From the NCBI GenBank assembly GCA_963965975.1, contig OZ014423.1:1364001-1428000 (forward strand): a stretch of DNA of 64,000 nt, in the 5' to 3' direction. The translations under genes and the position numbers were made by a program. The notes beneath the pieces were generated by a model that saw nothing but the letters and a program-made list of their open reading frames with translations, made no database searches and was not told the origin of the DNA. Source of the DNA: Xestospongia bergquistia. Taxonomy: Eukaryota; Porifera; Demospongiae; Haplosclerida; Petrosiidae. Positions 1-64,000 of the stretch are shown in pieces; position 1 is the first letter of the stretch; each line of letters begins with the position of its first letter.

Positions 1-645
1 CAATTTCAATGTTTCTATAGCTTCTGATTATAAACTATCTGTTAGACTAAAAAGGTTTTGTTTAAAGTGTTGGGATGCTTCTTTAAAACCATAATAAATA
101 GCTTGTGGTTTATAAATAACCCTCATAATGTATATATCACCTCAAACTGATCTGACAAGAATGTCAATCAAAGTAATGCCATGTGACCACGTTATCATTG
201 CAATGTTAGCATTATTTCCATATATGTACTATAGACAACACAAAGAATTACTATCTCTAATTAGCATGCCATAGTCACTAGTATTCTGTGTTAATATTAA
301 GAGTATTGCCACAATGCTTCTTGTTTTATTCCACGTGGTAGTCAACACTGCTGATTCAGACATGACCATGAAAGCTAAGCAACACTTTTAGGATGCCAAA
401 TAGTAAACTACTACAACTAGTTAAAACAAAACGACACAAGAAAAAGATATCCTGTTTTAGCGCAAGTTAGACAGAAGTTGTCATTTAAATGCCTTCACAG
501 CTATGTATACTTAAGTGAAGGAAACATTATAAACAAGCTGGCAGTTTACACATTGCTGTACATTCAGAATTCATCGCCAATGTGTGCCCAACTGTTGGGA
601 AAGAACATGACAAGCAATAACAAGTATTCTGTCTACATCACCCAC
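1..645. other. Left-edge non-coding stretch, probably intron of the Mnt/Mad-like gene
   Basis: I see no convincing exon here on either strand. The minus-strand gene starting at 1053 runs leftwards with an intron donor just below 646, so this is probably its intron and the bHLH-encoding exons lie beyond the window edge. One palindromic E-box core CACGTG lies at 332-337. The short open frame around 478-762 on the plus strand runs antisense across a better-supported minus-strand exon and is not a gene. Confidence 0.4.
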
Positions 646-1053
646 CTGTATGGCGAGGGTTTCTTTGATCTGTGGCGTGTTGTTCTCTTTCGAGGACCAG
701 ATGTTTGTACGTCAACTTCAGCACCGGTATTAGAAGCTGAAAACAAGAGAGGGTTGCAATGAAATTCTTAACATATATTTATATTATCAACAAATATAAG
801 CGCTAAACATCAAAATAGCACATTATCTTTGGAGGCATACAACTTCAAATGAAAGGAAATTTCACATCCTAACGAAACAACATATATCATTGGTGCTCAG
901 TATAAACTAAATGCATTATATTGAGATGATAATCTTATAACTAAAGTAAATATTTCTACACTTATGTATAATACCCCCATTCTCTTCAAGGAACTGGGCT
1001 GCTTGTATTAGAGCTTCTAATCCAGCTTTGACATCATCTGCTGCTGTCGCCAT
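646..1053 (-). CDS. Mnt/Mad-like bHLH-Zip repressor, first two coding exons (partial)
   Basis: Two coding exons are visible, 975-1053 (start ATG at 1053) and 646-736, in matching phase. Residues 12-24 read LEALIQAAQFLEE, which resembles the Sin3-interacting (SID) helix of the Mnt/Mad/Mxi family (pattern LLEAAxFLE). The second exon ends in a basic stretch (RKRTTRHRSKK) of the kind that precedes the basic region of Mad proteins. The bHLH-zipper itself is not in the window, so the name rests on the SID-like helix and the basic tail. Proteins of this family dimerise with Max, bind CACGTG and recruit Sin3 to repress transcription in the nucleus. A non-coding first exon ends near 1469 with a GTAAGA donor, and a matching acceptor TTTAG lies about 10 bases before the ATG. 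If the SID reading is wrong, this is an unknown nuclear protein. Confidence 0.5.
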
Positions 1054-1879
1054 CTCTTTATGCTAAAGGAAAATACATCGTTAATTACCACCCTTCACTC
1101 ACTTAACTAAGCAGAGTGATAAGTTTAGAAGTACTTAAAACGATAATAGCTGTTTTAAATTTCAAGGAGGTGAAAAGCGCTGCTAACTATTGGGACAGTT
1201 ACTTAATATTCCCACGTGGCTACGGCAGCGCTGGCTCACCTTTCAAACACTGATCCGCCACAAAGCTCTTCAAAAGCTGTTTAAAAATAGCCTAGATCTG
1301 TTCGAAGGCAGTCGACCATTGAGTCAGCCTTGTGGCTACTTACCTAGTCTACCACGTGGAATGCCAATGTAAACAACCCTCGTGGTGCATAACAGCCTAC
1401 GCCGCTAAAGAACCCAGAGGGCGACATTTCAGCCTCTCAAACACACATATTAGTCTAGAGAATCTTACCTCGAGTTCTTAGTATACAAGTTGAACAGTGG
1501 ACGAGTAGATTGAAACGCTGAATGTTAACTCAATCAAACGGTTGTCAAGGACGCAATGAGTTTCGCTGAGAAAATTCTTCAACATGAATACGATCCGGTT
1601 TCGCTGGCGATAGAATAGTTCTTTAGGAAGATTTGGACAAAATACAAAGTTCTGTTGTAGTCCGTAGTTCAATGAAAATGAGCTAAGGCAGCTGTTGAGC
1701 TGGCAGTATAAAGAAGCAATGACGGTACACGCTGTCGATGTCTATGGCACACCCGCCCCTGCTGACACACGTGGGCTTCTTACGTAATAATAGGAATGCT
1801 ATGAATTTCGTTAGAGAGTGAACTTTAGGGGAACTCCCAAAGAATTTATATTAATAATGATTATTTTAATAAATTAAAA
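1054..1879. promoter_or_regulatory. Shared divergent promoter region with clustered E-boxes
   Basis: This is the interval between the start codons of the Mnt/Mad-like gene (minus) and the FBXL12-like gene (plus). It holds CACGTG palindromes at 1213-1218, 1353-1358 and 1768-1773, and another lies in the repressor gene at 332-337. The region is visibly richer in GC and CpG than its surroundings. An imperfect inverted repeat built around AGCGCTGC and GCAGCGCT spans about 1164-1245. The 5' UTR intron of the minus gene occupies about 1064-1468. The spacing suggests one bidirectional promoter. Confidence 0.5.
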
Positions 1880-2898
1880 TGGCTGCTAAGAGGGAGAGGT
1901 GGAGCTCTGAAGTTCCTCAAACAAAACGCAGAAAAACTCAGAAAAAAGAGGCATGTGATTTTGTTTTTGATGCCAAAATTATATTCAATTTTTAATAGGT
2001 CCCAGCAGCTTTTGAAGATTTTTTCCCAGAATCACGACTTGACCGCCTTCCTGATAATATAACACTTACCATTATGTACTATCTTGATGTCATCTCACTT
2101 TTCCGAATATCCAGAGTCTGCAAACGGTTCTTTCATTTAGGACAAGAGGAAATGCTTTGGACTCATGTGGACATGACAACATTACCTAGTATAGATCTTC
2201 GAAAGATTAAGAAGTTTATAGATCAGAAACTCTCGCCTAAATTACACAGTATTAGCATACAGTCTAGTTTTCAACTCAAAGCAAGAAGACCTCGAATTGA
2301 TAACAATGTTTTAAATGCACTTGTTGAGAAATGTCCAAATATTAAGAATATAGAACTACGTAATTGTGATTTGAGTGCATTAAGTGATGATGAATGTAAA
2401 CTAATACACTCTCAATCAATTGAAAGTGTATCGTTCACACATTGTAACACAAATGTGTGGTGGTTGAGTTTGGCAAATTGGCCAGCCCTACGTCATCTTT
2501 CATTAGCTAACACTGTGAAAACATCTCACTCTGAGATGAAAGCCATTGCTACCAAATCTTGGACATTGAACTCCCTAAATCTTAGTGGTTGTTATAGAAT
2601 TAATGATGATGCTATTAGAATTTTATGTACGTCAGAATCACCAATGTCTATAGTGAAACTTAATCTTTCTGAAACTAGTATTACTGATGTCTCATTGGAC
2701 GTTCTAGCTAAACTACCACTTTTGAAAGAATTATATTTAACAAATGTAAATGGACTGACAGATCAAGGAATACAAAAAATCCCTATCCTGTTACCCTGTC
2801 TTAAAGTTCTGAATGTTTCCAAGTTGACTAATGTTTCTATGGAAACACTTGAACAACTCAAACAAGACATGCCCCATACCAAAATTCTTAACAATTAA
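1880..2898 (+). CDS. FBXL12: F-box/leucine-rich-repeat protein, FBXL12-like
   Basis: Substrate-recognition subunit of an SCF (Skp1-Cul1-F-box) ubiquitin ligase. A short basic first exon starts at 1880, an intron of about 45 bp follows, and the second exon (about 1999-2898) encodes the F-box directly: LDRLPDN, then SLFRISRVCKRFF and LWTHVDM. LRR-type repeats follow, for example SLNLSGCYRINDDAI and LKELYLTNVNGLTDQGI. The stretch RISRVC, LWxHVD, LHS and ALxxKCPN matches vertebrate FBXL12 in order, and the predicted length (about 320 residues) is close to human FBXL12 (326). The exact donor of intron 1 is uncertain. An AT-rich tail follows the stop. Confidence 0.8.
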
Positions 2899-3001
2899 AA
2901 ACTTTATTTTATAAAATTATTTTTAATTTATTACATTGATTTTAAAAGGTACAATTAGTGAGTAATGTTATGTTACTTAAGTTATAATATGCTTCATTGC
3001 A

Positions 3002-5944
3002 TTACTGAAAGTTAAGCACCCAAGCTGATACAGCAACTAGTATGAGAAGAGCCAATGAAATGGAGAGAGACCTCACAGTAGAACCACTATTTGTACTGCA
3101 AAGAGTATCAAAATCCATCCTGGATGTCAAACAAGGATCTTCACGATATTGAGAACACAAAGTTGACTGGACAGAGGATGCCATCTCCATTGACTGAGTT
3201 TCTAGGATGGGAAGAAATGTCATGAGTTTCTCTAACTATTCATACCTGTTTCTCCAAGTGTACGTAATGTCATTTGAGTACAACTCCTTTCATTAGATGT
3301 CCTTACATCTACATGTTGTAGAACAATAGATTGAGCACTGATTTGAGCCATGTTAGCTAAAGTTTGAACAAAGTCCACTCTACAGCATTAAATACAAATA
3401 TTGCATAATCAAATTAATCTTGACATGCTACCTGTTGTAGTTAGTAGGTTCAGTAATAGTAATGTCCACTGACGTGAAGTAAGCTCTTTGAACCTTAGCA
3501 CAGAATTGTACTGGACCACCGGGGATGGCTTCATGGATTCCTACTGAGCGACCAATTACTAAAAGAAACAACAAACATTGTTAATCATTTGAATGTCTTG
3601 ATGCTATCATTACTTGTCTGATTATCTGGTCCGTACAAATACAAACTTGGATCCAAGTAAGAATAGGTTATCATGTTTGGTCCCGGTGGATCAATACGTA
3701 GTTGACCATGTTTTCCACTCATGTCTCCACTCTCACAGCGAAGAGGAGAAGAAGGTGAACAGGCATTGGAATAATTACTGATGGAGTTGTTGGAGTTAAG
3801 AGAGACATTGAAAGGATTAAAGTGAGGCCCAATGGTACCTTCACAAGGTTGATCAAGACTGGGTGGCAACTGATGAATATGCCAATTATGGGCAGAAGTC
3901 TGTAGAACACATGAGAAAGACAGTCAGGTAAACAAGCATGACATTATCTTCCTACAAACAATTTATTGTTTGTGCTTCTTTCCAAACTTGGTAATTTAAG
4001 TACTATATAATTACTAGGTGGGATAGTTGCTAAAAAAGAATAATTATTACATAAACAAATCCTTACCACAAACATGTTTACACTCCAAAATAGAGTTATA
4101 TTACATTATGCTATAGTAGGCACTGTAACTTAGAGATTTCCATAAAGTAAGTAGTTTGAGCACATTTTAGCATCAAATATATAATATATAAACCAAGTTA
4201 TTTATATAAATAAACTTACTGAAGGATGACTTGAATCTGAATAGTGTAAATCAACAATGATATTAGTCTCGCCTAATGAAATATTTGATAATTTCTCTTG
4301 AATCTAAAAGAAAGCACACCAATAAGTTCCAATGATATCAAAATCAGTTACTTACAAAGATAATATTCCCTTGAATGGTACTGTTAAAAGATGCTACAGC
4401 AACAATAGTTGTGTTGACATTATAATAAGCAGGAATAGCACTACAAATTCTACGATTTTCAGTTACTATTTGTATAGTACGTGAAGTTATTGTATTAACT
4501 CCATGAACTGGTAGCTCTGTGACGCAAGGTTGTAAATTTCCCCTCAATTCTAAAGGGTACTTTTGAAATATCGATCCAACTGCTTGAGTGTCAGGAGTGG
4601 CAATGGGGTACACGTTATTGGAAGGAAATGGGTTATACAGGGGTCTATTAACAGGACATAAGTTATATGTGTTAAATACTTCAGATAGAACACTGATGTT
4701 CAAAGAGGGAGAATTTGAGGTTCTGATTTTTGTTTCCTCGTATGGAGAGCTTTGACTAGCTTGAAAATATCCATCTGGAAACTGAATGACTCTTCTTTCT
4801 TCTGTACGCACTAATGGTGCACAGGCAATTATTGGAGCTGTTCTATTGGATGCATGAATGGCAATTGAGCGTTCATTGACAGCTCTAACTCCAGTTAGGT
4901 TTAAGAAAATGTCTGTGTAGAAAAAGGCAAATTCTTGGAATGGGAGAGGAGCAGCAGCTATATTAACGGTGTCATGTTTGCCTGTGAGATCACCCACTTC
5001 ACAGTTTGTGATGTTGCTTCGATTGGGAGAGCAGAAATAATTAGAATCATTTGGCGAAGGTCGAAGAAAAGGATCAAAATGAGGTCCAACATCACATATA
5101 CCAGTACGGTAATTGACAGATGGCTAAAAAATAGAGAGAATGACATCAATGTTATAAATTATATATATACTTACTGCACTCTCATGGATGTGCCAGTTAT
5201 GTCTCATAGTAGTTGGTGATCCATTCACCCAAAATAACTTACCAAATATCACTACATGCTCATCAGCAGCTTGTCGCAGGTATATTGTCCCAGCCAATGG
5301 AGAAAGGAATGTAGCTGATAGAGTAATTACCTCTACATTTTGCTGTTCTTCAATATTGGAACGTATAGTGCCACATACAAAGTTAATGCCATTAGAAGCA
5401 TGGACCACTATAGAACGTCCTACAATTCCACGTAATCCACCTAACTCCAGAAGTCCAGTATTGTCGACATGTACAAAGTACCCATTTTGAAGTTGTCCAA
5501 ATTTTCCAGTAAGATCACCAATTTCACATGCAAATGGATTACCAGGAGAACAATTCATTGTGTAATTTTCATTTGCTCTGGCCATGAGGGGGTCATAGTG
5601 ACCTCCTACATAGATATTTAGACAACGATGATCTGGATTTATTGTAAGATCAACAGGGAAGCGATGAACATGCCAATTTAATCCCCGAATACTTCCTCCA
5701 TTAATTGGCAGACCAGAAAAGTTGGTAGTTATTTGAATGGCAGATTCATTGAGTGTTTTGAACTTGACAAAACCAACAACTCCCTTGAGATTGATCCTAG
5801 CTGTAGCCTCTAATGGAGTACGTGAAAAGTCTAGACAAAGATTGCTAACATAATTAATATATCATCAACCTTAAACTCACCAATAGCACTGACATAAGTT
5901 AAGAGTACTAAAAGTAATCCAATAGTTTGCAAAATTTTCTCCAT
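3002..5944 (-). CDS. Cu-only SOD-repeat protein A, GPI-anchored (772 aa predicted)
   Basis: Eight exons join in frame: 5881-5944, 5175-5830, 4356-5123, 4220-4303, 3614-3899, 3432-3558, 3246-3379 and 3002-3201. The order is signal peptide (residues 1-21), four SOD-like repeats and a hydrophobic C-terminus (SISLALLILVAVSAWVL) preceded by small residues, as in GPI-anchor signals. Repeats 1, 2 and 4 keep all four copper histidines: NWHVH or NWHIH, GGHYDP/GPHFDPF/GPHFNPF, and GRSIVVHA/RSIAIHA/GRSVGIHE. The zinc-binding loop of normal Cu/Zn SOD is missing, being replaced by a short CE(I/V/S)GD(L/M)(T/S)GK turn. Repeat 3 has lost its histidines. This is the architecture of the Cu-only SOD-repeat protein family of animals. 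Whether it dismutates superoxide or only binds copper outside the cell cannot be told from sequence. Many N-glycosylation sites are present. Confidence 0.88.
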
Positions 5945-6084
5945 TGTTTATCTGTGATGGATAGAGTAGTGCTTCAATTTTATTATCAATCATGGTCAAA
6001 TCTGGCTTCCTATCTGGCTCATGGCCATAGGATCAATGGCAAATTATAATTCTAAAAGACATATATGCCCATTACCACGTGTCT

Positions 6085-6345
6085 TTTGCAACTTGTGGAT
6101 TTAGTGTCATGCAAACTAGGTTTCAGACTACAAAAGAATTCCCATTGAGTTATTGTGTATAACAAGGCTTCCTTGTGATGACTTTTAATCATATTAATTT
6201 GTGGATTTAATGTCATGCACTAGGACCATGACTACACAATGTCCCTATTGAGTTACTATTATACATAATGAGGTTTCCTTATAATATTGACTTTTGGATT
6301 TAGTGTCATGCAAACTAGAACTAAGACTAAATAAAACTCCCCTTT
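6085..6345. repeat. Three degenerate tandem copies of a roughly 100-bp unit
   Basis: The phrase TGGATTTAGTGTCATGCA recurs in near-identical form at about 6097, 6200 and 6295. Each time it is followed by a similar block that includes 'actaagact'/'tcagactac', 'ccc(a/t)ttgagt' and an AT-rich end. The array fills the gap between the start of SOD-repeat gene A and the end of gene B. It has no coding capacity. Confidence 0.6.
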
Positions 6346-6548
6346 GGAGTACTGTTACTACTGTGTACAATAATGATCTCATTATGCAATAAATGTTATT
6401 GATAATAACAAATTAAAATCATATTATATTAGTATTAAAGCAAGGTATTAATTAACACCAGGTAGCAAATCTAAACTTGAGATTTACAAAAATGGTACTA
6501 TCTAAAGTATTGTTGCAATTTGAATTATTCCCAGTCACTCTTCTTCTC

Positions 6549-7221
6549 TTAAGATTGACCAATAAAGATGGCCAAAACAATAAAGCAAGTGATAGAGAAG
6601 AAGGAAGGTAGAATCAAAGCAGCACTTGAGTAGAGCTCATTAAACCTTGCTTGAACTGCAGCTGCCTTGGTATTAGCATTAACAGCTGGAACAAAGATTA
6701 CATTAGTGTGTTATCATTAAAATATGACTACCTACTTGAGTTTCCAAGGACTCTAACTGTCATGTTAACATTACCAGTTCCACTAGAAGAGTCTACTGTC
6801 ATGGTTTGTTGTACTATTAATAGATCACTAGGAGAAGCATCAGTTACGCCTTCAGTGATACGAGTGGCAAAATTAGTCCTAGAGAACAATGGAGATATTA
6901 ACTGTTAGATATTGGGTATATTATTAGACTTTACCTGTCAAAGTTGACATCATACGAAAGTGTTAAATTAAGGGAATTAGAAGCATAATAGACCTCTTGT
7001 ATCTCACCACAATCAAACAAAGCTCCTCCTTCAGAAGCTGGCAAGTGAAGTCCAACTGAACGACCAATAACTATTGTAAAAGAAATACAAAATTAGACAG
7101 GAGACACAACTATTTAATGAATCTGTACATGTGAATACAAATAGAATCTAAAAATAGTATAGTATATATGAAGAGATAAGGGATTAGACTAGACAGGATA
7201 TAGGAGTCATTTGGGAGAATG

Positions 7222-7256
<35 letters not shown>

Positions 7257-10200
7257 GATGAATCCTTACTTGAATAATCATTAGTTCCCCATAGATGAAG
7301 ATTACTATCGACATAAGTGTAGCTTGTACGGTTAGCAATACCTGGGCTGATTTGAAGACGAGGGTGCTTACCGCTGAGATCACCACTTTCACACCGCAGA
7401 GGAGTATTAGGTGAACACTCTGTAGTGTAGTTCTCACTTGAACTAACATTGACATTAAAGGGATTAAAATGACCACCAATAGCATTTGTACATGTTTGCC
7501 CTGTTACTGGTGGATTCACATGAATATGCCATTTGTGACCTTTACTCTAATAAGTTAGGTATATTAAAAAAACTTGATATAATTTCAAACTTACAATAGC
7601 CCTATTGTTATCTGTATACCATATGTCTACCAGTATATATGTAACACCAAAAACACCTCTTCCAAAACTCCTTTGAATCTAAAAAATAAAAGAATATGAC
7701 ATAATTAAGAGGTGTAGTATAGCCACTTACAAAGTAAATTGCTCCATCAACAGTATTGTTAAATGTAGCTTTAGCCATTTTGATATTGCTATTTTCTACG
7801 CCAGGATAACTTGGCCATAGAGTAGCACACAAAAATTGGGTTCTGGAAGGAGAAGATTGTATTCTCTGTCCCAAACTATGACCAGCAATGGTCTCTATCC
7901 CATGAATGGGTAATTCAGAAACTTGAGTTTCACTGGAGAAGTTATATTTTGTACTGATTTGTCCTACTGGATAATGATCTGGAGTGTTATCAGAGCCATC
8001 CAATGATGGAACACTGTGAGGATTGTATATTCGTGCTCGTCCAGCAGAGAATGTGGCCTGACAAAACTGGTTGGGAGCAATGGCTGAATCAAAGATTGTG
8101 AGGTCTTCAGCATTGTAAGCAGTATTGACAGATGTGGGGCTATAGCGAGATGATTGTGAAGCTGAAAACATTTCAGATAAAGTGGTAACAGTTAGTGTCT
8201 CCACTTCAATTAATGGTGCACAAGCCATGACAGGTGTAGCACCGACATTTGAGTGGAGAGCAATGGAACGCCCCATGACAGTATTCATCCCTGTGAGATT
8301 CAAAAAGCTATCATGATAAAGAAAACCATATTGATTATAAGGAGAGGGATTATCAGAAATGGTAATTTTTCCATGCTTGCCGCTAAGATCCCCCACTTCA
8401 CATTCTGTTAAGTTAGTTGGTCCACAATAGACATAACTTGGAGCACTTATATTGACAGAATAGGGATTGAAATGGCCTCCAACATCACTGCAGTTACCCT
8501 CTCTGTATCGCATACTGGGCTGGAAAAGTAATGAGATATGATGCTATTATGTAATTGGGGTGAAACACGATATCATAGTAAACTACAAGATATTTAACAC
8601 CAATTTCCTTTTATGGAATCCCTTAACAAGATTAGCAATGCTAAAATAACAAAATTATACATATATGGGTAACAAAAATGTTGATAGAATATTTAGAATA
8701 GACAACATAATCTGGTTACTGTTGTTATTTTAAGAAAACAAATGTAAGTGTAATTACCTGATTCAAATGAACATGCCATTTGTGATTCATAGTAGTTTGA
8801 GAGTTAGTCACCCAAAAAAGTTTTCCAAAGATAACAGATTCTTCCCCAGCAACCTGTCTCATATAGATAGTGCCTCCGACAGGATAAGTAAATGAGGCTT
8901 GCAGTGTTGTTACTTTAATATTTCTGTTCATAACTTCAGTACTGGAGTAGATGGTAGCACACACATCGTCATTTCCATGAATTTTAATGGATCGTCCAAT
9001 TATTCCATAGCGACCAAATAGAGTCAGGTCACCACTTTTATCAATGTAATTAAATGTACCACTTGTAAGATTGCCCACTTTGCCGCTTAAATCTCCTACT
9101 TCACACACTGTTTGATTATTTGGTCCACAGTATGTAGAATATAAACTACCCAGTGCAGCATTAGCTCCAAAAGGATCAAAATGGCCACCAATGTTATCAT
9201 TATGGCATCTTGTTTGAGGCGGAAGTGAGGTATCAACAGGAAAATTATGAACATGCCAGACATGGTCCATAGTTGTCCCTTGAATGTCAACCTAGTAGAC
9301 AATGGTATAGGATTATAACTAGGTAATGTTTACAAGTAAGAATTGATTATTATTAATGAAAATTATTCCGTAAAGTAGAGTCTTTAATAAGGACTCTAAT
9401 TAACATTGGACTTAAGGGGATGTCTAGAATGATATTTAGTAGTTTTCATTTTTACAATAATTGTTATAGTTTCATATTTTTACACTCACCGTAATGTTGA
9501 CATGATTATTATCATTTGGCATAAACTTGATTGTGCCTTGTATACCACGCATACTAAAGTTGGCTATACCATAGGTTTGACCTATAATAACAAAAACACA
9601 ATTTATTTTTCTCCAGACTTTAATTCAGAGGCTTTCATGGAATTTAACAATGTTATTTATAGATGAAACAGAAATCATAGTAAGCTAAACTAGAAGCTAT
9701 ACATTACCATCTACTACATCATCACACACTAACATAGTACCATATGTTAATACACATACACACCCTTTGAGCTGAAGTTACACTAATGTCACCTAATACA
9801 CCACACAGACTAATGTCATTAATGTCACCTAATATACCACACAGACTAACATTACATTATAATATTAATGTCACCTAATACACCCTTATAAGGAACATGG
9901 TAGCAATGCCTATGTAGGAATGGCCCATTGAAATGTATTAGCAGAAAATCAGCCAGAGCACATCAGAATCTCTTAATATTTTGTATGATTTCTTTCTACA
10001 ATAATAAACTACTAATGTCATACTATACACTATTGTCACCAAATACACCCATAGACTGTGCTACCATATACAAATGAACAGATGGTTCATGATTACAGGA
10101 ACAATTGTCTAGCTGTCAATAGTCACTAATTTTTAGACACTCAGCATTTATTCCTGTGCACATTGTGTCGTTGTGATCCAAAAGAATATGGTATTTATCA

Positions 10201-10635
10201 TAATAGACATTTTGTTCAGACATAATGCATTAACGAATAGACAATTCCAATTGAAGTGCAACAATTACACATACATACATAATTGGTTCTATTGTAAACT
10301 ATTATGACAGTGTTAATAAGTGTTTATTATATTACCTACTGTTGTCATAGACAAAATACATTAAGTTTTAGAATCAATAAAAAGTGCCACATTATTATAA
10401 AAAAACATATTATGATGTCATCAGTACAAGTGCATAGGTACTACATAAAAACAACAAAAATATGAATATTTACTACTAAATGTATGTGATTTACTGAATA
10501 TTAGATTTATATGCATAATACATCAGACAATGCTGCAGTCATCTACATCTCCATGCAGGGCAATATACACTGACCTTGTGATGTGCTAATCATCACTAGT
10601 AGAGTACAAGACAACATTAGAAGTCCTCTATACAT
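6549..10635 (-). CDS. Cu-only SOD-repeat protein B, GPI-anchored (750 aa predicted)
   Basis: Nine exons in frame: 10575-10635, 9490-9581, 8758-9291, 7731-8519, 7595-7678, 7270-7546, 6935-7070, 6736-6878 and 6549-6685. Exon phases and several lengths equal those of gene A (for example the 84-nt exon), so the two are tandem duplicates. A signal peptide (MYRGLLMLSCTLLVMIS) leads four SOD-like repeats. Repeats 1, 2 and 4 carry copper ligands (VWHVH, KWHVH, KWHIH; GGHFDPF, GGHFNPY, GGHFNPF; GRSIKIHG, GRSIALHS, GRSVGLHL). Repeat 3 (ELPIHGIETIAGHS...QFLCATL) lacks them. The zinc ligands and long electrostatic loop of SOD1 are absent. The C-terminus is a GPI-type hydrophobic tail (ILPSFFSITCFIVLAIFIG). 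It probably sits on the cell surface. The roughly 1-kb first intron is unusually long for this locus. Confidence 0.88.
7225..7253. repeat. (CA)n microsatellite in an intron of SOD-repeat gene B
   Basis: About 14 uninterrupted CA dinucleotides directly follow the donor side of the exon ending at 7270. This is an ordinary microsatellite. Confidence 0.9.
9760..9900. repeat. Short tandem repeat in intron 1 of SOD-repeat gene B
   Basis: Three copies of a unit containing TAATGTCACCTAATA(C/T)ACC are seen at about 9784, 9820 and 9867. They are separated by 'acagacta' blocks, with a degenerate further copy near 10030. No coding capacity. Confidence 0.6.
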
Positions 10636-10827
10636 CTTAATGTTTCAAGATCCACGTAGAATGACCTAGAACGACCTAGAACAAGAGCAGGGAAGTACGA
10701 TTGTACACTATATATAGGTTTTTATATGCAGAAATAAAGGGAGTGGCTCGTCCTTCATGACACGACATTATAATTAGATTATACGAAATTTTATAGTATA
10801 CGGAGATGGGTGAGGTTTTAAGAAAAC
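10636..10827. promoter_or_regulatory. Bidirectional promoter of SOD-repeat gene B and CCDC149
   Basis: Only 192 bp separate the start codons of the two divergent genes, so both promoters must lie here. The segment holds a tandem 'acctagaac' pair near 10662-10684, a TATA-like 'actatatata' at about 10709 and a block that recurs almost intact in the PMM2 intron at 35.55-35.67 kb. Confidence 0.6.
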
Positions 10828-13800
10828 ATGGCTACCAATAGGAAGAAAATCAAAGAAACGAGAGAAGTAGTCTCACGAGAACAATATGAAACACTTCAAT
10901 CTGAGGTATGATACAAAAGATGTAGTTTTATCCGCTAAATTACATTCAATAGTAGTAGTTATTCTCTAATTAAAGCTAACATTAAAAATGTAGAGAGAAC
11001 TTGACTTATATAGTACTTTTTGTGTAATTGTCTTTAGTATGTTGCTTGTCAGCGGAAGCTACAGAGCAAAGAAGAGGCTATTCACATATTACATCGAGAA
11101 TTAGAACTGTCACAGGAAGAGAAGGAAGAATATGGACGACTGATGAATCACATGGTAATAAGAAATAATTTCTTTTAATTAACTTATAATTAGAGATGTG
11201 CTTCATACTTTCCTGTTATTTCCCAGAATGTCAACTTTCAAAATATCATATCCTAAAATGTCAACTTCTCAAAATACTAACTTTCATTATTGTATTAGAA
11301 TTAACTTTCAGATAATAACTTGATAGTACATCTAGTAATTGACCAAACAACAGTCTCTATAAATTATATTTTAGCATTATAGCCTTATATGGTCTTTGAT
11401 GGTTTTTGATGATACAAGAAGTATTTGTACAAACTAAGTAAGACAGTTCAGTATATAAAGCAGCAGTTTAGCAATGTTTACTCAGTTTATGATGGAATAC
11501 AACTTTTTACTACACACAAGATGGAGGAAAATATAGATATTATTAGAGGATATAGATATTATTAGAGAGGGAAAGGATGGTAAAGAATTTGGTGATGTTA
11601 CGATTGATTGTGCCCATTGGAGGATGACATTGTCAAAGATGTCAGAAGAAATCACAATTGTGTCCCAAAGAGAATCCTAAAGGATATTGTATGTTGTTGG
11701 GCTTTGAATTATTATAAATGGTATTATAATGTAACAAACTACATTATTACGTTGTTACATTATAATATTATATATTATAATGTAACAAACTATGTCTTTT
11801 TATAGTATAACTGACTTTCTTGATAGTTGACATTTTGGGAGATGGCATTTTGGAAAGTTGACATTTAGAGAGTGTTTGACATAATGGGAGTTGACATTCT
11901 GAGACCTAACCACTTTTCTTATGTTATTGATGATTTACAACACAGACCTACTGTTGATTACATATCAACTTTATCATACTATATCTCCAATATTAGAAAG
12001 ATTACTACTTAGAGGGTCAGTCATCTCTACCAAAATCTCCTGGCCATGACAGTACTTACGATGAGCTGATTGAGAGCCAAGATAAGGTACATGGTAATAG
12101 TTGATAGGAATTCCCTGATTTTGCCATGGCAACTGAAAATATGGTTGATTTGTTACCAAGTTACAGTGATCTTTGTTTAATAATGATTTAAGTTTGACAG
12201 TATGAATTGAACACAATATTAACAGTTCATTACACAGTAATATTTTTTTATGACTCAGTCAGATGATCTATCAGTCAGAGTAGTTCAACTTGAGGCTCTC
12301 ATACGACAAATTAGTCAAAAGCATAAAGATGAAGTACAGGTATATGGAATAATGAGTTAATAACTGTAGTATTAACTAATATAACTATCAATTTCTTTAT
12401 ATTATAATTTTTCTTTATTAGTCTTTGAAAGAGAAATTATCTCAGGCAAGAGAAGCTTTATCTTCTTCCTCGCCTTTGTCTGTTTCAACTGATGTCTCTG
12501 AGGAAAGACAAAGGTTGATTTCACAATTGGAATTATCTCAAAGTCAAGTATGTTATGGATTGATAACCAGTAGTGACTTAAAGTAATAGTATTGGGTCTG
12601 TATGTGTGACCTGATTTGCAAAAAGGGACCGTTTATAGCAAACATGTTTTAACAGCTGTCCCTTTTCACAACAGAAGTGTTCTCTTATTGCAAATCAGGT
12701 AGTATACTATTAGTATAATATTAGTATATTATTAGTATAATATTAGTATACTATTAGTATAATATTAGTATACTATTAGTATAATATTAGTATAATATTA
12801 GTATGCTATTAGTATAATATTAGTATGCTATTAGTATAATATTAGCATGCTATTAGTATAATATTAGCATGTTATAACTAAAAGTATTAATGATGACATG
12901 ATTTTACTATAATTCACAACTAACATTTGTAAATTATAGTATGAATTGAACACAATAGTTGCACTAGTTGTCTTTGAAGTTGTAACTACAAACTATTATA
13001 TAATATTACCTCACTTGGTATTGTTTGGTCTAATAATACATTGAGTCTAGTATATAACCAACTATTGATAATGAAACACATGTTCTTTTAATATTTGTTG
13101 TATCATTAGAGAGCTAGTATTTTGTTGTTGTATTAATATTAGTGCTATGAGTAAAATTGAATTAATGCTCAACATCTTTTTGTATAAAAAGTCAATAATA
13201 GTTGGAAACAGGTCCCAAAACTGTAACTATATCAAAAATTAATTTTAAACATTATACGACATTAATGACCAAGAAGGTGGGATGGACTTCAGATAGATAG
13301 AGAGAGAGAGACAGACAGACAGACAGATAGAAACAGAAATTGATCCCATATTGTCACTTATTTAGAATCTAACACTTGAAAGACAAATCCAGTCATTGGA
13401 AGATGAGAAAGAAGAGCTCTTGACAGAAGTAAGAGAAGATAGTACTTGTAATAGTTCCACTATCAATGATCTACAGAGAGACTACTTTGCTGGCAAATGT
13501 TCAACATTGACTAAAGTATTAGAAGAGAAAGAGAATTCACTACCACCATCACAGAGCACACTGGAAAAAATACTAGATGAAAACAGGTCCATAATAGTTA
13601 TCTGATATTGCATGGCTGGATATTTAAAGGTCTGGCTACATGAGACTAATAGTGATCATGTGATATGTTGTATTGATCATGTGATGTGCTCTCTCTCTCT
13701 CTCTCATGTGATAGACATCTAAAGATGGAGCTATTAGAGACACAAGCTGAACGGGACAGTGCTAAAAACAAAATTGATAGATATAAGGTTTGAGTCAACT

Positions 13801-14371
13801 GATTTGTTAATGATCTTAGTTAATTTTTTAGAGAGCAGTTGATAGAAGAAAAGGCAGAGAGACACAGAGCCAATCAATAAACTTAATGGGTACAGATAAA
13901 TTAGCAGGTAATAATGACAAAGGTCCCTCCCTAATTATTAATAGCTCATTTGTTAACTAGCTCTACGTCAGTCAGTGAAACGAGTACAAGAATTAGACTC
14001 ACTAGCTAATAGTCTCTCGGAAGAACTGAAAGAGAAGTCTTTAGCTATGAGTCATTTAAGAAAGACAAACAGGTAACAAGCACATGTTTGATAAAAGGAA
14101 AGATATATACTAGCTATTAATACTACTAGCAAACTCTTGATCTGTGTTTAGGTTGTTAGGTACTAGAATTGCTGAACTGGAGCACAGAATTAAAGTGCTT
14201 GAGATATCTGGTTTGTGGTCTACACCAGGAGGTGTGGAACACAAGTCTAATGAGAATCATTATGAACCAACTATCACATGGGAGGAAGTGGAGGAGGAAG
14301 TGAAAGAGGAAGAGGAAGGAGAAGGTATTGTTTTATTCATTATATTCATATTCAGTTTGTTTCTATTGTGA
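10828..14371 (+). CDS. CCDC149: Coiled-coil protein, CCDC149 homologue
   Basis: Nine exons join in frame: 10828-10905, 11038-11154, 12259-12339, 12422-12547, 13366-13586, 13715-13787, 13832-13907, 13961-14072 and about 14153 to the stop at 14371. The protein is almost entirely coiled coil. The C-terminal part (SHLRKTNRLLGTRIAELEHR, followed by a VLEISGLWSTPG motif) matches the C-terminal block of vertebrate CCDC149 (HQRQTNKILGNRVAELEKK, LEVSGLWSLPG), and this identifies it. Its function is unknown. The last acidic segment could instead be spliced at a GTATTG donor near 14325; I kept the open reading to the stop. Several mobile elements sit in its introns. Confidence 0.75.
11215..11915. mobile_element. 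Foldback-like inverted-repeat element in a CCDC149 intron
   Basis: The left end carries arrays of 'aaaatgtcaact' (about 11226-11275) and the right end carries the reverse complement, 'gttgacattttgg' (about 11825-11905). Several sub-copies are present at each end. The interior has no intact protein. This is the form of a non-autonomous foldback or MITE element. The exact ends and any target-site duplication are not clear by eye. Confidence 0.5.
12609..12700. mobile_element. 92-bp MITE with ACCTGATTTGCAA terminal inverted repeats
   Basis: The first 13 bases, ACCTGATTTGCAA, are mirrored by TTGCAAATCAGGT at the right end. Inside, 'aaagggac' pairs with 'gtcccttt'. It lies in a CCDC149 intron, is too short to encode anything, and abuts the minisatellite on its right. 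Confidence 0.7.
12700..12870. repeat. 11-bp minisatellite (attagtataat)n
   Basis: About 15 near-identical 11-bp units (attagtataat / attagtatact / attagtatgct / attagcatgct) run without a break. The units drift from one end to the other, with the 'gc' variants at the right. Intronic. Confidence 0.85.
13290..13335. repeat. GATA/GA/GACA microsatellite
   Basis: Compound simple repeat in the intron before the 13366 exon of CCDC149. Confidence 0.8.
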
Positions 14372-14792
14372 ATATTATTATTTTTATTATCTTGAGAATA
14401 CTCTTGGGGATACTTTACTCTTAGCACTTTTACACACACACACATGACTATAGAGTCACATGCAATGGGCCCTCTACTACATGCACAAGATGATCATTGT
14501 TTAGTCCATTCTACTACATAAAGTCATCAATATCAGTCAGTAAACCTCAAAAGACTAAAGTGACTTGTGCTCTTTTTATCACCATCAACTTCATAATTTT
14601 TTTATGAAATAATAACTTTATAAATATATCAGCAATAAAATTGTCCTATCAATAATTTTTGTTAATATAATAAAATGTAATAAATGTACCAGTTATAAAA
14701 GTGGCCTAGCAAGACTTTTAGCTAGTGTAAAAATATGCAGTAATAAAAGTGACCTAAGGTTAATGCAACAAAAATATGTTCTTCCTCTCACT
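14372..14792. other. Convergent intergenic stretch with no gene
   Basis: This lies between the stop codons of CCDC149 (plus) and SOD-repeat gene C (minus). It is AT-rich. The phrase 'ataaaagtg(a/g)cct' recurs at about 14695 and 14743, suggesting an old duplication. Nothing coding is seen. Confidence 0.6.
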
Positions 14793-16914
14793 TTAGAACT
14801 GGCCAAAAACAAGAACCAGAATAAGTAGACAAATCACAGAGATTGAAGGAAGGATCATTCCCACTCCACTATACATTGACTGGAGTGTAGCAGATTTAGT
14901 ATTAGCATCCTCCACTAATAAATAGTACAGAACATTGCATACTATGACCTAGACTGAACTTACCAGATGTACCAAGTACTTGGACTGTCATGTCCACTTT
15001 TCCAGTCTGAGATGAACGATCCATTGTCATCTGCTGGCGGATTATCAGAATATCATCAGGAGAGCTTCCCATGATGTTGTTTGAGATATTTTGAGTGAAG
15101 TTAGTCCTGGAAATATTATTTGTAAGAACTATGTACATGTTTTGTGATGTATATACCTCTCAAAGTTGGTATCATATGAAATACTAATATTTGCAGGTTT
15201 AGAAGCCTCAAAAACTTCTACTATCTCTGCACAATCCATCAAACCTGCTCCTTGGGAAGGTAGATGTAGTCCAATTGAACGTCCAATGACTGGTAAAAAT
15301 AAATGGAATAAAATTATGAGACAATGACTGTTTGATCTCTTACTGGAATAGTTAGCTGTGCCCCAGAGGTGTAGATTGTTGTCAGTATAAGTTACACTAC
15401 TACGACTTGCAGATGGAGGACTGATCTGTATCTGGCCATGTTTGCCACTTAGATCTCCACTACGACAACGCAACTGAGCATACTGAGAACACTCTGAAGT
15501 CACTGATGGTTCAACATAAACACTGAATGGATTGAAGATGTTACCAATGCTGTTAGTACAAGTCTGACCAGATACTGGTGGATTAATGTGAACATGCCAG
15601 AGATGATTGCTGGTCTATAAGGTGTATAAAGACAGTAGTTTATTTTATAATAGAGCTAACTTACTGGAGTGGCTTTAGAGTTGTTGTACCATATATCCAC
15701 AAATACATATGTAGCACCAAAGACACCATTTTCAAAATTTCTTTGAATCTATAGTATTATATAAAGTATCATTAATTTGTTTGTAGTTACACAGATCTGC
15801 TTACAAAATAAATGGCTCCTTTGACAGTATTGTTAAACTTAGCCTTTGCCATTTTGACTGATGCTCCTGTTGGATAGCGTGGCCACAGGGTAGAGCAAAT
15901 GTAATGAGTACCAGAAGAATTTTGCTTTGAATAACCCATTGAGTGTCCAGCAATTGTCTCTGTACCCTTGATAGGTAATTCAGAGACACGATTTTGACCA
16001 GTTGTAGTGAAGTTATATTTCCTTTTGAAATCTCCTACTGAGTATCGATCAGGAGTATCATCAGAGCCATCGAGACTTGGAACATACCCAATACAACTTG
16101 CCAAAAATAGTGGCTTCCTCACCAGCAACCTGTCTCATATAAATGGTACCTCCAATAGGATAGACAAAAGAGGCTTGGAGTGTAGTCACTCTAATATTTC
16201 TGTTCATAACTTCAGTGCTGGAGTAGATGGTAGTACATACATCTTGTGTGCCATGAATTTTAATGGATCGTCCTATTATTCCATTTTGGCCGAACAGAGT
16301 CAATTGACCTGAGTCATCAATGTGGTTAGAGGTACCAGTCATAAGATGTCCAAATTTTTTGCCTAAATCTCCAACTTCACATTCAGTTTTATTATTTGGA
16401 TTACAGTATGTAGAATATAAGCTACCCAGTTTAGCCTTAGCTCCAAAGGGATCAAAATGGTTACCAACTAAATTAGCACTGCATCGTAATTGAGGTGGAA
16501 GTGAGGTGTCAACTGGAAAATAGTGAATATGCCAGTGATGGACCATATTTGTCCCTCGAATATTAACCTAAAATTGAAGACAGTTAAGTACTTAATAAGG
16601 GTGTGCTAGGCCTATTATTTTACAGTGATATATATTGTCAATGTGACTCACTGTAATGTTCGTGTTGTTATTATTTTTATTCGGTATAAACTTGATAGTC
16701 CCTCGTATACCACGCATGTTAAAAGTAGCAATACCATAGACACCATCCTGACCTATGTATATAGAAATTGATAGAGTAATATTATGACTAATAGTTTAGT
16801 AGAAATCTACAACAATATTTAAATGCTCTTGCAAAAAAAGTCATTTGTCTAACTTTCTGATGTTCCAATCACTACTAGTAGAGTACAAGTCAGCAACAGG
16901 AGTCCTTTGAACAT
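14793..16914 (-). pseudogene. Cu-only SOD-repeat gene C, damaged by internal deletion and frameshift
   Basis: Paralogue of genes A and B with the same exon plan: 16854-16914, 16652-16752, then a fused block of about 15805-16567, then 15665-15748, 15344-15614, 15157-15289, 14964-15106 and 14793-14914. Repeat 1 is intact (HHWHIH, GNHFDPF, GRSIKIHG). Just after YWV (near 16085) the sequence jumps to the VPSLDGSDDTPD segment that in gene B lies inside the third repeat. All of repeat 2 is thus missing and the frame is broken, giving a stop near 16061. Downstream exons remain open and spliceable, ending in a GPI-type tail. Repeat 4 has GNIFNPF where paralogues have GGHFNPF, so one copper histidine is lost. 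Read as it stands, only a secreted one-repeat protein of about 220 residues is made. An assembly error at the junction is possible. Confidence 0.7.
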
Positions 16915-17066
16915 CTTCTTTATGTTTCAGCTGTTGTAGTCTTTGTTAGAAAAGTAGGGAGGACTAAGAATGTCTACCGCAGCGATGTAGAAAAAAAGTG
17001 TGGGCGTAATTCGTTATATATATAGGTGGGGCTGAGAGGGGAAAGAAAGTTAATATTGTATAAATA
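16915..17066. promoter_or_regulatory. Upstream region of SOD-repeat gene C
   Basis: Short non-coding stretch upstream of the start codon at 16914. It contains a TATA-like run 'gttatatatatag' near 17013-17025. It is bounded on the right by a MITE. The promoter assignment is inferred from position. Confidence 0.35.
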
Positions 17067-17310
17067 CACTGTAAAAAATGATTGGTTGATTTAACCATTA
17101 TTTGGTTGTACAGGTTGCAATTACAAACTTATTTTTGCTAGAAAAGTAAACATAATACTGTTTTCATTACTAATGTCCTACTGTTTATGTAGCTACATAA
17201 CCAATAATTTCATAGTACATTAGTAATCAAAGTAGTATTAAGGTTACTTTTTACATATGCAACCCACATAACCATGTATTGGTTAAATTAACTAATCAAT
17301 TTTTACAGTG
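17067..17310. mobile_element. 244-bp MITE with CACTGTAAAAA terminal inverted repeats
   Basis: The left end CACTGTAAAAAATGATTGGT matches the reverse complement of the right end (CACTGTAAAAATTGATTAGT), and the inverted repeat continues for more than 30 bases. The flanks show a TA on each side, consistent with a TA target duplication. No open frame. It is probably mobilised in trans by a DNA transposase. Confidence 0.8.
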
Positions 17311-17639
17311 TAAATTAATAATTATTTCAAATGACACCAAAAAACTTTGTTGATCCATTTCAATGTAGTTGAATCATTGTTAGTTACCATCTATTATCAA
17401 TAATTACAACTGCTGGAATCTTAAACTTTATTCAGCCCTATTGTTACACTGAGACATAAGAGGAGGTGATAAAGTAATCTGAGTTAGTATCAATTTTAAA
17501 TATGATTTTACTAATTTGTCATCAGTTTAGAATCCTCTATGATATAAGTTACATTAAGCACATTATAAACTGTTCATCAACAATGTCATGTTAAAAGACC
17601 TCCACAATAACGAAATCTTATACCAGTACTAGTGTTTAT

Positions 17640-17965
17640 CGCAAATTCTTTCATTATATATACCAACATTTTTCTTTGAACCTTCAAAAGTACTATTACA
17701 TATTCAAAATTTAGTCTGCACGAACATAGATCTTTAAATTGTAATATTAGTTCAAAGTGATGAAAATACAGTGTAGTACGAACAAAATAATTTTAGTATA
17801 TATCAGATAACCAATGAACATTATTAATTTAACCACATAGCTGATTGTGATGGAGTCCACCTCTTCTTTGATAGTATTCTTTATAAATTCTTTACTCTTA
17901 TGACAATGTTATAGTGTAGAAGAGATAATTACTGGTGAGTTATGATTACATGCAGACACAGAACT
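17640..17965 (+). pseudogene. Decayed duplicate of the first exon and upstream region of the 19-kb surface-protein gene
   Basis: This block aligns with 18300-18418 plus 18958-19170. Shared phrases include 'tctttaaattgtaatatta', 'attattaatttaaccacat', 'gatggagtccacctcttct', 'gtgtagaagagat' and 'gattacatgcagacacagaa'. The coding start MESTSS is preserved at about 17850, but the signal-peptide frame ends in TGA within 18 codons. No further exons follow before the second copy. It lacks the hAT insertion present in the second copy, so it records the empty site. Confidence 0.65.
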
Positions 17966-18418
17966 ATAGTCATGTGGTGTGTGGGCATGTGTTTTTATAA
18001 TATATTTTAGTTTCAACTAAAAAGTGTTATAGAGGTTTTTGAAGTTCAGATAGTCCAGTCAGTGAAGGAGGCAATAACTTCAGTGTTGGTTTGAGACACT
18101 TGTTTTTCTCTTCTTCAACACAACACTATTCTGATATTAGATGAAGCTAATGTAGATCTAGAGTAAGTTAATACTATTATTTAAAAGGATATGTGTGTCC
18201 AATATGTATATAGAACAGACAATATTATTCAACAAGTGATATGGTATTGTTTCTAACTGTATCATTCCTACATCACAAATTCATTCATTCAGGTTAATAT
18301 GTACTATCCAGTTTTCTTTTCAGATGACTGTTACATATTCAAAATTTATTGTGCTTTAATGCAAATCTTTAAATTGTAATATTAATTTAGGTGATCATAA
18401 CACAGTGTTAGTATGAAA
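17966..18418. other. Non-coding spacer between the two duplicate copies
   Basis: AT-rich sequence with no supported exon. The right part (about 18290-18418) is homologous to 17690-17790. It ends in the 8-base sequence GTATGAAA, which is repeated at the other side of the hAT element. Confidence 0.5.
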
Positions 18419-18957
18419 TAGTGTTGTTCCAGTCTTAGGTACTGGAACTAAAAGTAATTTTAGTACCATCATTTTAATTTAAGTTCCAGTTCTAGAACTA
18501 GAACTAGTACTAGAACTAAAATAATTTTTATCTCAGTACTGGAATTAGAACTGGAACTAAAAATATTTTTTAGGTATTACTGGAACTAAAACTAGAACTA
18601 AAATTTGAGTTTCTTCACAGTTATTTGTGTGATTATAAGGATACTTTGACAAGTATTTAGCATTGTCATATAGCCAAGTACTTCAAAGAAATTGTGTTAA
18701 TTCATATTAATTCAAATTCAAATTAATATACTATAAACTTTTGAAACTGAACAGCATGGAACTATGAATTAAGCGGAAAATTTCTAGAACTAAAACTGGA
18801 ACTAAAATAGTGAAACAAAAAGTTCCAGAACTGGAAGTAGAACTATAAAAAAGAACAATTTGGTTCTAGAACTAGAACTGGAACTATAAATGATAAACTT
18901 AAGGTTCCAGAACTGGAACTAGAACTTTAATTTGACATGAGAACTGGAACAACTCTA
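18419..18957. mobile_element. Non-autonomous hAT-type element with 8-bp target duplication
   Basis: The element starts TAGTGTTGTTCCAGT and ends ACTGGAACAACTCTA, a terminal inverted repeat of the TAGxGTTG type seen in hAT transposons. It is flanked on both sides by GTATGAAA (18411-18418 and 18958-18965), an 8-bp target-site duplication as expected for hAT. Most of the interior is made of variants of '(g/t)aactagaactggaact', giving a foldback structure. No transposase is present. The related copy at 17640-17965 shows the uninterrupted site. Confidence 0.8.
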
Positions 18958-19051
18958 GTATGAAACAAAGTAATTTTAATTTAATGAAATGAATATTATC
19001 AATGAATATTATTAATGAATATTATTAATTTAACCACATGGCCACATGGTG

Positions 19052-20835
19052 ATGGAGTCCACCTCTTCTCAGATAGTGTTCTTTATAAATTCTTTACTTT
19101 TATTACAATGTTATAGTGTAGAAGAGATTATGACTGGTGAGTTAAGATTACATGCAGACACAGAACTATAAATGTTTACAGGAGAATGCAGTAGTAACAA
19201 TATCAGTTACAAACTTGGACTTCATGAAGAAGGGTGTATCCAAGTGTTTGACAGGCCAGTGAAGCTGCTATTGCATATTACATTAATGATAATTGGTACT
19301 ATAGGTCATCAGCTAGTGATTATTTTAATATCCTAGACTTAGACAACTGTGCAACAATCTTTTCACTTAACATGTTAGGATCAAGCAAAAATGATTCATG
19401 GGACATCCACTTTAAAGAGTGTCTTGATCTTGCTACTGATTTCTTTCCTAATCTCTTCACTGATTCAAAGAATGTTCTTTTATCAATTGACTGTCAGAAA
19501 TACAAAGCTATCATTGCATTCCCTAACAGTGTAGAGTGTAGCATGGACTGTATGCTGTCTTATCATTATAAAAATGATTATTATGTTCATTTGCATGGCC
19601 TACAGTGCCATGATGTCAGAAAAGTGATAGATTTGTTAAAGCTATTTCCTCTTGAATCAGTACATATTGGTTTCTTCAATGGTACTAGTTCTAGTCACTG
19701 TCACTTAACAAATACAGTAACATTAGGTAAATGATTACTTTCCTTTAATTTGTATCATTTTAATAATTTTTATGTGTGTAGGAATAACTTTGAATTCCAG
19801 TACTATTACTACTTCAGCATTGAAATCTGCTATTTCAATATCAAGTACAATTTCAGCATCAAATTCTACTATTTCAGTATCAAATGCTCATCATCATATT
19901 ACTACATCAAGTAATACTAGTTACATGGTACATGTATATATCCTTATACCAGATGTCTCCACATCATTTCCTTAGTACTTTTGAGCAGTTTTGATAAGCT
20001 GAACTCCAGTATGACCTCACTTCATTCTATCAGTCAAACATCAGGTGAGTAGTATTGATAATAGACAACTGGATCAACAATATTCATTAAACTAGACAAA
20101 CATTGAAACATCACTATTCAGCTATTATATTTGCTGTCTTCCTTTTATATAGTATTGACAATGTCTCCTCAGATTGTGACAAACAATTCTGTTTGTAAAA
20201 GCAGTACTAATACTGACAGTCTATATTATCCTTTGTTGTTTTGTGTGTTGGGAGTTATTGTTGCAGTCATTATAATGGGAAGTGTATTTGGTATCTATTT
20301 TGTCATTAGAAGGTATTCTTATATTGCTTGTTAATGTAAAGATCATAAGTTTCAGTATTGTACATATACTTTATTTAGACAACAGTTACTAGTTTGTTTA
20401 GACAACAGTTACCATTAATAGTGATATAGATCAGACATAGAAATCACTTACTTTGTCTACTGTGAAATGCTTTTGTTTCTTTTTCTTTTATGATTAATTT
20501 TTGTTTATTCATCATACCATAGAATTCATATGCATAGGAAAATAAAGAGATCAGTGTCAAGATCTAGTGAGATAGCTTCTACTGACAAAAGTAGTATAAT
20601 AAAAACTAAAGACAATGCAGGTACATTGCCTGCATGATTTAAATCATATATTTCACGCATCATCTTTACAGCATATGGGTGTGTGACCACTTCCTATATA
20701 TCAACATTAAGTGAAATTGGAGCTCAAGGACCAAGTGTTCCAAGTAATCGTCAAGCTGCTTATGAGAACACGGAACCAACCTATACTGAAATACCTTTAT
20801 CATATACCAATGTACCAATGTATGTTAATGTATAA
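19052..20835 (+). CDS. Single-pass surface protein with ITIM-like tail (exon model approximate)
   Basis: A signal peptide exon (19052-19136; MESTSSQIVFFINSLLLLQC) is followed by an exon after an acceptor near 19183, a large exon ending near 19727 with eight or more cysteines (no recognised domain), a Ser/Thr-rich stalk exon (about 19783-19930), a transmembrane exon (PLLFCVLGVIVAVIIMGSVF, about 20155-20312) and two tail exons ending at 20835. The tail has several tyrosines: YENT (Grb2-type YxN), TYTEI, and LSYTNV, which fits the ITIM pattern (S/I/V/L)xYxx(I/V/L). It looks like a receptor that signals through phosphotyrosine. Splice choices around 19240-19300 and 19930-20040 could not be settled. 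I do not recognise the ectodomain. Confidence 0.6.
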
Positions 20836-21603
20836 GAGTCTGTAGTGTTTTAAATCAATTTTAAGCAAAATGACTCAGTGATTGATTCAGATAGATTATA
20901 TTTTATCAAATAAAATTTGAAAAGTTTGTCAATAAACTCACTGACTTATAACAAAGACAACAAAAACAATCAGTGACATGACATTAGTGATTATTGTAAG
21001 GATATTCAATTATTTTAGACTAATGTGCTAAAAAATAATTACTGTCAATATTGTTGTTGATACTACACTAATTTCTTATGCTGGTGTTGAAACAAACACT
21101 TGAATGATCAATATTTAATATACAATTAATAACTAAAAATACTCATATATTAAGTTATGTATATTATGTTGTTTATTTACAGTACTTAGTCATTTTTTAA
21201 AATACACAGAACCTAACCAAGCCTTTATCATTTTAACAAGGTTTTCAATATGGAATATAACTAACATTGTCTCCAGAGTTTCAGCAGATCTTTCTTTAAT
21301 AATTGGAGTTACCATACAGTGTTTAATTTATGTGTGATCATTTTTTAAAATTCTGCTTAAATTAACTCTATAGTTTTTCATTTTTGACGTAGATTTGCTC
21401 TTTCTTTTCCACCTATTGTTTTAATGTCTATATACTTATATTTTAGTTCTAATATAAAAAAGTAACATGATGTTCATTATGATAAGATCAAAAATAAACA
21501 ACAAACAAAACATTAAATGACACTAGTTCAAAAATGTTATCATTATTAAGTAATTTATATATCATTAAACATATAATGTTCTTTCCTAATTGATTAATTT
21601 GAC
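20836..21603. other. Convergent intergenic region
   Basis: AT-rich sequence between two convergent surface-protein genes. No exon, RNA gene or clear repeat seen. Confidence 0.6.
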
Positions 21604-21660
21604 CTACATTTTATTTTTTTTACATCTTACTTTTCCTGTCTTGTAACATACAAATACCAA

Positions 21661-21700
<40 letters not shown>

Positions 21701-22709
21701 GCAACGCTTAGAAAAAATAATGAAAATAGCACTATGAAGGCTGCACTTTTTGTGCATTCACATTTGGATATATTATCTATAGTCATTATAAAAAACAGTC
21801 AGAGTATATAATACACTTTTGACTAACCAGTTGAAGATGGAAATGGTGTAATAGAAACTGTCTTGCAGACAAAAAAAAACTGTAAATCTATTATACAGAA
21901 AAATGCATTAACATGCTTACTTGGATCTTCTATATCACTGATATAGAGTGCTGCACCACTCCTGGAACAGATTAATTTGGAACAAGCTTGTATTCGTAAA
22001 TAAAAACTCTCATTCTTTGTAAAGTTTTCAACAGGAATAGTGGTCTCCAGACTTTTACCACCAACCATTTTTATTGTATTGTTATTAGTGCAGTCATCAG
22101 TATATAATACGATGTTATATTTCGTGATTTCCATTTTATTTTCACTCCATTTTAGCTTTAATTGACCATTTTTGACATAGAATTGCTCTATTGTAGGATC
22201 CTCTAAGGTAAAAGTACTTGGATATAATAGTATGAAGTTACCTACATATAATAACAAGACTTAGTATAATTACACATATAATGTTTAGACAACCTTACTG
22301 CTAAGTATATTTAAATAAGCAATCCCACTTGACACTAAAACTGGTAGTCCAGACTTTGGAATATAGTGGAATAAACATTGAAAAGATTCATTGTGACTTT
22401 GAACAACACGGACAGTCAGTCCATCAGGACCAGGATAATAACTAGGAGGCAGGATAGATGGTGCATATTCTTTTCCATTAATTCTCCAATTTGGCAAAAC
22501 ATCAGTTCCAGATAACCGACAATTGAAGTGAACAATAGCTCCAGGGCAAGCACTTTGTGACTGTGGATTAGTGGTAATGTTAAACTCTGTTGAAATAGCT
22601 ATATAGAAAGAGAAATAAAACCATATAATTACGTAGATAGTATTATCACTAAACCTAAGGTGAGCTTGAAAATTATAACAAAAATGCTCAAGGAAATAGG
22701 AACCTTCAT
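21604..22709 (-). CDS. Ig + fibronectin-III single-pass surface protein (292 aa predicted)
   Basis: Exons 22655-22709, 22299-22598, 21921-22241, 21828-21857 and 21604-21776 join in frame. A signal peptide (MKVPISLSIFVIIFKLTL) is followed by an Ig-like domain (two cysteines, VHFNCRLSG and FQCLFHY; core GTDVLPNWRING). A fibronectin-III-like domain comes next (LKLKWSENKMEITKYNIVLY ... SFYLRIQACSK), then a juxtamembrane CEC motif, a transmembrane helix and a short basic tail (CYKTGKVRCKKNKM). About 13 successive isoleucines of the helix are encoded by a perfect (ATT)n microsatellite at 21661-21699. Its Ig domain resembles those of the genes at 24.6 and 25.7 kb (pattern GTxLIPxWxIN). It is probably an adhesion or recognition receptor. 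Confidence 0.75.
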
Positions 22710-22813
22710 TTCTTTACCAAAACCACAGGTTTGTATAGGAGAGTTAGCCCCTCCTCTTTTTTGATAAGTTCTGTGCATCAACAAGATTATTAATTTTTAT
22801 AAAAATTAATTAG

Positions 22814-22932
22814 GTTGCCTGACTTGTCTTGCCTCCCGCAGCGAAGGGGTAGCAACGCCAAACTATGTTTCTTTATGTCCAATTTGTGATTATGCTATTG
22901 GTGGTCATGATGTTGATAAAAAATCCTTGTGG
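22814..22932 (+). CDS. Orphan exon-like block with paired cysteines
   Basis: An acceptor-like AATTAG precedes the block and a GTAAGT donor follows it. The open frame between them contains CLTC and CPIC, half-RING or zinc-ribbon-like cysteine pairs, and ends HDVDKKSLW. GC content is higher than in the surroundings. No partner exons are recognised on either side, so this is either an exon of an unrecognised gene or a relic. Confidence 0.3.
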
Positions 22933-24585
22933 GTAAGTAAATTAACAACAGCATAATGTCTCAAGATTACTGGATGCCATAATATTAATTCATTAACTAA
23001 CTACATAGAGTTGGCTGAATCAAGCCTGAATGCATATGACATATTTGTCAGACCCCCTATTACATGTTCCCTAGCCCCCAGGGCACAAGATTTGTCTATA
23101 CCCTCAGGGAGTTAACCAGTTACTTAGTAATGTGTGCTTAAATTAGTAACATGCAGCATGTGTTACTATTTTTAGGTTTTAGGAAGGCTTTATAAGGGTC
23201 AACTGATATGTAGTCTTGTGAGTGTTTACACTCAGAACAACCAATCACATGTCTCCTTGGAATCTTGTCTTAGAAGATCCAATTAGTGACTGAGACTGAA
23301 ACAGTTCCACTGTATTCATAGGTATAAACATCTCTTCACAGGAAAAATATATTGAATATATTCATTGTTTTTATGTTGAAAATCTATTGGTTTTTTGTGT
23401 AATCACAATTGTAAATATACCTACAAAAATGTGCCATGTATTTTTTAGGTGTCAGACATATACATGATATATTACATATTTTGTACAGCAATTGTAACAT
23501 TGTTGTAATATATACATTATTAATACCACTGTCGTTATGCAATGTATATATTACAATTCCTTTTACAACAATTGTAACATTGTTGGAATATCTACATTAT
23601 TAATACAATTGTTGTTTATACAATGTATATATTACAATTCCTTTTGTCATGATTGTAAAATTATCTTAAATATTTCATCCATATTATCACTGCCTTTATG
23701 CCATTGTATTAATGTTGTACATTTTCACATGGTGTATTTGTAATTAATTATATAAAACAAAAACCCAACAGTTTATATACATGAATAATATGACTATAAT
23801 ATTGTAAAAAACCTTGCAAATGACAACAATTTATGTAATATAATCACATTACAACATTGTTTATTAGATTATAAACCACTTTTGGCCATATAGATGATGG
23901 ATAATTGAGACGGTCAATCTCTTTAATTGTTGATGTTGTATATAGATATATGGATGGTAATAGCTAATACACTAGCCAAAGTTAGTTAGTCTTGCAAGCC
24001 AGAAGTAACCTCTATGCCTGTGAGACTAATTAATCTGGTTAGTACATTAACTTTGTGATATTTCACAAGTGCTTGTAATGATTTTAAAAGCTAAATTAAA
24101 GATTGACAGTAAGATTTTTCTGATAACCATTACTCAGTTTTGCTTATTAATTAAATATGCAAATTTATGGTGGCCTTATGATCCTAGACAGGGACAATCA
24201 ATACTAGGACTACATGTTTGACAGACACAGTCCAAGAACAGGATGTAATGATAATAAGACTATAATTGTACAAATCATCCTAACATATAGGATGCTTTTA
24301 TGGTGACTTTGTTGCTATAAACTAACATTTGTTTTTAAAGAAGCTATGAGATGGCTGCTAAACTTCAATTAGTCACGCTGATATTGTAGTGTGAGGTATA
24401 CATTCATTGGTTACCATTGTGGCCAGTCAATGCCTGTGTATCACTGGTAACATCATGCAAAATTATGTGTTAACTAAAATAGATCTAGCAATTTAATAAT
24501 ATTGTCTCATGTTATTATATCAATTTTTGTACTTAAAAATTACAGAAACACTCCTAATTATAAGTTGTTATAAGTTGGGTACACA
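22933..24585. other. Non-coding region upstream of the Ig gene pair
   Basis: AT-rich; no further exon supported. Apart from the direct repeat at 23485-23660, I see nothing that can be named. Confidence 0.5.
23485..23660. repeat. Two tandem copies of a roughly 85-bp unit with internal palindrome
   Basis: The blocks 'caattgtaacattgtt(g)', 'acattattaatac', 'caatgtatatattacaattccttt' occur twice in the same order (about 23489-23567 and 23568-23652). Within each, 'ttgtaatata...' and 'tatattacaa' form an inverted repeat. The open frame seen across it is a by-product of the repeat. Confidence 0.7.
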
Positions 24586-25303
24586 ATGAGAACTATGTTA
24601 TTTATAGTTTCAGTATATTGTTACAGGGCTATACCAATGTTTATTAAACAACCTGCTCCAAGGAAATATGCTCTCATTGGAAGTAACACTAACATTGAAT
24701 GTGTAGTCACAGGAACTGAGTTAATTCCACAATGGCTAATAAACTCAACACCTTATGATCCTCTAGTGTCCTTGCCTTCTGGGGCAGTCAATATCATTAA
24801 TGGTATACAGATTAATCCTATGTCCATGAAATGGAATAACACTTCATTTAAATGTTACTTGAACATTGCTATCGATGTACCACCATTTATTAAGACCTTG
24901 GAGTCTATTACTGGATACTTGTTTGTCAATAGTACTAGTGGTTAGTTGATAATCTGCCATTATAATTTTTGATTATATTTAATCTTGCAGCTATAGAAAT
25001 AACTACTACAGAACTTCCCATGCAAATTTCAATTTTTCCACTATCAACTGCAAGCATGTCTGTTCCTGTGTCATCATTAACATTAAATTTATCATTTCCT
25101 TATGAGAAGGATAGATATTCACATTATTTCAGAACTTTCACTTTTGTCATCACCGGCACTATTATCATAGGTACTAAATTTTAAAAAGAGCATAATATCA
25201 CAATTATTTAATTTTTATAGTAATTGCTGTTATCATGAGTGTAATTATGGTGTACTTCAGTATGAATGAAAGAAAAAGAGAAGTATACAACATGTGGTTA
25301 TGA
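24586..25303 (+). CDS. Ig-domain surface protein, short-tail paralogue (205 aa predicted)
   Basis: Exons 24586-24940, 24991-25170 and 25221-25303 join in frame. The N-terminus MRTMLFIVSVYCY can serve as a signal peptide. However, in the paralogue at 25661 an intron falls exactly here, and TTGTTACAG at 24619-24627 looks like its acceptor, so a separate upstream signal exon is possible. The Ig domain has cysteines in NIECVVTG and FKCYLNI, with the core GTELIPQWLIN. A Ser/Thr-rich stalk, one transmembrane helix and a tail of about 15 residues (NERKRE, one tyrosine) follow. The ectodomain is clearly related to the neighbour 700 bp downstream, but there is almost no cytoplasmic tail. Confidence 0.75.
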
Positions 25304-25660
25304 CAATTAAGTTAAATTTTATGTTTTGTATATATGTTCAACTATATATTTATAGTAGTATTATAAATATGTTTATTTAATACTATTGATATGTAAATGC
25401 ATTTCAAATAAATACCACATGCAGTTATCTCTTTTATTTATCACTTATCACAGTGTTTGTATACTGTAGATAATTCACTCATAACACTATAACTGAAAAT
25501 CTATTGGGACAACTATTACGATAGTTTTGATAATACTATGTAAAGTAGTGGCTTAAAACAAACAATCAGTTTGTTGTTGTCCATTTGAAATTATAATTCT
25601 GTTCTTAGCTTTTCAATGAGAGTTAAAATTAAACAAGAATCTACCACTATCAGTAACAAG

Positions 25661-26946
25661 ATGATGTTGACAACATTATTGATTTCAACAGTCAGCATCT
25701 CTTTCTGCAGGTTAGTAACTATTTTTATGATTGGATTAGTTTATGTCTAATATAATATAGAGCTATACCAACATTTATTAAGCAACCTGCCCCAGTGACA
25801 TATGCTCTCATTGGAGGCAGCACAAAGATCAATTGTGAAGTTGAAGGCACTGAGTTAATTCCATTATGGCTAATAAACTCAACAGCCTATGATCCTCTAG
25901 TGGCTTTGCCTTCTGGGGCAGTCAATATTATTGATGGACTACAAATTAGTCCTGTTTCCATGAAATGGAATAACACTTCATTTAAATGTTACTTGGACAT
26001 TGCCATTAATGTACCACCATTCATTAAAAAATTGGAGTCTATTATTGGGTACTTGTATGTTGACAATTGTAAATAAATTAAGCAAATATAATAATAATAT
26101 ATAATTTTTGTTTGTTTTAGATGAGGATACCAGTAATATGATCACATCTTCATTGACAAATTATTCTCAAAATACTCCTACCAGTTATTTGATAGCAACT
26201 AATTCATTGACTAGCTATTCCAGTTATTTGACATTTTCAAGTGTTTTTCAGCAAGAAAACTCTCAAAAGTTATCATCTGACGCATTATATCCAACACTAA
26301 CATTAACATCACCAGAAATTCCTAGTTATGGATTTTCCATGCTTCCTTCATCTTACATTATGACAGGTAACTCATTCTCAAGCTCTGAAACTGCATATTC
26401 TAACTACAGTAATGATGATAGCAATGAGTATATGTCTCAAATCACTTCATTGATGTCAGAAGATTTACAAACAAGTATTTTAGCATCGAATAACTATCAA
26501 CCAGGCCAACCAGCTGATGATGGCTATCATTTGAAAATTATTTATGCTTCAATTACAACTTTTGCAGGTATTAATTGAAACCATGATCACACGAGTATGC
26601 AATGAATAACATTCACATGTCTGTTTATATAGGTTTAATGATACTACTATGTTCTGTTATTTTAGTTGTTATCTCTGTTTTAAGATGTCAAAAAGTTAAG
26701 AAAGGTATATATAATTATACTAAATTAAAAATTATTTATAGGATATTTCTAAATATTTAGAGATATCCTATAAATAATTTTTAATTTAGTATAATTAATA
26801 TACTATATGTAGATAATGAACCTGAATACAATGAAACTGAAAATGCTGCATATGGAGTGATTGGACAGATACAAATTGAAGTACAGGTTACATCAACTTC
26901 TAGGCACTGGCAACCTAACTATGTCAACATTCAGTATCCACAATAA
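25661..26946 (+). CDS. Ig-domain surface protein, long-stalk signalling paralogue (336 aa predicted)
   Basis: Exons 25661-25710, 25761-26068, 26121-26567, 26633-26704 and 26813-26946 join in frame. The order is signal peptide, one Ig-like domain (KINCEVEG ... FKCYLDI; GTELIPLWLIN), a Ser/Thr/Tyr-rich stalk of about 150 residues, a transmembrane helix (GLMILLCSVILVVISVL) and a tail of about 50 residues with YNET, AAYGVI and NYVNIQY (Grb2-type YxN and YxxI motifs). It forms a tandem pair with 24586-25303 and probably arose by duplication with later divergence of the tail. It is a candidate self/non-self or adhesion receptor. That role is inferred only from architecture and clustering. Confidence 0.8.
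26706..26800. repeat. Long near-perfect hairpin in an intron
   Basis: The left arm starts ATAATTATACTAAATTAAAA and continues through 'attatttataggatat'. The right arm is its reverse complement, with arms of about 36-40 bp around a small 'ctaaatatttag' loop. It fills nearly the whole last intron of the 25661 gene. It could be a tiny MITE or a recent inverted duplication. Confidence 0.85.
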
Positions 26947-27205
26947 AGAATTCATTTAATTGAGTGTGTGTGTGTACTTATGTATAAAATTATCTTATTT
27001 TAATCAAATTATTGTTGTTTGTTTTCAATCAGCACAAGTGTTATGTTATTATAATATTATAATTTTTCTGTGCCATGTTGTTATTTTGTGATGAATGTTT
27101 TTGAAGCTATTAAATATGATGTTATCTCAAATAATTTTGATGACATTATTATTATTATTAAACTCAATCAACCATGAACTTTACAAATTTTGTTGTCAAC
27201 ATAAT
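26947..27205. other. Convergent 3' flanks, no gene
   Basis: AT-rich, with a short (TG)n near 26963. No coding signal. Confidence 0.6.
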
Positions 27206-28800
27206 TCATTGTTTCTTAACAAAATTAGCTTTAATGTTCTGTGCTAGTTCCACTTGACCAACAGCTGGTGTTTCCAATACTTGTATCATAGTCAGCCAAG
27301 AATAAGACTTAGTACATTTATCCTTCCAATAAGTAAAGACATCTTTAAAACAATCCATGTTATTGTTGCTTCTTTGTCTCCAAAATGAGTCCAACATGTG
27401 AACAGGCACTCCTAACTGGACTCCAACCTCTCGCCAAAGGTCTGGAATGCAATTAGCCACTTCATTCATGAGATCAGGCAATTGTGGACCTGCTAATACT
27501 TGATAGGGTGGAGGGGATGCATGAGTAGGTACTGTTGAGGATATATGAAGTGGTTTTGCTTCTGCAGGAGAACCTATGGTAAATATAGGATCAATTAGTG
27601 ATTATGATGGTTTGCCTTTTGGATGTAAAGAACATTATACATTTTTAATATCTAAATAAGGAATGTAATATGTTACTATATTTAGAAACAGTAGTCTTGT
27701 ATGTGGTTATGTTACAAGCTGATACTATTTATGTAAAGCTTCTCTGAATTAGTTTTGAAAGGCAAGAAGAGTTGTAGGTTTCCTTTTTGAGATGAAGGAC
27801 TATCATGCATGCTCACTTTACTTGATTATAATGATCACACATACACTATTAAAGTATATGCTATCAAATGACATGTTTGGTATAGGAACATACTGTACAT
27901 TGAAATGCATCTCAAAATGAACAACATGGTATCAATGGTGATGTCCTGTTTTCTATTGACTCTATTTCATGTCAATTGTCAGTTTTGGCTGATACATACC
28001 ATTCTGTTCAATTTTCTGAAATAGTTCATCTACTGCATGTTCCATGGCACCATCTTTGGACAGACAACCTGTGTAGCCAGCATCAATTCCTGTTGCTATA
28101 TCAACTACAGTTGCCTTCCATCTTAATTCAATTGGGTCCATGTAACCCTGAAGTTCAAAGGATATTTCTCGTCCCTTCTCAATGCAAGAACCCTTTATGA
28201 GATAAATATATCAACACAGGAACCCTTTATGAGATACATATATCAATACAGGAACCTTTATGGCATAAATATAAATAAAATACAACTAAAGTATGTACAG
28301 GCATCATTAAAATGGATATGATTATTATGACTTAGTTTCTTTCATTGTTAGCTATCCTATTTGTATTCTTATTCTTCCTTTGACATTAAGGAAGTCAAAA
28401 CATTGACTCCGACCAAATCTATTAAACACAATGATGATTAGAGAAATGACTTACTTGGAAATGTGTTAGTCCTGGTATTAGTATTGGTAGACTGAATTGG
28501 GATTCCCTTAATGGTTTCTTCCAGCTCATTGTAATATTCTGCTGTGTGCTTCAATTTACTTTGTTACTTTCAGAACAAACACTTGGAGACAGCAATCAGA
28601 GATCAGTAACAATATAATGCTTTCTGTTTCAAAATAAAATTATAGAACGTATCTATTTTAGGACAATTTAGTAGATCAGTTCACAGAATGATGTCTTCTG
28701 ACTTCTCTGAGTTTCAGTGTAGTTATTACATAATATAGTGAATGTAATGTGGTCTGTATCATGTAGAATTGTGGTGCCAACATAAGTCCCTGGGAAACCA
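27206..28800 (-). CDS. Death-domain protein (exon model partial)
   Basis: The last exon (27206-27573) encodes a Pro-rich linker and then a Death-like domain to the stop (IPDLWREVGVQLGV ... MDCFKDVFTYWKDK ... YSWLTMIQVLETPAVGQVEL). It resembles the C-terminal Death domains of the genes at 45.7-48.3 kb (same WxEVGxxLG, WLTMIQVL/WQTILEAL and AxxI pattern). An exon at about 27995-28190 (GREISFELQGYMDPIELRWK ... ending QKIEQN) and one at about 28455-28550 precede it in open frame. A further open stretch near 28700-28800 (GFPGTYVGTTILHDTDHITF) may be the first exon. Acceptor choices for the upstream exons are weak and the start is not fixed. It is probably a cytoplasmic adaptor in innate-immune or apoptotic signalling, by family. 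Confidence 0.55.
27574..27994. other. Intron of the Death-domain gene
   Basis: No exon supported on either strand. Confidence 0.4.
28186..28275. repeat. Tandem repeat overlapping a splice acceptor
   Basis: Three copies of about 36 bp ('ggaacc(c)tttatgagata(a/c)atatatcaa(c/t)aca') lie side by side. The first copy overlaps the beginning of the 27995-28190 exon of the Death-domain gene on the minus strand, so the acceptor sequence is itself triplicated. Confidence 0.65.
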
Positions 28801-28899
28801 CCTATTACACAGAATGTAACATCAAATGGGTTTGGTCATCTTCATTAAAGTAGGCGGGTCTTCAATTTTTAACCCGTTTTCAACTGTCGCAGTGTCACC

Positions 28900-30005
28900 A
28901 TGCAGCACCAGAAAGACAAATTGTAAGTTTAATACAAAAATAAATAGATCTGAAAGTAGTTAAATTATGTTCCTGTTTTAAATTCTATTTCTTTCTCTTT
29001 CAATCACTTGTACAGAATGGTCCACAATATATGGTGGAAAGAAGGCAGCTGCTGCTGCTAAGTGTGGAAGATCAGAATTCAAACAACTTCCATTTAATTG
29101 TTGTAGGTAAGTACATATAATACAACTGGCAAGATAATATTGTGTATCTAGTCTATCTCTTCAGCCATTTGAACATTCTTTGTGGTATGATCTGATGGAG
29201 TAGTGTTTGATCTGATGTAAGTAGATATGAAATGGATGAATGGGTAAACAGAGGGATGGATGGATGAATCCAATGGACAAAAAGATAGATAAATGGATGA
29301 ATAAATGGATAGAAAGATGTGGGAAATACAGTGAAGGGGATGAATCAATGGGCTTACTTCATATTTGATGTATTACTAGGAACATTGTACCCTATCTAAA
29401 GAAGTATGGTCATAATCCTTTAACAGGAGAGATAATATATATAGTTATTTTTAACCCTTTAGTAATTGATTATATTATTTTAGCCAATGGATACCAAGTC
29501 AAATTGAATTTTCATAAAAATTCCGAAGGCATTACATCTTTAATCAATGTGGGTGTGGCTTAATCATTAATGATATTCATGACAGGTCAATATCATTGCC
29601 CAATCACCTTCAAAGTCTTTAATGAAAATAGTTACATTGTTGCTATACGCCCCAGTGGTAACGTCTATTCTTATGAGGTCTATAAATAGTTTTATTATTA
29701 CATCATTATGTTACTATTATTAGTGCATGCTTACTATATTTTTTATGCAACTAATATTAGTAACAGACCTCTGTTTCTATAGGCAATTGACAGATTAAAT
29801 ATTAAAACTAAACACTTTCAAGATCTTTTGACAGAACAATCTTTGTAAAAGAGGTGCCATAATAACTATACAGGTAATTATCATATTTACTTTATAATTA
29901 GTAGGGTCATCCTTAATTTTGTTACATAGGACCCAACTGCACTTGCAAAATTTGATATTTCCAGTTTTCATTACATGAAGAACAACTTATTTGTAGATGA
30001 AGAAG
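28900..30005 (+). pseudogene. PPIL2: Decayed PPIL2 (U-box cyclophilin) copy, cyclophilin part missing
   Basis: PPIL2 is a spliceosome-associated U-box/cyclophilin protein. Its N-terminal half is recognisable in order: QHQKDK (28903), ITCTEWSTIYGGKK (29003), KQLPFNCC, SLSLQPFEH (29152), DGVVFDLM (about 29195), NIVPYLKKYGHNPLTGE (29380), KLNFHKNSEG (29496), QYHCPITFKVFNENSYIVAI (29585), DRLNIKTKHFQDLLTEQ (29787) and DPTALAKFDISSFHYMKNN (29930). Pieces are out of frame with each other. There are single-base frameshifts before DGVVFD and after TEQS (with a stop codon), a missing acceptor before ITC, a lost donor after TGE (GAGATAATA), and a small deletion before KLNF. The cyclophilin domain is absent. 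The gene is not functional as such. Confidence 0.75.
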
Positions 30006-30112
30006 GTATGAACATTGTACTATGTATTATAATATTGTGACTGAGTCTAATAAAAAGGATCTTATCACGTAAAAAGATTTCTTCTTTAACTTCTTCTCTT
30101 TTACTTGTTAAG

Positions 30113-30995
30113 TTATGATCAATCAGATATTGAGAGTGAGGTTGTTCATCAAGATGAAAGAGAGGACAGTCTCACATTAGACGAGTGTAAAACAATTATA
30201 CAAGATTTAAGGGTTAAAAATGAGTGCCAGACTCACGAGGTATAGTAGGAAAAAATATTTTTGACATTCATATGTCCATTAATATGTCTATTTATTCATC
30301 CATTGATTTATCCATGAATCCATTTGTAGGTTTCATTCATCTATTTCTGTACATGTAAATATGACTCATTCAAGTTTGGTCATTCTTTATTTGGTCCTCT
30401 AGTTAAATCAATTAATAGCTGATCTTCAAGACTTGTTATTCTCAGATAAATGGACACCAGATGCATATCTCATAGCCAGAGCTTATGTACCTGATGACTT
30501 TGAGAGAGATGATAAAGATCACTTTACCAATAATGAAAGGTACACGTGAGAAGACAGTCAATATGTGTGTGTGTCATTTTATGTAACTCTAGGTCTAGAC
30601 TTCCACAACTAGTACAACACAATGACAAAGTGTAAGTGAATACATTAAGTACTTTTGATTAAAATTCTACAAGAGTCCTAGCCATTTCAATTTTGTTGTA
30701 AACAATGTCAAAAAACTACCAAATATAGAATTTACATCATTGTTTAATTTTCATGATTAAAAATCTGCAATTAATAAATTTAGCCAGTTTTTAATTTTCT
30801 AATACTTAACAAACAATAAATAACTTTAGAAGTAAAAAATAACTCATGCTTTTATGATTATGTTTGCTATTGTTCATTAGTAAAGACAAGGCATATCGTC
30901 ATCTTCACAAGAGTGTCCACTTTCCAGCTCTTACACCACGTCTACCTAATCCAGTATCAGAGACACAAATGAGCTCTATCATTACAAAGAACTAG
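30113..30995 (+). CDS. 3' part of an unidentified coiled-coil protein
   Basis: Four open exons with canonical junctions (30113-30239, 30402-30540, 30594-30631 and about 30883-30995) encode SDIESEVVHQDERED..., LNQLIADLQDLLFSDKWTP, FERDDKDHFTNNER, SRLPQLVQHNDK and a basic C-terminus (HLHKSVHFPALTPRLPNPVS) to a stop at 30995. The frame does not continue from the PPIL2 relic just upstream (the phase differs), so a separate upstream exon is required, and I did not find one. I do not recognise the family. The intact splicing contrasts with the decay next door. It may be the surviving end of a gene whose 5' part was lost or lies in an unrecognised exon. Confidence 0.45.
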
Positions 30996-31869
30996 ATTAG
31001 GTACATTGACAAAAGACCATTTGAGTTTTTTATAGCATAATATTTTTTCTGAAACACAGAATTTCAGTGCTATAAACACATTAGCAGCAATAGAGGGATG
31101 GGAGTTTATAAGTAATACCTATTATTAGAATCATAAGTCTGTCTACATGTACTTACATGTAAATTCTATGAAACCAATAATTCTTCCCTTAATAACTTCA
31201 ACAAGCCCTGAGCTATGTAGCTAGCAATAGTCAATGAATTATCTAAAACTATTACTAGTATAGATTAAAGTGTTGTATGATCTAATACTCAAATAAGATA
31301 TCAACAAACTGGACAAGATCCATACAGATCAGAGAGACTATGTAATCACTGTCAACTTTCAACTCAAAGATCTTACTCTCAGTACATATAGTAAACTAAG
31401 TGACAGTTGATTCTCATGTAACACAGTAACATGTTTAAATGGCAAACCTACAATTTTTAATTCATGGCTAAAATTTACAAAATGTTAAGTTTGTCAATAA
31501 AATTAAAACTGTAATGTTTGCATTAAAAGATTGATATATCTAAAATGCAGAACTTTTTCAAAGCTAACACTGATAGATCTGGATTCATTTAGCTAGTGGG
31601 CTACACTATGATAGCTGTCTCCTTCATACAAACACTAGTTTCACTAATTCATAATATATACACATATTGTTATAGAAAAAAAACTGAGACAACTGCTGTC
31701 TAGTTTGGAAGCTTCTGATAGAAATGTATTATACCTTTTATCATATATAGACATTGCTTTAAAACTATATTTCTTTCTACTAACAACTTGTAGAATGTTA
31801 AAAATACTTGTATAATTATTTTGAAGATTTTAATTAGTTGTTAATCAAATCAATTAAAAATCAATTAAT
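30996..31869. other. Non-coding region with one dispersed repeat copy
   Basis: No gene seen. About 31295-31510 is one copy of a repeat that recurs at 33693-33915. Confidence 0.5.
31295..31510. repeat. Dispersed repeat, copy 1
   Basis: Shares with 33693-33915 the phrases 'agatatcaacaaactgga(c/t)', 'gatccatacagat', 'acaaagatctt', 'acatgt' and 'taaagtttg(g/t)caataaaa' in the same order. About 200 bp long; class unknown. Confidence 0.65.
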
Positions 31870-32000
31870 GTTGGTCACGCGTGCAGATATTTCCCGCCAA
31901 ATTTGTCACGAGTTTGTGTCGACTGGTTGTCAATTTGAAGCATGACGAGATTCTTGATAATTTATAAAAGTACTCCATTTTCCATACTTTAATTATAAGG
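31870..32000 (+). promoter_or_regulatory. CpG-containing promoter-like block with E2F-type and MluI-type motifs
   Basis: GTCACGCGT is followed within 20 bases by TTTCCCGCCAAA, a good E2F-type site. Locally high CpG in an AT-rich background is followed by a short exon-like stretch with a GTGAGT donor at about 31999. This looks like the start of a transcript running right, possibly non-coding. Confidence 0.4.
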
Positions 32001-33409
32001 TGAGTATCTCTCCATCCATCCATCCCACATCTATGCTGCAGTTGTTACAAATAACTCTCTCTTTCTCCGTCTTTGTTCTCTAGGATTCACCTCATCGATG
32101 GATCTCTCGTACTTCGTTGGATCAACTCGCTTCGTCGTTGGATAAGCTCTCGTCGCTGGATCATCTTTTTTTTTAGTTATGTCATCTTTATCTGTTTCTT
32201 TTCTTTTTTGTTCTCAAACTTTTTTTTATTTTTTAATTTTTGTCAAGTGATTTTTTTGAATTTTCAAATAAATTTTCCTCTCTCTTCGTTTCTACAGGAC
32301 TCAACAGTTCTTCTCTGATGATCTTGGCTGCTCTCTGGTGCTTTCTGATGTTCTTGACTGTTCTTCTCTGATGTTCTCATGACTGTTCTGACGTTCTTGA
32401 CTGTTCTTCTCTTCTGATGATCTCGTGACTGTTCTGATGTTCTCTGGATGTAAAAGATGAGTCGCTCTCCTGCCTGGTCTTCTTCTGTCTTCTTCCTTCA
32501 AGCCTTCTTTCCTCTTCTTTTAATTTTTATTTTAATTTTATTTTGGGCTATTCAGCCCATACACTATACACACACTCATACAATCCCTATTAATCATCTC
32601 CTCCCTGCCGCCTGGCGGCCTAAAAAAATTTTTTTTTAATATCCAAGGCCGCCAGGTGGCGGGGAGGAGCTCTGATCTTCTAGGGTGCGTGTGTGTGTGC
32701 TGTGTGTGTGTGTGTGTGTTGGTGGTCCCTTTTCACTTCCTCTGTCTCTCTTCACTCTCTATCCATTCAGTTCATAACTGCTTTTTTCTTTCCTTGCAGG
32801 AGCAGCACTGTTGAAGAAGGTGAGTTGTCTCTCCATCCATTCATCTCATTCATTCTTAATTAGCAATCCAGTTGTTACAACTAACTCTCTCTTTCTTTCT
32901 CTATGTTCTCTACTTGTGGAGTGACTGGACTCTTGGGGACTTTCAACTACTGAAACTGTCTTTTTTTAATTTTCTTTTCATTGTAATTTTTTTCTTTCTT
33001 TTTTATTGTAATTTTTTTCATGTTTTTCTTTATAATTTGTTAGTATATTGTTTTTAATTACTTCTCAAAAAATATATTTTTCACTAAAATTTGTCCAAGT
33101 CAATTATCTTAATTTCAGTTATAGTTTAAGTTGATCACTTTGAAACTTTGAAATTCGAAAAGTGACATTCTAGATTTAATATAACTTTGAAAATTGAATT
33201 ATTTTAGAATTCAATTTTTCATCTTAGTTACTAATCAACTACAATCATACTGAATTTTACTTATCTTTTTACAACTATTTTCTTACTAATTTTAGCATTT
33301 CTTTAGATCATATTATCATTACTATTTTTTAACAAAAAGCTAAATTAATTATTTAATTAAAAATCTTTTTTAATAATTAATTTAAAAACTTATTAAAGTG
33401 TTTTACTAT
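32001..33409. other. Possible non-coding transcript region with internal duplications
   Basis: Pyrimidine-rich sequence. The block 'ggtgagt..tctctccatcca' ... 'gttacaa(a/c)taactctctctttct' ... 'gttctct' occurs twice, at about 31998-32085 and 32819-32912. About 32300-32455 is an imperfect minisatellite of 'gactgttcttctctgatgttct'. Small open frames on both strands here follow the repeats and are not convincing genes. Confidence 0.4.
32598..32669. repeat. GC-rich stable hairpin
   Basis: The arms CTCCTCCCTGCCGCCTGGCG... and its near-perfect complement ...CGCCAGGTGGCGGGGAGGAG flank an A/T-rich loop of about 20 bases. GC content of the arms is far above that of the region. Could be a MITE end or a structured RNA element. 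Confidence 0.85.
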
Positions 33410-33540
33410 TCTTGTAAGCGTTTTTGTTGTACGCGTGTGCTGCTGTTATATTTTCCCGCCATAATGACAGGTCACGCGTTTGCTGTTCCTCCCTAGTCGC
33501 GTGCTAATGATGATAGTAACGGTTCCTTCTTTCATTAGAC
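33410..33540. promoter_or_regulatory. Second CpG-rich block with E2F-type and ACGCGT motifs
   Basis: Contains two ACGCGT/CACGCGT sites and TTTTCCCGCCATA, repeating the motif composition of 31870-31930. Either a second promoter or a diverged duplicate of the first. Confidence 0.4.
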
Positions 33541-33692
33541 TTTTACCTATTTGAAATTTTAATTTCTGTTTCAGTATTAATTTTAATCAAGTTCTTTTTA
33601 GACGATTATTTTTATTCCAGCTTTTAATTGTTAAAATGTTTATTTACCATTTAACTTGTTTGTTGTATGTTTACAAAGTTCGGTTCTCTCAA

Positions 33693-33915
33693 AAGATATC
33701 AACAAACTGGATGAGATCCATACAGATTGAAGAGAATGAGCAATTGCTGTCACCTTCTAACACAAAGATCTTCCTCTCTGTATTATAAGTGCTACTACTT
33801 GATGATATATAGTGGTAGCAATATATTCACATGTAATGCAGTGACATGTCTAAACAGCAAATATACAATTTTATTTATGGTAAATATAAAAATGTAAAGT
33901 TTGGCAATAAAACAG
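33693..33915. repeat. Dispersed repeat, copy 2
   Basis: Homologous to 31295-31510 over about 200 bp with similar order of blocks. The 66-codon open frame that overlaps its right end is not supported. Confidence 0.65.
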
Positions 33916-34055
33916 TTTTAATTGGAATTGCATTAAATGGTACATTTAAAGTAGAGACAATGTTAGGTATTTGTAATACAAGAGTGCAGTTTGTGGTCAA
34001 TAGAATTGGGTGTGGCCAAATGATGTTGTACTCAACTGCTGGTTGATACTGTTTG

Positions 34056-34319
34056 TTAGAGGTTATCTTCTAGACTAAATGAACCAGTACAGTAGTGGTA
34101 GGATTTGTCACCAGTGTAATGAGAATAAATATGATAAATCATGTTACAATAAGTATTGGTCACATGATGACATAGAGGACACTGGAAAGTATCTAGTTTT
34201 AAGGGATAATGATTGTTGAGATGATCAGTTAATATAGTTGAGTTAATACATATCTTCTTATAGCTACTTACAAGACAACAGAGTTTTGTGTTAGATGACA
34301 TATTTAGTGAGGACCACAC
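34056..34319 (-). CDS. Small C2H2 zinc-finger ORF (87 aa)
   Basis: Intronless open frame. CPLC followed by 12 residues and HIYSH fits Cx2Cx12Hx3H, a C2H2 zinc finger. A preceding block (SSYKKICINSTILTDHLNNH) resembles a degenerate finger that keeps its histidines but not a normal cysteine pair, and HYC starts a third that is cut short. It may be a small gene, a terminal exon of a larger one, or a transposon-derived fragment. Confidence 0.4.
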   Translation of the reverse strand: MWSSLNMSSNTKLCCLVSSYKKICINSTILTDHLNNHYPLKLDTFQCPLCHHVTNTYCNMIYHIYSHYTGDKSYHYCTGSFSLEDNL

Positions 34320-34617
34320 GTAGTGTATAGGATAATAAAAATTAATTAGAGCTACACCTACTACTTAAGAGTATTAATAGCTATATAACTTGTGACAATG
34401 AATAGATAATAAATCAATGGAGTGTCCAGATAATACACTTTGTTACAACAACTTTATTGATTATGTAGTCATTAAATGAGTTCATACTACTTTCATCCAA
34501 TAATCATCATTTATAATTTTTTTCAAACATTATAATTATTTTCAACAAAATTAATAGGACCAGTCTACATGAAATATTAAAAATACACAAAGCTTTGATC
34601 TTCAGAGAACAGTGCAA

Positions 34618-35000
34618 TTAGTCTTTAAATTTTGGATTACCTTTATTCCATTCCAGTGTCCTCGACGTTACTTTACCATCACCATGACAACCATATCTCC
34701 CAGCATGAGTCACTGCATCAGTTTTATATCATATTGTCTCACGTACATAAGGAATTAACTTCATACCAACCTCATCTCTATCTTCTGCTGTAGTATACAC
34801 ACATATCACTTTTATATTTGGGTCTGAAGAATTTGGGTTGACTTTCATTTTAGTGGCAGTAGGCCAGTAGCTCCTAGTTCACCAGATACCACAGCCTGAG
34901 TTATTGTCTCCCAGATCTGATCAATACAGGAGATGTGTTTGACGATAAACCATTTGTCTAATGTTGGTCCTTTGGCATAATGGCATTGTAGTGAGCTGGA
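34618..35000 (-). pseudogene. Decayed DUF1917/Bles03 (C11orf68)-like gene
   Basis: Read on the minus strand, the pieces are GPTLDKWFIVKHISCIDQIW, TQAVVSGELGATG, then after a frame change TKMKVNPNSSDPNIKVICVY, VGMKLIPYVRETI, a TGA stop, then YKTDAVTHAGRYGCHGDGK and EWNKG. The order KW...VW...GELG...KxNPNxxxPxxKVICVYT...YKTDxxTxxGRYG is that of the DUF1917 (Bles03/C11orf68) family of basophilic-leukaemia-expressed proteins. One frameshift and one in-frame stop mean it is not translated as a whole. It lies 120 bp from, and divergent to, the PMM2 start. Confidence 0.65.
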
Positions 35001-35117
35001 CTATTGAAACAAATCCGGTAATTAAGTTTAGTTATAAATAGAGGAAGTTGTTGTAATTAACATTTATAGGAAGTTGGAGGTGTGTTCGCATTGCCACATT
35101 GAACTTTAGGGTCAAAG

Positions 35118-37800
35118 ATGCCTCAACAAAGAGAAATCATGTGCTTGTTTGATATTGATGGAACACTGACTCCTTCAAGACAGGTAAGACAGCTCCATTA
35201 ATAAACATGCACTTAATTTAATTATAATAAATTTTATTAGTAATTAATGCCTTTAATAGCCTAACTGCTTATATAGAGTTTATATTGCATGACCACAGTA
35301 TCCAGTTACTGTTACAGTATTCATATGTAATGTCAGGGGATTATGAATTAAAAATTTTTGATTTTGAGTGGCTTCCTTTTAATTTTATAAATGGCTGCAG
35401 AAGAGAGACTTATAATGTGTCTGTTTGATCTTGATGGAACTGTGGCTCCTATGGACTGTAATGTATGACTAACTGTTCTTTACAATTTATTAATTGTAGA
35501 TAGTATTAATTAAGACAGGGACTTGTTATGAATTGTGGCTAAATGTATAGTCTACCTAGAACAAGAGGAGGAAAGCATGTATTAAATTGCACACTAACAT
35601 CGTTTTTTATATGCAGAAATAAAGGAGTGGCTTATCTGTCATGACACGAGCATTGTAATTAGATTATACGAGATTTTATTTATTTATTATCACTTGTTTA
35701 TTATGTATAGACTGGAATATATCTGATTGTGTTTGTATTTCTTGTTTTAATTCTTTTCATTCTTTTCATTCTTCCTCTTTCTCTCTCTTTCTCTCTCTCA
35801 GGTGATCACACCAGAAATGAAGAGTTTTCTACTCGAGTTAAAGAAGAAAGTTGTCATTGGTATAGTTGGTGGATCAGATAAAGGAAAACAAGAGGAACAA
35901 ATGGGAGGAGATGGTATGCATGAATAGCAAGTGCTAAATAGATAGACTACAGTGTTAATGGATAGTAATAGATATAGTAACATAATACCTTATAAAGTAA
36001 TTTGTGTTTGAAATGCTTGCCAACTAAATATGATTTGTGTCTACATCATGTCATATGATACTCCACAGATAAGTTGTGTAGATGATAACTTATGTCTACA
36101 TCATGTCATGTAATAATCAACTTAATGCACAGATAAGTTGTGTAGATGATTCTATAGTTATTGGTTATGGTTGGATGATATTGCTGTTATATATTAAACT
36201 ATAGTCTTTTGTCCTTTGTAGTGACTGGTATGTATGACTATGTATTCTCAGAAAATGGTCTAGTAGCTTATAAAGATGGCAAACTAATTGGAAAACAAGT
36301 TTGTGTTATACATTTAATACATTATATTGTCATTGTTCTTTAGAGTATAAAAGATTGGATGGGTGAAGAAAAAATTAAACTGTTTGATAATTTTTGTTTA
36401 CGATATTTAGCTGATTTAGATATTCCTAAAAAGAGGTATGACTAACTATTCAATGAAAAAATAAATATTCTTCTTTTTCTAAAGAGGTACATTTATAGAG
36501 TTTCGAGATGGTCTTATTAATGTCTGTCCTATTGGACGTAATTGTACTCAGGAAGAAAGAATGGAATTCTTTGAATATGACAAAGTTTGTTTCAATGACA
36601 TCTTTTGCTGAAATATGAATTTTGGAATTGCATAGGAACACAAAGTCAGAGAAAAGTTTGTAGAAGCTTTAAGGAAGGAGTTTCCTGACATGGGACTCCA
36701 GTATTCTATTGGTAAGCTATTGTTTAATTCTTTAGGTTCTATAGTGAAGATACTAAGAATAGCTTATATGCTTTTCGATAGTAGATGCATTCTGTGACAT
36801 TTGAAAGCATAAAATAGAGACGTTCTTTATGTTAAGTTCCACAGTACATAGATTATAGTGTGATAGCAATATCATGGAACATTTACTGTTAGCTCATGCT
36901 ATCATAGATGGTCATGTGACACTCACATGGACCTATACATAATATACCTTCTAAATTGGACTGTAAAAATTAATATGATATTATCAGTTTGCTGTAGTAT
37001 GTGGTATATAATGTTTCATGTTTATCACTTATATCAACATACAGGTGGTCAGATTAGCTTTGATGTCTTTCCCAAGGGCTGGGACAAAACATTCTGTCTA
37101 GGATTGATTGATAATATCTCTCAATTTAAAGCAGTCCATTTCTTTGGAGATAAAACTTATCCAGTAAGTTAGTTTAATGGATTAAATTATTAAAACTAAA
37201 GCTGAGAAATAATATTTCAATATTTTGATTTGTTACTGATATTGTCAACAAATTATAAGATTATATTGTTGTTGATATATTATTAAGAAGAGATATTCAT
37301 GAACCATGCCTATTTATTATCATAAATAACGATGAAACATTTTATTAAATTAATAATGATGTATTCTAAGACTGACTCCAATTCAGTTATATGGACTTCT
37401 AGTGACTGTTCGAGTATAATATTATGATATAATATTTTAGAGGGTATATCATGACCTAAATTCTATTATCATACAGTTTTAATTCAAAATCTATAAACAT
37501 TATAACATGAATAAAACACTATTAATATAAATATGCCTTCAATACAGAGGTTAATTAAAACTGTATTTTATTAGTATAGAACCAACTATCTTAACAATAT
37601 CATGTATTATAGCTCTAGATAAAGCTTTATCATTAGGGGATAACCCTATAGTCAATTTATATATTAATATTATTGTTCTCTTTCTCTTCATGAAGGGGGG
37701 CAATGATTATGAAATCTTCATGGACCCACGTACTATTGGACACACTGTTACAAGTCCTGATGACACTATTAAACAACTCAGGGAATTGTTTAATATGTGA
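35118..37800 (+). CDS. PMM2: Phosphomannomutase (PMM2-like), 248 aa
   Basis: Converts mannose-6-phosphate to mannose-1-phosphate for GDP-mannose and N-glycan synthesis in the cytosol; HAD superfamily. Exons 35118-35183, 35802-35913, 36222-36298, 36344-36435, 36485-36584, 36636-36711, 37045-37163 and 37696-37800 are in frame and give 248 residues (human PMM2 246). The catalytic motif is LFDIDGTLT (the first Asp is the nucleophile). Other family blocks are VVGGSD-like [60 protein letters not shown] and FFGDKT...GGNDYEIF. A second start exon at 35391-35462 can replace the first. Confidence 0.93.
35391..35462 (+). CDS. PMM2: Alternative first exon of PMM2
   Basis: Starts [20 protein letters not shown] and ends MDCN at a GTATGA donor, in the same phase (0) as the first exon at 35118-35183. 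It therefore splices in frame to the exon at 35802. Both exons carry the DxDGT catalytic motif, so the enzyme core would be the same, but residues after the motif differ (TLTPSRQ versus TVAPMDCN). The pair looks like a tandem exon duplication with its own upstream region, about 270 bp apart. Confidence 0.75.
35545..35675. repeat. Copy of the 10.66-10.80 kb promoter block inside a PMM2 intron
   Basis: Shares with 10665-10800 the blocks 'cctagaacaagag(c/g)ag', 'tttttatatgcagaaataaa', 'gagtggct', 'tcatgacacgac/g', 'taattagattatacga' and 'attttat' in the same order. It could be a small mobile element or a transposed promoter. Confidence 0.75.
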
Positions 37801-38441
37801 TCACATATTATTATCATGTATAGACTATAGCTATGATAATTATAACTAAGTATTAAAACAAATAGTACTTTTATTATTTTTAATTAGAATTATATAATTA
37901 GACTTGTTCTATGACAGTAGTGTATAAAGGCTTTTGTGTTTTATGACATGATCCAACTACACTCATATAGTTGGCCCGTTAATGTAGCATCTTATTACAT
38001 GAACTGAAGTTGATTGTCCAGTTAAAAACAGCTAGAACAATTGCTTTTTGAAAGATTACTATTATTATCAATTATACATTATTAGAATACTAACAATGCT
38101 ATCGGACACCCAATATAATTATAATAAAATTAATATTCAATTTTTAAAATAATAGGCGTGACCATCTTGAAACTCCACCCATTCTTTTGAATTTTTGGAG
38201 GGTAGACTGTGAAAAGGTTGGTTGCCGTTGTCTTCTAAAGGTGTTCCATTTTAATGAGATATATTATAACATAGATTAGAAGATAATATTGTTATTATAA
38301 GGAAGTGGAGATACTTATAAGTCTGAGAACAGCAAACAGTTGATTGCAAATATAGAACATTATTAGTTGATTGTACTTACTTTACAAGGTAATTTATTAT
38401 ATATAATGATATGTTTAACTTTGTTGTGTATGTTTATAGTA
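37801..38441. other. Spacer and probable 5' UTR of TACC
   Basis: No coding signal. A likely non-coding first exon of the TACC gene ends at an 'ACAAG|GTAATT' junction near 38390, and the following intron ends in 'TTTATAG' two bases before the start codon. Confidence 0.45.
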
Positions 38442-41241
<2,800 letters not shown>

Positions 41242-41356
41242 TGAGGTTCTTCACTCTTTGTCTCTTGTCTTTAAGTAGTAACATGTCCCATGTATTATAA
41301 ACAGCAAACATGATATATGTCCTAAATATTAATAAACCACACCTATTTAATGAATA

Positions 41357-42455
41357 ATGGCTGAGTGTCAATCGTCTAATGTACAAGAAGGAACACTAAC
41401 TCGTTCAGGCGGCACTTCAAACACTTCTAGAGGGACTTATGGGAACATTATTGACCTGACTGATGCTAGAAATAATCCAAAACTAAATGAAGAATTAACT
41501 AATGGCTCTTGTCAACCTAAATCACTTTCTGTCACAGACGAACAACTTACTATAGACAAATTAGATGAATTAACGTTACATGAATCAGCTCTTTCTGATA
41601 CAACAATCTCTGAGGAAGACCCCAGTAATAATGACAATCAAATTACAACCACCACCACTCAAACAGAATCACTACTGGACTATTATTATGGAGCAAAACC
41701 TACAAAAGAAAAGACATCACAAGGTGGTCTGTTAAATACTGTTATCTAAGTCAATTATGCATTTTAATATCAATAGAATTAGATTATGTTGTAGAAGTAT
41801 ATGGTTTTAATCCAAGTTTAAAAACTAAAGATCTTTTACAGGAGCTACATTTATATGGGTAAGTAAGTTGTAGTGGTATATCATTAATATCATCTACTAC
41901 ATTATAGACCACAGATTATGAAACTCAAGTGGGTTGATGACACACATGCATTAGCTGTATATGCCTCTACTGCTGATGGTAATAAGTGATATGAATAAAT
42001 AAATGTCATGATCTCTTCTGGTCTTTGGACAGCTAAGATAGTAGTCAAAGGTACATATACCAATATTAAAGTGAGATTGTTAAGACAATCTACTAACAAC
42101 GAGTCGTTTATTATAGCAGAAAAAGTAGCTGGTAAGTAATAGTAAGATTGTATAATCATTAAACTTCTCTTGTGTTATTTTTTTGATGTAGCATCAATCA
42201 GAGATTCGTTAGAATCTTTACATTCTGTTGAGCGTCCTTCTACAACAGCTAATGTAGCAAGAAGAATGATAGGTCATGCTTTGGGTGTTAAAATTAACAT
42301 CACTCCTGAACAGAGAGAGAAAGAACGTGAAGAGTTAAAGTTAGCTAAAGGTACGTGTACAATTTGTTAACTACTAGTATGTCTATATTACAATAATGTG
42401 TTCTCTATTACTCTTAGAAAAGAAACAAAGAAAACAACTTGCAAAATCAAGCTAA
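41357..42455 (+). CDS. R3HCC1L: R3HCC1L/R3HCC1-like protein (271 aa predicted)
   Basis: Exons 41357-41723, 41777-41858, 41908-41978, 42033-42131, 42192-42350 and 42418-42455 join in frame. An acidic disordered N-terminus (DELTLHESALSDTTISEEDP, TTTTTQTESLLDYYYGAKP) precedes the conserved RRM-like C-terminal part: VVEVYGFNPSLKTKDLLQEL, KLKWVDDTHALAVYAS and ARRMIGHALGVK. These match the C-terminal block of vertebrate R3HCC1L (ELKTEDLL, IKWVDDTHALGIF, VARRLVARALGL). The R3H domain itself is not seen. Probably RNA-associated; function unclear. Confidence 0.8.
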
Positions 42456-42558
42456 ACACATTATCAGTTAATCATTTTTTAAAAATTTTATTTATTATTA
42501 TTTATTATTATGAAAATAAATAAGGTGTTTATAAAGAGGTACATAATTATAATAATTA

Positions 42559-45500
42559 TTAATAAAATACATCTGCTCTAAATAGGTCTTTTCTTTCTTT
42601 TTTCCTTTTTGGGGTTTTCTTTTCATTCTTTTTAGCTTCCTTCTTGTCTTCTTTGACTTTCTTTTTCTCTTTCTCCCTAAGCTCAACTTTGTCATCTATT
42701 GGATCAGAGTATCTCTTTTTGGTATCTTTCTTGAGTGAACCCTTTTGTTTTTTGTAAGTGTCCTTTGAGGAAGACTTGTCTTTACTAGTCAATTGGTCCA
42801 CATTTACTGACTTTTTATCAGGACTGTTTCTGGATGAGGCTCGATATGAAGACATCTCAAATTCACCTAGAGATAAACGTCTTTTCAATAATGGGTTATC
42901 ACTATTAGACAAAGCTCTCTTTGACTTTTCATCTGTGTCAGATCCTCTCCTTTGCAGTTTGCTCTTTGATTGTTGTACTTCCATGTTGGCAGGCTTTCTT
43001 ACAGTATAATCAAGGCTATCAGAATTTCGTCTCTCTTTAACAAATGATGTTTGCAAGCTACTTTTCAGTGAGTTCCTTATCATTGGCTTTTGTTCTTCAA
43101 CTGACGTAGCAAAGTTTCCTTTCCAAGGCCATATATCATTTTCAGTTGCTGTATGTTGAGCTATAATCTTTTCCAAATCAAACTCAGAAGTATCTTCCTC
43201 CTCCTCTTCATTGTCATCATTGAGGACATGTTGATCCATATGAATAGTGATACTCTCAGAGGCCATTTGACTTGACTCACTCTCCTGTGACAAGTCATCT
43301 ATAACAGTAAGTGGTGATGTTTCTTGTTTGCTAACTACTACTGGTTGTGGAGATGGTGTGTATTCAGCTTCTTTGAGTGCTTTGGGAATGAGACCTTTAG
43401 AGATTTCATCATCATAGAAGAAATCATCGTCATTGTCATCATCAGTCTCAACTGGTGGAATGTACACTGTTTCCATGTAAAACATACCATCACTTTGTTT
43501 AGGTGTCTCATCTTGATGTATGGTCCATTTAGGTTTCTCTGAAGGTGCACTTTTTTCAGGCTTCGCTGGTGATATACTAGTATTCATAACTGGATCATTG
43601 TCAATTGGACTTGAAGGTTTTGCTGATGGTTTGAATTTTGACTGAGTCTTAGGTTTCCTTTTTGCTGGACTATTCTTGGTAGAAGATTTCGCTTTTTCTG
43701 GAGGACTCTGCTCCAGGGATTTTGTTTCCTTGGGAATAATCTCTGCAGCTGGAGGGATATTTAATGGTGGTTCTTTCACTGGAGTTCTTGATTGTTCTGA
43801 AACATCTGGAATATTGATGACAGTTGTCAACTGGCTTGAGACATGTCTTGGTGGAAAAGCCATTTGTTCTTGATAGTCATTGATGGTGCTTAAACTGTGT
43901 TGCGATGAGCTAACTGGAGGTAGTCTGATTGTTTTGAGCTCTTGTGTGTGTGGTGTATACTCTGTGATTGTGGTATGAATGAGCTCTTCATTCTCTACTT
44001 CTTCTACTTCCGTGTTTGATATCAACTCAGTTTCATCATCATCATCACTTAGTTCCTGTTCCAATAAAATGTGTGGAGCTGTAAAACAAAAGAAGTTTGT
44101 GTTTCAAGTACAAGTTGTTGCAATCAATTACCATAGAAACCAAATTCATCATTGGCTATTTCTTGACTTTTCAATTGCTTCCTCATTTTCTTCTCCATTT
44201 TCTTCAACCTATCACAAAAGAAGTAATCACTATTATCTACTAGTTATACAATGTATACCTTATTTTTTCCTTATTGTAACAAATATCTGAATTTGCAGCA
44301 ATAAAGTAGCAAGCTATTGTAAACATCAGCACTAAAGTTATGCCTATTATAGCAGCTATGACAACAATATACCAACTGAGTGGTTCTTTCTTGATGTTTT
44401 CTATAAGTATATATATTATTAACAACTAAAATATTTGAACTGACCATCAGAGTGTACGGTAATATTGTAATAGATACTAATATTCATTCCAGTAATATTA
44501 TCTCGTCCAATACATTCATATATCCCAGTATCTGAAGACATTGCATTTACTAGAACCAGACTGCCATTACTAGCAACGTACGGTCCAGTACCATTAGCCA
44601 TCCTGTTATCTGGAACACTATTGAGAATAAAACCACTTTAAAACAATGATATTAATTGCTTACATGTCTCCATTTCTTTTCCATGTATAGATTGGACTAG
44701 GTACTCCAAGTACATCACATCTTACTACTGATCTTATTCGGTCATCCACTACAAAGCTGGCATTTTCATTGATATATAATGGAATATACTCTAGTATAAA
44801 AAATGAAGTTTTGTTTCATACAGTTATTTACTTACCATTTATTCTAAGGTAAGCTTCAGCTTTACCTACAAGATCTCGATACTTTCCTACACACTTGTAA
44901 GTGGCCATATCATTGAAATTTAGATTAGTTAGATGTAACATTGATTGTCTGCTGGTAAGATTTGTTGAGACATCACTTGATATTATTTGGTTGTTTTTCT
45001 CCCACTGAACGGACATTACTTCATAATTAAAGGTACAAGAGAATATGGCCATCCCTCCCAGTGACTGGTTAATATTTGTTGGAGGATTAATAACTTGAAG
45101 TTGAACTATGTAGAGAGAGAAGATATGACGGATCGTTATACTAATGTTGCTAATCTTACATCCTTCTACTGTGAGAGTGAAAGTGATGTTGAGTTCATCT
45201 TCTTCTACACTAACACTGCATTGATAGTCTCCTTCATCAGATGGTTCACTATTAAATATCTCCAATATCAGAGTGGCATCATCATAATAATAACTAGTAT
45301 ATAAGAGTAAAGATGGCAGTTTAGGGATATACCTACCTGATGTGGTTTGACAACAGTTCTCCAGACAAACGGTTTATATTAATAATAGCTGAAGCATTTG
45401 TAGCATTGATTTCTACTGTACAATTTAGTATTGCAGTGTTGTTGTAAACTACAGCAACGTTATCAGCCAGTAAGGAGATGATTTGACACTCTGGAGAAAG

Positions 45501-45606
45501 AGACAAATCAATGTAAAATTATACTCTGTGCAGTAACAAACTTACTGGCTGTATAAGTAAGTACAACTACAGTTAGAACGCTGTAAAGGAACTTAACCAT
45601 CATTGT
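42559..45606 (-). CDS. Multi-Ig surface receptor with a roughly 540-residue charged tail
   Basis: The start (MMMVKFLYSVLTVVVLTYTA, signal peptide) is at 45606. Three to four Ig-like domains follow across several exons, with the Y-x-C signatures DEGDYQCSV, MATYKCVG and SDTGIYECIG. There is one transmembrane helix (WYIVVIAAIIGITLVLMFTIACYF, near 44290-44390) and then a large single tail exon (42559 to about 44080). The tail is acidic at first (SDDDDETELI, VEEVENEE), Pro/Ser-rich in the middle and very Lys-rich at the end (KEKKKVKEDKKEAKKNEKK). No kinase or phosphatase domain is present. The tail size and composition suggest a cytoskeletal or scaffold-binding role, which is inference. It shares a ~100-bp divergent promoter with the Death-CARD gene, and its stop lies about 100 bp from that of R3HCC1L. 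Confidence 0.8.
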
Positions 45607-45704
45607 TAGACAGACCGAGCCCCACCCTTCTTTCTTGTTTATAAAGCAAGTTAGGCGTGGTCAGTTACTTAAATTTTTAACCCTTTAAGTCCAAGTAACT
45701 GGGG

Positions 45705-47583
45705 ATGGACAGAAAGCCAACTGATCTTGAGATTGTGGAAATATCCAAGCATCTCTACAAATGGGAAATTCTTGGAACACATCTTGGTATTACGAATCCT
45801 GAACAAGAAGCACTGAAAATAGACTACAGTAATCAGTATGACTGCCAGAAACAGCAATGTTTGTTTCTTTGGAGAAGAAAAAATGGTAGTGATGCTAAAT
45901 TGAGTGTCTTGACAGATGCGTGCCAACAAGCTGGTGAAAATGATATAGCAGAAAAAATACGAGCAATGCTTGGTGTAGTTAACGTAGCAAAAACCACACC
46001 CACTCCATTATCTGGTCAGTATGCATCCAGTGGTCCTGATACTCAACTGAATAATTTGGATGACCCACCCTCAGCTATTGTAAGAACAATTAATGACTTT
46101 AATATACATTGGTATTATTTTCATTGTAATATTTATGCCCCTATATTTCTGAGTTATTAAAGTGTTTTTCTTCATAGAGAGTACCTTTGTAATCAACCTT
46201 GAGTATAGTAAAATAAAATAAAATAAATCTCTTTAAATACAACTTATCAAAACAACATTTGTTTATATATTATTATGTGTCCTGTTCTATTTCAGAAACT
46301 ACGTGAAGTGGCTACTGATAGTCCTAGAACAGTTTCATCAGATCCTATCATACAACAAAATACTAATAATATACAAAGTACCAGTGCAGTTATAACTACC
46401 ACTACTGCTACTACTAGTAGTAATAGTAGCCAGCAACCTCTTGCCACTGCCACTATTATGACAACAGATACAACTAAATCTAGTATTAGTACTCATTCTG
46501 ATACTGTTATTGATGTTGATCCAAATACCTTAAGAAAGATCTTTAAACGTAATTCACCAGATCTAATTGCCGGGATTCAAGAACCAACTGACTTTGCTAA
46601 CAGACTAGAAGCTGCCTCCATTATTGATGAGATGATAACTGATCGCATCGTTACCACACCTGGTATGGCTCGTATTGATAAAGCTACTTTATTAATGCAA
46701 AATGTGAGAGCTAAACTTAGTACTAAAGATACCACTAATACCTTTATATCTTTGTGTGTCATTCTTAAACGTTATGCTACCACTAGTGAGATTGCAGAGA
46801 TGATGATGAGTGAAGCTGGTAAGAAATATTATGATTTTTATTATGTTATTTAAGTCTTTGTTATTTAGGTCTTCCATGGCCAGTTTCTCAAAGTCAGAAA
46901 CCTCTATCTTCTACAATTCCAGTGAGTTCTATAAAAAATATATTAAACTAGTTTCTTTCTTTCATAGCCAATGGTTTCTTCGAGACATGAACCAGCTCCT
47001 TTGAGGTTGTCAGAAGAGCCTAACATATTAGCTGTGAGTGAATGCAATATCAATTAAATCTTAATTTATTTTAATAGCAAGCTACTGTGAGACAAGTACC
47101 AGGTGTTCCTGTGATGCAACAAGAAGAACCTGATATATTTGCTAAGAGTATGTAACCAGTTTTGTTGATATTTTTATTCTACACACAACATATAATAGGT
47201 GATTTTTCAGAGTTTAGTAACATTGCAAAATATGGTAAACCTGGATTAAGTGATATGTTAAATTGGATTGTGTCTCAAGTCAGTTCTACATGTATAGTCT
47301 GGTACATGTGTTCATTTTGTTGTACACACAGGACCCCAGTGTATGGCAGGAGGTTGGAACTGAACTGGGTCTTTCACCAGGGGTACTTAATGGTTTTAAG
47401 ATGGATCTTTCTCTTGGTGGAAAACCTAGTCTCATGTTTAAGGAGGTTCTTGTTCGTTGGGAAAGGAGTATGTCAAAACCTTACACATGGCAGACTATCT
47501 TGGAAGCTCTCTCGTCTCCAAAAGTTGGACACCATAAACTGGCTAATAAGATTGCTGGTCATTTGAGAAATAAATATCTTTGA
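45705..47583 (+). CDS. Death-CARD-Death adaptor protein (472 aa predicted)
   Basis: Seven exons (45705-46079, 46296-46818, 46869-46921, 46968-47033, 47078-47147, 47199-47278, 47332-47583) join in frame. Residues ~5-90 form a Death-fold domain (LEIVEISKHLYKWEILGTHL ... CLFLWRRKNGSDAKLSVLTD). A Thr/Ser-rich linker follows. Residues ~205-295 look CARD-like (RKIFKRNSPDLIAGIQ ... ANRLEAASIIDEMI ... KATLLMQNVRAKLS). Residues ~365-472 are a second Death domain (VWQEVGTELGLSPGVLNGFK ... WQTILEALSSPKVG). No nuclease, NACHT or kinase is attached. It is likely a cytoplasmic scaffold joining Death- and CARD-type partners in immune or cell-death signalling. The middle domain is the least certain. Confidence 0.75.
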
Positions 47584-47676
47584 ATTAATTTTTTATTAAA
47601 TTTGTAGTTAACAAGATCCCCACTTGAATATTTACTAAACTAGGCCCGTCCTATTTTACGTATTTTTGTTTGCATA

Positions 47677-48344
47677 ATGGCTGGTTCTGGGAAAGATGTA
47701 GATATGAAATATAACTTGTTGGAACAGCAAGTTCCTTCAAGGCAATCAGATAATGGTAAGTTATAATCTCCTTCTACACTACCTACATAGTTGTTGTGTT
47801 TTCTATCTGTTTAGATGAATTTTCAGAATTTAGTGACGTTGCTAAATATGGCAAGCCTGGATTAAGTGACATGTTAAACTGGATTGTAGCTGAGGTCAGT
47901 TCAATTTCCTCAAAGCATATTATATATTGTAAGCTCTGGATCCTATACAAGGTTATATTAGACACTGTAACACATAACTCATGCTGATATTTGCTCTCAA
48001 GTTTGTATTACACAGTAGATTGTATTAACAAGCTAAATACTTGTGTGATTCCCTTGGCTAACCCATACTGAACCTATGTTTTACATTTATTAAAACAGGA
48101 GCCTGGTATATGGCAAGATGTTGGAACTGAGCTGGGTATCTCAAATGGCGTTTTAAATGGTTTCAAGATGGATCTTTCTTTTGGTGGAAAGCCTAATTTA
48201 ATGTTCAAAGAAGCTTTGATTTATTGGGAAAAGAAGCAGACAAAACCATATACATGGCAGACTATCTTAAAGGCCCTCTCATCTCCCATTGTAGGACAGC
48301 ATCAGTTAGCTACTAAAGTTGCTGATAAGCTTAGACGAAGATAA
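47677..48344 (+). CDS. Single Death-domain protein, duplicate of its neighbour's C-terminus (134 aa)
   Basis: Exons 47677-47755, 47815-47894 and 48099-48344 join in frame. From the second exon on it closely matches the C-terminal Death domain of the preceding gene: FSEFSDVAKYGKPGLSDMLN, VGTELGIS, LNGFKMDLSFGGKPNLMFKE and KPYTWQTILKALSSP. The intron positions and phases are the same. The N-terminus (MAGSGKDVDMKYNLLEQQ) is new. It looks like a partial tandem duplication that freed one Death domain, which could compete with or bridge the longer protein. Only 94 bp separate it from the upstream stop and 85 bp from the CLP1 start. Confidence 0.8.
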
Positions 48345-48428
48345 TGAATTTTCGTTTTAATTATTATTAATAATTATTAAAAATAGTTATTTTTCTATTT
48401 GAATTTTAACCCTTTGTGATTGATGAAA

Positions 48429-51400
48429 ATGGCTGCATTATCTGTGTCAGAGAAAGAGGTGAGCATAATGTAACTTAATTCCTAAGTCTGTACAATGTCA
48501 GGAGGAAGATACTCGTCCCATGAAAGACTGGATTTTAGCGCAAGAGTCTGAGCTGAGATTAGAAGTACACGATGACAACAGCATAGATATTCAAGTACAG
48601 ATAGTAATGACTAGAGCTGTTGTTGTTACATTTCTTTCTATAGTTACTGTTTGGTGTAGCTGAGGTCTTTGGTACAGAGTTAGCAAAGAACATGAGATAT
48701 ACTATTGGCAACCAGTCAAAGATAGCCATTTTTACATGGACTAGTTGTACCTTGAGAGTATCCTAATGCCAACTGACCTAATATCTTATTGTCTTTACTT
48801 CCTACACTGTCTTTGTCAGTTGTTGCTTGACTCTCCTTACTGTATCAGATATTGGGGACTCCAGATGTAGCTTATGTTTCCACGGAAACACCCATGTCAA
48901 TATATCTCAATACCCATATTGCTATAGACCAACTAAGACACAAAGCAGGATTAAATGATACTCTTGGACCAAAGGTATCGATCATGAGATTGTCCATGTT
49001 GAATTTTGTTTCCTAGGTAATGGTATGTGGCCCTACTGATGTTGGGAAGAGTACAATTTGTCGCTTGTTATTGAATTATGCTGTTAGAATGGGTCGACAA
49101 CCAATCTTAGTTGACATCGATGTTGGACAGGTTATTAACTAGTTATATCTCTAGTTATTAATTATTACTTATTTAGGGACATATATCCATACCAGGTAGC
49201 ATAGGTAAGTAAGGAATTAGTAAAAAAAATTTTGTTGTTAATGATACAAATATGAATTTGTATATGTTTTTCTTATTTTTTTGTGAAGGAGTTTTACCAA
49301 TTGAGCGACCAGCTGGTATTGAAGAGGATGAGTTCTCAAAAGCAGCTAGTTTGGTTTTCCATTATGGACACAATAATCCAGGTGCTAACTTAAAATTGTA
49401 TCACACTTTGGTATCAAAAGCAGCTGAAATGGTCAATGAGAGAAATAAAGCTAATCACAAGAGTAAGTCCATTTATACAATACCATTTTTTATGTTGTGA
49501 TAAAATCTGTTTGGGGTAAGTGTTTGTAGAGTTACATTCTTAGAAGATGACATAGTTTTAACTAGTCAAATAGATTGTTGTAACTTTTGTACTTGTGTGC
49601 TATTAATTGCCTGAGATTAATTTTTTTAGTCCAGCAAATTCTTATTGGGTAATAAAACAAAAGCAACAATATATCAAGTTATGCAGCAGTTTTAAAATGC
49701 AATATATTAATTAATGATATATTAATTTCAGCAGAAATATTTAATGTCAAATTGTGTCATGGCTTTTTCTTTGGCTTGGTTTTGGGGTCTTTTCCTGGTT
49801 TAGTTTTGGGATCTTTCCCAGGTTTGGGAATAGGTTTTGGTCTGGGAGTTGGTTTCATGTTGGTACTTGGTTTTGGATCAAGTTTTGGTCTGGGAGTTGG
49901 TTTCATGTTGGTACTTGGTTTAGGATCAAGTTTTGGTCTGGGAGTTGGTTTCATGTTAGTACTTGGTTTTGGATCAAGTTTTAGTCTGGGAGTTGGTTTC
50001 ATGTTGGTACTTGGTTTTGGATCAAGTTTTGGTCTGGGAGTTGGTTTCATGTTGGTACTTGGTTTTGGATCACATTTTGGCCTGGGAGTTGGTTTCATGT
50101 TGGTACTTGGTTTAGGATCAAGTTTTGGTCTGGGAGTTGGTTTCATGTTGGTACTTGGTTTTGGATCAAGTTTTGGTCTGGGAGTTGGTTTCATGTTGGT
50201 ACTTGGTTTAGGATCAAGTTTTGGTCTGGGAGTTGGTTTTATGTTGGTACTTGGTTTAGGATCAAGTTTTGGTCTGGGAGTTGGTTTTATGTTGGTACTT
50301 GGTTTAGGATCACATTTTGGCCTGGGAGTTGGTTTCATGTTGGTACTTGGTTTAGGATCAAGTTTTGGCCTGGGAGTTGGTTTCATGTTGGTACTTGGTT
50401 TAGGATCAAGTTTTGGCCTGGGAGTTGGTTTCATGTTGGTACTTGGTTTAGGATCAAGTTTTGGTCTGGGAGTTGGTTTCATGTTGGTACTTGGTTTAGG
50501 ATCACATCTTGGCCTGGGAGTTGGTTTCATGTTGGTACTTGGTTTTGGATCACATTTTGGCCTGGGAGTTGGTTTCATGTTAGTACTCGGTTTTGGATCA
50601 AGTTTTGGTCTGGGAGTTGGTTTCATGTTGGTACTTGGTTTAGGATCAAGTTTTGGTCTGGGAGTTGGTTTCATGTTGGTACTTGGTTTAGGATCAAGTT
50701 TTGGTCTGGGAGTTGGTTTCATGTTGGTACTTGGTTTAGGATCACATTTTGGCCTGGGAGTTGATTTGATGTTGGTATTTGGCCTGGGAGTTAGTCTGGG
50801 GCTTATTCTGGGCCTACGACTAGAGTTAGGATTTGTAATGGGGTGTGGTCTGGGAGTTGGTCTTGGACTCACTCTGGGCTGACGTTTATGACATGGTTTA
50901 TGACCTTTAGACCTGGTAGGCTTAATTTTCTTTCCAGAACCCAAATCCCCATCATAACTGTCGTAGTCATCATTAGTTTTATCATAGGTATCATCATCGT
51001 CATCATCATCATTGTCATTGTCATCATCATCATCATATCTGCAACGACATTTCTTGTGTGATTTCTTGTTATGTTGGGGTTTAGGACTTGGTAGGATACA
51101 GACAGGAATTTGAAGTTCAGAAATATCCTTACGACAGCTAAATTCTCCATCTTCTCTGATGCAGATACATTCCTTACAACCTTTGGGTGGAGTTTTAACA
51201 CATTTTGATCGAGTTACAACTGTGTTGTTGTGCAGACAGAGAGGACGAAACTCCACACAGAACTTGCCTTTATCAGTACAATTTTGCATCTCACAGGGTA
51301 GATGGCTTAACCCATGCTTGCGTTTATGACTCCTATAGTGTTTTCTTCTGTGAGCTTCAGTGGTAATGACAAATAAAGTGACAATAAGAACAACAAATAT

Positions 51401-54400
51401 AACTTGAAATTTCATTGTTCCCCTTCTTTTATTTGCTAAATTATTTGCTAAATGTTTTTTTTGCACTATCTTGCTGCAGTCTGCATGATTTTGATTTGCA
51501 AAACAACTCTCTTTTATAGTCATTGTGAAGTATGTTGATGATATTTAACTTTTCCTGTCAGATGGGATATCAACAGTCATTATAATCACATCAATTAGTT
51601 GAAATGTGCAAGTGTTTGTGTGGGATTGACTAAGTGCGGCGTGTAAAATGAGTAAAATTGTGGGCTCACAGCTGGTTTTTGTTGAGACAATGGATAGAAA
51701 TAGTTATGTGGTCATTCTTATAGTATGTTATATAATTTTGAGACAATTGGGCTACTTACTAAGTAGACAATTGGAACCCTGACTAACAAATGATTATTAT
51801 ATTTATTCTAATTATAATCTAACAATATGGGAAGAGCACATTTTGTCACTTGTTATTGAATTGTGCTGTTAGAATGGGTCGACAACCAATCTTAGTTGAC
51901 ATCGATGTTGGAGAGGTTATTAACTAGTATATCTCTAGTTATTAATTAGGGACATATATCCATACCAGGTAGCATAAGTTTTTTTGCTGTTAATGACACA
52001 AATATAATTGTATTTTTGTGAAGGAGTTCTACCAATTGAGTGACCAGCTGGTAATGAAGAGGATGAGTTCTTGAAAGTAGCTAGTTTGATTTTCTATTAT
52101 GGACACAAAGCACTTAAAATTGTATCATGCTTTGGTATCAAAAGCAGCTGATATAGCCAATGAGAGAAATAAAGTTAATCACAAGAGTAAGTCCATTTAT
52201 ACAATACATTTTTTATGTAAAATCTGTTTGGGATAAGTGTTTGTAGAGTTAGATTCTTGGAAGATGACATAGTTGTTAATTAGTTCTTATTGGATTTAAA
52301 CAAAAAGCAGTTCAATATATCAAAGCAGTTCAATATATCAATATACATAAGGTATGCAGCATGCATTATATAGAATGTATTAATTTCAGCAGAAACATTT
52401 ATTTAATGTCAAATTATGACTTTGGTTTGGTTTTGGGAGCTTTTCCTGGTTTCATATTAGTACTTGGTTTGGGAATTGGTCTTGGTCTCAATCTGTGCCT
52501 ATGACGAGAGTTGGTATATGTAATCTGGGAGTTGGTCTTGGTCTCACTCTGTGCCTACGCTTATGACATGGTTTGCGACCTTTAAACCTTGTAGACTTTA
52601 TTTTCTTTCCATTCATTGTATCATCACCAGAGCCCAAATCTCCATCATACCTGTCGTAATCATCGTTTGATGTTTTATCATTGCTATCATCATCGTCATC
52701 ATCACTGTCATAATCATTGTTTGTTTTAGCATCATCATCATCATCATCATCAATGATGACAACAATATCAACGTCATATCTGCAGTGACATTTCTTGTGT
52801 GATTTCTTGTTATGTTGGGGTTTAGGACTTGGTAGGATACAGACAGGAATTTGAAGTTCAGAAATATCTTTACGACAGCTAAATTCTCCATCTTCTCTGA
52901 CGCAGATACACTCCTTACAACCTTTGGGTGGAGTTTTAACACATTTTGACTTCGTTACAGCTGTGTTCTTGTGCAGACAGAGGGGATGAAACTCCACACA
53001 GAATTTCCCTTTATCAGTACAATTTCGCATCTCACAGGGTAGATGGCTTAATCCATGCTTGCGTTTGTGACTCCTGTAGTGTTTTCTTATATGAGCTTCA
53101 GTGGTAATGTCAAATAAAGTGACAATAAGAACAACAAATATAACTTGAAATTTCATTGTTCCCCTTCTTTTATTTGCTAAATGTTTTTTTGCAATATCTT
53201 GTTGCAGTCTGCATGATTTCGATTTGCAAAACAACTCTCTTTTATACTCATTGTGAAGTATGGTGATGATATTTGGCTCTTCCTGTTAGATGGGATATCA
53301 ACAGTCATTACAACCATATCAATTATTTGCAATACACAAATGTTTGCGTGGGATTGACTAAGTGCGGTGTGTACAATGAGTAAAATTATGGGCTCACAGC
53401 TGGTTTTATTGAGACAATGGAAAGAAATAGTCATGTGGTCATTCGTATAGTATGTTGCATAGTGATTGCTGTTATATTTTGAGACAATTGGGCTACTAAG
53501 TAGACAATTGGAACACTGACTAAACAATGATTATTATATTTATAATATAATCTAACAATATATTGTTTGTTATTTTCTGTTATTATTGTACTGCTATTAT
53601 GGTTTTAAAAGGCACTTGATATATCCTCTCTATATATTACAACAATCTCTATTAGCAAATGACTTAGAGTAGAGAGAGTACACATAGTTGATGTCACCTT
53701 TCACCTTTGGGATAATTGCTTCTGCGTTATCCATTTATGGAATTGTGATAATATATTTTAATGTGACAGGTAGAGACTTGCGTTGTGACCCTATGTTGTT
53801 GTCCTGTAGTAAGTAGAGGTTTTTTGAGTAATGATGACAATTGGACCTTGATTCCCTCTCTTTATAATCCTCTGTGAATTGTTGTAAGAGATTAAACAAG
53901 CTTGTTATAGAGGATCTACAAGATATCAGTACTAAATAACATAGACCAAGCACAACATGCATTGTTTTAAATTTTAGTTCAGTTAATTTTATTGGGTGAT
54001 TTAAATAAGAAAGACATTAATGAATAATGCAGCAGTTTTAAAACGTAATAAATGCAATAAATGATATATAAATTTCAGCATGTATTGTTGAATTGTTATG
54101 ACGTTTCATTTTAGGACCTAGCCCCTCCATGTTTGGGTTTGGGCCTTTTGGTCTGGAAGTTGATTTGAAATTGTGACTTGGTTTGGACTTGGTGTACTGC
54201 CTTTGGTTCAGGTTGCTGGTGTAGGCCTAATTCTATTTCCATTGTCTCTATCGTCCAAATCTCCAGTATATGTCCTACTGTGACCATTATTATCATCATA
54301 ATCATCATTATTTCTGTCGTGAGAGTTCTTATGTGATTTAGGATGCAGACAGGAATTTGAAGTTCAGAAATATCTTTACGACAGCTAAATTATCCATCTT

Positions 54401-57400
54401 CTCTAACACAGATGCACTCCTCACAACCTTTGGGTGGAGTTGATGACAAACACTCATTATAGTATACGCTATCCAAGGGTTGTCTATATTGAGTAGTGTT
54501 ATAATCTCTTCATTAGTCTACCTTTCTTACCTAATAAGGTTATGGAATGGAAGTAAGAAACGATATTTGTAGACTTTATCCTACAATGGACATCTACTGA
54601 AAATATAATATGTTTTCATGATAGTAACTGTGGAGATAGGTAACCTTGTCTTTTAACACTATCCCATTTTGTTAGTTGCATTAATTTGGAATGTACTCCG
54701 ATGACATGTGACTATGTATTCACTTAACTTTGATCAGTAGTCACATGGTTTTAGTAACCATGGCAATGAACACAGCTGCCAAAAACCATTAAGAGTACAC
54801 GATAATTATTTTAAACTTGTAGTTATGATTGTTTGTTATTTGTATCTACTCTAGTAATATGATATTGATGTACACATGTATGTCAATCATGTGATGATAA
54901 TGTTTAGTTAAGATAATGTGTATTTCTCATTAACTTTTTGACACTATCATACAATGTTTAGCAGAAGACAACATTCCTACTAGTAGTACTAATTCAGTAG
55001 AAACAAGAGATGTATTCCCATATCTTAAGTTAGTTATAATATTTCCCAGCATGTTGAACAAGCAATACCACGCCTACTTTGTAACATTTATATTATATTA
55101 GTGTTTTAAATACTATAAATTGGGAAAATTCTGTTACCTTAATCATTTTTTTAAATTTATGAAAATAATTTTTGCTTTTCATGATTTATGCATTTTATAA
55201 TTATAGTTCATCAGGTCATATTTTCATCATTATAACTAACCACAAAAACTTGTGTACAGATTTACTATAGCCATTACATATATTCATAATACAATCTTCA
55301 TTAAATCCATACTATTCAATAATTTAGCTTGTAATATTGTGCCAATAGCTTTTTATTTTCCACTCAGTCAACTATATAATTAGTGAGTGTAGCCACCACA
55401 CCCACAAACTGAAATTGTTGCTGGTGTATGATTGTTATTTAAACTAGTCAAAGTCAGCAGCTCTATTTGATGTGTACAGCACTTTAATTAAAGAATTTAA
55501 CACTGACATGTGGTAATGCATTCTTTCTATTTCCCTGTTGTCTCCCTCGGATTTATAATTCTAACAACTTTTCTTACATTTACAAACTTGGAAAGGACAC
55601 TGAACTTTTGAGTTTATTTGGCCTATTAAAGTTAATATAGTGCTGTGTCAGTACAGAATGCAAGTATAATATTGAATGAGTTTCTAGCAATTAATGGTAT
55701 GGATTATTCTCCTATCCTATGGAAGGTATCCTGTAGGTGGCTTGTATCCCTGAGGTGGCCGGTATCCATTAGGTGGCCGATATCCCCCAGGTGGCCTAGG
55801 TGGCTGGTATCCCATAGGTGGCTTGTATCCCGAAGGTGGCCGGTATCCTGCGGGAGGATAATATCCTTTGGTAGAGCCTTTCCAGTTTTCAGGCATATAT
55901 ACCCTTTGAATAAATCGACCTTTACGTTGTCCCCTTCCATTGTTATTTTTTTGTCCTGGGCAAAGTGGCTCGGAGGTATCAACAGGCTGAACATTAACCA
56001 ACATTACACGACATGTTGTATGATGTTTGTTGAAGACACAAATTTGGTTTGTAACACAGTTACATTTCTGACGATAACGATTATTATCATTACGGCAACG
56101 AGAGATAGTCTTAACACTATTGTCAGAGTGACAAGTAAATGTATGCTCAACACAAACTTTTCCAGTATCACAGTTACGTAATTCACATGGTTGTCTGCAG
56201 GTACCATTATCACAGGCCCTCAAACCATGATGTTTGTGATGACGATGTCCTCCTCCTTTACCTTTATGGCCACCTCCTTGAGCTTCTATAGTCAGGATCA
56301 AGAGAGTAACAATGGCAACAGTTGCCAATAACTTCATGATAGCAGTCTTAAAACAATAATGTTGTTAGTATAGGAAGAATTGCTGCAGTCTGCACAATTG
56401 TAGCCTTGAATTTACTATACTCTTCACAAAATCTGATAATACACAACTCTTTTCAGGTTAAAACCACTATTGTGACCTCAACTTAATTAGTAATTCCTGA
56501 CTAATTCTTACTTATATGGAATCTGACTAAAAATGATATTATAAAGGAACAAACCACATTGGTAGGTATTGTCTAGACAGTGAATAATAGTTGTAAGAAT
56601 TGTCTCAATATTTAGCTATAATACTATTATTGTTATGGTAAATTGTTAAAATTTATTGTTTTGAAGACTGGAGAGCTGACAGATATACTATGAATGATAC
56701 TAGCTTATAAGAGTTTATCAATTAGTCACACCTATTTTAAATAAAATTTACTAAACCTATTGCTCTCTATGGGAATTAGTTTAAGTTACCATAGGAACTC
56801 GTACAATCGTAGATATACCAAATAGAATACATGGTACGCATGTATACCAAAACAATCAACAATCTTGGGACTGTTGGGACTATACTTGTTGTAAAAATGA
56901 TTAAAACATGACAACATTGGACTGTCTGAATAAAACAAGGAGATACCTATTAATAATATGGGTACTGATATCTAAATAATATTTTTATTTGTGAATACTT
57001 CACTTTAATGTAAACTATGACAAAGTGATTGCTTAGTAGGTCACTAGATTATTTCATGACAGACAGATACTTGTGTGCTTAGTAACATTTTGCTAGGAAA
57101 CCTGAAAATCAAGCCAAGCATATGTATAATAACTATTACTACAACTCAATGACCACATGTCACATGACCATTATTATTTCAAGCAATGACAGGTATTACA
57201 TGTCACATGACCATTATTATTTCAAGCAATGACAGGTATTACATGTCACATGACCATTATTATTTCAAACAATGACAAGTAATTTACTAACTATCTATTA
57301 ACAATTATTGAATCCATTGCTAATGTTCTCTCTAATGTTGCATAATGCACTGATCATGCTCTATCTAGTTTACTAACCATCTATTAAAAATTATTGAATC

Positions 57401-60400
57401 CATTGCTAATGTTTCTCTCTAATGTTGCTATTGAGATCATTTAGTTGCTATGCAAAAGTTGAGCTCTGTTTTATAACTTCTTTATTAATTTTAAACTGAT
57501 ACCACACCTTTTTTTGAATATGTGTATATAATACAAAATGGTGGGTCCTTCTTGTATGATGATGACATCACTATGTGTCATAGGGTTAATAATGGTAGTG
57601 TGAATGCTTTAAATAATGTTATCATGTATGATGACATCACTATGTGTCATTTCATGATGATATCATCATAGTCAAATTACACCAAGAACCACCCAAATGA
57701 TAGTGAAAATTTTATTTTTATCTGGACAACCAATACTAAAATAAACAAACCAAACAAAATTTTTATATAATACAACAACTAAAGAAAAGAATCTGTAACA
57801 ACAGAGTCCCTGATCTTTTAATCAGAGATCTCATCAGTTGATGCAGCAAATAAAAATAGATTGATTCACCCTCCAGACTATTATAGTAAGATAGACTGTC
57901 TTGCTATTACTGACAGGTATGTTGATAGTAGCCATAGGCAGCCATGCTTCTACTTCAATTACTACATTTTATGTAGCTTCCTATTATAATGTCTTTAAGT
58001 AGAGAGATAAGAATTGATTTGATTGTGTAAAACCTTTTAGTTTGTTTACAATTTTTATTATTGGTTATCCAGATAAAAGTGACATATCCTTCTTATATCT
58101 ACTACCTTTCCACTTAAAGACTTTTACCATTTGTATTGTGCGTTGTTAATAATTTTTATATGTACTCATGTGTTACAGGTCTATAACACACTTCATTTCA
58201 CTCGACAATTATTATTTAAAGAATGCATATATTTGTTTGTGGCAGTGCCTTTTAATTTTACACCAAGGCAACTATATAATTAGTGGGTGTGATGACCATG
58301 CCCAAAACCTAGAATTGTTGTGGCTGCATAAAATAGTCAAATAGTCAGCAGCTCTCTATTGTTTTATACAACATGATGATTAAAGAAGTTAATACAATTA
58401 TATGGTGGTGATGTAGTTTCATATCACTTTCCCTGTCTACCTTTGATTTGATAGGCCAAATAAACTCAACAGTTGTTTTTAGTTTTGTAAATGTAAGAAA
58501 AGTTGTTAGAATTCAAAAAACAATTCAACATTAATGTAGTGCTGTATCACTATAGAACTCAAGTATACAAAAGTTGAATGATTTTATAATCAATTAATGG
58601 TTGAGTGATTCTTCTATCTTGTGGGAAGTCTCTGGAAAGGCTGTTCATGACTTTGGGTATATGTATACCTCAAACAGATTGACCACAACGAGGGTTATTT
58701 TTATTTTTTTTGTCCAGGGCAGATTAAGTGGCTCAGAGGTATCGACTGGTTGAGTATCAACTAACATATCACAACATGTTGTATCATCTTTATTGAAGAT
58801 AGAAATATTTGTAGTAGTTGTAAATGTTTGTAGTATAGTTGCAATTTTCATGATAATAAGCATTAGTGTCACAGCAACGAAAGGTATTCTTCCTTAACAT
58901 TGTTGTCAGAGGACCAAGTAAATTTATGCTCAACACCCAGTATCACAACTGTATAATTCACCTGATTGGTACTATTAATGCAGTCCTTTAAACTATTGTG
59001 ATCATAATGAGGTCCCACCCCTCTCATGATCACCATCACAATGTTTTCCTTCTTGAGCTTCTATTGTTAGGATCAAGAGAGAAATAATGTCAGTAGTTGC
59101 CAGTAACTATTAACACCAGCTGTTTTCTCTCTCATAGTAAGACTGTGCCTTTGATACAACACTTATGTCGCTGTATAATTACATTCAATTTGATCATTCC
59201 CTTTAAATTATCTGCTTCCCTCTGATTAGTTTTAAAAACTATAACAACATTTCTTACACATACAAAATTGATATGTAATAAAAAAACTGAAATGTTGACA
59301 AGACCTAGCAATATTATTATTATTATTATTATTGTTGTTGTTGTTATTGTATTATGTTAAGTAGTATAGTCAGTGTAAAACTGAAGTATACAAAAGGTAA
59401 ATGAGTTACAATGGCATAGATGGGGATCAGTCTTCAGGCATAGACTCAATTTGTATATGTCGACCAAGTCGACCACCTCTTTGGTGATTACCATTATGTC
59501 CTCCATGATGTCCTCCTCCGTGGTGACCGCCATGATGTCCTCCTCCTTGGTGGTCACCATGATGTCCTCCTTGGTGATTACCATGATGTCCTCCATGATG
59601 TTCTCCTCCTTGGTGATGACCATGATGTCCTCCTTGATGATTACCATGATGTCCTCCATGATGTTCTCCTTCTTGGTGATGACCATGATGTCCTCCTTGG
59701 TGATTACCATGATGTCCTCTATGATGTTCTTCTCCTTGGTGATGACCATGATGTCCTCCTCCTTGGTGATCACTGTGATGTCCTCCTCCTTGGTGATCAC
59801 CATGATGTCCTCTGTGGTGATCCCCATGGTAAGGGTTATTTTTTTGAGGGCAAAGTGGTTCAGAAGTATTAACAGGTTGAACATTAACTAACACGTCACG
59901 ACATGTTGTATCTTCTTTTTTATGAACACAAATTTGGTTTTTATTACAGTTGCATTTCTGGCGATAATGATGATTATCGTCACGGCAACGAGAGATAGTC
60001 TTAACACTGTTGTCAGAGCGACAAGTAAATGTATGCTCAACACAAACTTTTCCAGTATCACAGTTATGTAGTTCACATGGTTGTCTGCAGATACCATTAT
60101 CACAGTCCTTCAGACCATGATGTTTGTGATGTTCTCCTCTTTTATCTTTGTGGACACCTCTTTGAGCTTCTATAGTCAGAATCAAGAGAGTAACAATAGC
60201 AACAGCTGCCAATAACTTCATGATGGAGTATAAAAGACAACAACAGCTATCTTTGTCTTCTATCTCACTAAGACTGCTTGTTTGATAAACCACAATGATG
60301 TCATTTAATTTCCTCTTCCTGTAAAAATAGTATTGATCATGTCAGTAGTCTTGTATAAACAATATTGTTAACGTACCTAACTTTATACATGTTAATATAC

Positions 60401-61515
60401 TTAATATAACTATATATGTCATCAAGCCATACTTCAATGTAATATGTTGTAAACATGTACCTTAAAAGGAATGTTTTCATAACTACAGTTTGGCTTCAGT
60501 AGTAATCACTCACTGTTAAATTCTTACAAATATTGTATGTCTCGTCATCATAATTTTGAAATCTGTCCTATTAGTAAAGTACTAATATATTAACAAACTT
60601 TCTCTTTAACAGAAAATAATAGAAATGACTCCAAGGTCCTCCAACAAAGGACTCTTTGGAGAATCTATAAATATGGCTACATTCTCACAAACAATTAAAT
60701 ACATACTGGAGTGTTACATTACTTGTGGTGGGATAAAGTAACTCATCATAATTAGTTTGTATATTCTGTAGACATAATATGTCTCTATCTCTTGAATATT
60801 GTGATGAATATATCATATGTTCTTCAATAACACGACAATTATAAATATCATGCCACACACAGTGGGTCATCTTTTGATGCTAAAGATGATTGGTCTGTAT
60901 ACGAATGATCTTTGATATGAATTTTGAACAAGACCAAGGGAATTACTCACTGTTATGGAAGTAACAGTGAATAATTCCATTGTGGTATTACAAAAGACTA
61001 TGGAAAATAGACTTGTTTCATTGTTCAATTGTCTATTGTTTTTTTTTTAAATTTGCTTGTTGATGCGGTTGAGTGAGATGGCTAGAATTAGAGTATTGGA
61101 CTTCACTTATTTTAAACTTGTTTGAATTATATTAAAAACATATAATAACTGGGTATGTATCACAACTTTCATAATCAGATTGAGAACACAAGTGGACTAA
61201 CAACTATTGGTGTTAACTTCTGTTTTTGTTCTCTTCAAAATGATATTTTAAACTTATAATGTGTTTATCATTATAAGGGACACTTTGTACTTTCAATAAT
61301 TGTATTATATGTAAGTATATTAATGTGTGTGTGTGTGTATGCTATATGTGACTGGCCTTGTGAAGTATCTGCTTTGTATTATTGAATCACTGATGAGTAA
61401 CTTGTCCAAAGGAAACCATAGAAACCATACAATAAATAAGTCAATAACTGGTTTCATTACTACAACTAGTTGTGTTGGTAATTACATTTGGTTGTAGAGT
61501 ATCATTATTGGGTAT

Positions 61516-61566
<51 letters not shown>

Positions 61567-62495
61567 TAAACACAGTGGTTGTATTATTAATACATGTGGT
61601 TGGGTTGATGGCAGTGGATACAAATGTCTATTACACTGTGCCAAAGTCTTTGAAGGTCACTAGTTGTTAAATAATGTACATTATGATCATTATGATTTTA
61701 TCTTTCTTATCAGTTGACGCAGTGTTAGTTTTGGATCATGAAAGATTGTATATTGATTTCCAAAGGGACTTGCCTAAGGAAACAGCTATTGTTAGGTTAC
61801 CTAAATCGGGAGGGGTAAGTATTACTTATCTAAGACATATCTTTACAAGGTATCAATTCTTTGCCTACAGACAGTTGTTAGAAGTCGTGAGTTTCGTAAG
61901 CATCATCGAGATGAAGTTATACGAGAATATTTCTATGGAAAGAAAAGATTTTACTCATACTTTCCTTTCTCGTTTGAAGTTCCATTTTCTCAAATCTCAA
62001 TCTACAAGATTGGAGGTATGAAACTGTGCCTCTGACATAAGAACATTAACATACCACTAAATTGCAAAGCTATTCCTATCTTTCTTATTATGTCATTTCA
62101 ATCACAGCTCCTGAAGTCCCTGAGTCTTGTCTGCCAATTGGAGCTCAAGCTGAGGATGGCAACACTCAACTTGTACCAGTCGAAATCAGTCAGCAAAATG
62201 TCTTTTAAATTTATTTTTACTTATTATAATTATCTAGATAAAGAGCTAGTGAACAGAATTGTCAGTTTGAGCATGGCAACATCTTTAGAGGAAGATTTGG
62301 TCACGTGTAGCAGTGCAGGGTTCCTGTGCATGTAAGATTTTAAACCCCCTCAACTATAATAGTTGTTGATATATCTCTCTTAGTACTGGTATCAATATGG
62401 AAACTGAAAGTATAACTGTTCTCTCTCCGGCTCCTAGTCCTCTACCAAGAAAGTACTTGTTGTTAAGTGAACTAGAATTTATGGATCTTAGATAG
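48429..62495 (+). CDS. CLP1: Polyribonucleotide 5'-hydroxyl kinase CLP1 (433 aa), split by a roughly 12-kb intron
   Basis: Phosphorylates RNA 5' ends and acts in mRNA 3' cleavage and tRNA splicing (nuclear). Thirteen exons sum exactly to 434 codons including the stop (human CLP1 425 aa): 48429-48458, 48502-48594, 48644-48757, 48849-48974, 49017-49130, 49177-49204, 49289-49462, 61566-61655, 61714-61814, 61871-62015, 62108-62188, 62238-62331 and 62384-62495. The P-loop is GPTDVGKST. Further family blocks are [66 protein letters not shown], and [15 protein letters not shown] at the end. The exon ending NKANHK joins in phase to the exon 12,103 bp downstream, reproducing the human spacing. The intron contains the nested secreted-protein cluster on the other strand. 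All other introns are short. Confidence 0.92.
49463..49756. other. Start of the giant CLP1 intron
   Basis: Donor GTAAGT at 49463. Non-coding until the stop of the nested gene at 49757. This flank is duplicated at 52190-52430. Confidence 0.7.
49757..51415 (-). CDS. Nested secreted protein 1: Cys-domain plus 19 Pro/Lys/Thr repeats (552 aa)
   Basis: Single-exon gene inside the CLP1 intron. I chose the ATG at 51415 because it begins a good signal peptide ([21 protein letters not shown]); the open frame extends further upstream without one. A basic segment ([13 protein letters not shown]) and a cysteine-rich domain follow ([42 protein letters not shown]). Then come an Asp-rich stretch ([15 protein letters not shown]), a basic Pro-rich linker, and 19 copies of the 16-residue unit [16 protein letters not shown], with a Lys/Pro tail at the end. 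Five units have Cys in place of Leu (PKC or PRC). The composition is that of a secreted structural or matrix protein: polyanionic block, then polycationic Pro-rich block. No enzyme domain. Confidence 0.8.
   Translation of the reverse strand: MKFQVIFVVLIVTLFVITTEAHRRKHYRSHKRKHGLSHLPCEMQNCTDKGKFCVEFRPLCLHNNTVVTRSKCVKTPPKGCKECICIREDGEFSCRKDISELQIPVCILPSPKPQHNKKSHKKCRCRYDDDDDNDNDDDDDDDTYDKTNDDYDSYDGDLGSGKKIKPTRSKGHKPCHKRQPRVSPRPTPRPHPITNPNSSRRPRISPRLTPRPNTNIKSTPRPKCDPKPSTNMKPTPRPKLDPKPSTNMKPTPRPKLDPKPSTNMKPTPRPKLDPKPSTNMKPTPRPKCDPKPSTNMKPTPRPRCDPKPSTNMKPTPRPKLDPKPSTNMKPTPRPKLDPKPSTNMKPTPRPKLDPKPSTNMKPTPRPKCDPKPSTNIKPTPRPKLDPKPSTNIKPTPRPKLDPKPSTNMKPTPRPKLDPKPSTNMKPTPRPKLDPKPSTNMKPTPRPKCDPKPSTNMKPTPRPKLDPKPSTNMKPTPRLKLDPKPSTNMKPTPRPKLDPKPSTNMKPTPRPKLDPKPSTNMKPTPRPKPIPKPGKDPKTKPGKDPKTKPKKKP
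49836..50775. repeat. 48-bp coding minisatellite (about 19 units)
   Basis: Plus-strand unit 'ggtctgggagttggtttcat' + 'gttggtacttggtttaggatcaagtttt'. The length of 48 bp keeps the frame. Units fall into classes: 'tttaggatcaag' / 'ttttggatcaag' (Leu) and 'ggatcacat' (Cys). The mix of classes suggests array growth by unequal exchange. An apparent plus-strand open frame runs through the same array only because the unit length is a multiple of three. Confidence 0.95.
51416..51825. promoter_or_regulatory. Upstream region of nested gene 1, duplicated upstream of nested gene 2
   Basis: 51416-51790 aligns almost base for base with 53157-53520 (for example 'gatgggatatcaacagtcatta', 'gggattgactaagtgcgg', 'gggctcacagctggttt', 'gagacaattgggcta'). 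Both paralogues thus carry the same promoter. No coding exon is supported. Confidence 0.6.
51826..52190 (+). pseudogene. CLP1: Decayed duplicate of CLP1 exons 5-7
   Basis: Aligns with 49050-49475 (P-loop exon to NKANHK exon). Preserved pieces include [20 protein letters not shown], then SIPGSI and VLPIE. It has lost the start of the P-loop exon, has a TGA stop right after VLPIE (CGA to TGA), other substitutions, and a deletion where HNNPGANLK stood. These pseudo-exons lie inside the CLP1 intron, on the sense strand, and must be skipped. The downstream flank also matches the original, which marks one segmental duplication. Confidence 0.85.
52488..53156 (-). CDS. Nested secreted protein 2: Cys-domain with Asp-rich tail, paralogue of protein 1 (222 aa)
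   Basis: Same signal peptide ([21 protein letters not shown]) and cysteine framework as protein 1, from the duplicated unit. The acidic region is longer ([19 protein letters not shown] ... [20 protein letters not shown]). After RPRPTPR the frame differs from protein 1 because of a small deletion, so the reading ends early ([11 protein letters not shown]). In the alternative frame the old tail continues as [20 protein letters not shown], with only one repeat core. The array in protein 1 therefore expanded, or this one contracted, after duplication. Either a real shortened protein or an early pseudogene. Confidence 0.65.
   Translation of the reverse strand: MKFQVIFVVLIVTLFDITTEAHIRKHYRSHKRKHGLSHLPCEMRNCTDKGKFCVEFHPLCLHKNTAVTKSKCVKTPPKGCKECICVREDGEFSCRKDISELQIPVCILPSPKPQHNKKSHKKCHCRYDVDIVVIIDDDDDDDAKTNNDYDSDDDDDDSNDKTSNDDYDRYDGDLGSGDDTMNGKKIKSTRFKGRKPCHKRRHRVRPRPTPRLHIPTLVIGTD
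53157..54109. other. Promoter and spacer of nested gene 2
   Basis: 53157-53520 duplicates the region upstream of nested gene 1. The remainder is AT-rich with no supported gene. Confidence 0.5.
54110..54445 (-). pseudogene. Truncated relic of the nested secreted-protein family (protein 1/2 type)
   Basis: On the minus strand from about 54443 the sequence reads [13 protein letters not shown], then a TAA stop, then [17 protein letters not shown]. This is the C-terminal half of the cysteine domain of proteins 1 and 2. A diverged tail rich in Asn, Pro and Lys follows to about 54110. The signal peptide and first cysteines are missing upstream of 54445. Not functional. Confidence 0.75.
54446..55716. 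other. Intron spacer, no gene; right part duplicated
   Basis: AT-rich. The block 55370-55530 ('caactatataattagtg(a/g)gtgt', 'gtcagcagctct', 'attaaagaa') matches 58265-58395, so the flank of nested gene 3 was copied with it. Confidence 0.5.
55717..56337 (-). CDS. Nested secreted protein 3: Cys-domain plus Gly-Tyr-Pro tail (206 aa)
   Basis: Single exon. Signal peptide [20 protein letters not shown], then a Gly/His/Lys segment ([18 protein letters not shown]) and a cysteine domain: [55 protein letters not shown]. The arrangement follows that of proteins 1 and 2 (PCExxNC ... K.CVE). The C-terminal ~50 residues are repeats of GY(R/K/Q)PP ([17 protein letters not shown], then more), a composition seen in adhesive, silk-like and cuticle proteins, where Tyr can be oxidised and cross-linked. 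Extracellular; matrix or adhesive role inferred from composition. Confidence 0.8.
   Translation of the reverse strand: MKLLATVAIVTLLILTIEAQGGGHKGKGGGHRHHKHHGLRACDNGTCRQPCELRNCDTGKVCVEHTFTCHSDNSVKTISRCRNDNNRYRQKCNCVTNQICVFNKHHTTCRVMLVNVQPVDTSEPLCPGQKNNNGRGQRKGRFIQRVYMPENWKGSTKGYYPPAGYRPPSGYKPPMGYQPPRPPGGYRPPNGYRPPQGYKPPTGYLP
56338..58639. other. Intron spacer with tandem repeats
   Basis: No gene found. Holds the 43-bp and 85-bp repeats described separately, and a duplicated 'atgatgacatcactatgtgt' at about 57558 and 57629. Confidence 0.5.
57135..57425. repeat. 43-bp triplicate followed by an 85-bp direct repeat
   Basis: 'catgtcacatgaccattatt' + 'atttcaagcaatgacaggtatta' occurs three times in a row (about 57155-57280). 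Immediately after, 'tttactaac(t/c)atctatta(a/c)' ... 'ttattgaatccattgctaat' ... 'ctctctaatgttgc' occurs twice (about 57281-57345 and 57368-57430). Confidence 0.8.
58640..59115 (-). pseudogene. Relic of the nested secreted-protein family (protein 3/4 type)
   Basis: Minus-strand pieces of the protein 3/4 family are visible in order, such as the signal-peptide end (ILTIEAQ-like), HHKH/CINSTNQ-like, the C-domain and a final QPVDTSEPL just before 58700. They are separated by frameshifts and stops. The upstream start codon is lost near 59110. The downstream flank duplicates that of protein 3. Confidence 0.7.
59116..59426. other. Spacer with (ATT)n/(GTT)n microsatellite
   Basis: Contains 'attattattattattatt' then 'gttgttgttgttatt' at about 59311-59348. 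No gene. Confidence 0.6.
59427..60221 (-). CDS. Nested secreted protein 4: Cys-domain plus His-Gly-rich tail (264 aa)
   Basis: The start at 60221 begins the signal peptide [20 protein letters not shown]; the open frame reaches further upstream, but those codons are not similar to the paralogue. The cysteine domain is nearly identical to protein 3 ([51 protein letters not shown]). The tail from about residue 133 is a run of [17 protein letters not shown] and HHGDHQGGG units, with histidine every second or third residue for about 110 residues, ending [14 protein letters not shown]. Such tails bind metal ions and change charge with pH. The sponge silica protein glassin is also His-rich. Extracellular; a mineral-, metal- or matrix-related role is inferred. 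Confidence 0.8.
   Translation of the reverse strand: MKLLAAVAIVTLLILTIEAQRGVHKDKRGEHHKHHGLKDCDNGICRQPCELHNCDTGKVCVEHTFTCRSDNSVKTISRCRDDNHHYRQKCNCNKNQICVHKKEDTTCRDVLVNVQPVNTSEPLCPQKNNPYHGDHHRGHHGDHQGGGHHSDHQGGGHHGHHQGEEHHRGHHGNHQGGHHGHHQEGEHHGGHHGNHQGGHHGHHQGGEHHGGHHGNHQGGHHGDHQGGGHHGGHHGGGHHGGHNGNHQRGGRLGRHIQIESMPED
60222..61518. other. Right part of the CLP1 intron, no gene
   Basis: Upstream region of nested gene 4 followed by AT-rich intron sequence with a short (GT)n at about 61325. Small open frames are not supported. Confidence 0.5.
61519..61565. repeat. (CT)n(CA)n microsatellite forming the CLP1 intron acceptor
   Basis: About seven CT units followed by about fifteen CA units run directly into CACAG, the acceptor of the exon at 61566. 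The microsatellite is thus the 3' splice-site tract of the 12-kb intron. Confidence 0.9.
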
Positions 62496-63065
62496 CACTT
62501 GTTCTATGATAATATTTATATACTTTAAACATTTATCCTAAGTTAGTCTTATTGTTATTTAATTTACAAAGTTGGTAAATGATATATTTCTACCTCAAAA
62601 CTTTAAAATGTAATGCTACATATTATCTTAAAGCTTTTTGTGTGTAATTTTTTAGACAATTCTGAAGTAGATAAAACATTAATTTCTGTCCTTTGCACTA
62701 TACTTTTAATAGGAGGTGTGGCATATATGTTATTTGAAAGTGAAAGGCTAAATGGTTATTAATTATTATTAAAATTAAGAGGATAATTAAATACAAAAAC
62801 AATTAATTAATCATAACAGTTGATCGAAAGTGAATGAGAGTATAATTGTGAAGTGAGTGATATCAACATGTGATGAGAGAATCAGATTAATAATTAATAA
62901 TAATTTCGTTAAAAAAAACAATGTAGTTAGCTAACAATGACTGATGATAGACTGGATAAAATACACAACACAAAGATTACATTTGTATTACAAACAAACA
63001 TGATAACAGATACAACATTACGCTGAACACATGGGCAACATGTGGTTAGCACATGTTGCTGTCCC
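62496..63065. other. Convergent intergenic spacer
   Basis: AT-rich region between the stops of CLP1 and the Ser-rich gene. No coding signal. Confidence 0.6.
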
Positions 63066-64000
63066 TTAAGGATAGACAGGACTTAAATCTTGTTTCGCTG
63101 ATGGATCAAATACAAAATAATGAACTGGTTGTTCACTGCTTGTTAATCTACTATCAGATGGGAATTGCCCCTTTACAACAAGGGGACTGTTTTCCTCCTC
63201 ATGTTGACCACTTTTGTGCAGGGAAGGTCCCCCAAAACTATCAGAAATATGATAAGCTAGGATAGGGGTTCTTGATGCAGAATTGTTCCCACTGCTATCA
63301 ATACGAATACTATCTTTATGTTCATCATAAGACCCTTCACTACTGTCTGAATCTCCATCAAATACAGGTAGCTGTATTTCACTTTCTGTCGCTGATGGTG
63401 GAGGTTCAACAAGAGTAAAGTAGAAATGATTACTGGGAGAATCAAGGTGAGTCTCACCGGTCATCCGGCTGGAGCTACTCTTGCTTCGGTTGCTATTACT
63501 GCTTTTAGTACTTTGATGAATGTTCTCTTGTCTGAGCGGGGAAAGTCTAGAGGTACTTGATGATTTTTGTTTCTTGTGGTTTATGCGGTGAACTGGAGAT
63601 GTGTAGTCTGCTGGAATCATGACTGTCACATCAGGCAAGGTGGTTTCTTGAGTAGTGTTGGAACTCTGAGAGTACTCACCAGATTGTCCAGAGAGGTTCA
63701 TTGATCGAAGAGCAAACATCGAATCTGGAGAGTGTTGACTGTTTTGACCTGTATGGGATTTTTCATAAAATCTTTCAAACATGGGAACATGTGGAGAATG
63801 TCTAGAGGTTGACTCACCATCGAGTGATCGTCCAAAATTATTGAGCGATAAATGCTCACTCTCAGGAGAATGATTCTTATCTTTGTACTCAAGCAATGAA
63901 GAAGCGCCATCTTCTTCATATTCATGAGACTGATCAAATTTATAATTCTCTATGTGAGGATAATCCTCAGAGGACAATGTCAATGAAACTCTCCCATTGG
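63066..64000 (-). CDS. C-terminal exon of an unidentified Ser-rich protein (partial)
   Basis: A continuous open frame on the minus strand from the window edge to the stop at 63066 (about 310 residues) is rich in Ser, His, Glu and Pro. It has many SP sites (NHSPESEH, SRHSPHVPMF, NSQHSPDSMF) and a segment TSPVHRINHKKQKSSSTSRL. The frame stays open upstream of 63983 (NGRVSL), so this is the end of a larger protein starting outside the window. No domain recognised. The composition suggests a disordered cytoplasmic tail or nuclear regulator with phosphorylation sites. Confidence 0.7.
   Translation of the reverse strand, partial: NGRVSLTLSSEDYPHIENYKFDQSHEYEEDGASSLLEYKDKNHSPESEHLSLNNFGRSLDGESTSRHSPHVPMFERFYEKSHTGQNSQHSPDSMFALRSMNLSGQSGEYSQSSNTTQETTLPDVTVMIPADYTSPVHRINHKKQKSSSTSRLSPLRQENIHQSTKSSNSNRSKSSSSRMTGETHLDSPSNHFYFTLVEPPPSATESEIQLPVFDGDSDSSEGSYDEHKDSIRIDSSGNNSASRTPILAYHISDSFGGPSLHKSGQHEEENSPLVVKGQFPSDSRLTSSEQPVHYFVFDPSAKQDLSPVYP

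What the first reader, a model, noticed from the sequence alone, without database searches (positions are those of the whole stretch)
49463..61565. Nested family of secreted proteins with one Cys-domain and interchangeable low-complexity tails inside a CLP1 intron
Seen: four opposite-strand genes and two relics lie inside a single 12.1-kb intron. All intact members have a signal peptide and a related cysteine framework (PCExxNC ... K.CVE ... C.C ... LC/VC), but the tails are unrelated: Pro/Lys/Thr 16-mers, Asp-rich, GYxPP and HHG. Known: sponge glassin is His-rich, silica-associated proteins are often polybasic or polyanionic, and Gly-Tyr-Pro tails occur in cross-linked adhesives. Inference: this is a locus-specific set of extracellular skeletal, spongin or adhesive matrix components, generated by duplicating an anchoring module and replacing its tail. 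I know of no described family with this combination.
Basis: partly seen in the sequence, partly recalled or inferred. Interest (0 to 1): 0.9.

Follow-up and report, generated by a model that had tools for sequence, protein, structure and literature searches.

The report
Sponge secreted-protein family inside an intron
Inside one intron of a housekeeping gene, a siliceous sponge carries a small and apparently lineage-restricted family of secreted cysteine-domain proteins with fast-growing repeat tails, probably parts of its extracellular matrix, though where they act has not been tested.

Summary
The observation mostly holds. A 12.1-kb CLP1 intron (49463-61565) carries four intact single-exon antisense genes (A-D) and two relics. 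Searches of the 146-Mb genome with tails masked find these six and nothing else. The A/B and C/D cysteine domains are homologous (hhalign E 2e-9) and under purifying selection. No family over a Pfam cut-off and no PDB or Foldseek relative was found; five relatives turned up among 5.77 billion proteins. A silicatein-like exon points to a siliceous demosponge.

What fails is 'unrelated, interchangeable tails'. A and B share Asp-rich and Lys/Pro stretches; B's end is frameshifted. D's His-Gly array sits inside, and C's GYxPP array beyond, a C-terminal segment they share. Tail types recur in other records' proteins, and one relic is intact elsewhere (P0008). Tails grew in place by repeat expansion. 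Gene B arose by tandem duplication of a block that also carried CLP1 exons, now a pseudo-exon copy.

Best function (inferred, untested): secreted extracellular-matrix proteins, built like glassin (single exon, nested, conserved domain plus variable repeats) but not shown to be its relatives.

The parts
49463..61565 (+). CLP1 intron holding the family (host gene on + strand)
   Evidence: GT/AG ends read; joined flanking exons match Pfam CLP1_P and CLP1_N
49757..51415 (-). gene A, 552 aa, single exon: leader, His/Lys/Arg linker, 10-Cys domain, Asp-rich stretch, Lys/Pro/Thr 16-mer array
51098..51295 (-). Cys domain of A (residues 41-106)
   Evidence: coordinates; alignment A1
49834..50782 (-). 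48-bp (16-aa) tandem array in A, 19.8 copies, 95% matches; 5 of 19 full units carry Cys instead of Leu
52488..53156 (-). gene B, 222 aa, tandem duplicate of A, without the 16-mer array
52839..53036 (-). Cys domain of B (residues 41-106)
   Evidence: coordinates; alignment A1
52412..52487 (-). out-of-frame remnant of A's Lys/Pro tail downstream of B's stop
   Evidence: read against A's tail
51828..52286 (+). pseudo-exon copy of the CLP1 exons at 49043-49567, carried along in the duplication that made B; stops in the frames read
   Evidence: 397 of 429 aligned columns identical, 68 gap columns
54100..54480 (-). relic 1, A/B subfamily; counterpart of intact P0008
   Evidence: P0008 matches it at 6e-39, A, B and P0007 at 2e-22 to 2e-21
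55717..56337 (-). gene C, 206 aa: leader, His-rich linker, 12-Cys domain, GYxPP tail (8 GY units, the last incomplete)
55960..56214 (-). Cys domain of C (residues 42-126)
   Evidence: AF2 model
55883..55920 (-). C-terminal segment of C shared with D, upstream of the GYxPP array
58590..59110 (-). relic 2, C/D subfamily
59427..60221 (-). gene D, 264 aa: leader, His-rich linker, 12-Cys domain, His-Gly array, shared C-terminal end
59850..60104 (-). Cys domain of D (residues 40-124)
   Evidence: alignment A1
59476..59828 (-). His-Gly repeat array of D (139-residue tail holds 48 His and 45 Gly)
59428..59465 (-). C-terminal segment of D shared with C, downstream of the His-Gly array; ends in TGA where C reads TGG
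51471..51485 (-). TGCAGACTGCAGCAA element, 33 nt below the TATAAA of A
53199..53213 (-). TGCAGACTGCAACAA element, 33 nt below the TATAAA of B
56380..56394 (-). TGCAGACTGCAGCAA element, 25 nt below a TATAGTA of C

Best explanation
A lineage-restricted family of secreted proteins in a siliceous demosponge, built on one novel disulfide-rich domain and nested antisense in a CLP1 intron. The family grew there by tandem duplication (one duplication copied a block holding CLP1 exons plus gene A and made B), with losses. Inside the C-terminal regions, short motifs expanded by tandem slippage into different repeats: Lys/Pro/Thr 16-mers, GYxPP, His-Gly. Most likely mechanism (inferred): the folded Cys domain and its basic His-rich linker anchor or oligomerise the protein in an extracellular organic matrix, while the disordered tails give that matrix bulk, charge and binding (polycation/polyanion in A, a metal-, silica- or polyanion-binding His-Gly tail in D, a Tyr-Pro tail suited to cross-linking in C; the Cys-bearing repeats of A could form intermolecular disulfides). 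Shown: genes, homology, purifying selection, duplication, tail growth, single-locus restriction. Inferred: secretion, matrix role, tail chemistry.
For: Genes and host intron. Homology A/B-C/D: plus reciprocal recovery at this locus with tails masked. Purifying selection: A/B domain dN 0.036, dS 0.223 (Fisher p 6e-4); C/D residues 1-127 dN 0.101, dS 0.271 (p 3e-3). Within A's array synonymous variants exceed expectation: 17 synonymous and 10 nonsynonymous departures over 10.7 and 37.3 sites. Duplication with CLP1 pseudo-exon. Tails grown in place. Tail types matched in other records' proteins. Shared start-region element in A, B and C. Silicatein-like exon. Architecture parallel to glassin, a silica-associated sponge protein: passages of PMC10282587 and PMC10772126.
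Against: No expression, localisation or proteome evidence. Signal peptides were not tested with a predictor. Repeat tails of this composition also occur in antimicrobial and metal-binding proteins (recalled). The AF2 models are weak (C domain mean pLDDT 64 with a core near 80; B domain 52). D lacks the shared start-region element and has no AATAAA/ATTAAA within 260 nt of its stop. dN/dS rests on two pairs of paralogs only.
Confidence: 0.5

Rival explanations
1. Secreted defence or nutritional-immunity proteins: a disulfide-rich core with cationic Pro-rich (A), His-Gly-rich metal-chelating (D) and GY/Pro (C) tails that bind microbes or metals. Birth, death and tail change would then follow from conflict with microbes.
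For: Tandem birth and death (two relics, one of them intact elsewhere), basic Pro-rich repeats and a 48-His tail, small Cys-rich secreted domain. Pro-rich and His-Gly-rich antimicrobial peptides are recalled, not looked up.
Against: dN/dS below 1 in the domains (0.16 for A/B, 0.37 for C/D), no sign of diversifying selection in these two pairs; the tail types are matched in other records rather than turning over freely; the padloc and NCBIfam libraries were not run, so families there were not excluded.
Confidence: 0.2
2. Silica-specific matrix proteins, a demosponge counterpart of glassin: the His, Lys and Asp tails drive or template silica polycondensation in or around spicules.
For: A silicatein-like gene is present. 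Glassin is likewise single-exon, nested in another gene, secreted, with a conserved domain and species-specific His/Pro/Ser/Thr repeats (passages).
Against: PMC10772126 (passage) argues that demosponge skeletal diversity comes from silicatein isoforms and not from several unrelated silicifying proteins. In glassin the conserved part is C-terminal, here it is N-terminal. C and B have no His-rich tail. No spicule proteome was searched.
Confidence: 0.2
3. One reading: one anchoring module duplicated and fitted with unrelated, swapped-in tails.
For: Cys-domain identities do not group by tail type: C-P0005 0.89, C-P0003 0.83, D-P0005 0.84, C-D 0.82, so some exchange between domains and tails (gene conversion) is not excluded.
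Against: Shared C-terminal segment in C and D, shared Asp and Lys/Pro stretches in A and B, no donor found in the genome, tail types matched in other records.
Confidence: 0.07
4. Artefact: repeats that happen to be open, no real proteins.
For: A's array is also open on the + strand (408-aa ORF), as repeats often are. Two family members are dead.
Against: Purifying selection in the non-repetitive domain, relatives at 59-98% identity in other records, leaders and start-region elements in place.
Confidence: 0.03

Closest known systems
Glassin of hexactinellid sponges (seen in passages of PMC10282587 and PMC10772126)
   Same: Sponge; single exon; nested inside another gene in A. vastus and O. minuta; signal peptide; [quoted passage not shown]
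   Different: Glassin's conserved part is C-terminal and its repeats form HD, P and HT domains in one protein; here the conserved Cys domain is N-terminal, the chemistries are spread over paralogs, and the animal carries a silicatein-like gene. Sequence homology was not testable: no glassin sequence was held
Perisilin and hexaxilin (PMC10772126, passages and abstract start)
   Same: Proteins of sponge skeletons; perisilin is secreted and His-rich
Silicatein/cathepsin L family (Peptidase_C1)
   Same: Present in this genome
   Different: A catalytic protease fold; the family here has no match to PF00112 or any Pfam family over its cut-off
Extracellular Cys-rich modules such as follistatin-like, Kazal, VWC, pacifastin and antistasin (considered from memory of their Cys patterns)
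   Same: Small disulfide-rich secreted modules with a C-x2-C-x-C stretch (A/B) or C-x4-C-x5/6-C start
   Different: No Pfam model of these reached the reporting limit and no fold match

Membership tests
glassin | single-exon gene nested in another gene | tested here: met
   for glassin, passage of PMC10282587
glassin | conserved C-terminal domain with repeats upstream | tested here: not met
   the conserved Cys domain is N-terminal, repeats follow it
glassin | His/Asp, Pro and His/Thr repeat domains in one protein | tested here: not met
   composition by segment: His-Gly only in D, Asp and Lys/Pro/Thr in A, GYxPP in C
glassin | sequence homology to glassin | not testable with these tools
glassin | occluded in silica and precipitates it | not testable with these tools
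   needs proteomics and bench work
any curated domain family (Pfam-A) | score over the curated cut-off | tested here: not met
   strongest sub-cut-off row is PF05887 at E 0.0016, 18.8 bits against a cut-off of 100, in A's tail
any fold of a solved structure | significant structural match of the C domain model | tested here: inconclusive
secreted extracellular matrix protein | N-terminal signal peptide | tested here: inconclusive
   hydrophobic leader in A-D (mean Kyte-Doolittle 2.9-3.2 over residues 3-15); no predictor run
secreted extracellular matrix protein | found in matrix or skeleton | not testable with these tools
   no expression or proteome data

The most novel reading that the evidence does not exclude
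This is a demosponge counterpart of glassin evolved independently: a single-locus set of nested, single-exon matrix proteins that divides among paralogs the His-, Asp- and Pro-rich chemistries that glassin combines in one chain, all on one new cysteine domain, working alongside silicatein in spicule or spongin assembly.
Probability: 0.17. Interest if true: 0.75.

Novelty: new variant of a known kind. Interest (0 to 1): 0.45.

Why it matters
If these are matrix proteins they give a compact, genetically clean case of how animal skeletal or coat proteins diversify: one folded domain kept by selection, tails regrown by repeat expansion, all inside one intron so that order, relics and the CLP1 pseudo-exon record the sequence of duplications. 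It would also show that nested, single-exon, repeat-tailed secreted genes arose in a siliceous demosponge as well as in glass sponges (glassin), which bears on whether silicatein acts alone in demosponges.

Tried and rejected
Relatives in IMG/VR with C's domain (no pattern match) and with the profile A1 (58 pattern matches, none confirmed); in GTDB contigs with A1 (41 pattern matches, none confirmed); in phage records with C (none). PDB sequences: 4 chance-level rows with C (best E 0.18), 0 with the profile. The pattern for the usual silicatein motif CGASYAF found only three one-mismatch places that are not silicatein (backwards control 1 and 1); the Ser-type site came from reading the Peptidase_C1 hits. 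A follistatin/Kazal, VWC or pacifastin identity for the domain was considered from memory and found no support. B-domain AF2 model too weak to use. Papers: searches seen as listings with abstract starts; PMC10282587 and PMC10772126 seen in passages only. No paper in those listings was seen to describe this family; that is not proof of absence in print.
Full report
What is there. The flanking exons at about 48.5-49.46 kb and 61.57-62.5 kb are CLP1: the joined translation of most of them matches CLP1_P at 3.9e-67 and CLP1_N at 6.2e-26. The intron begins GTAAGT at 49463 and ends in a CA-repeat and AG at 61565. On the opposite strand lie four single-exon ORFs: A 51415-49757, B 53156-52488, C 56337-55717, D 60221-59427, and two relics near 54.1-54.5 and 58.6-59.1 kb. 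Each intact protein starts with MK and a hydrophobic leader ending in T(T/I)EA, a basic His-rich linker of 19-22 residues, then a domain with 10 (A, B) or 12 (C, D) Cys. No signal-peptide predictor was run.

Is it one family? Yes. Profile comparison of C/D-type against A/B-type gives probability 96 and E 2e-9. In all four pairwise comparisons 0 of 5000 shuffles that keep each Cys in place reach the observed score. In the whole genome, a B domain without leader and tail finds B, A, relic 1 and, at E 0.06, C; a C domain finds C, D, relic 2 and, at E 0.03, B and A; nothing else appears at E<=10. Full-length B finds C at E 0.002. These searches score only first-look candidates (4 and 5), so a very divergent copy elsewhere could be missed.

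Are the genes alive? A against B, residues 23-111: dN 0.036, dS 0.223; C against D, residues 1-127: dN 0.101, dS 0.271, both with fewer nonsynonymous changes than expected (Fisher p 6e-4 and 3e-3). Among the 19 full 16-mer units of A there are 17 synonymous and 10 nonsynonymous departures from the commonest codon, over 10.7 and 37.3 sites. Upstream of A, B and C stand a TATA-like box and, 25-33 nt below it, TGCAGACTGCARCAA. That 15-mer occurs three times in the genome, all here; the backwards control gives one; by my arithmetic about 0.5 is expected at equal base frequencies. It was chosen after I saw it in A and C, and A and B are recent duplicates, so the independent weight is one A/B-C pair: 3 of 2000 shuffles reach the A-C upstream score, 12 of 2000 the B-C score. 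D shows no such element (859 and 285 of 2000 against A and B).

How the locus grew. The 49.04-49.57 kb CLP1 exon region has a copy at 51.83-52.29 kb on the same strand, 397 of 429 aligned columns identical with 68 gap columns, and stops in the frames read. A and B and their flanks are 90-94% alike in the same order. So a block with CLP1 exons plus one A/B gene was duplicated in tandem. Relic 1 is matched best by P0008 of another record (6e-39, against 2e-22 for B and P0007 and 2e-21 for A), including its Asp-rich and C-terminal parts: dead here, intact there.

How the tails grew. A has both an Asp-rich stretch and the Lys/Pro/Thr array. B has the Asp-rich stretch, and past its stop lies the Lys/Pro tail out of frame with a single KPSTNM motif. 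P0008 has the Asp-rich stretch and one KPTPRPK motif. C and D share 38 nt coding GRxIQ..xMPE (0 of 2000 shuffles). In D the His-Gly array lies before this segment and the protein ends just after it at TGA; C reads TGG there and goes on into GYxPP. P0005 has D's layout with its end ([14 protein letters not shown]), and P0003 has C's. DNA of the A, D and C tails finds no other place in the genome (simple repeats are skipped by that search). The relic 2 comparison for the C-terminal segment was inconclusive (2 and 62 of 2000 shuffles reach the score with C and D). The Cys domains themselves do not group by tail type: of four sites that split C, D, P0003 and P0005 two against two, two support grouping by tail type, one C with P0005, one C with D. 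Some gene conversion is therefore not excluded.

Who else has it. Among 5.77 billion proteins three searches give five relatives: P0002 (98% to C), P0007 (97% to B), P0003 (69%), P0005 (75%), P0008 (59%). P0002 and P0007 both report a longest contig of 327,215 bases, probably the same contig of the same or a sister species. A 552-aa relative of A could not appear in the B search, whose candidates are limited to 0.55-1.75 times the query length. No relative was found in IMG/VR, GTDB contigs or phages, as expected for an animal gene; sponge genomes and transcriptomes could not be searched, so the breadth of the family in sponges is unknown.

What animal. A Peptidase_C1 gene on C9 reads CGCSYAF at the active site, Ser where cathepsins have Cys, with HAMVLIGYG and NSWG following. 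By recalled silicatein features this is silicatein-like and points to a siliceous demosponge.

What it does. Segment charges: A's tail 80 Lys, 33 Arg, 40 Asp, 119 Pro in 443 residues; D's tail 48 His and 45 Gly in 139; C's tail 10 Tyr, 18 Pro, 14 Gly in 79. Leaders, a disulfide core and disordered repeat tails fit extracellular matrix proteins. The closest described architecture is glassin: single exon, nested in another gene, conserved domain with species-specific His, Pro and Ser/Thr repeats (passages of PMC10282587), signal peptide (passage of PMC10772126). Nesting alone is ordinary: 12.4% of A. vastus genes, and typically 5-10% in other genomes (same passages). I put matrix function at about 0.5, silica-specific function at 0.2 as a special case or rival, and defence at 0.2.

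Verdict. A real, coherent and apparently new lineage-restricted family with an unusually readable duplication record; the tail-swapping idea is not supported and the matrix idea is untested. Interest 0.45.

Noticed in passing
window 51828-52286 (+): Pseudo-exon copy of CLP1 exons inside CLP1's own intron, 92.5% identical over aligned columns, with donor-like GAGTAAGT kept; could be spliced into CLP1 transcripts by error.
   Followed up: partly
window 4344-16567 (-): Several ORFs repeating a Cu/Zn-superoxide-dismutase-like pattern (HWHxH..., GGHFDPF, VGDLSGKxG, GRSIxxH), perhaps a multi-domain SOD protein (recognised from memory, not searched).
   Followed up: no
window 45699-48300 (+): Repeated ORFs that look like death domains just upstream of CLP1 (recognised from memory).
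   Followed up: no
G000:C9:1502757-1523415: Tandem array of cathepsin L-like exons, CGSCW type where read.
   Followed up: partly
G000:C9:3183978-3187133 (L021, L026): Adjacent silicatein-like genes, one with Cys (CCSCYAF) and one with Ser (CGCSYAF) at the catalytic place: a possible cathepsin-to-silicatein pair.
   Followed up: partly
window 57155-57281: Three tandem copies of a 43-bp unit, 97% alike, between C and relic 2.
   Followed up: no
window 50300-50760 (-): 5 of 19 units of A's array carry Cys in place of Leu (TGT against CTT), which needs more than one base change and spread within the array.
   Followed up: no
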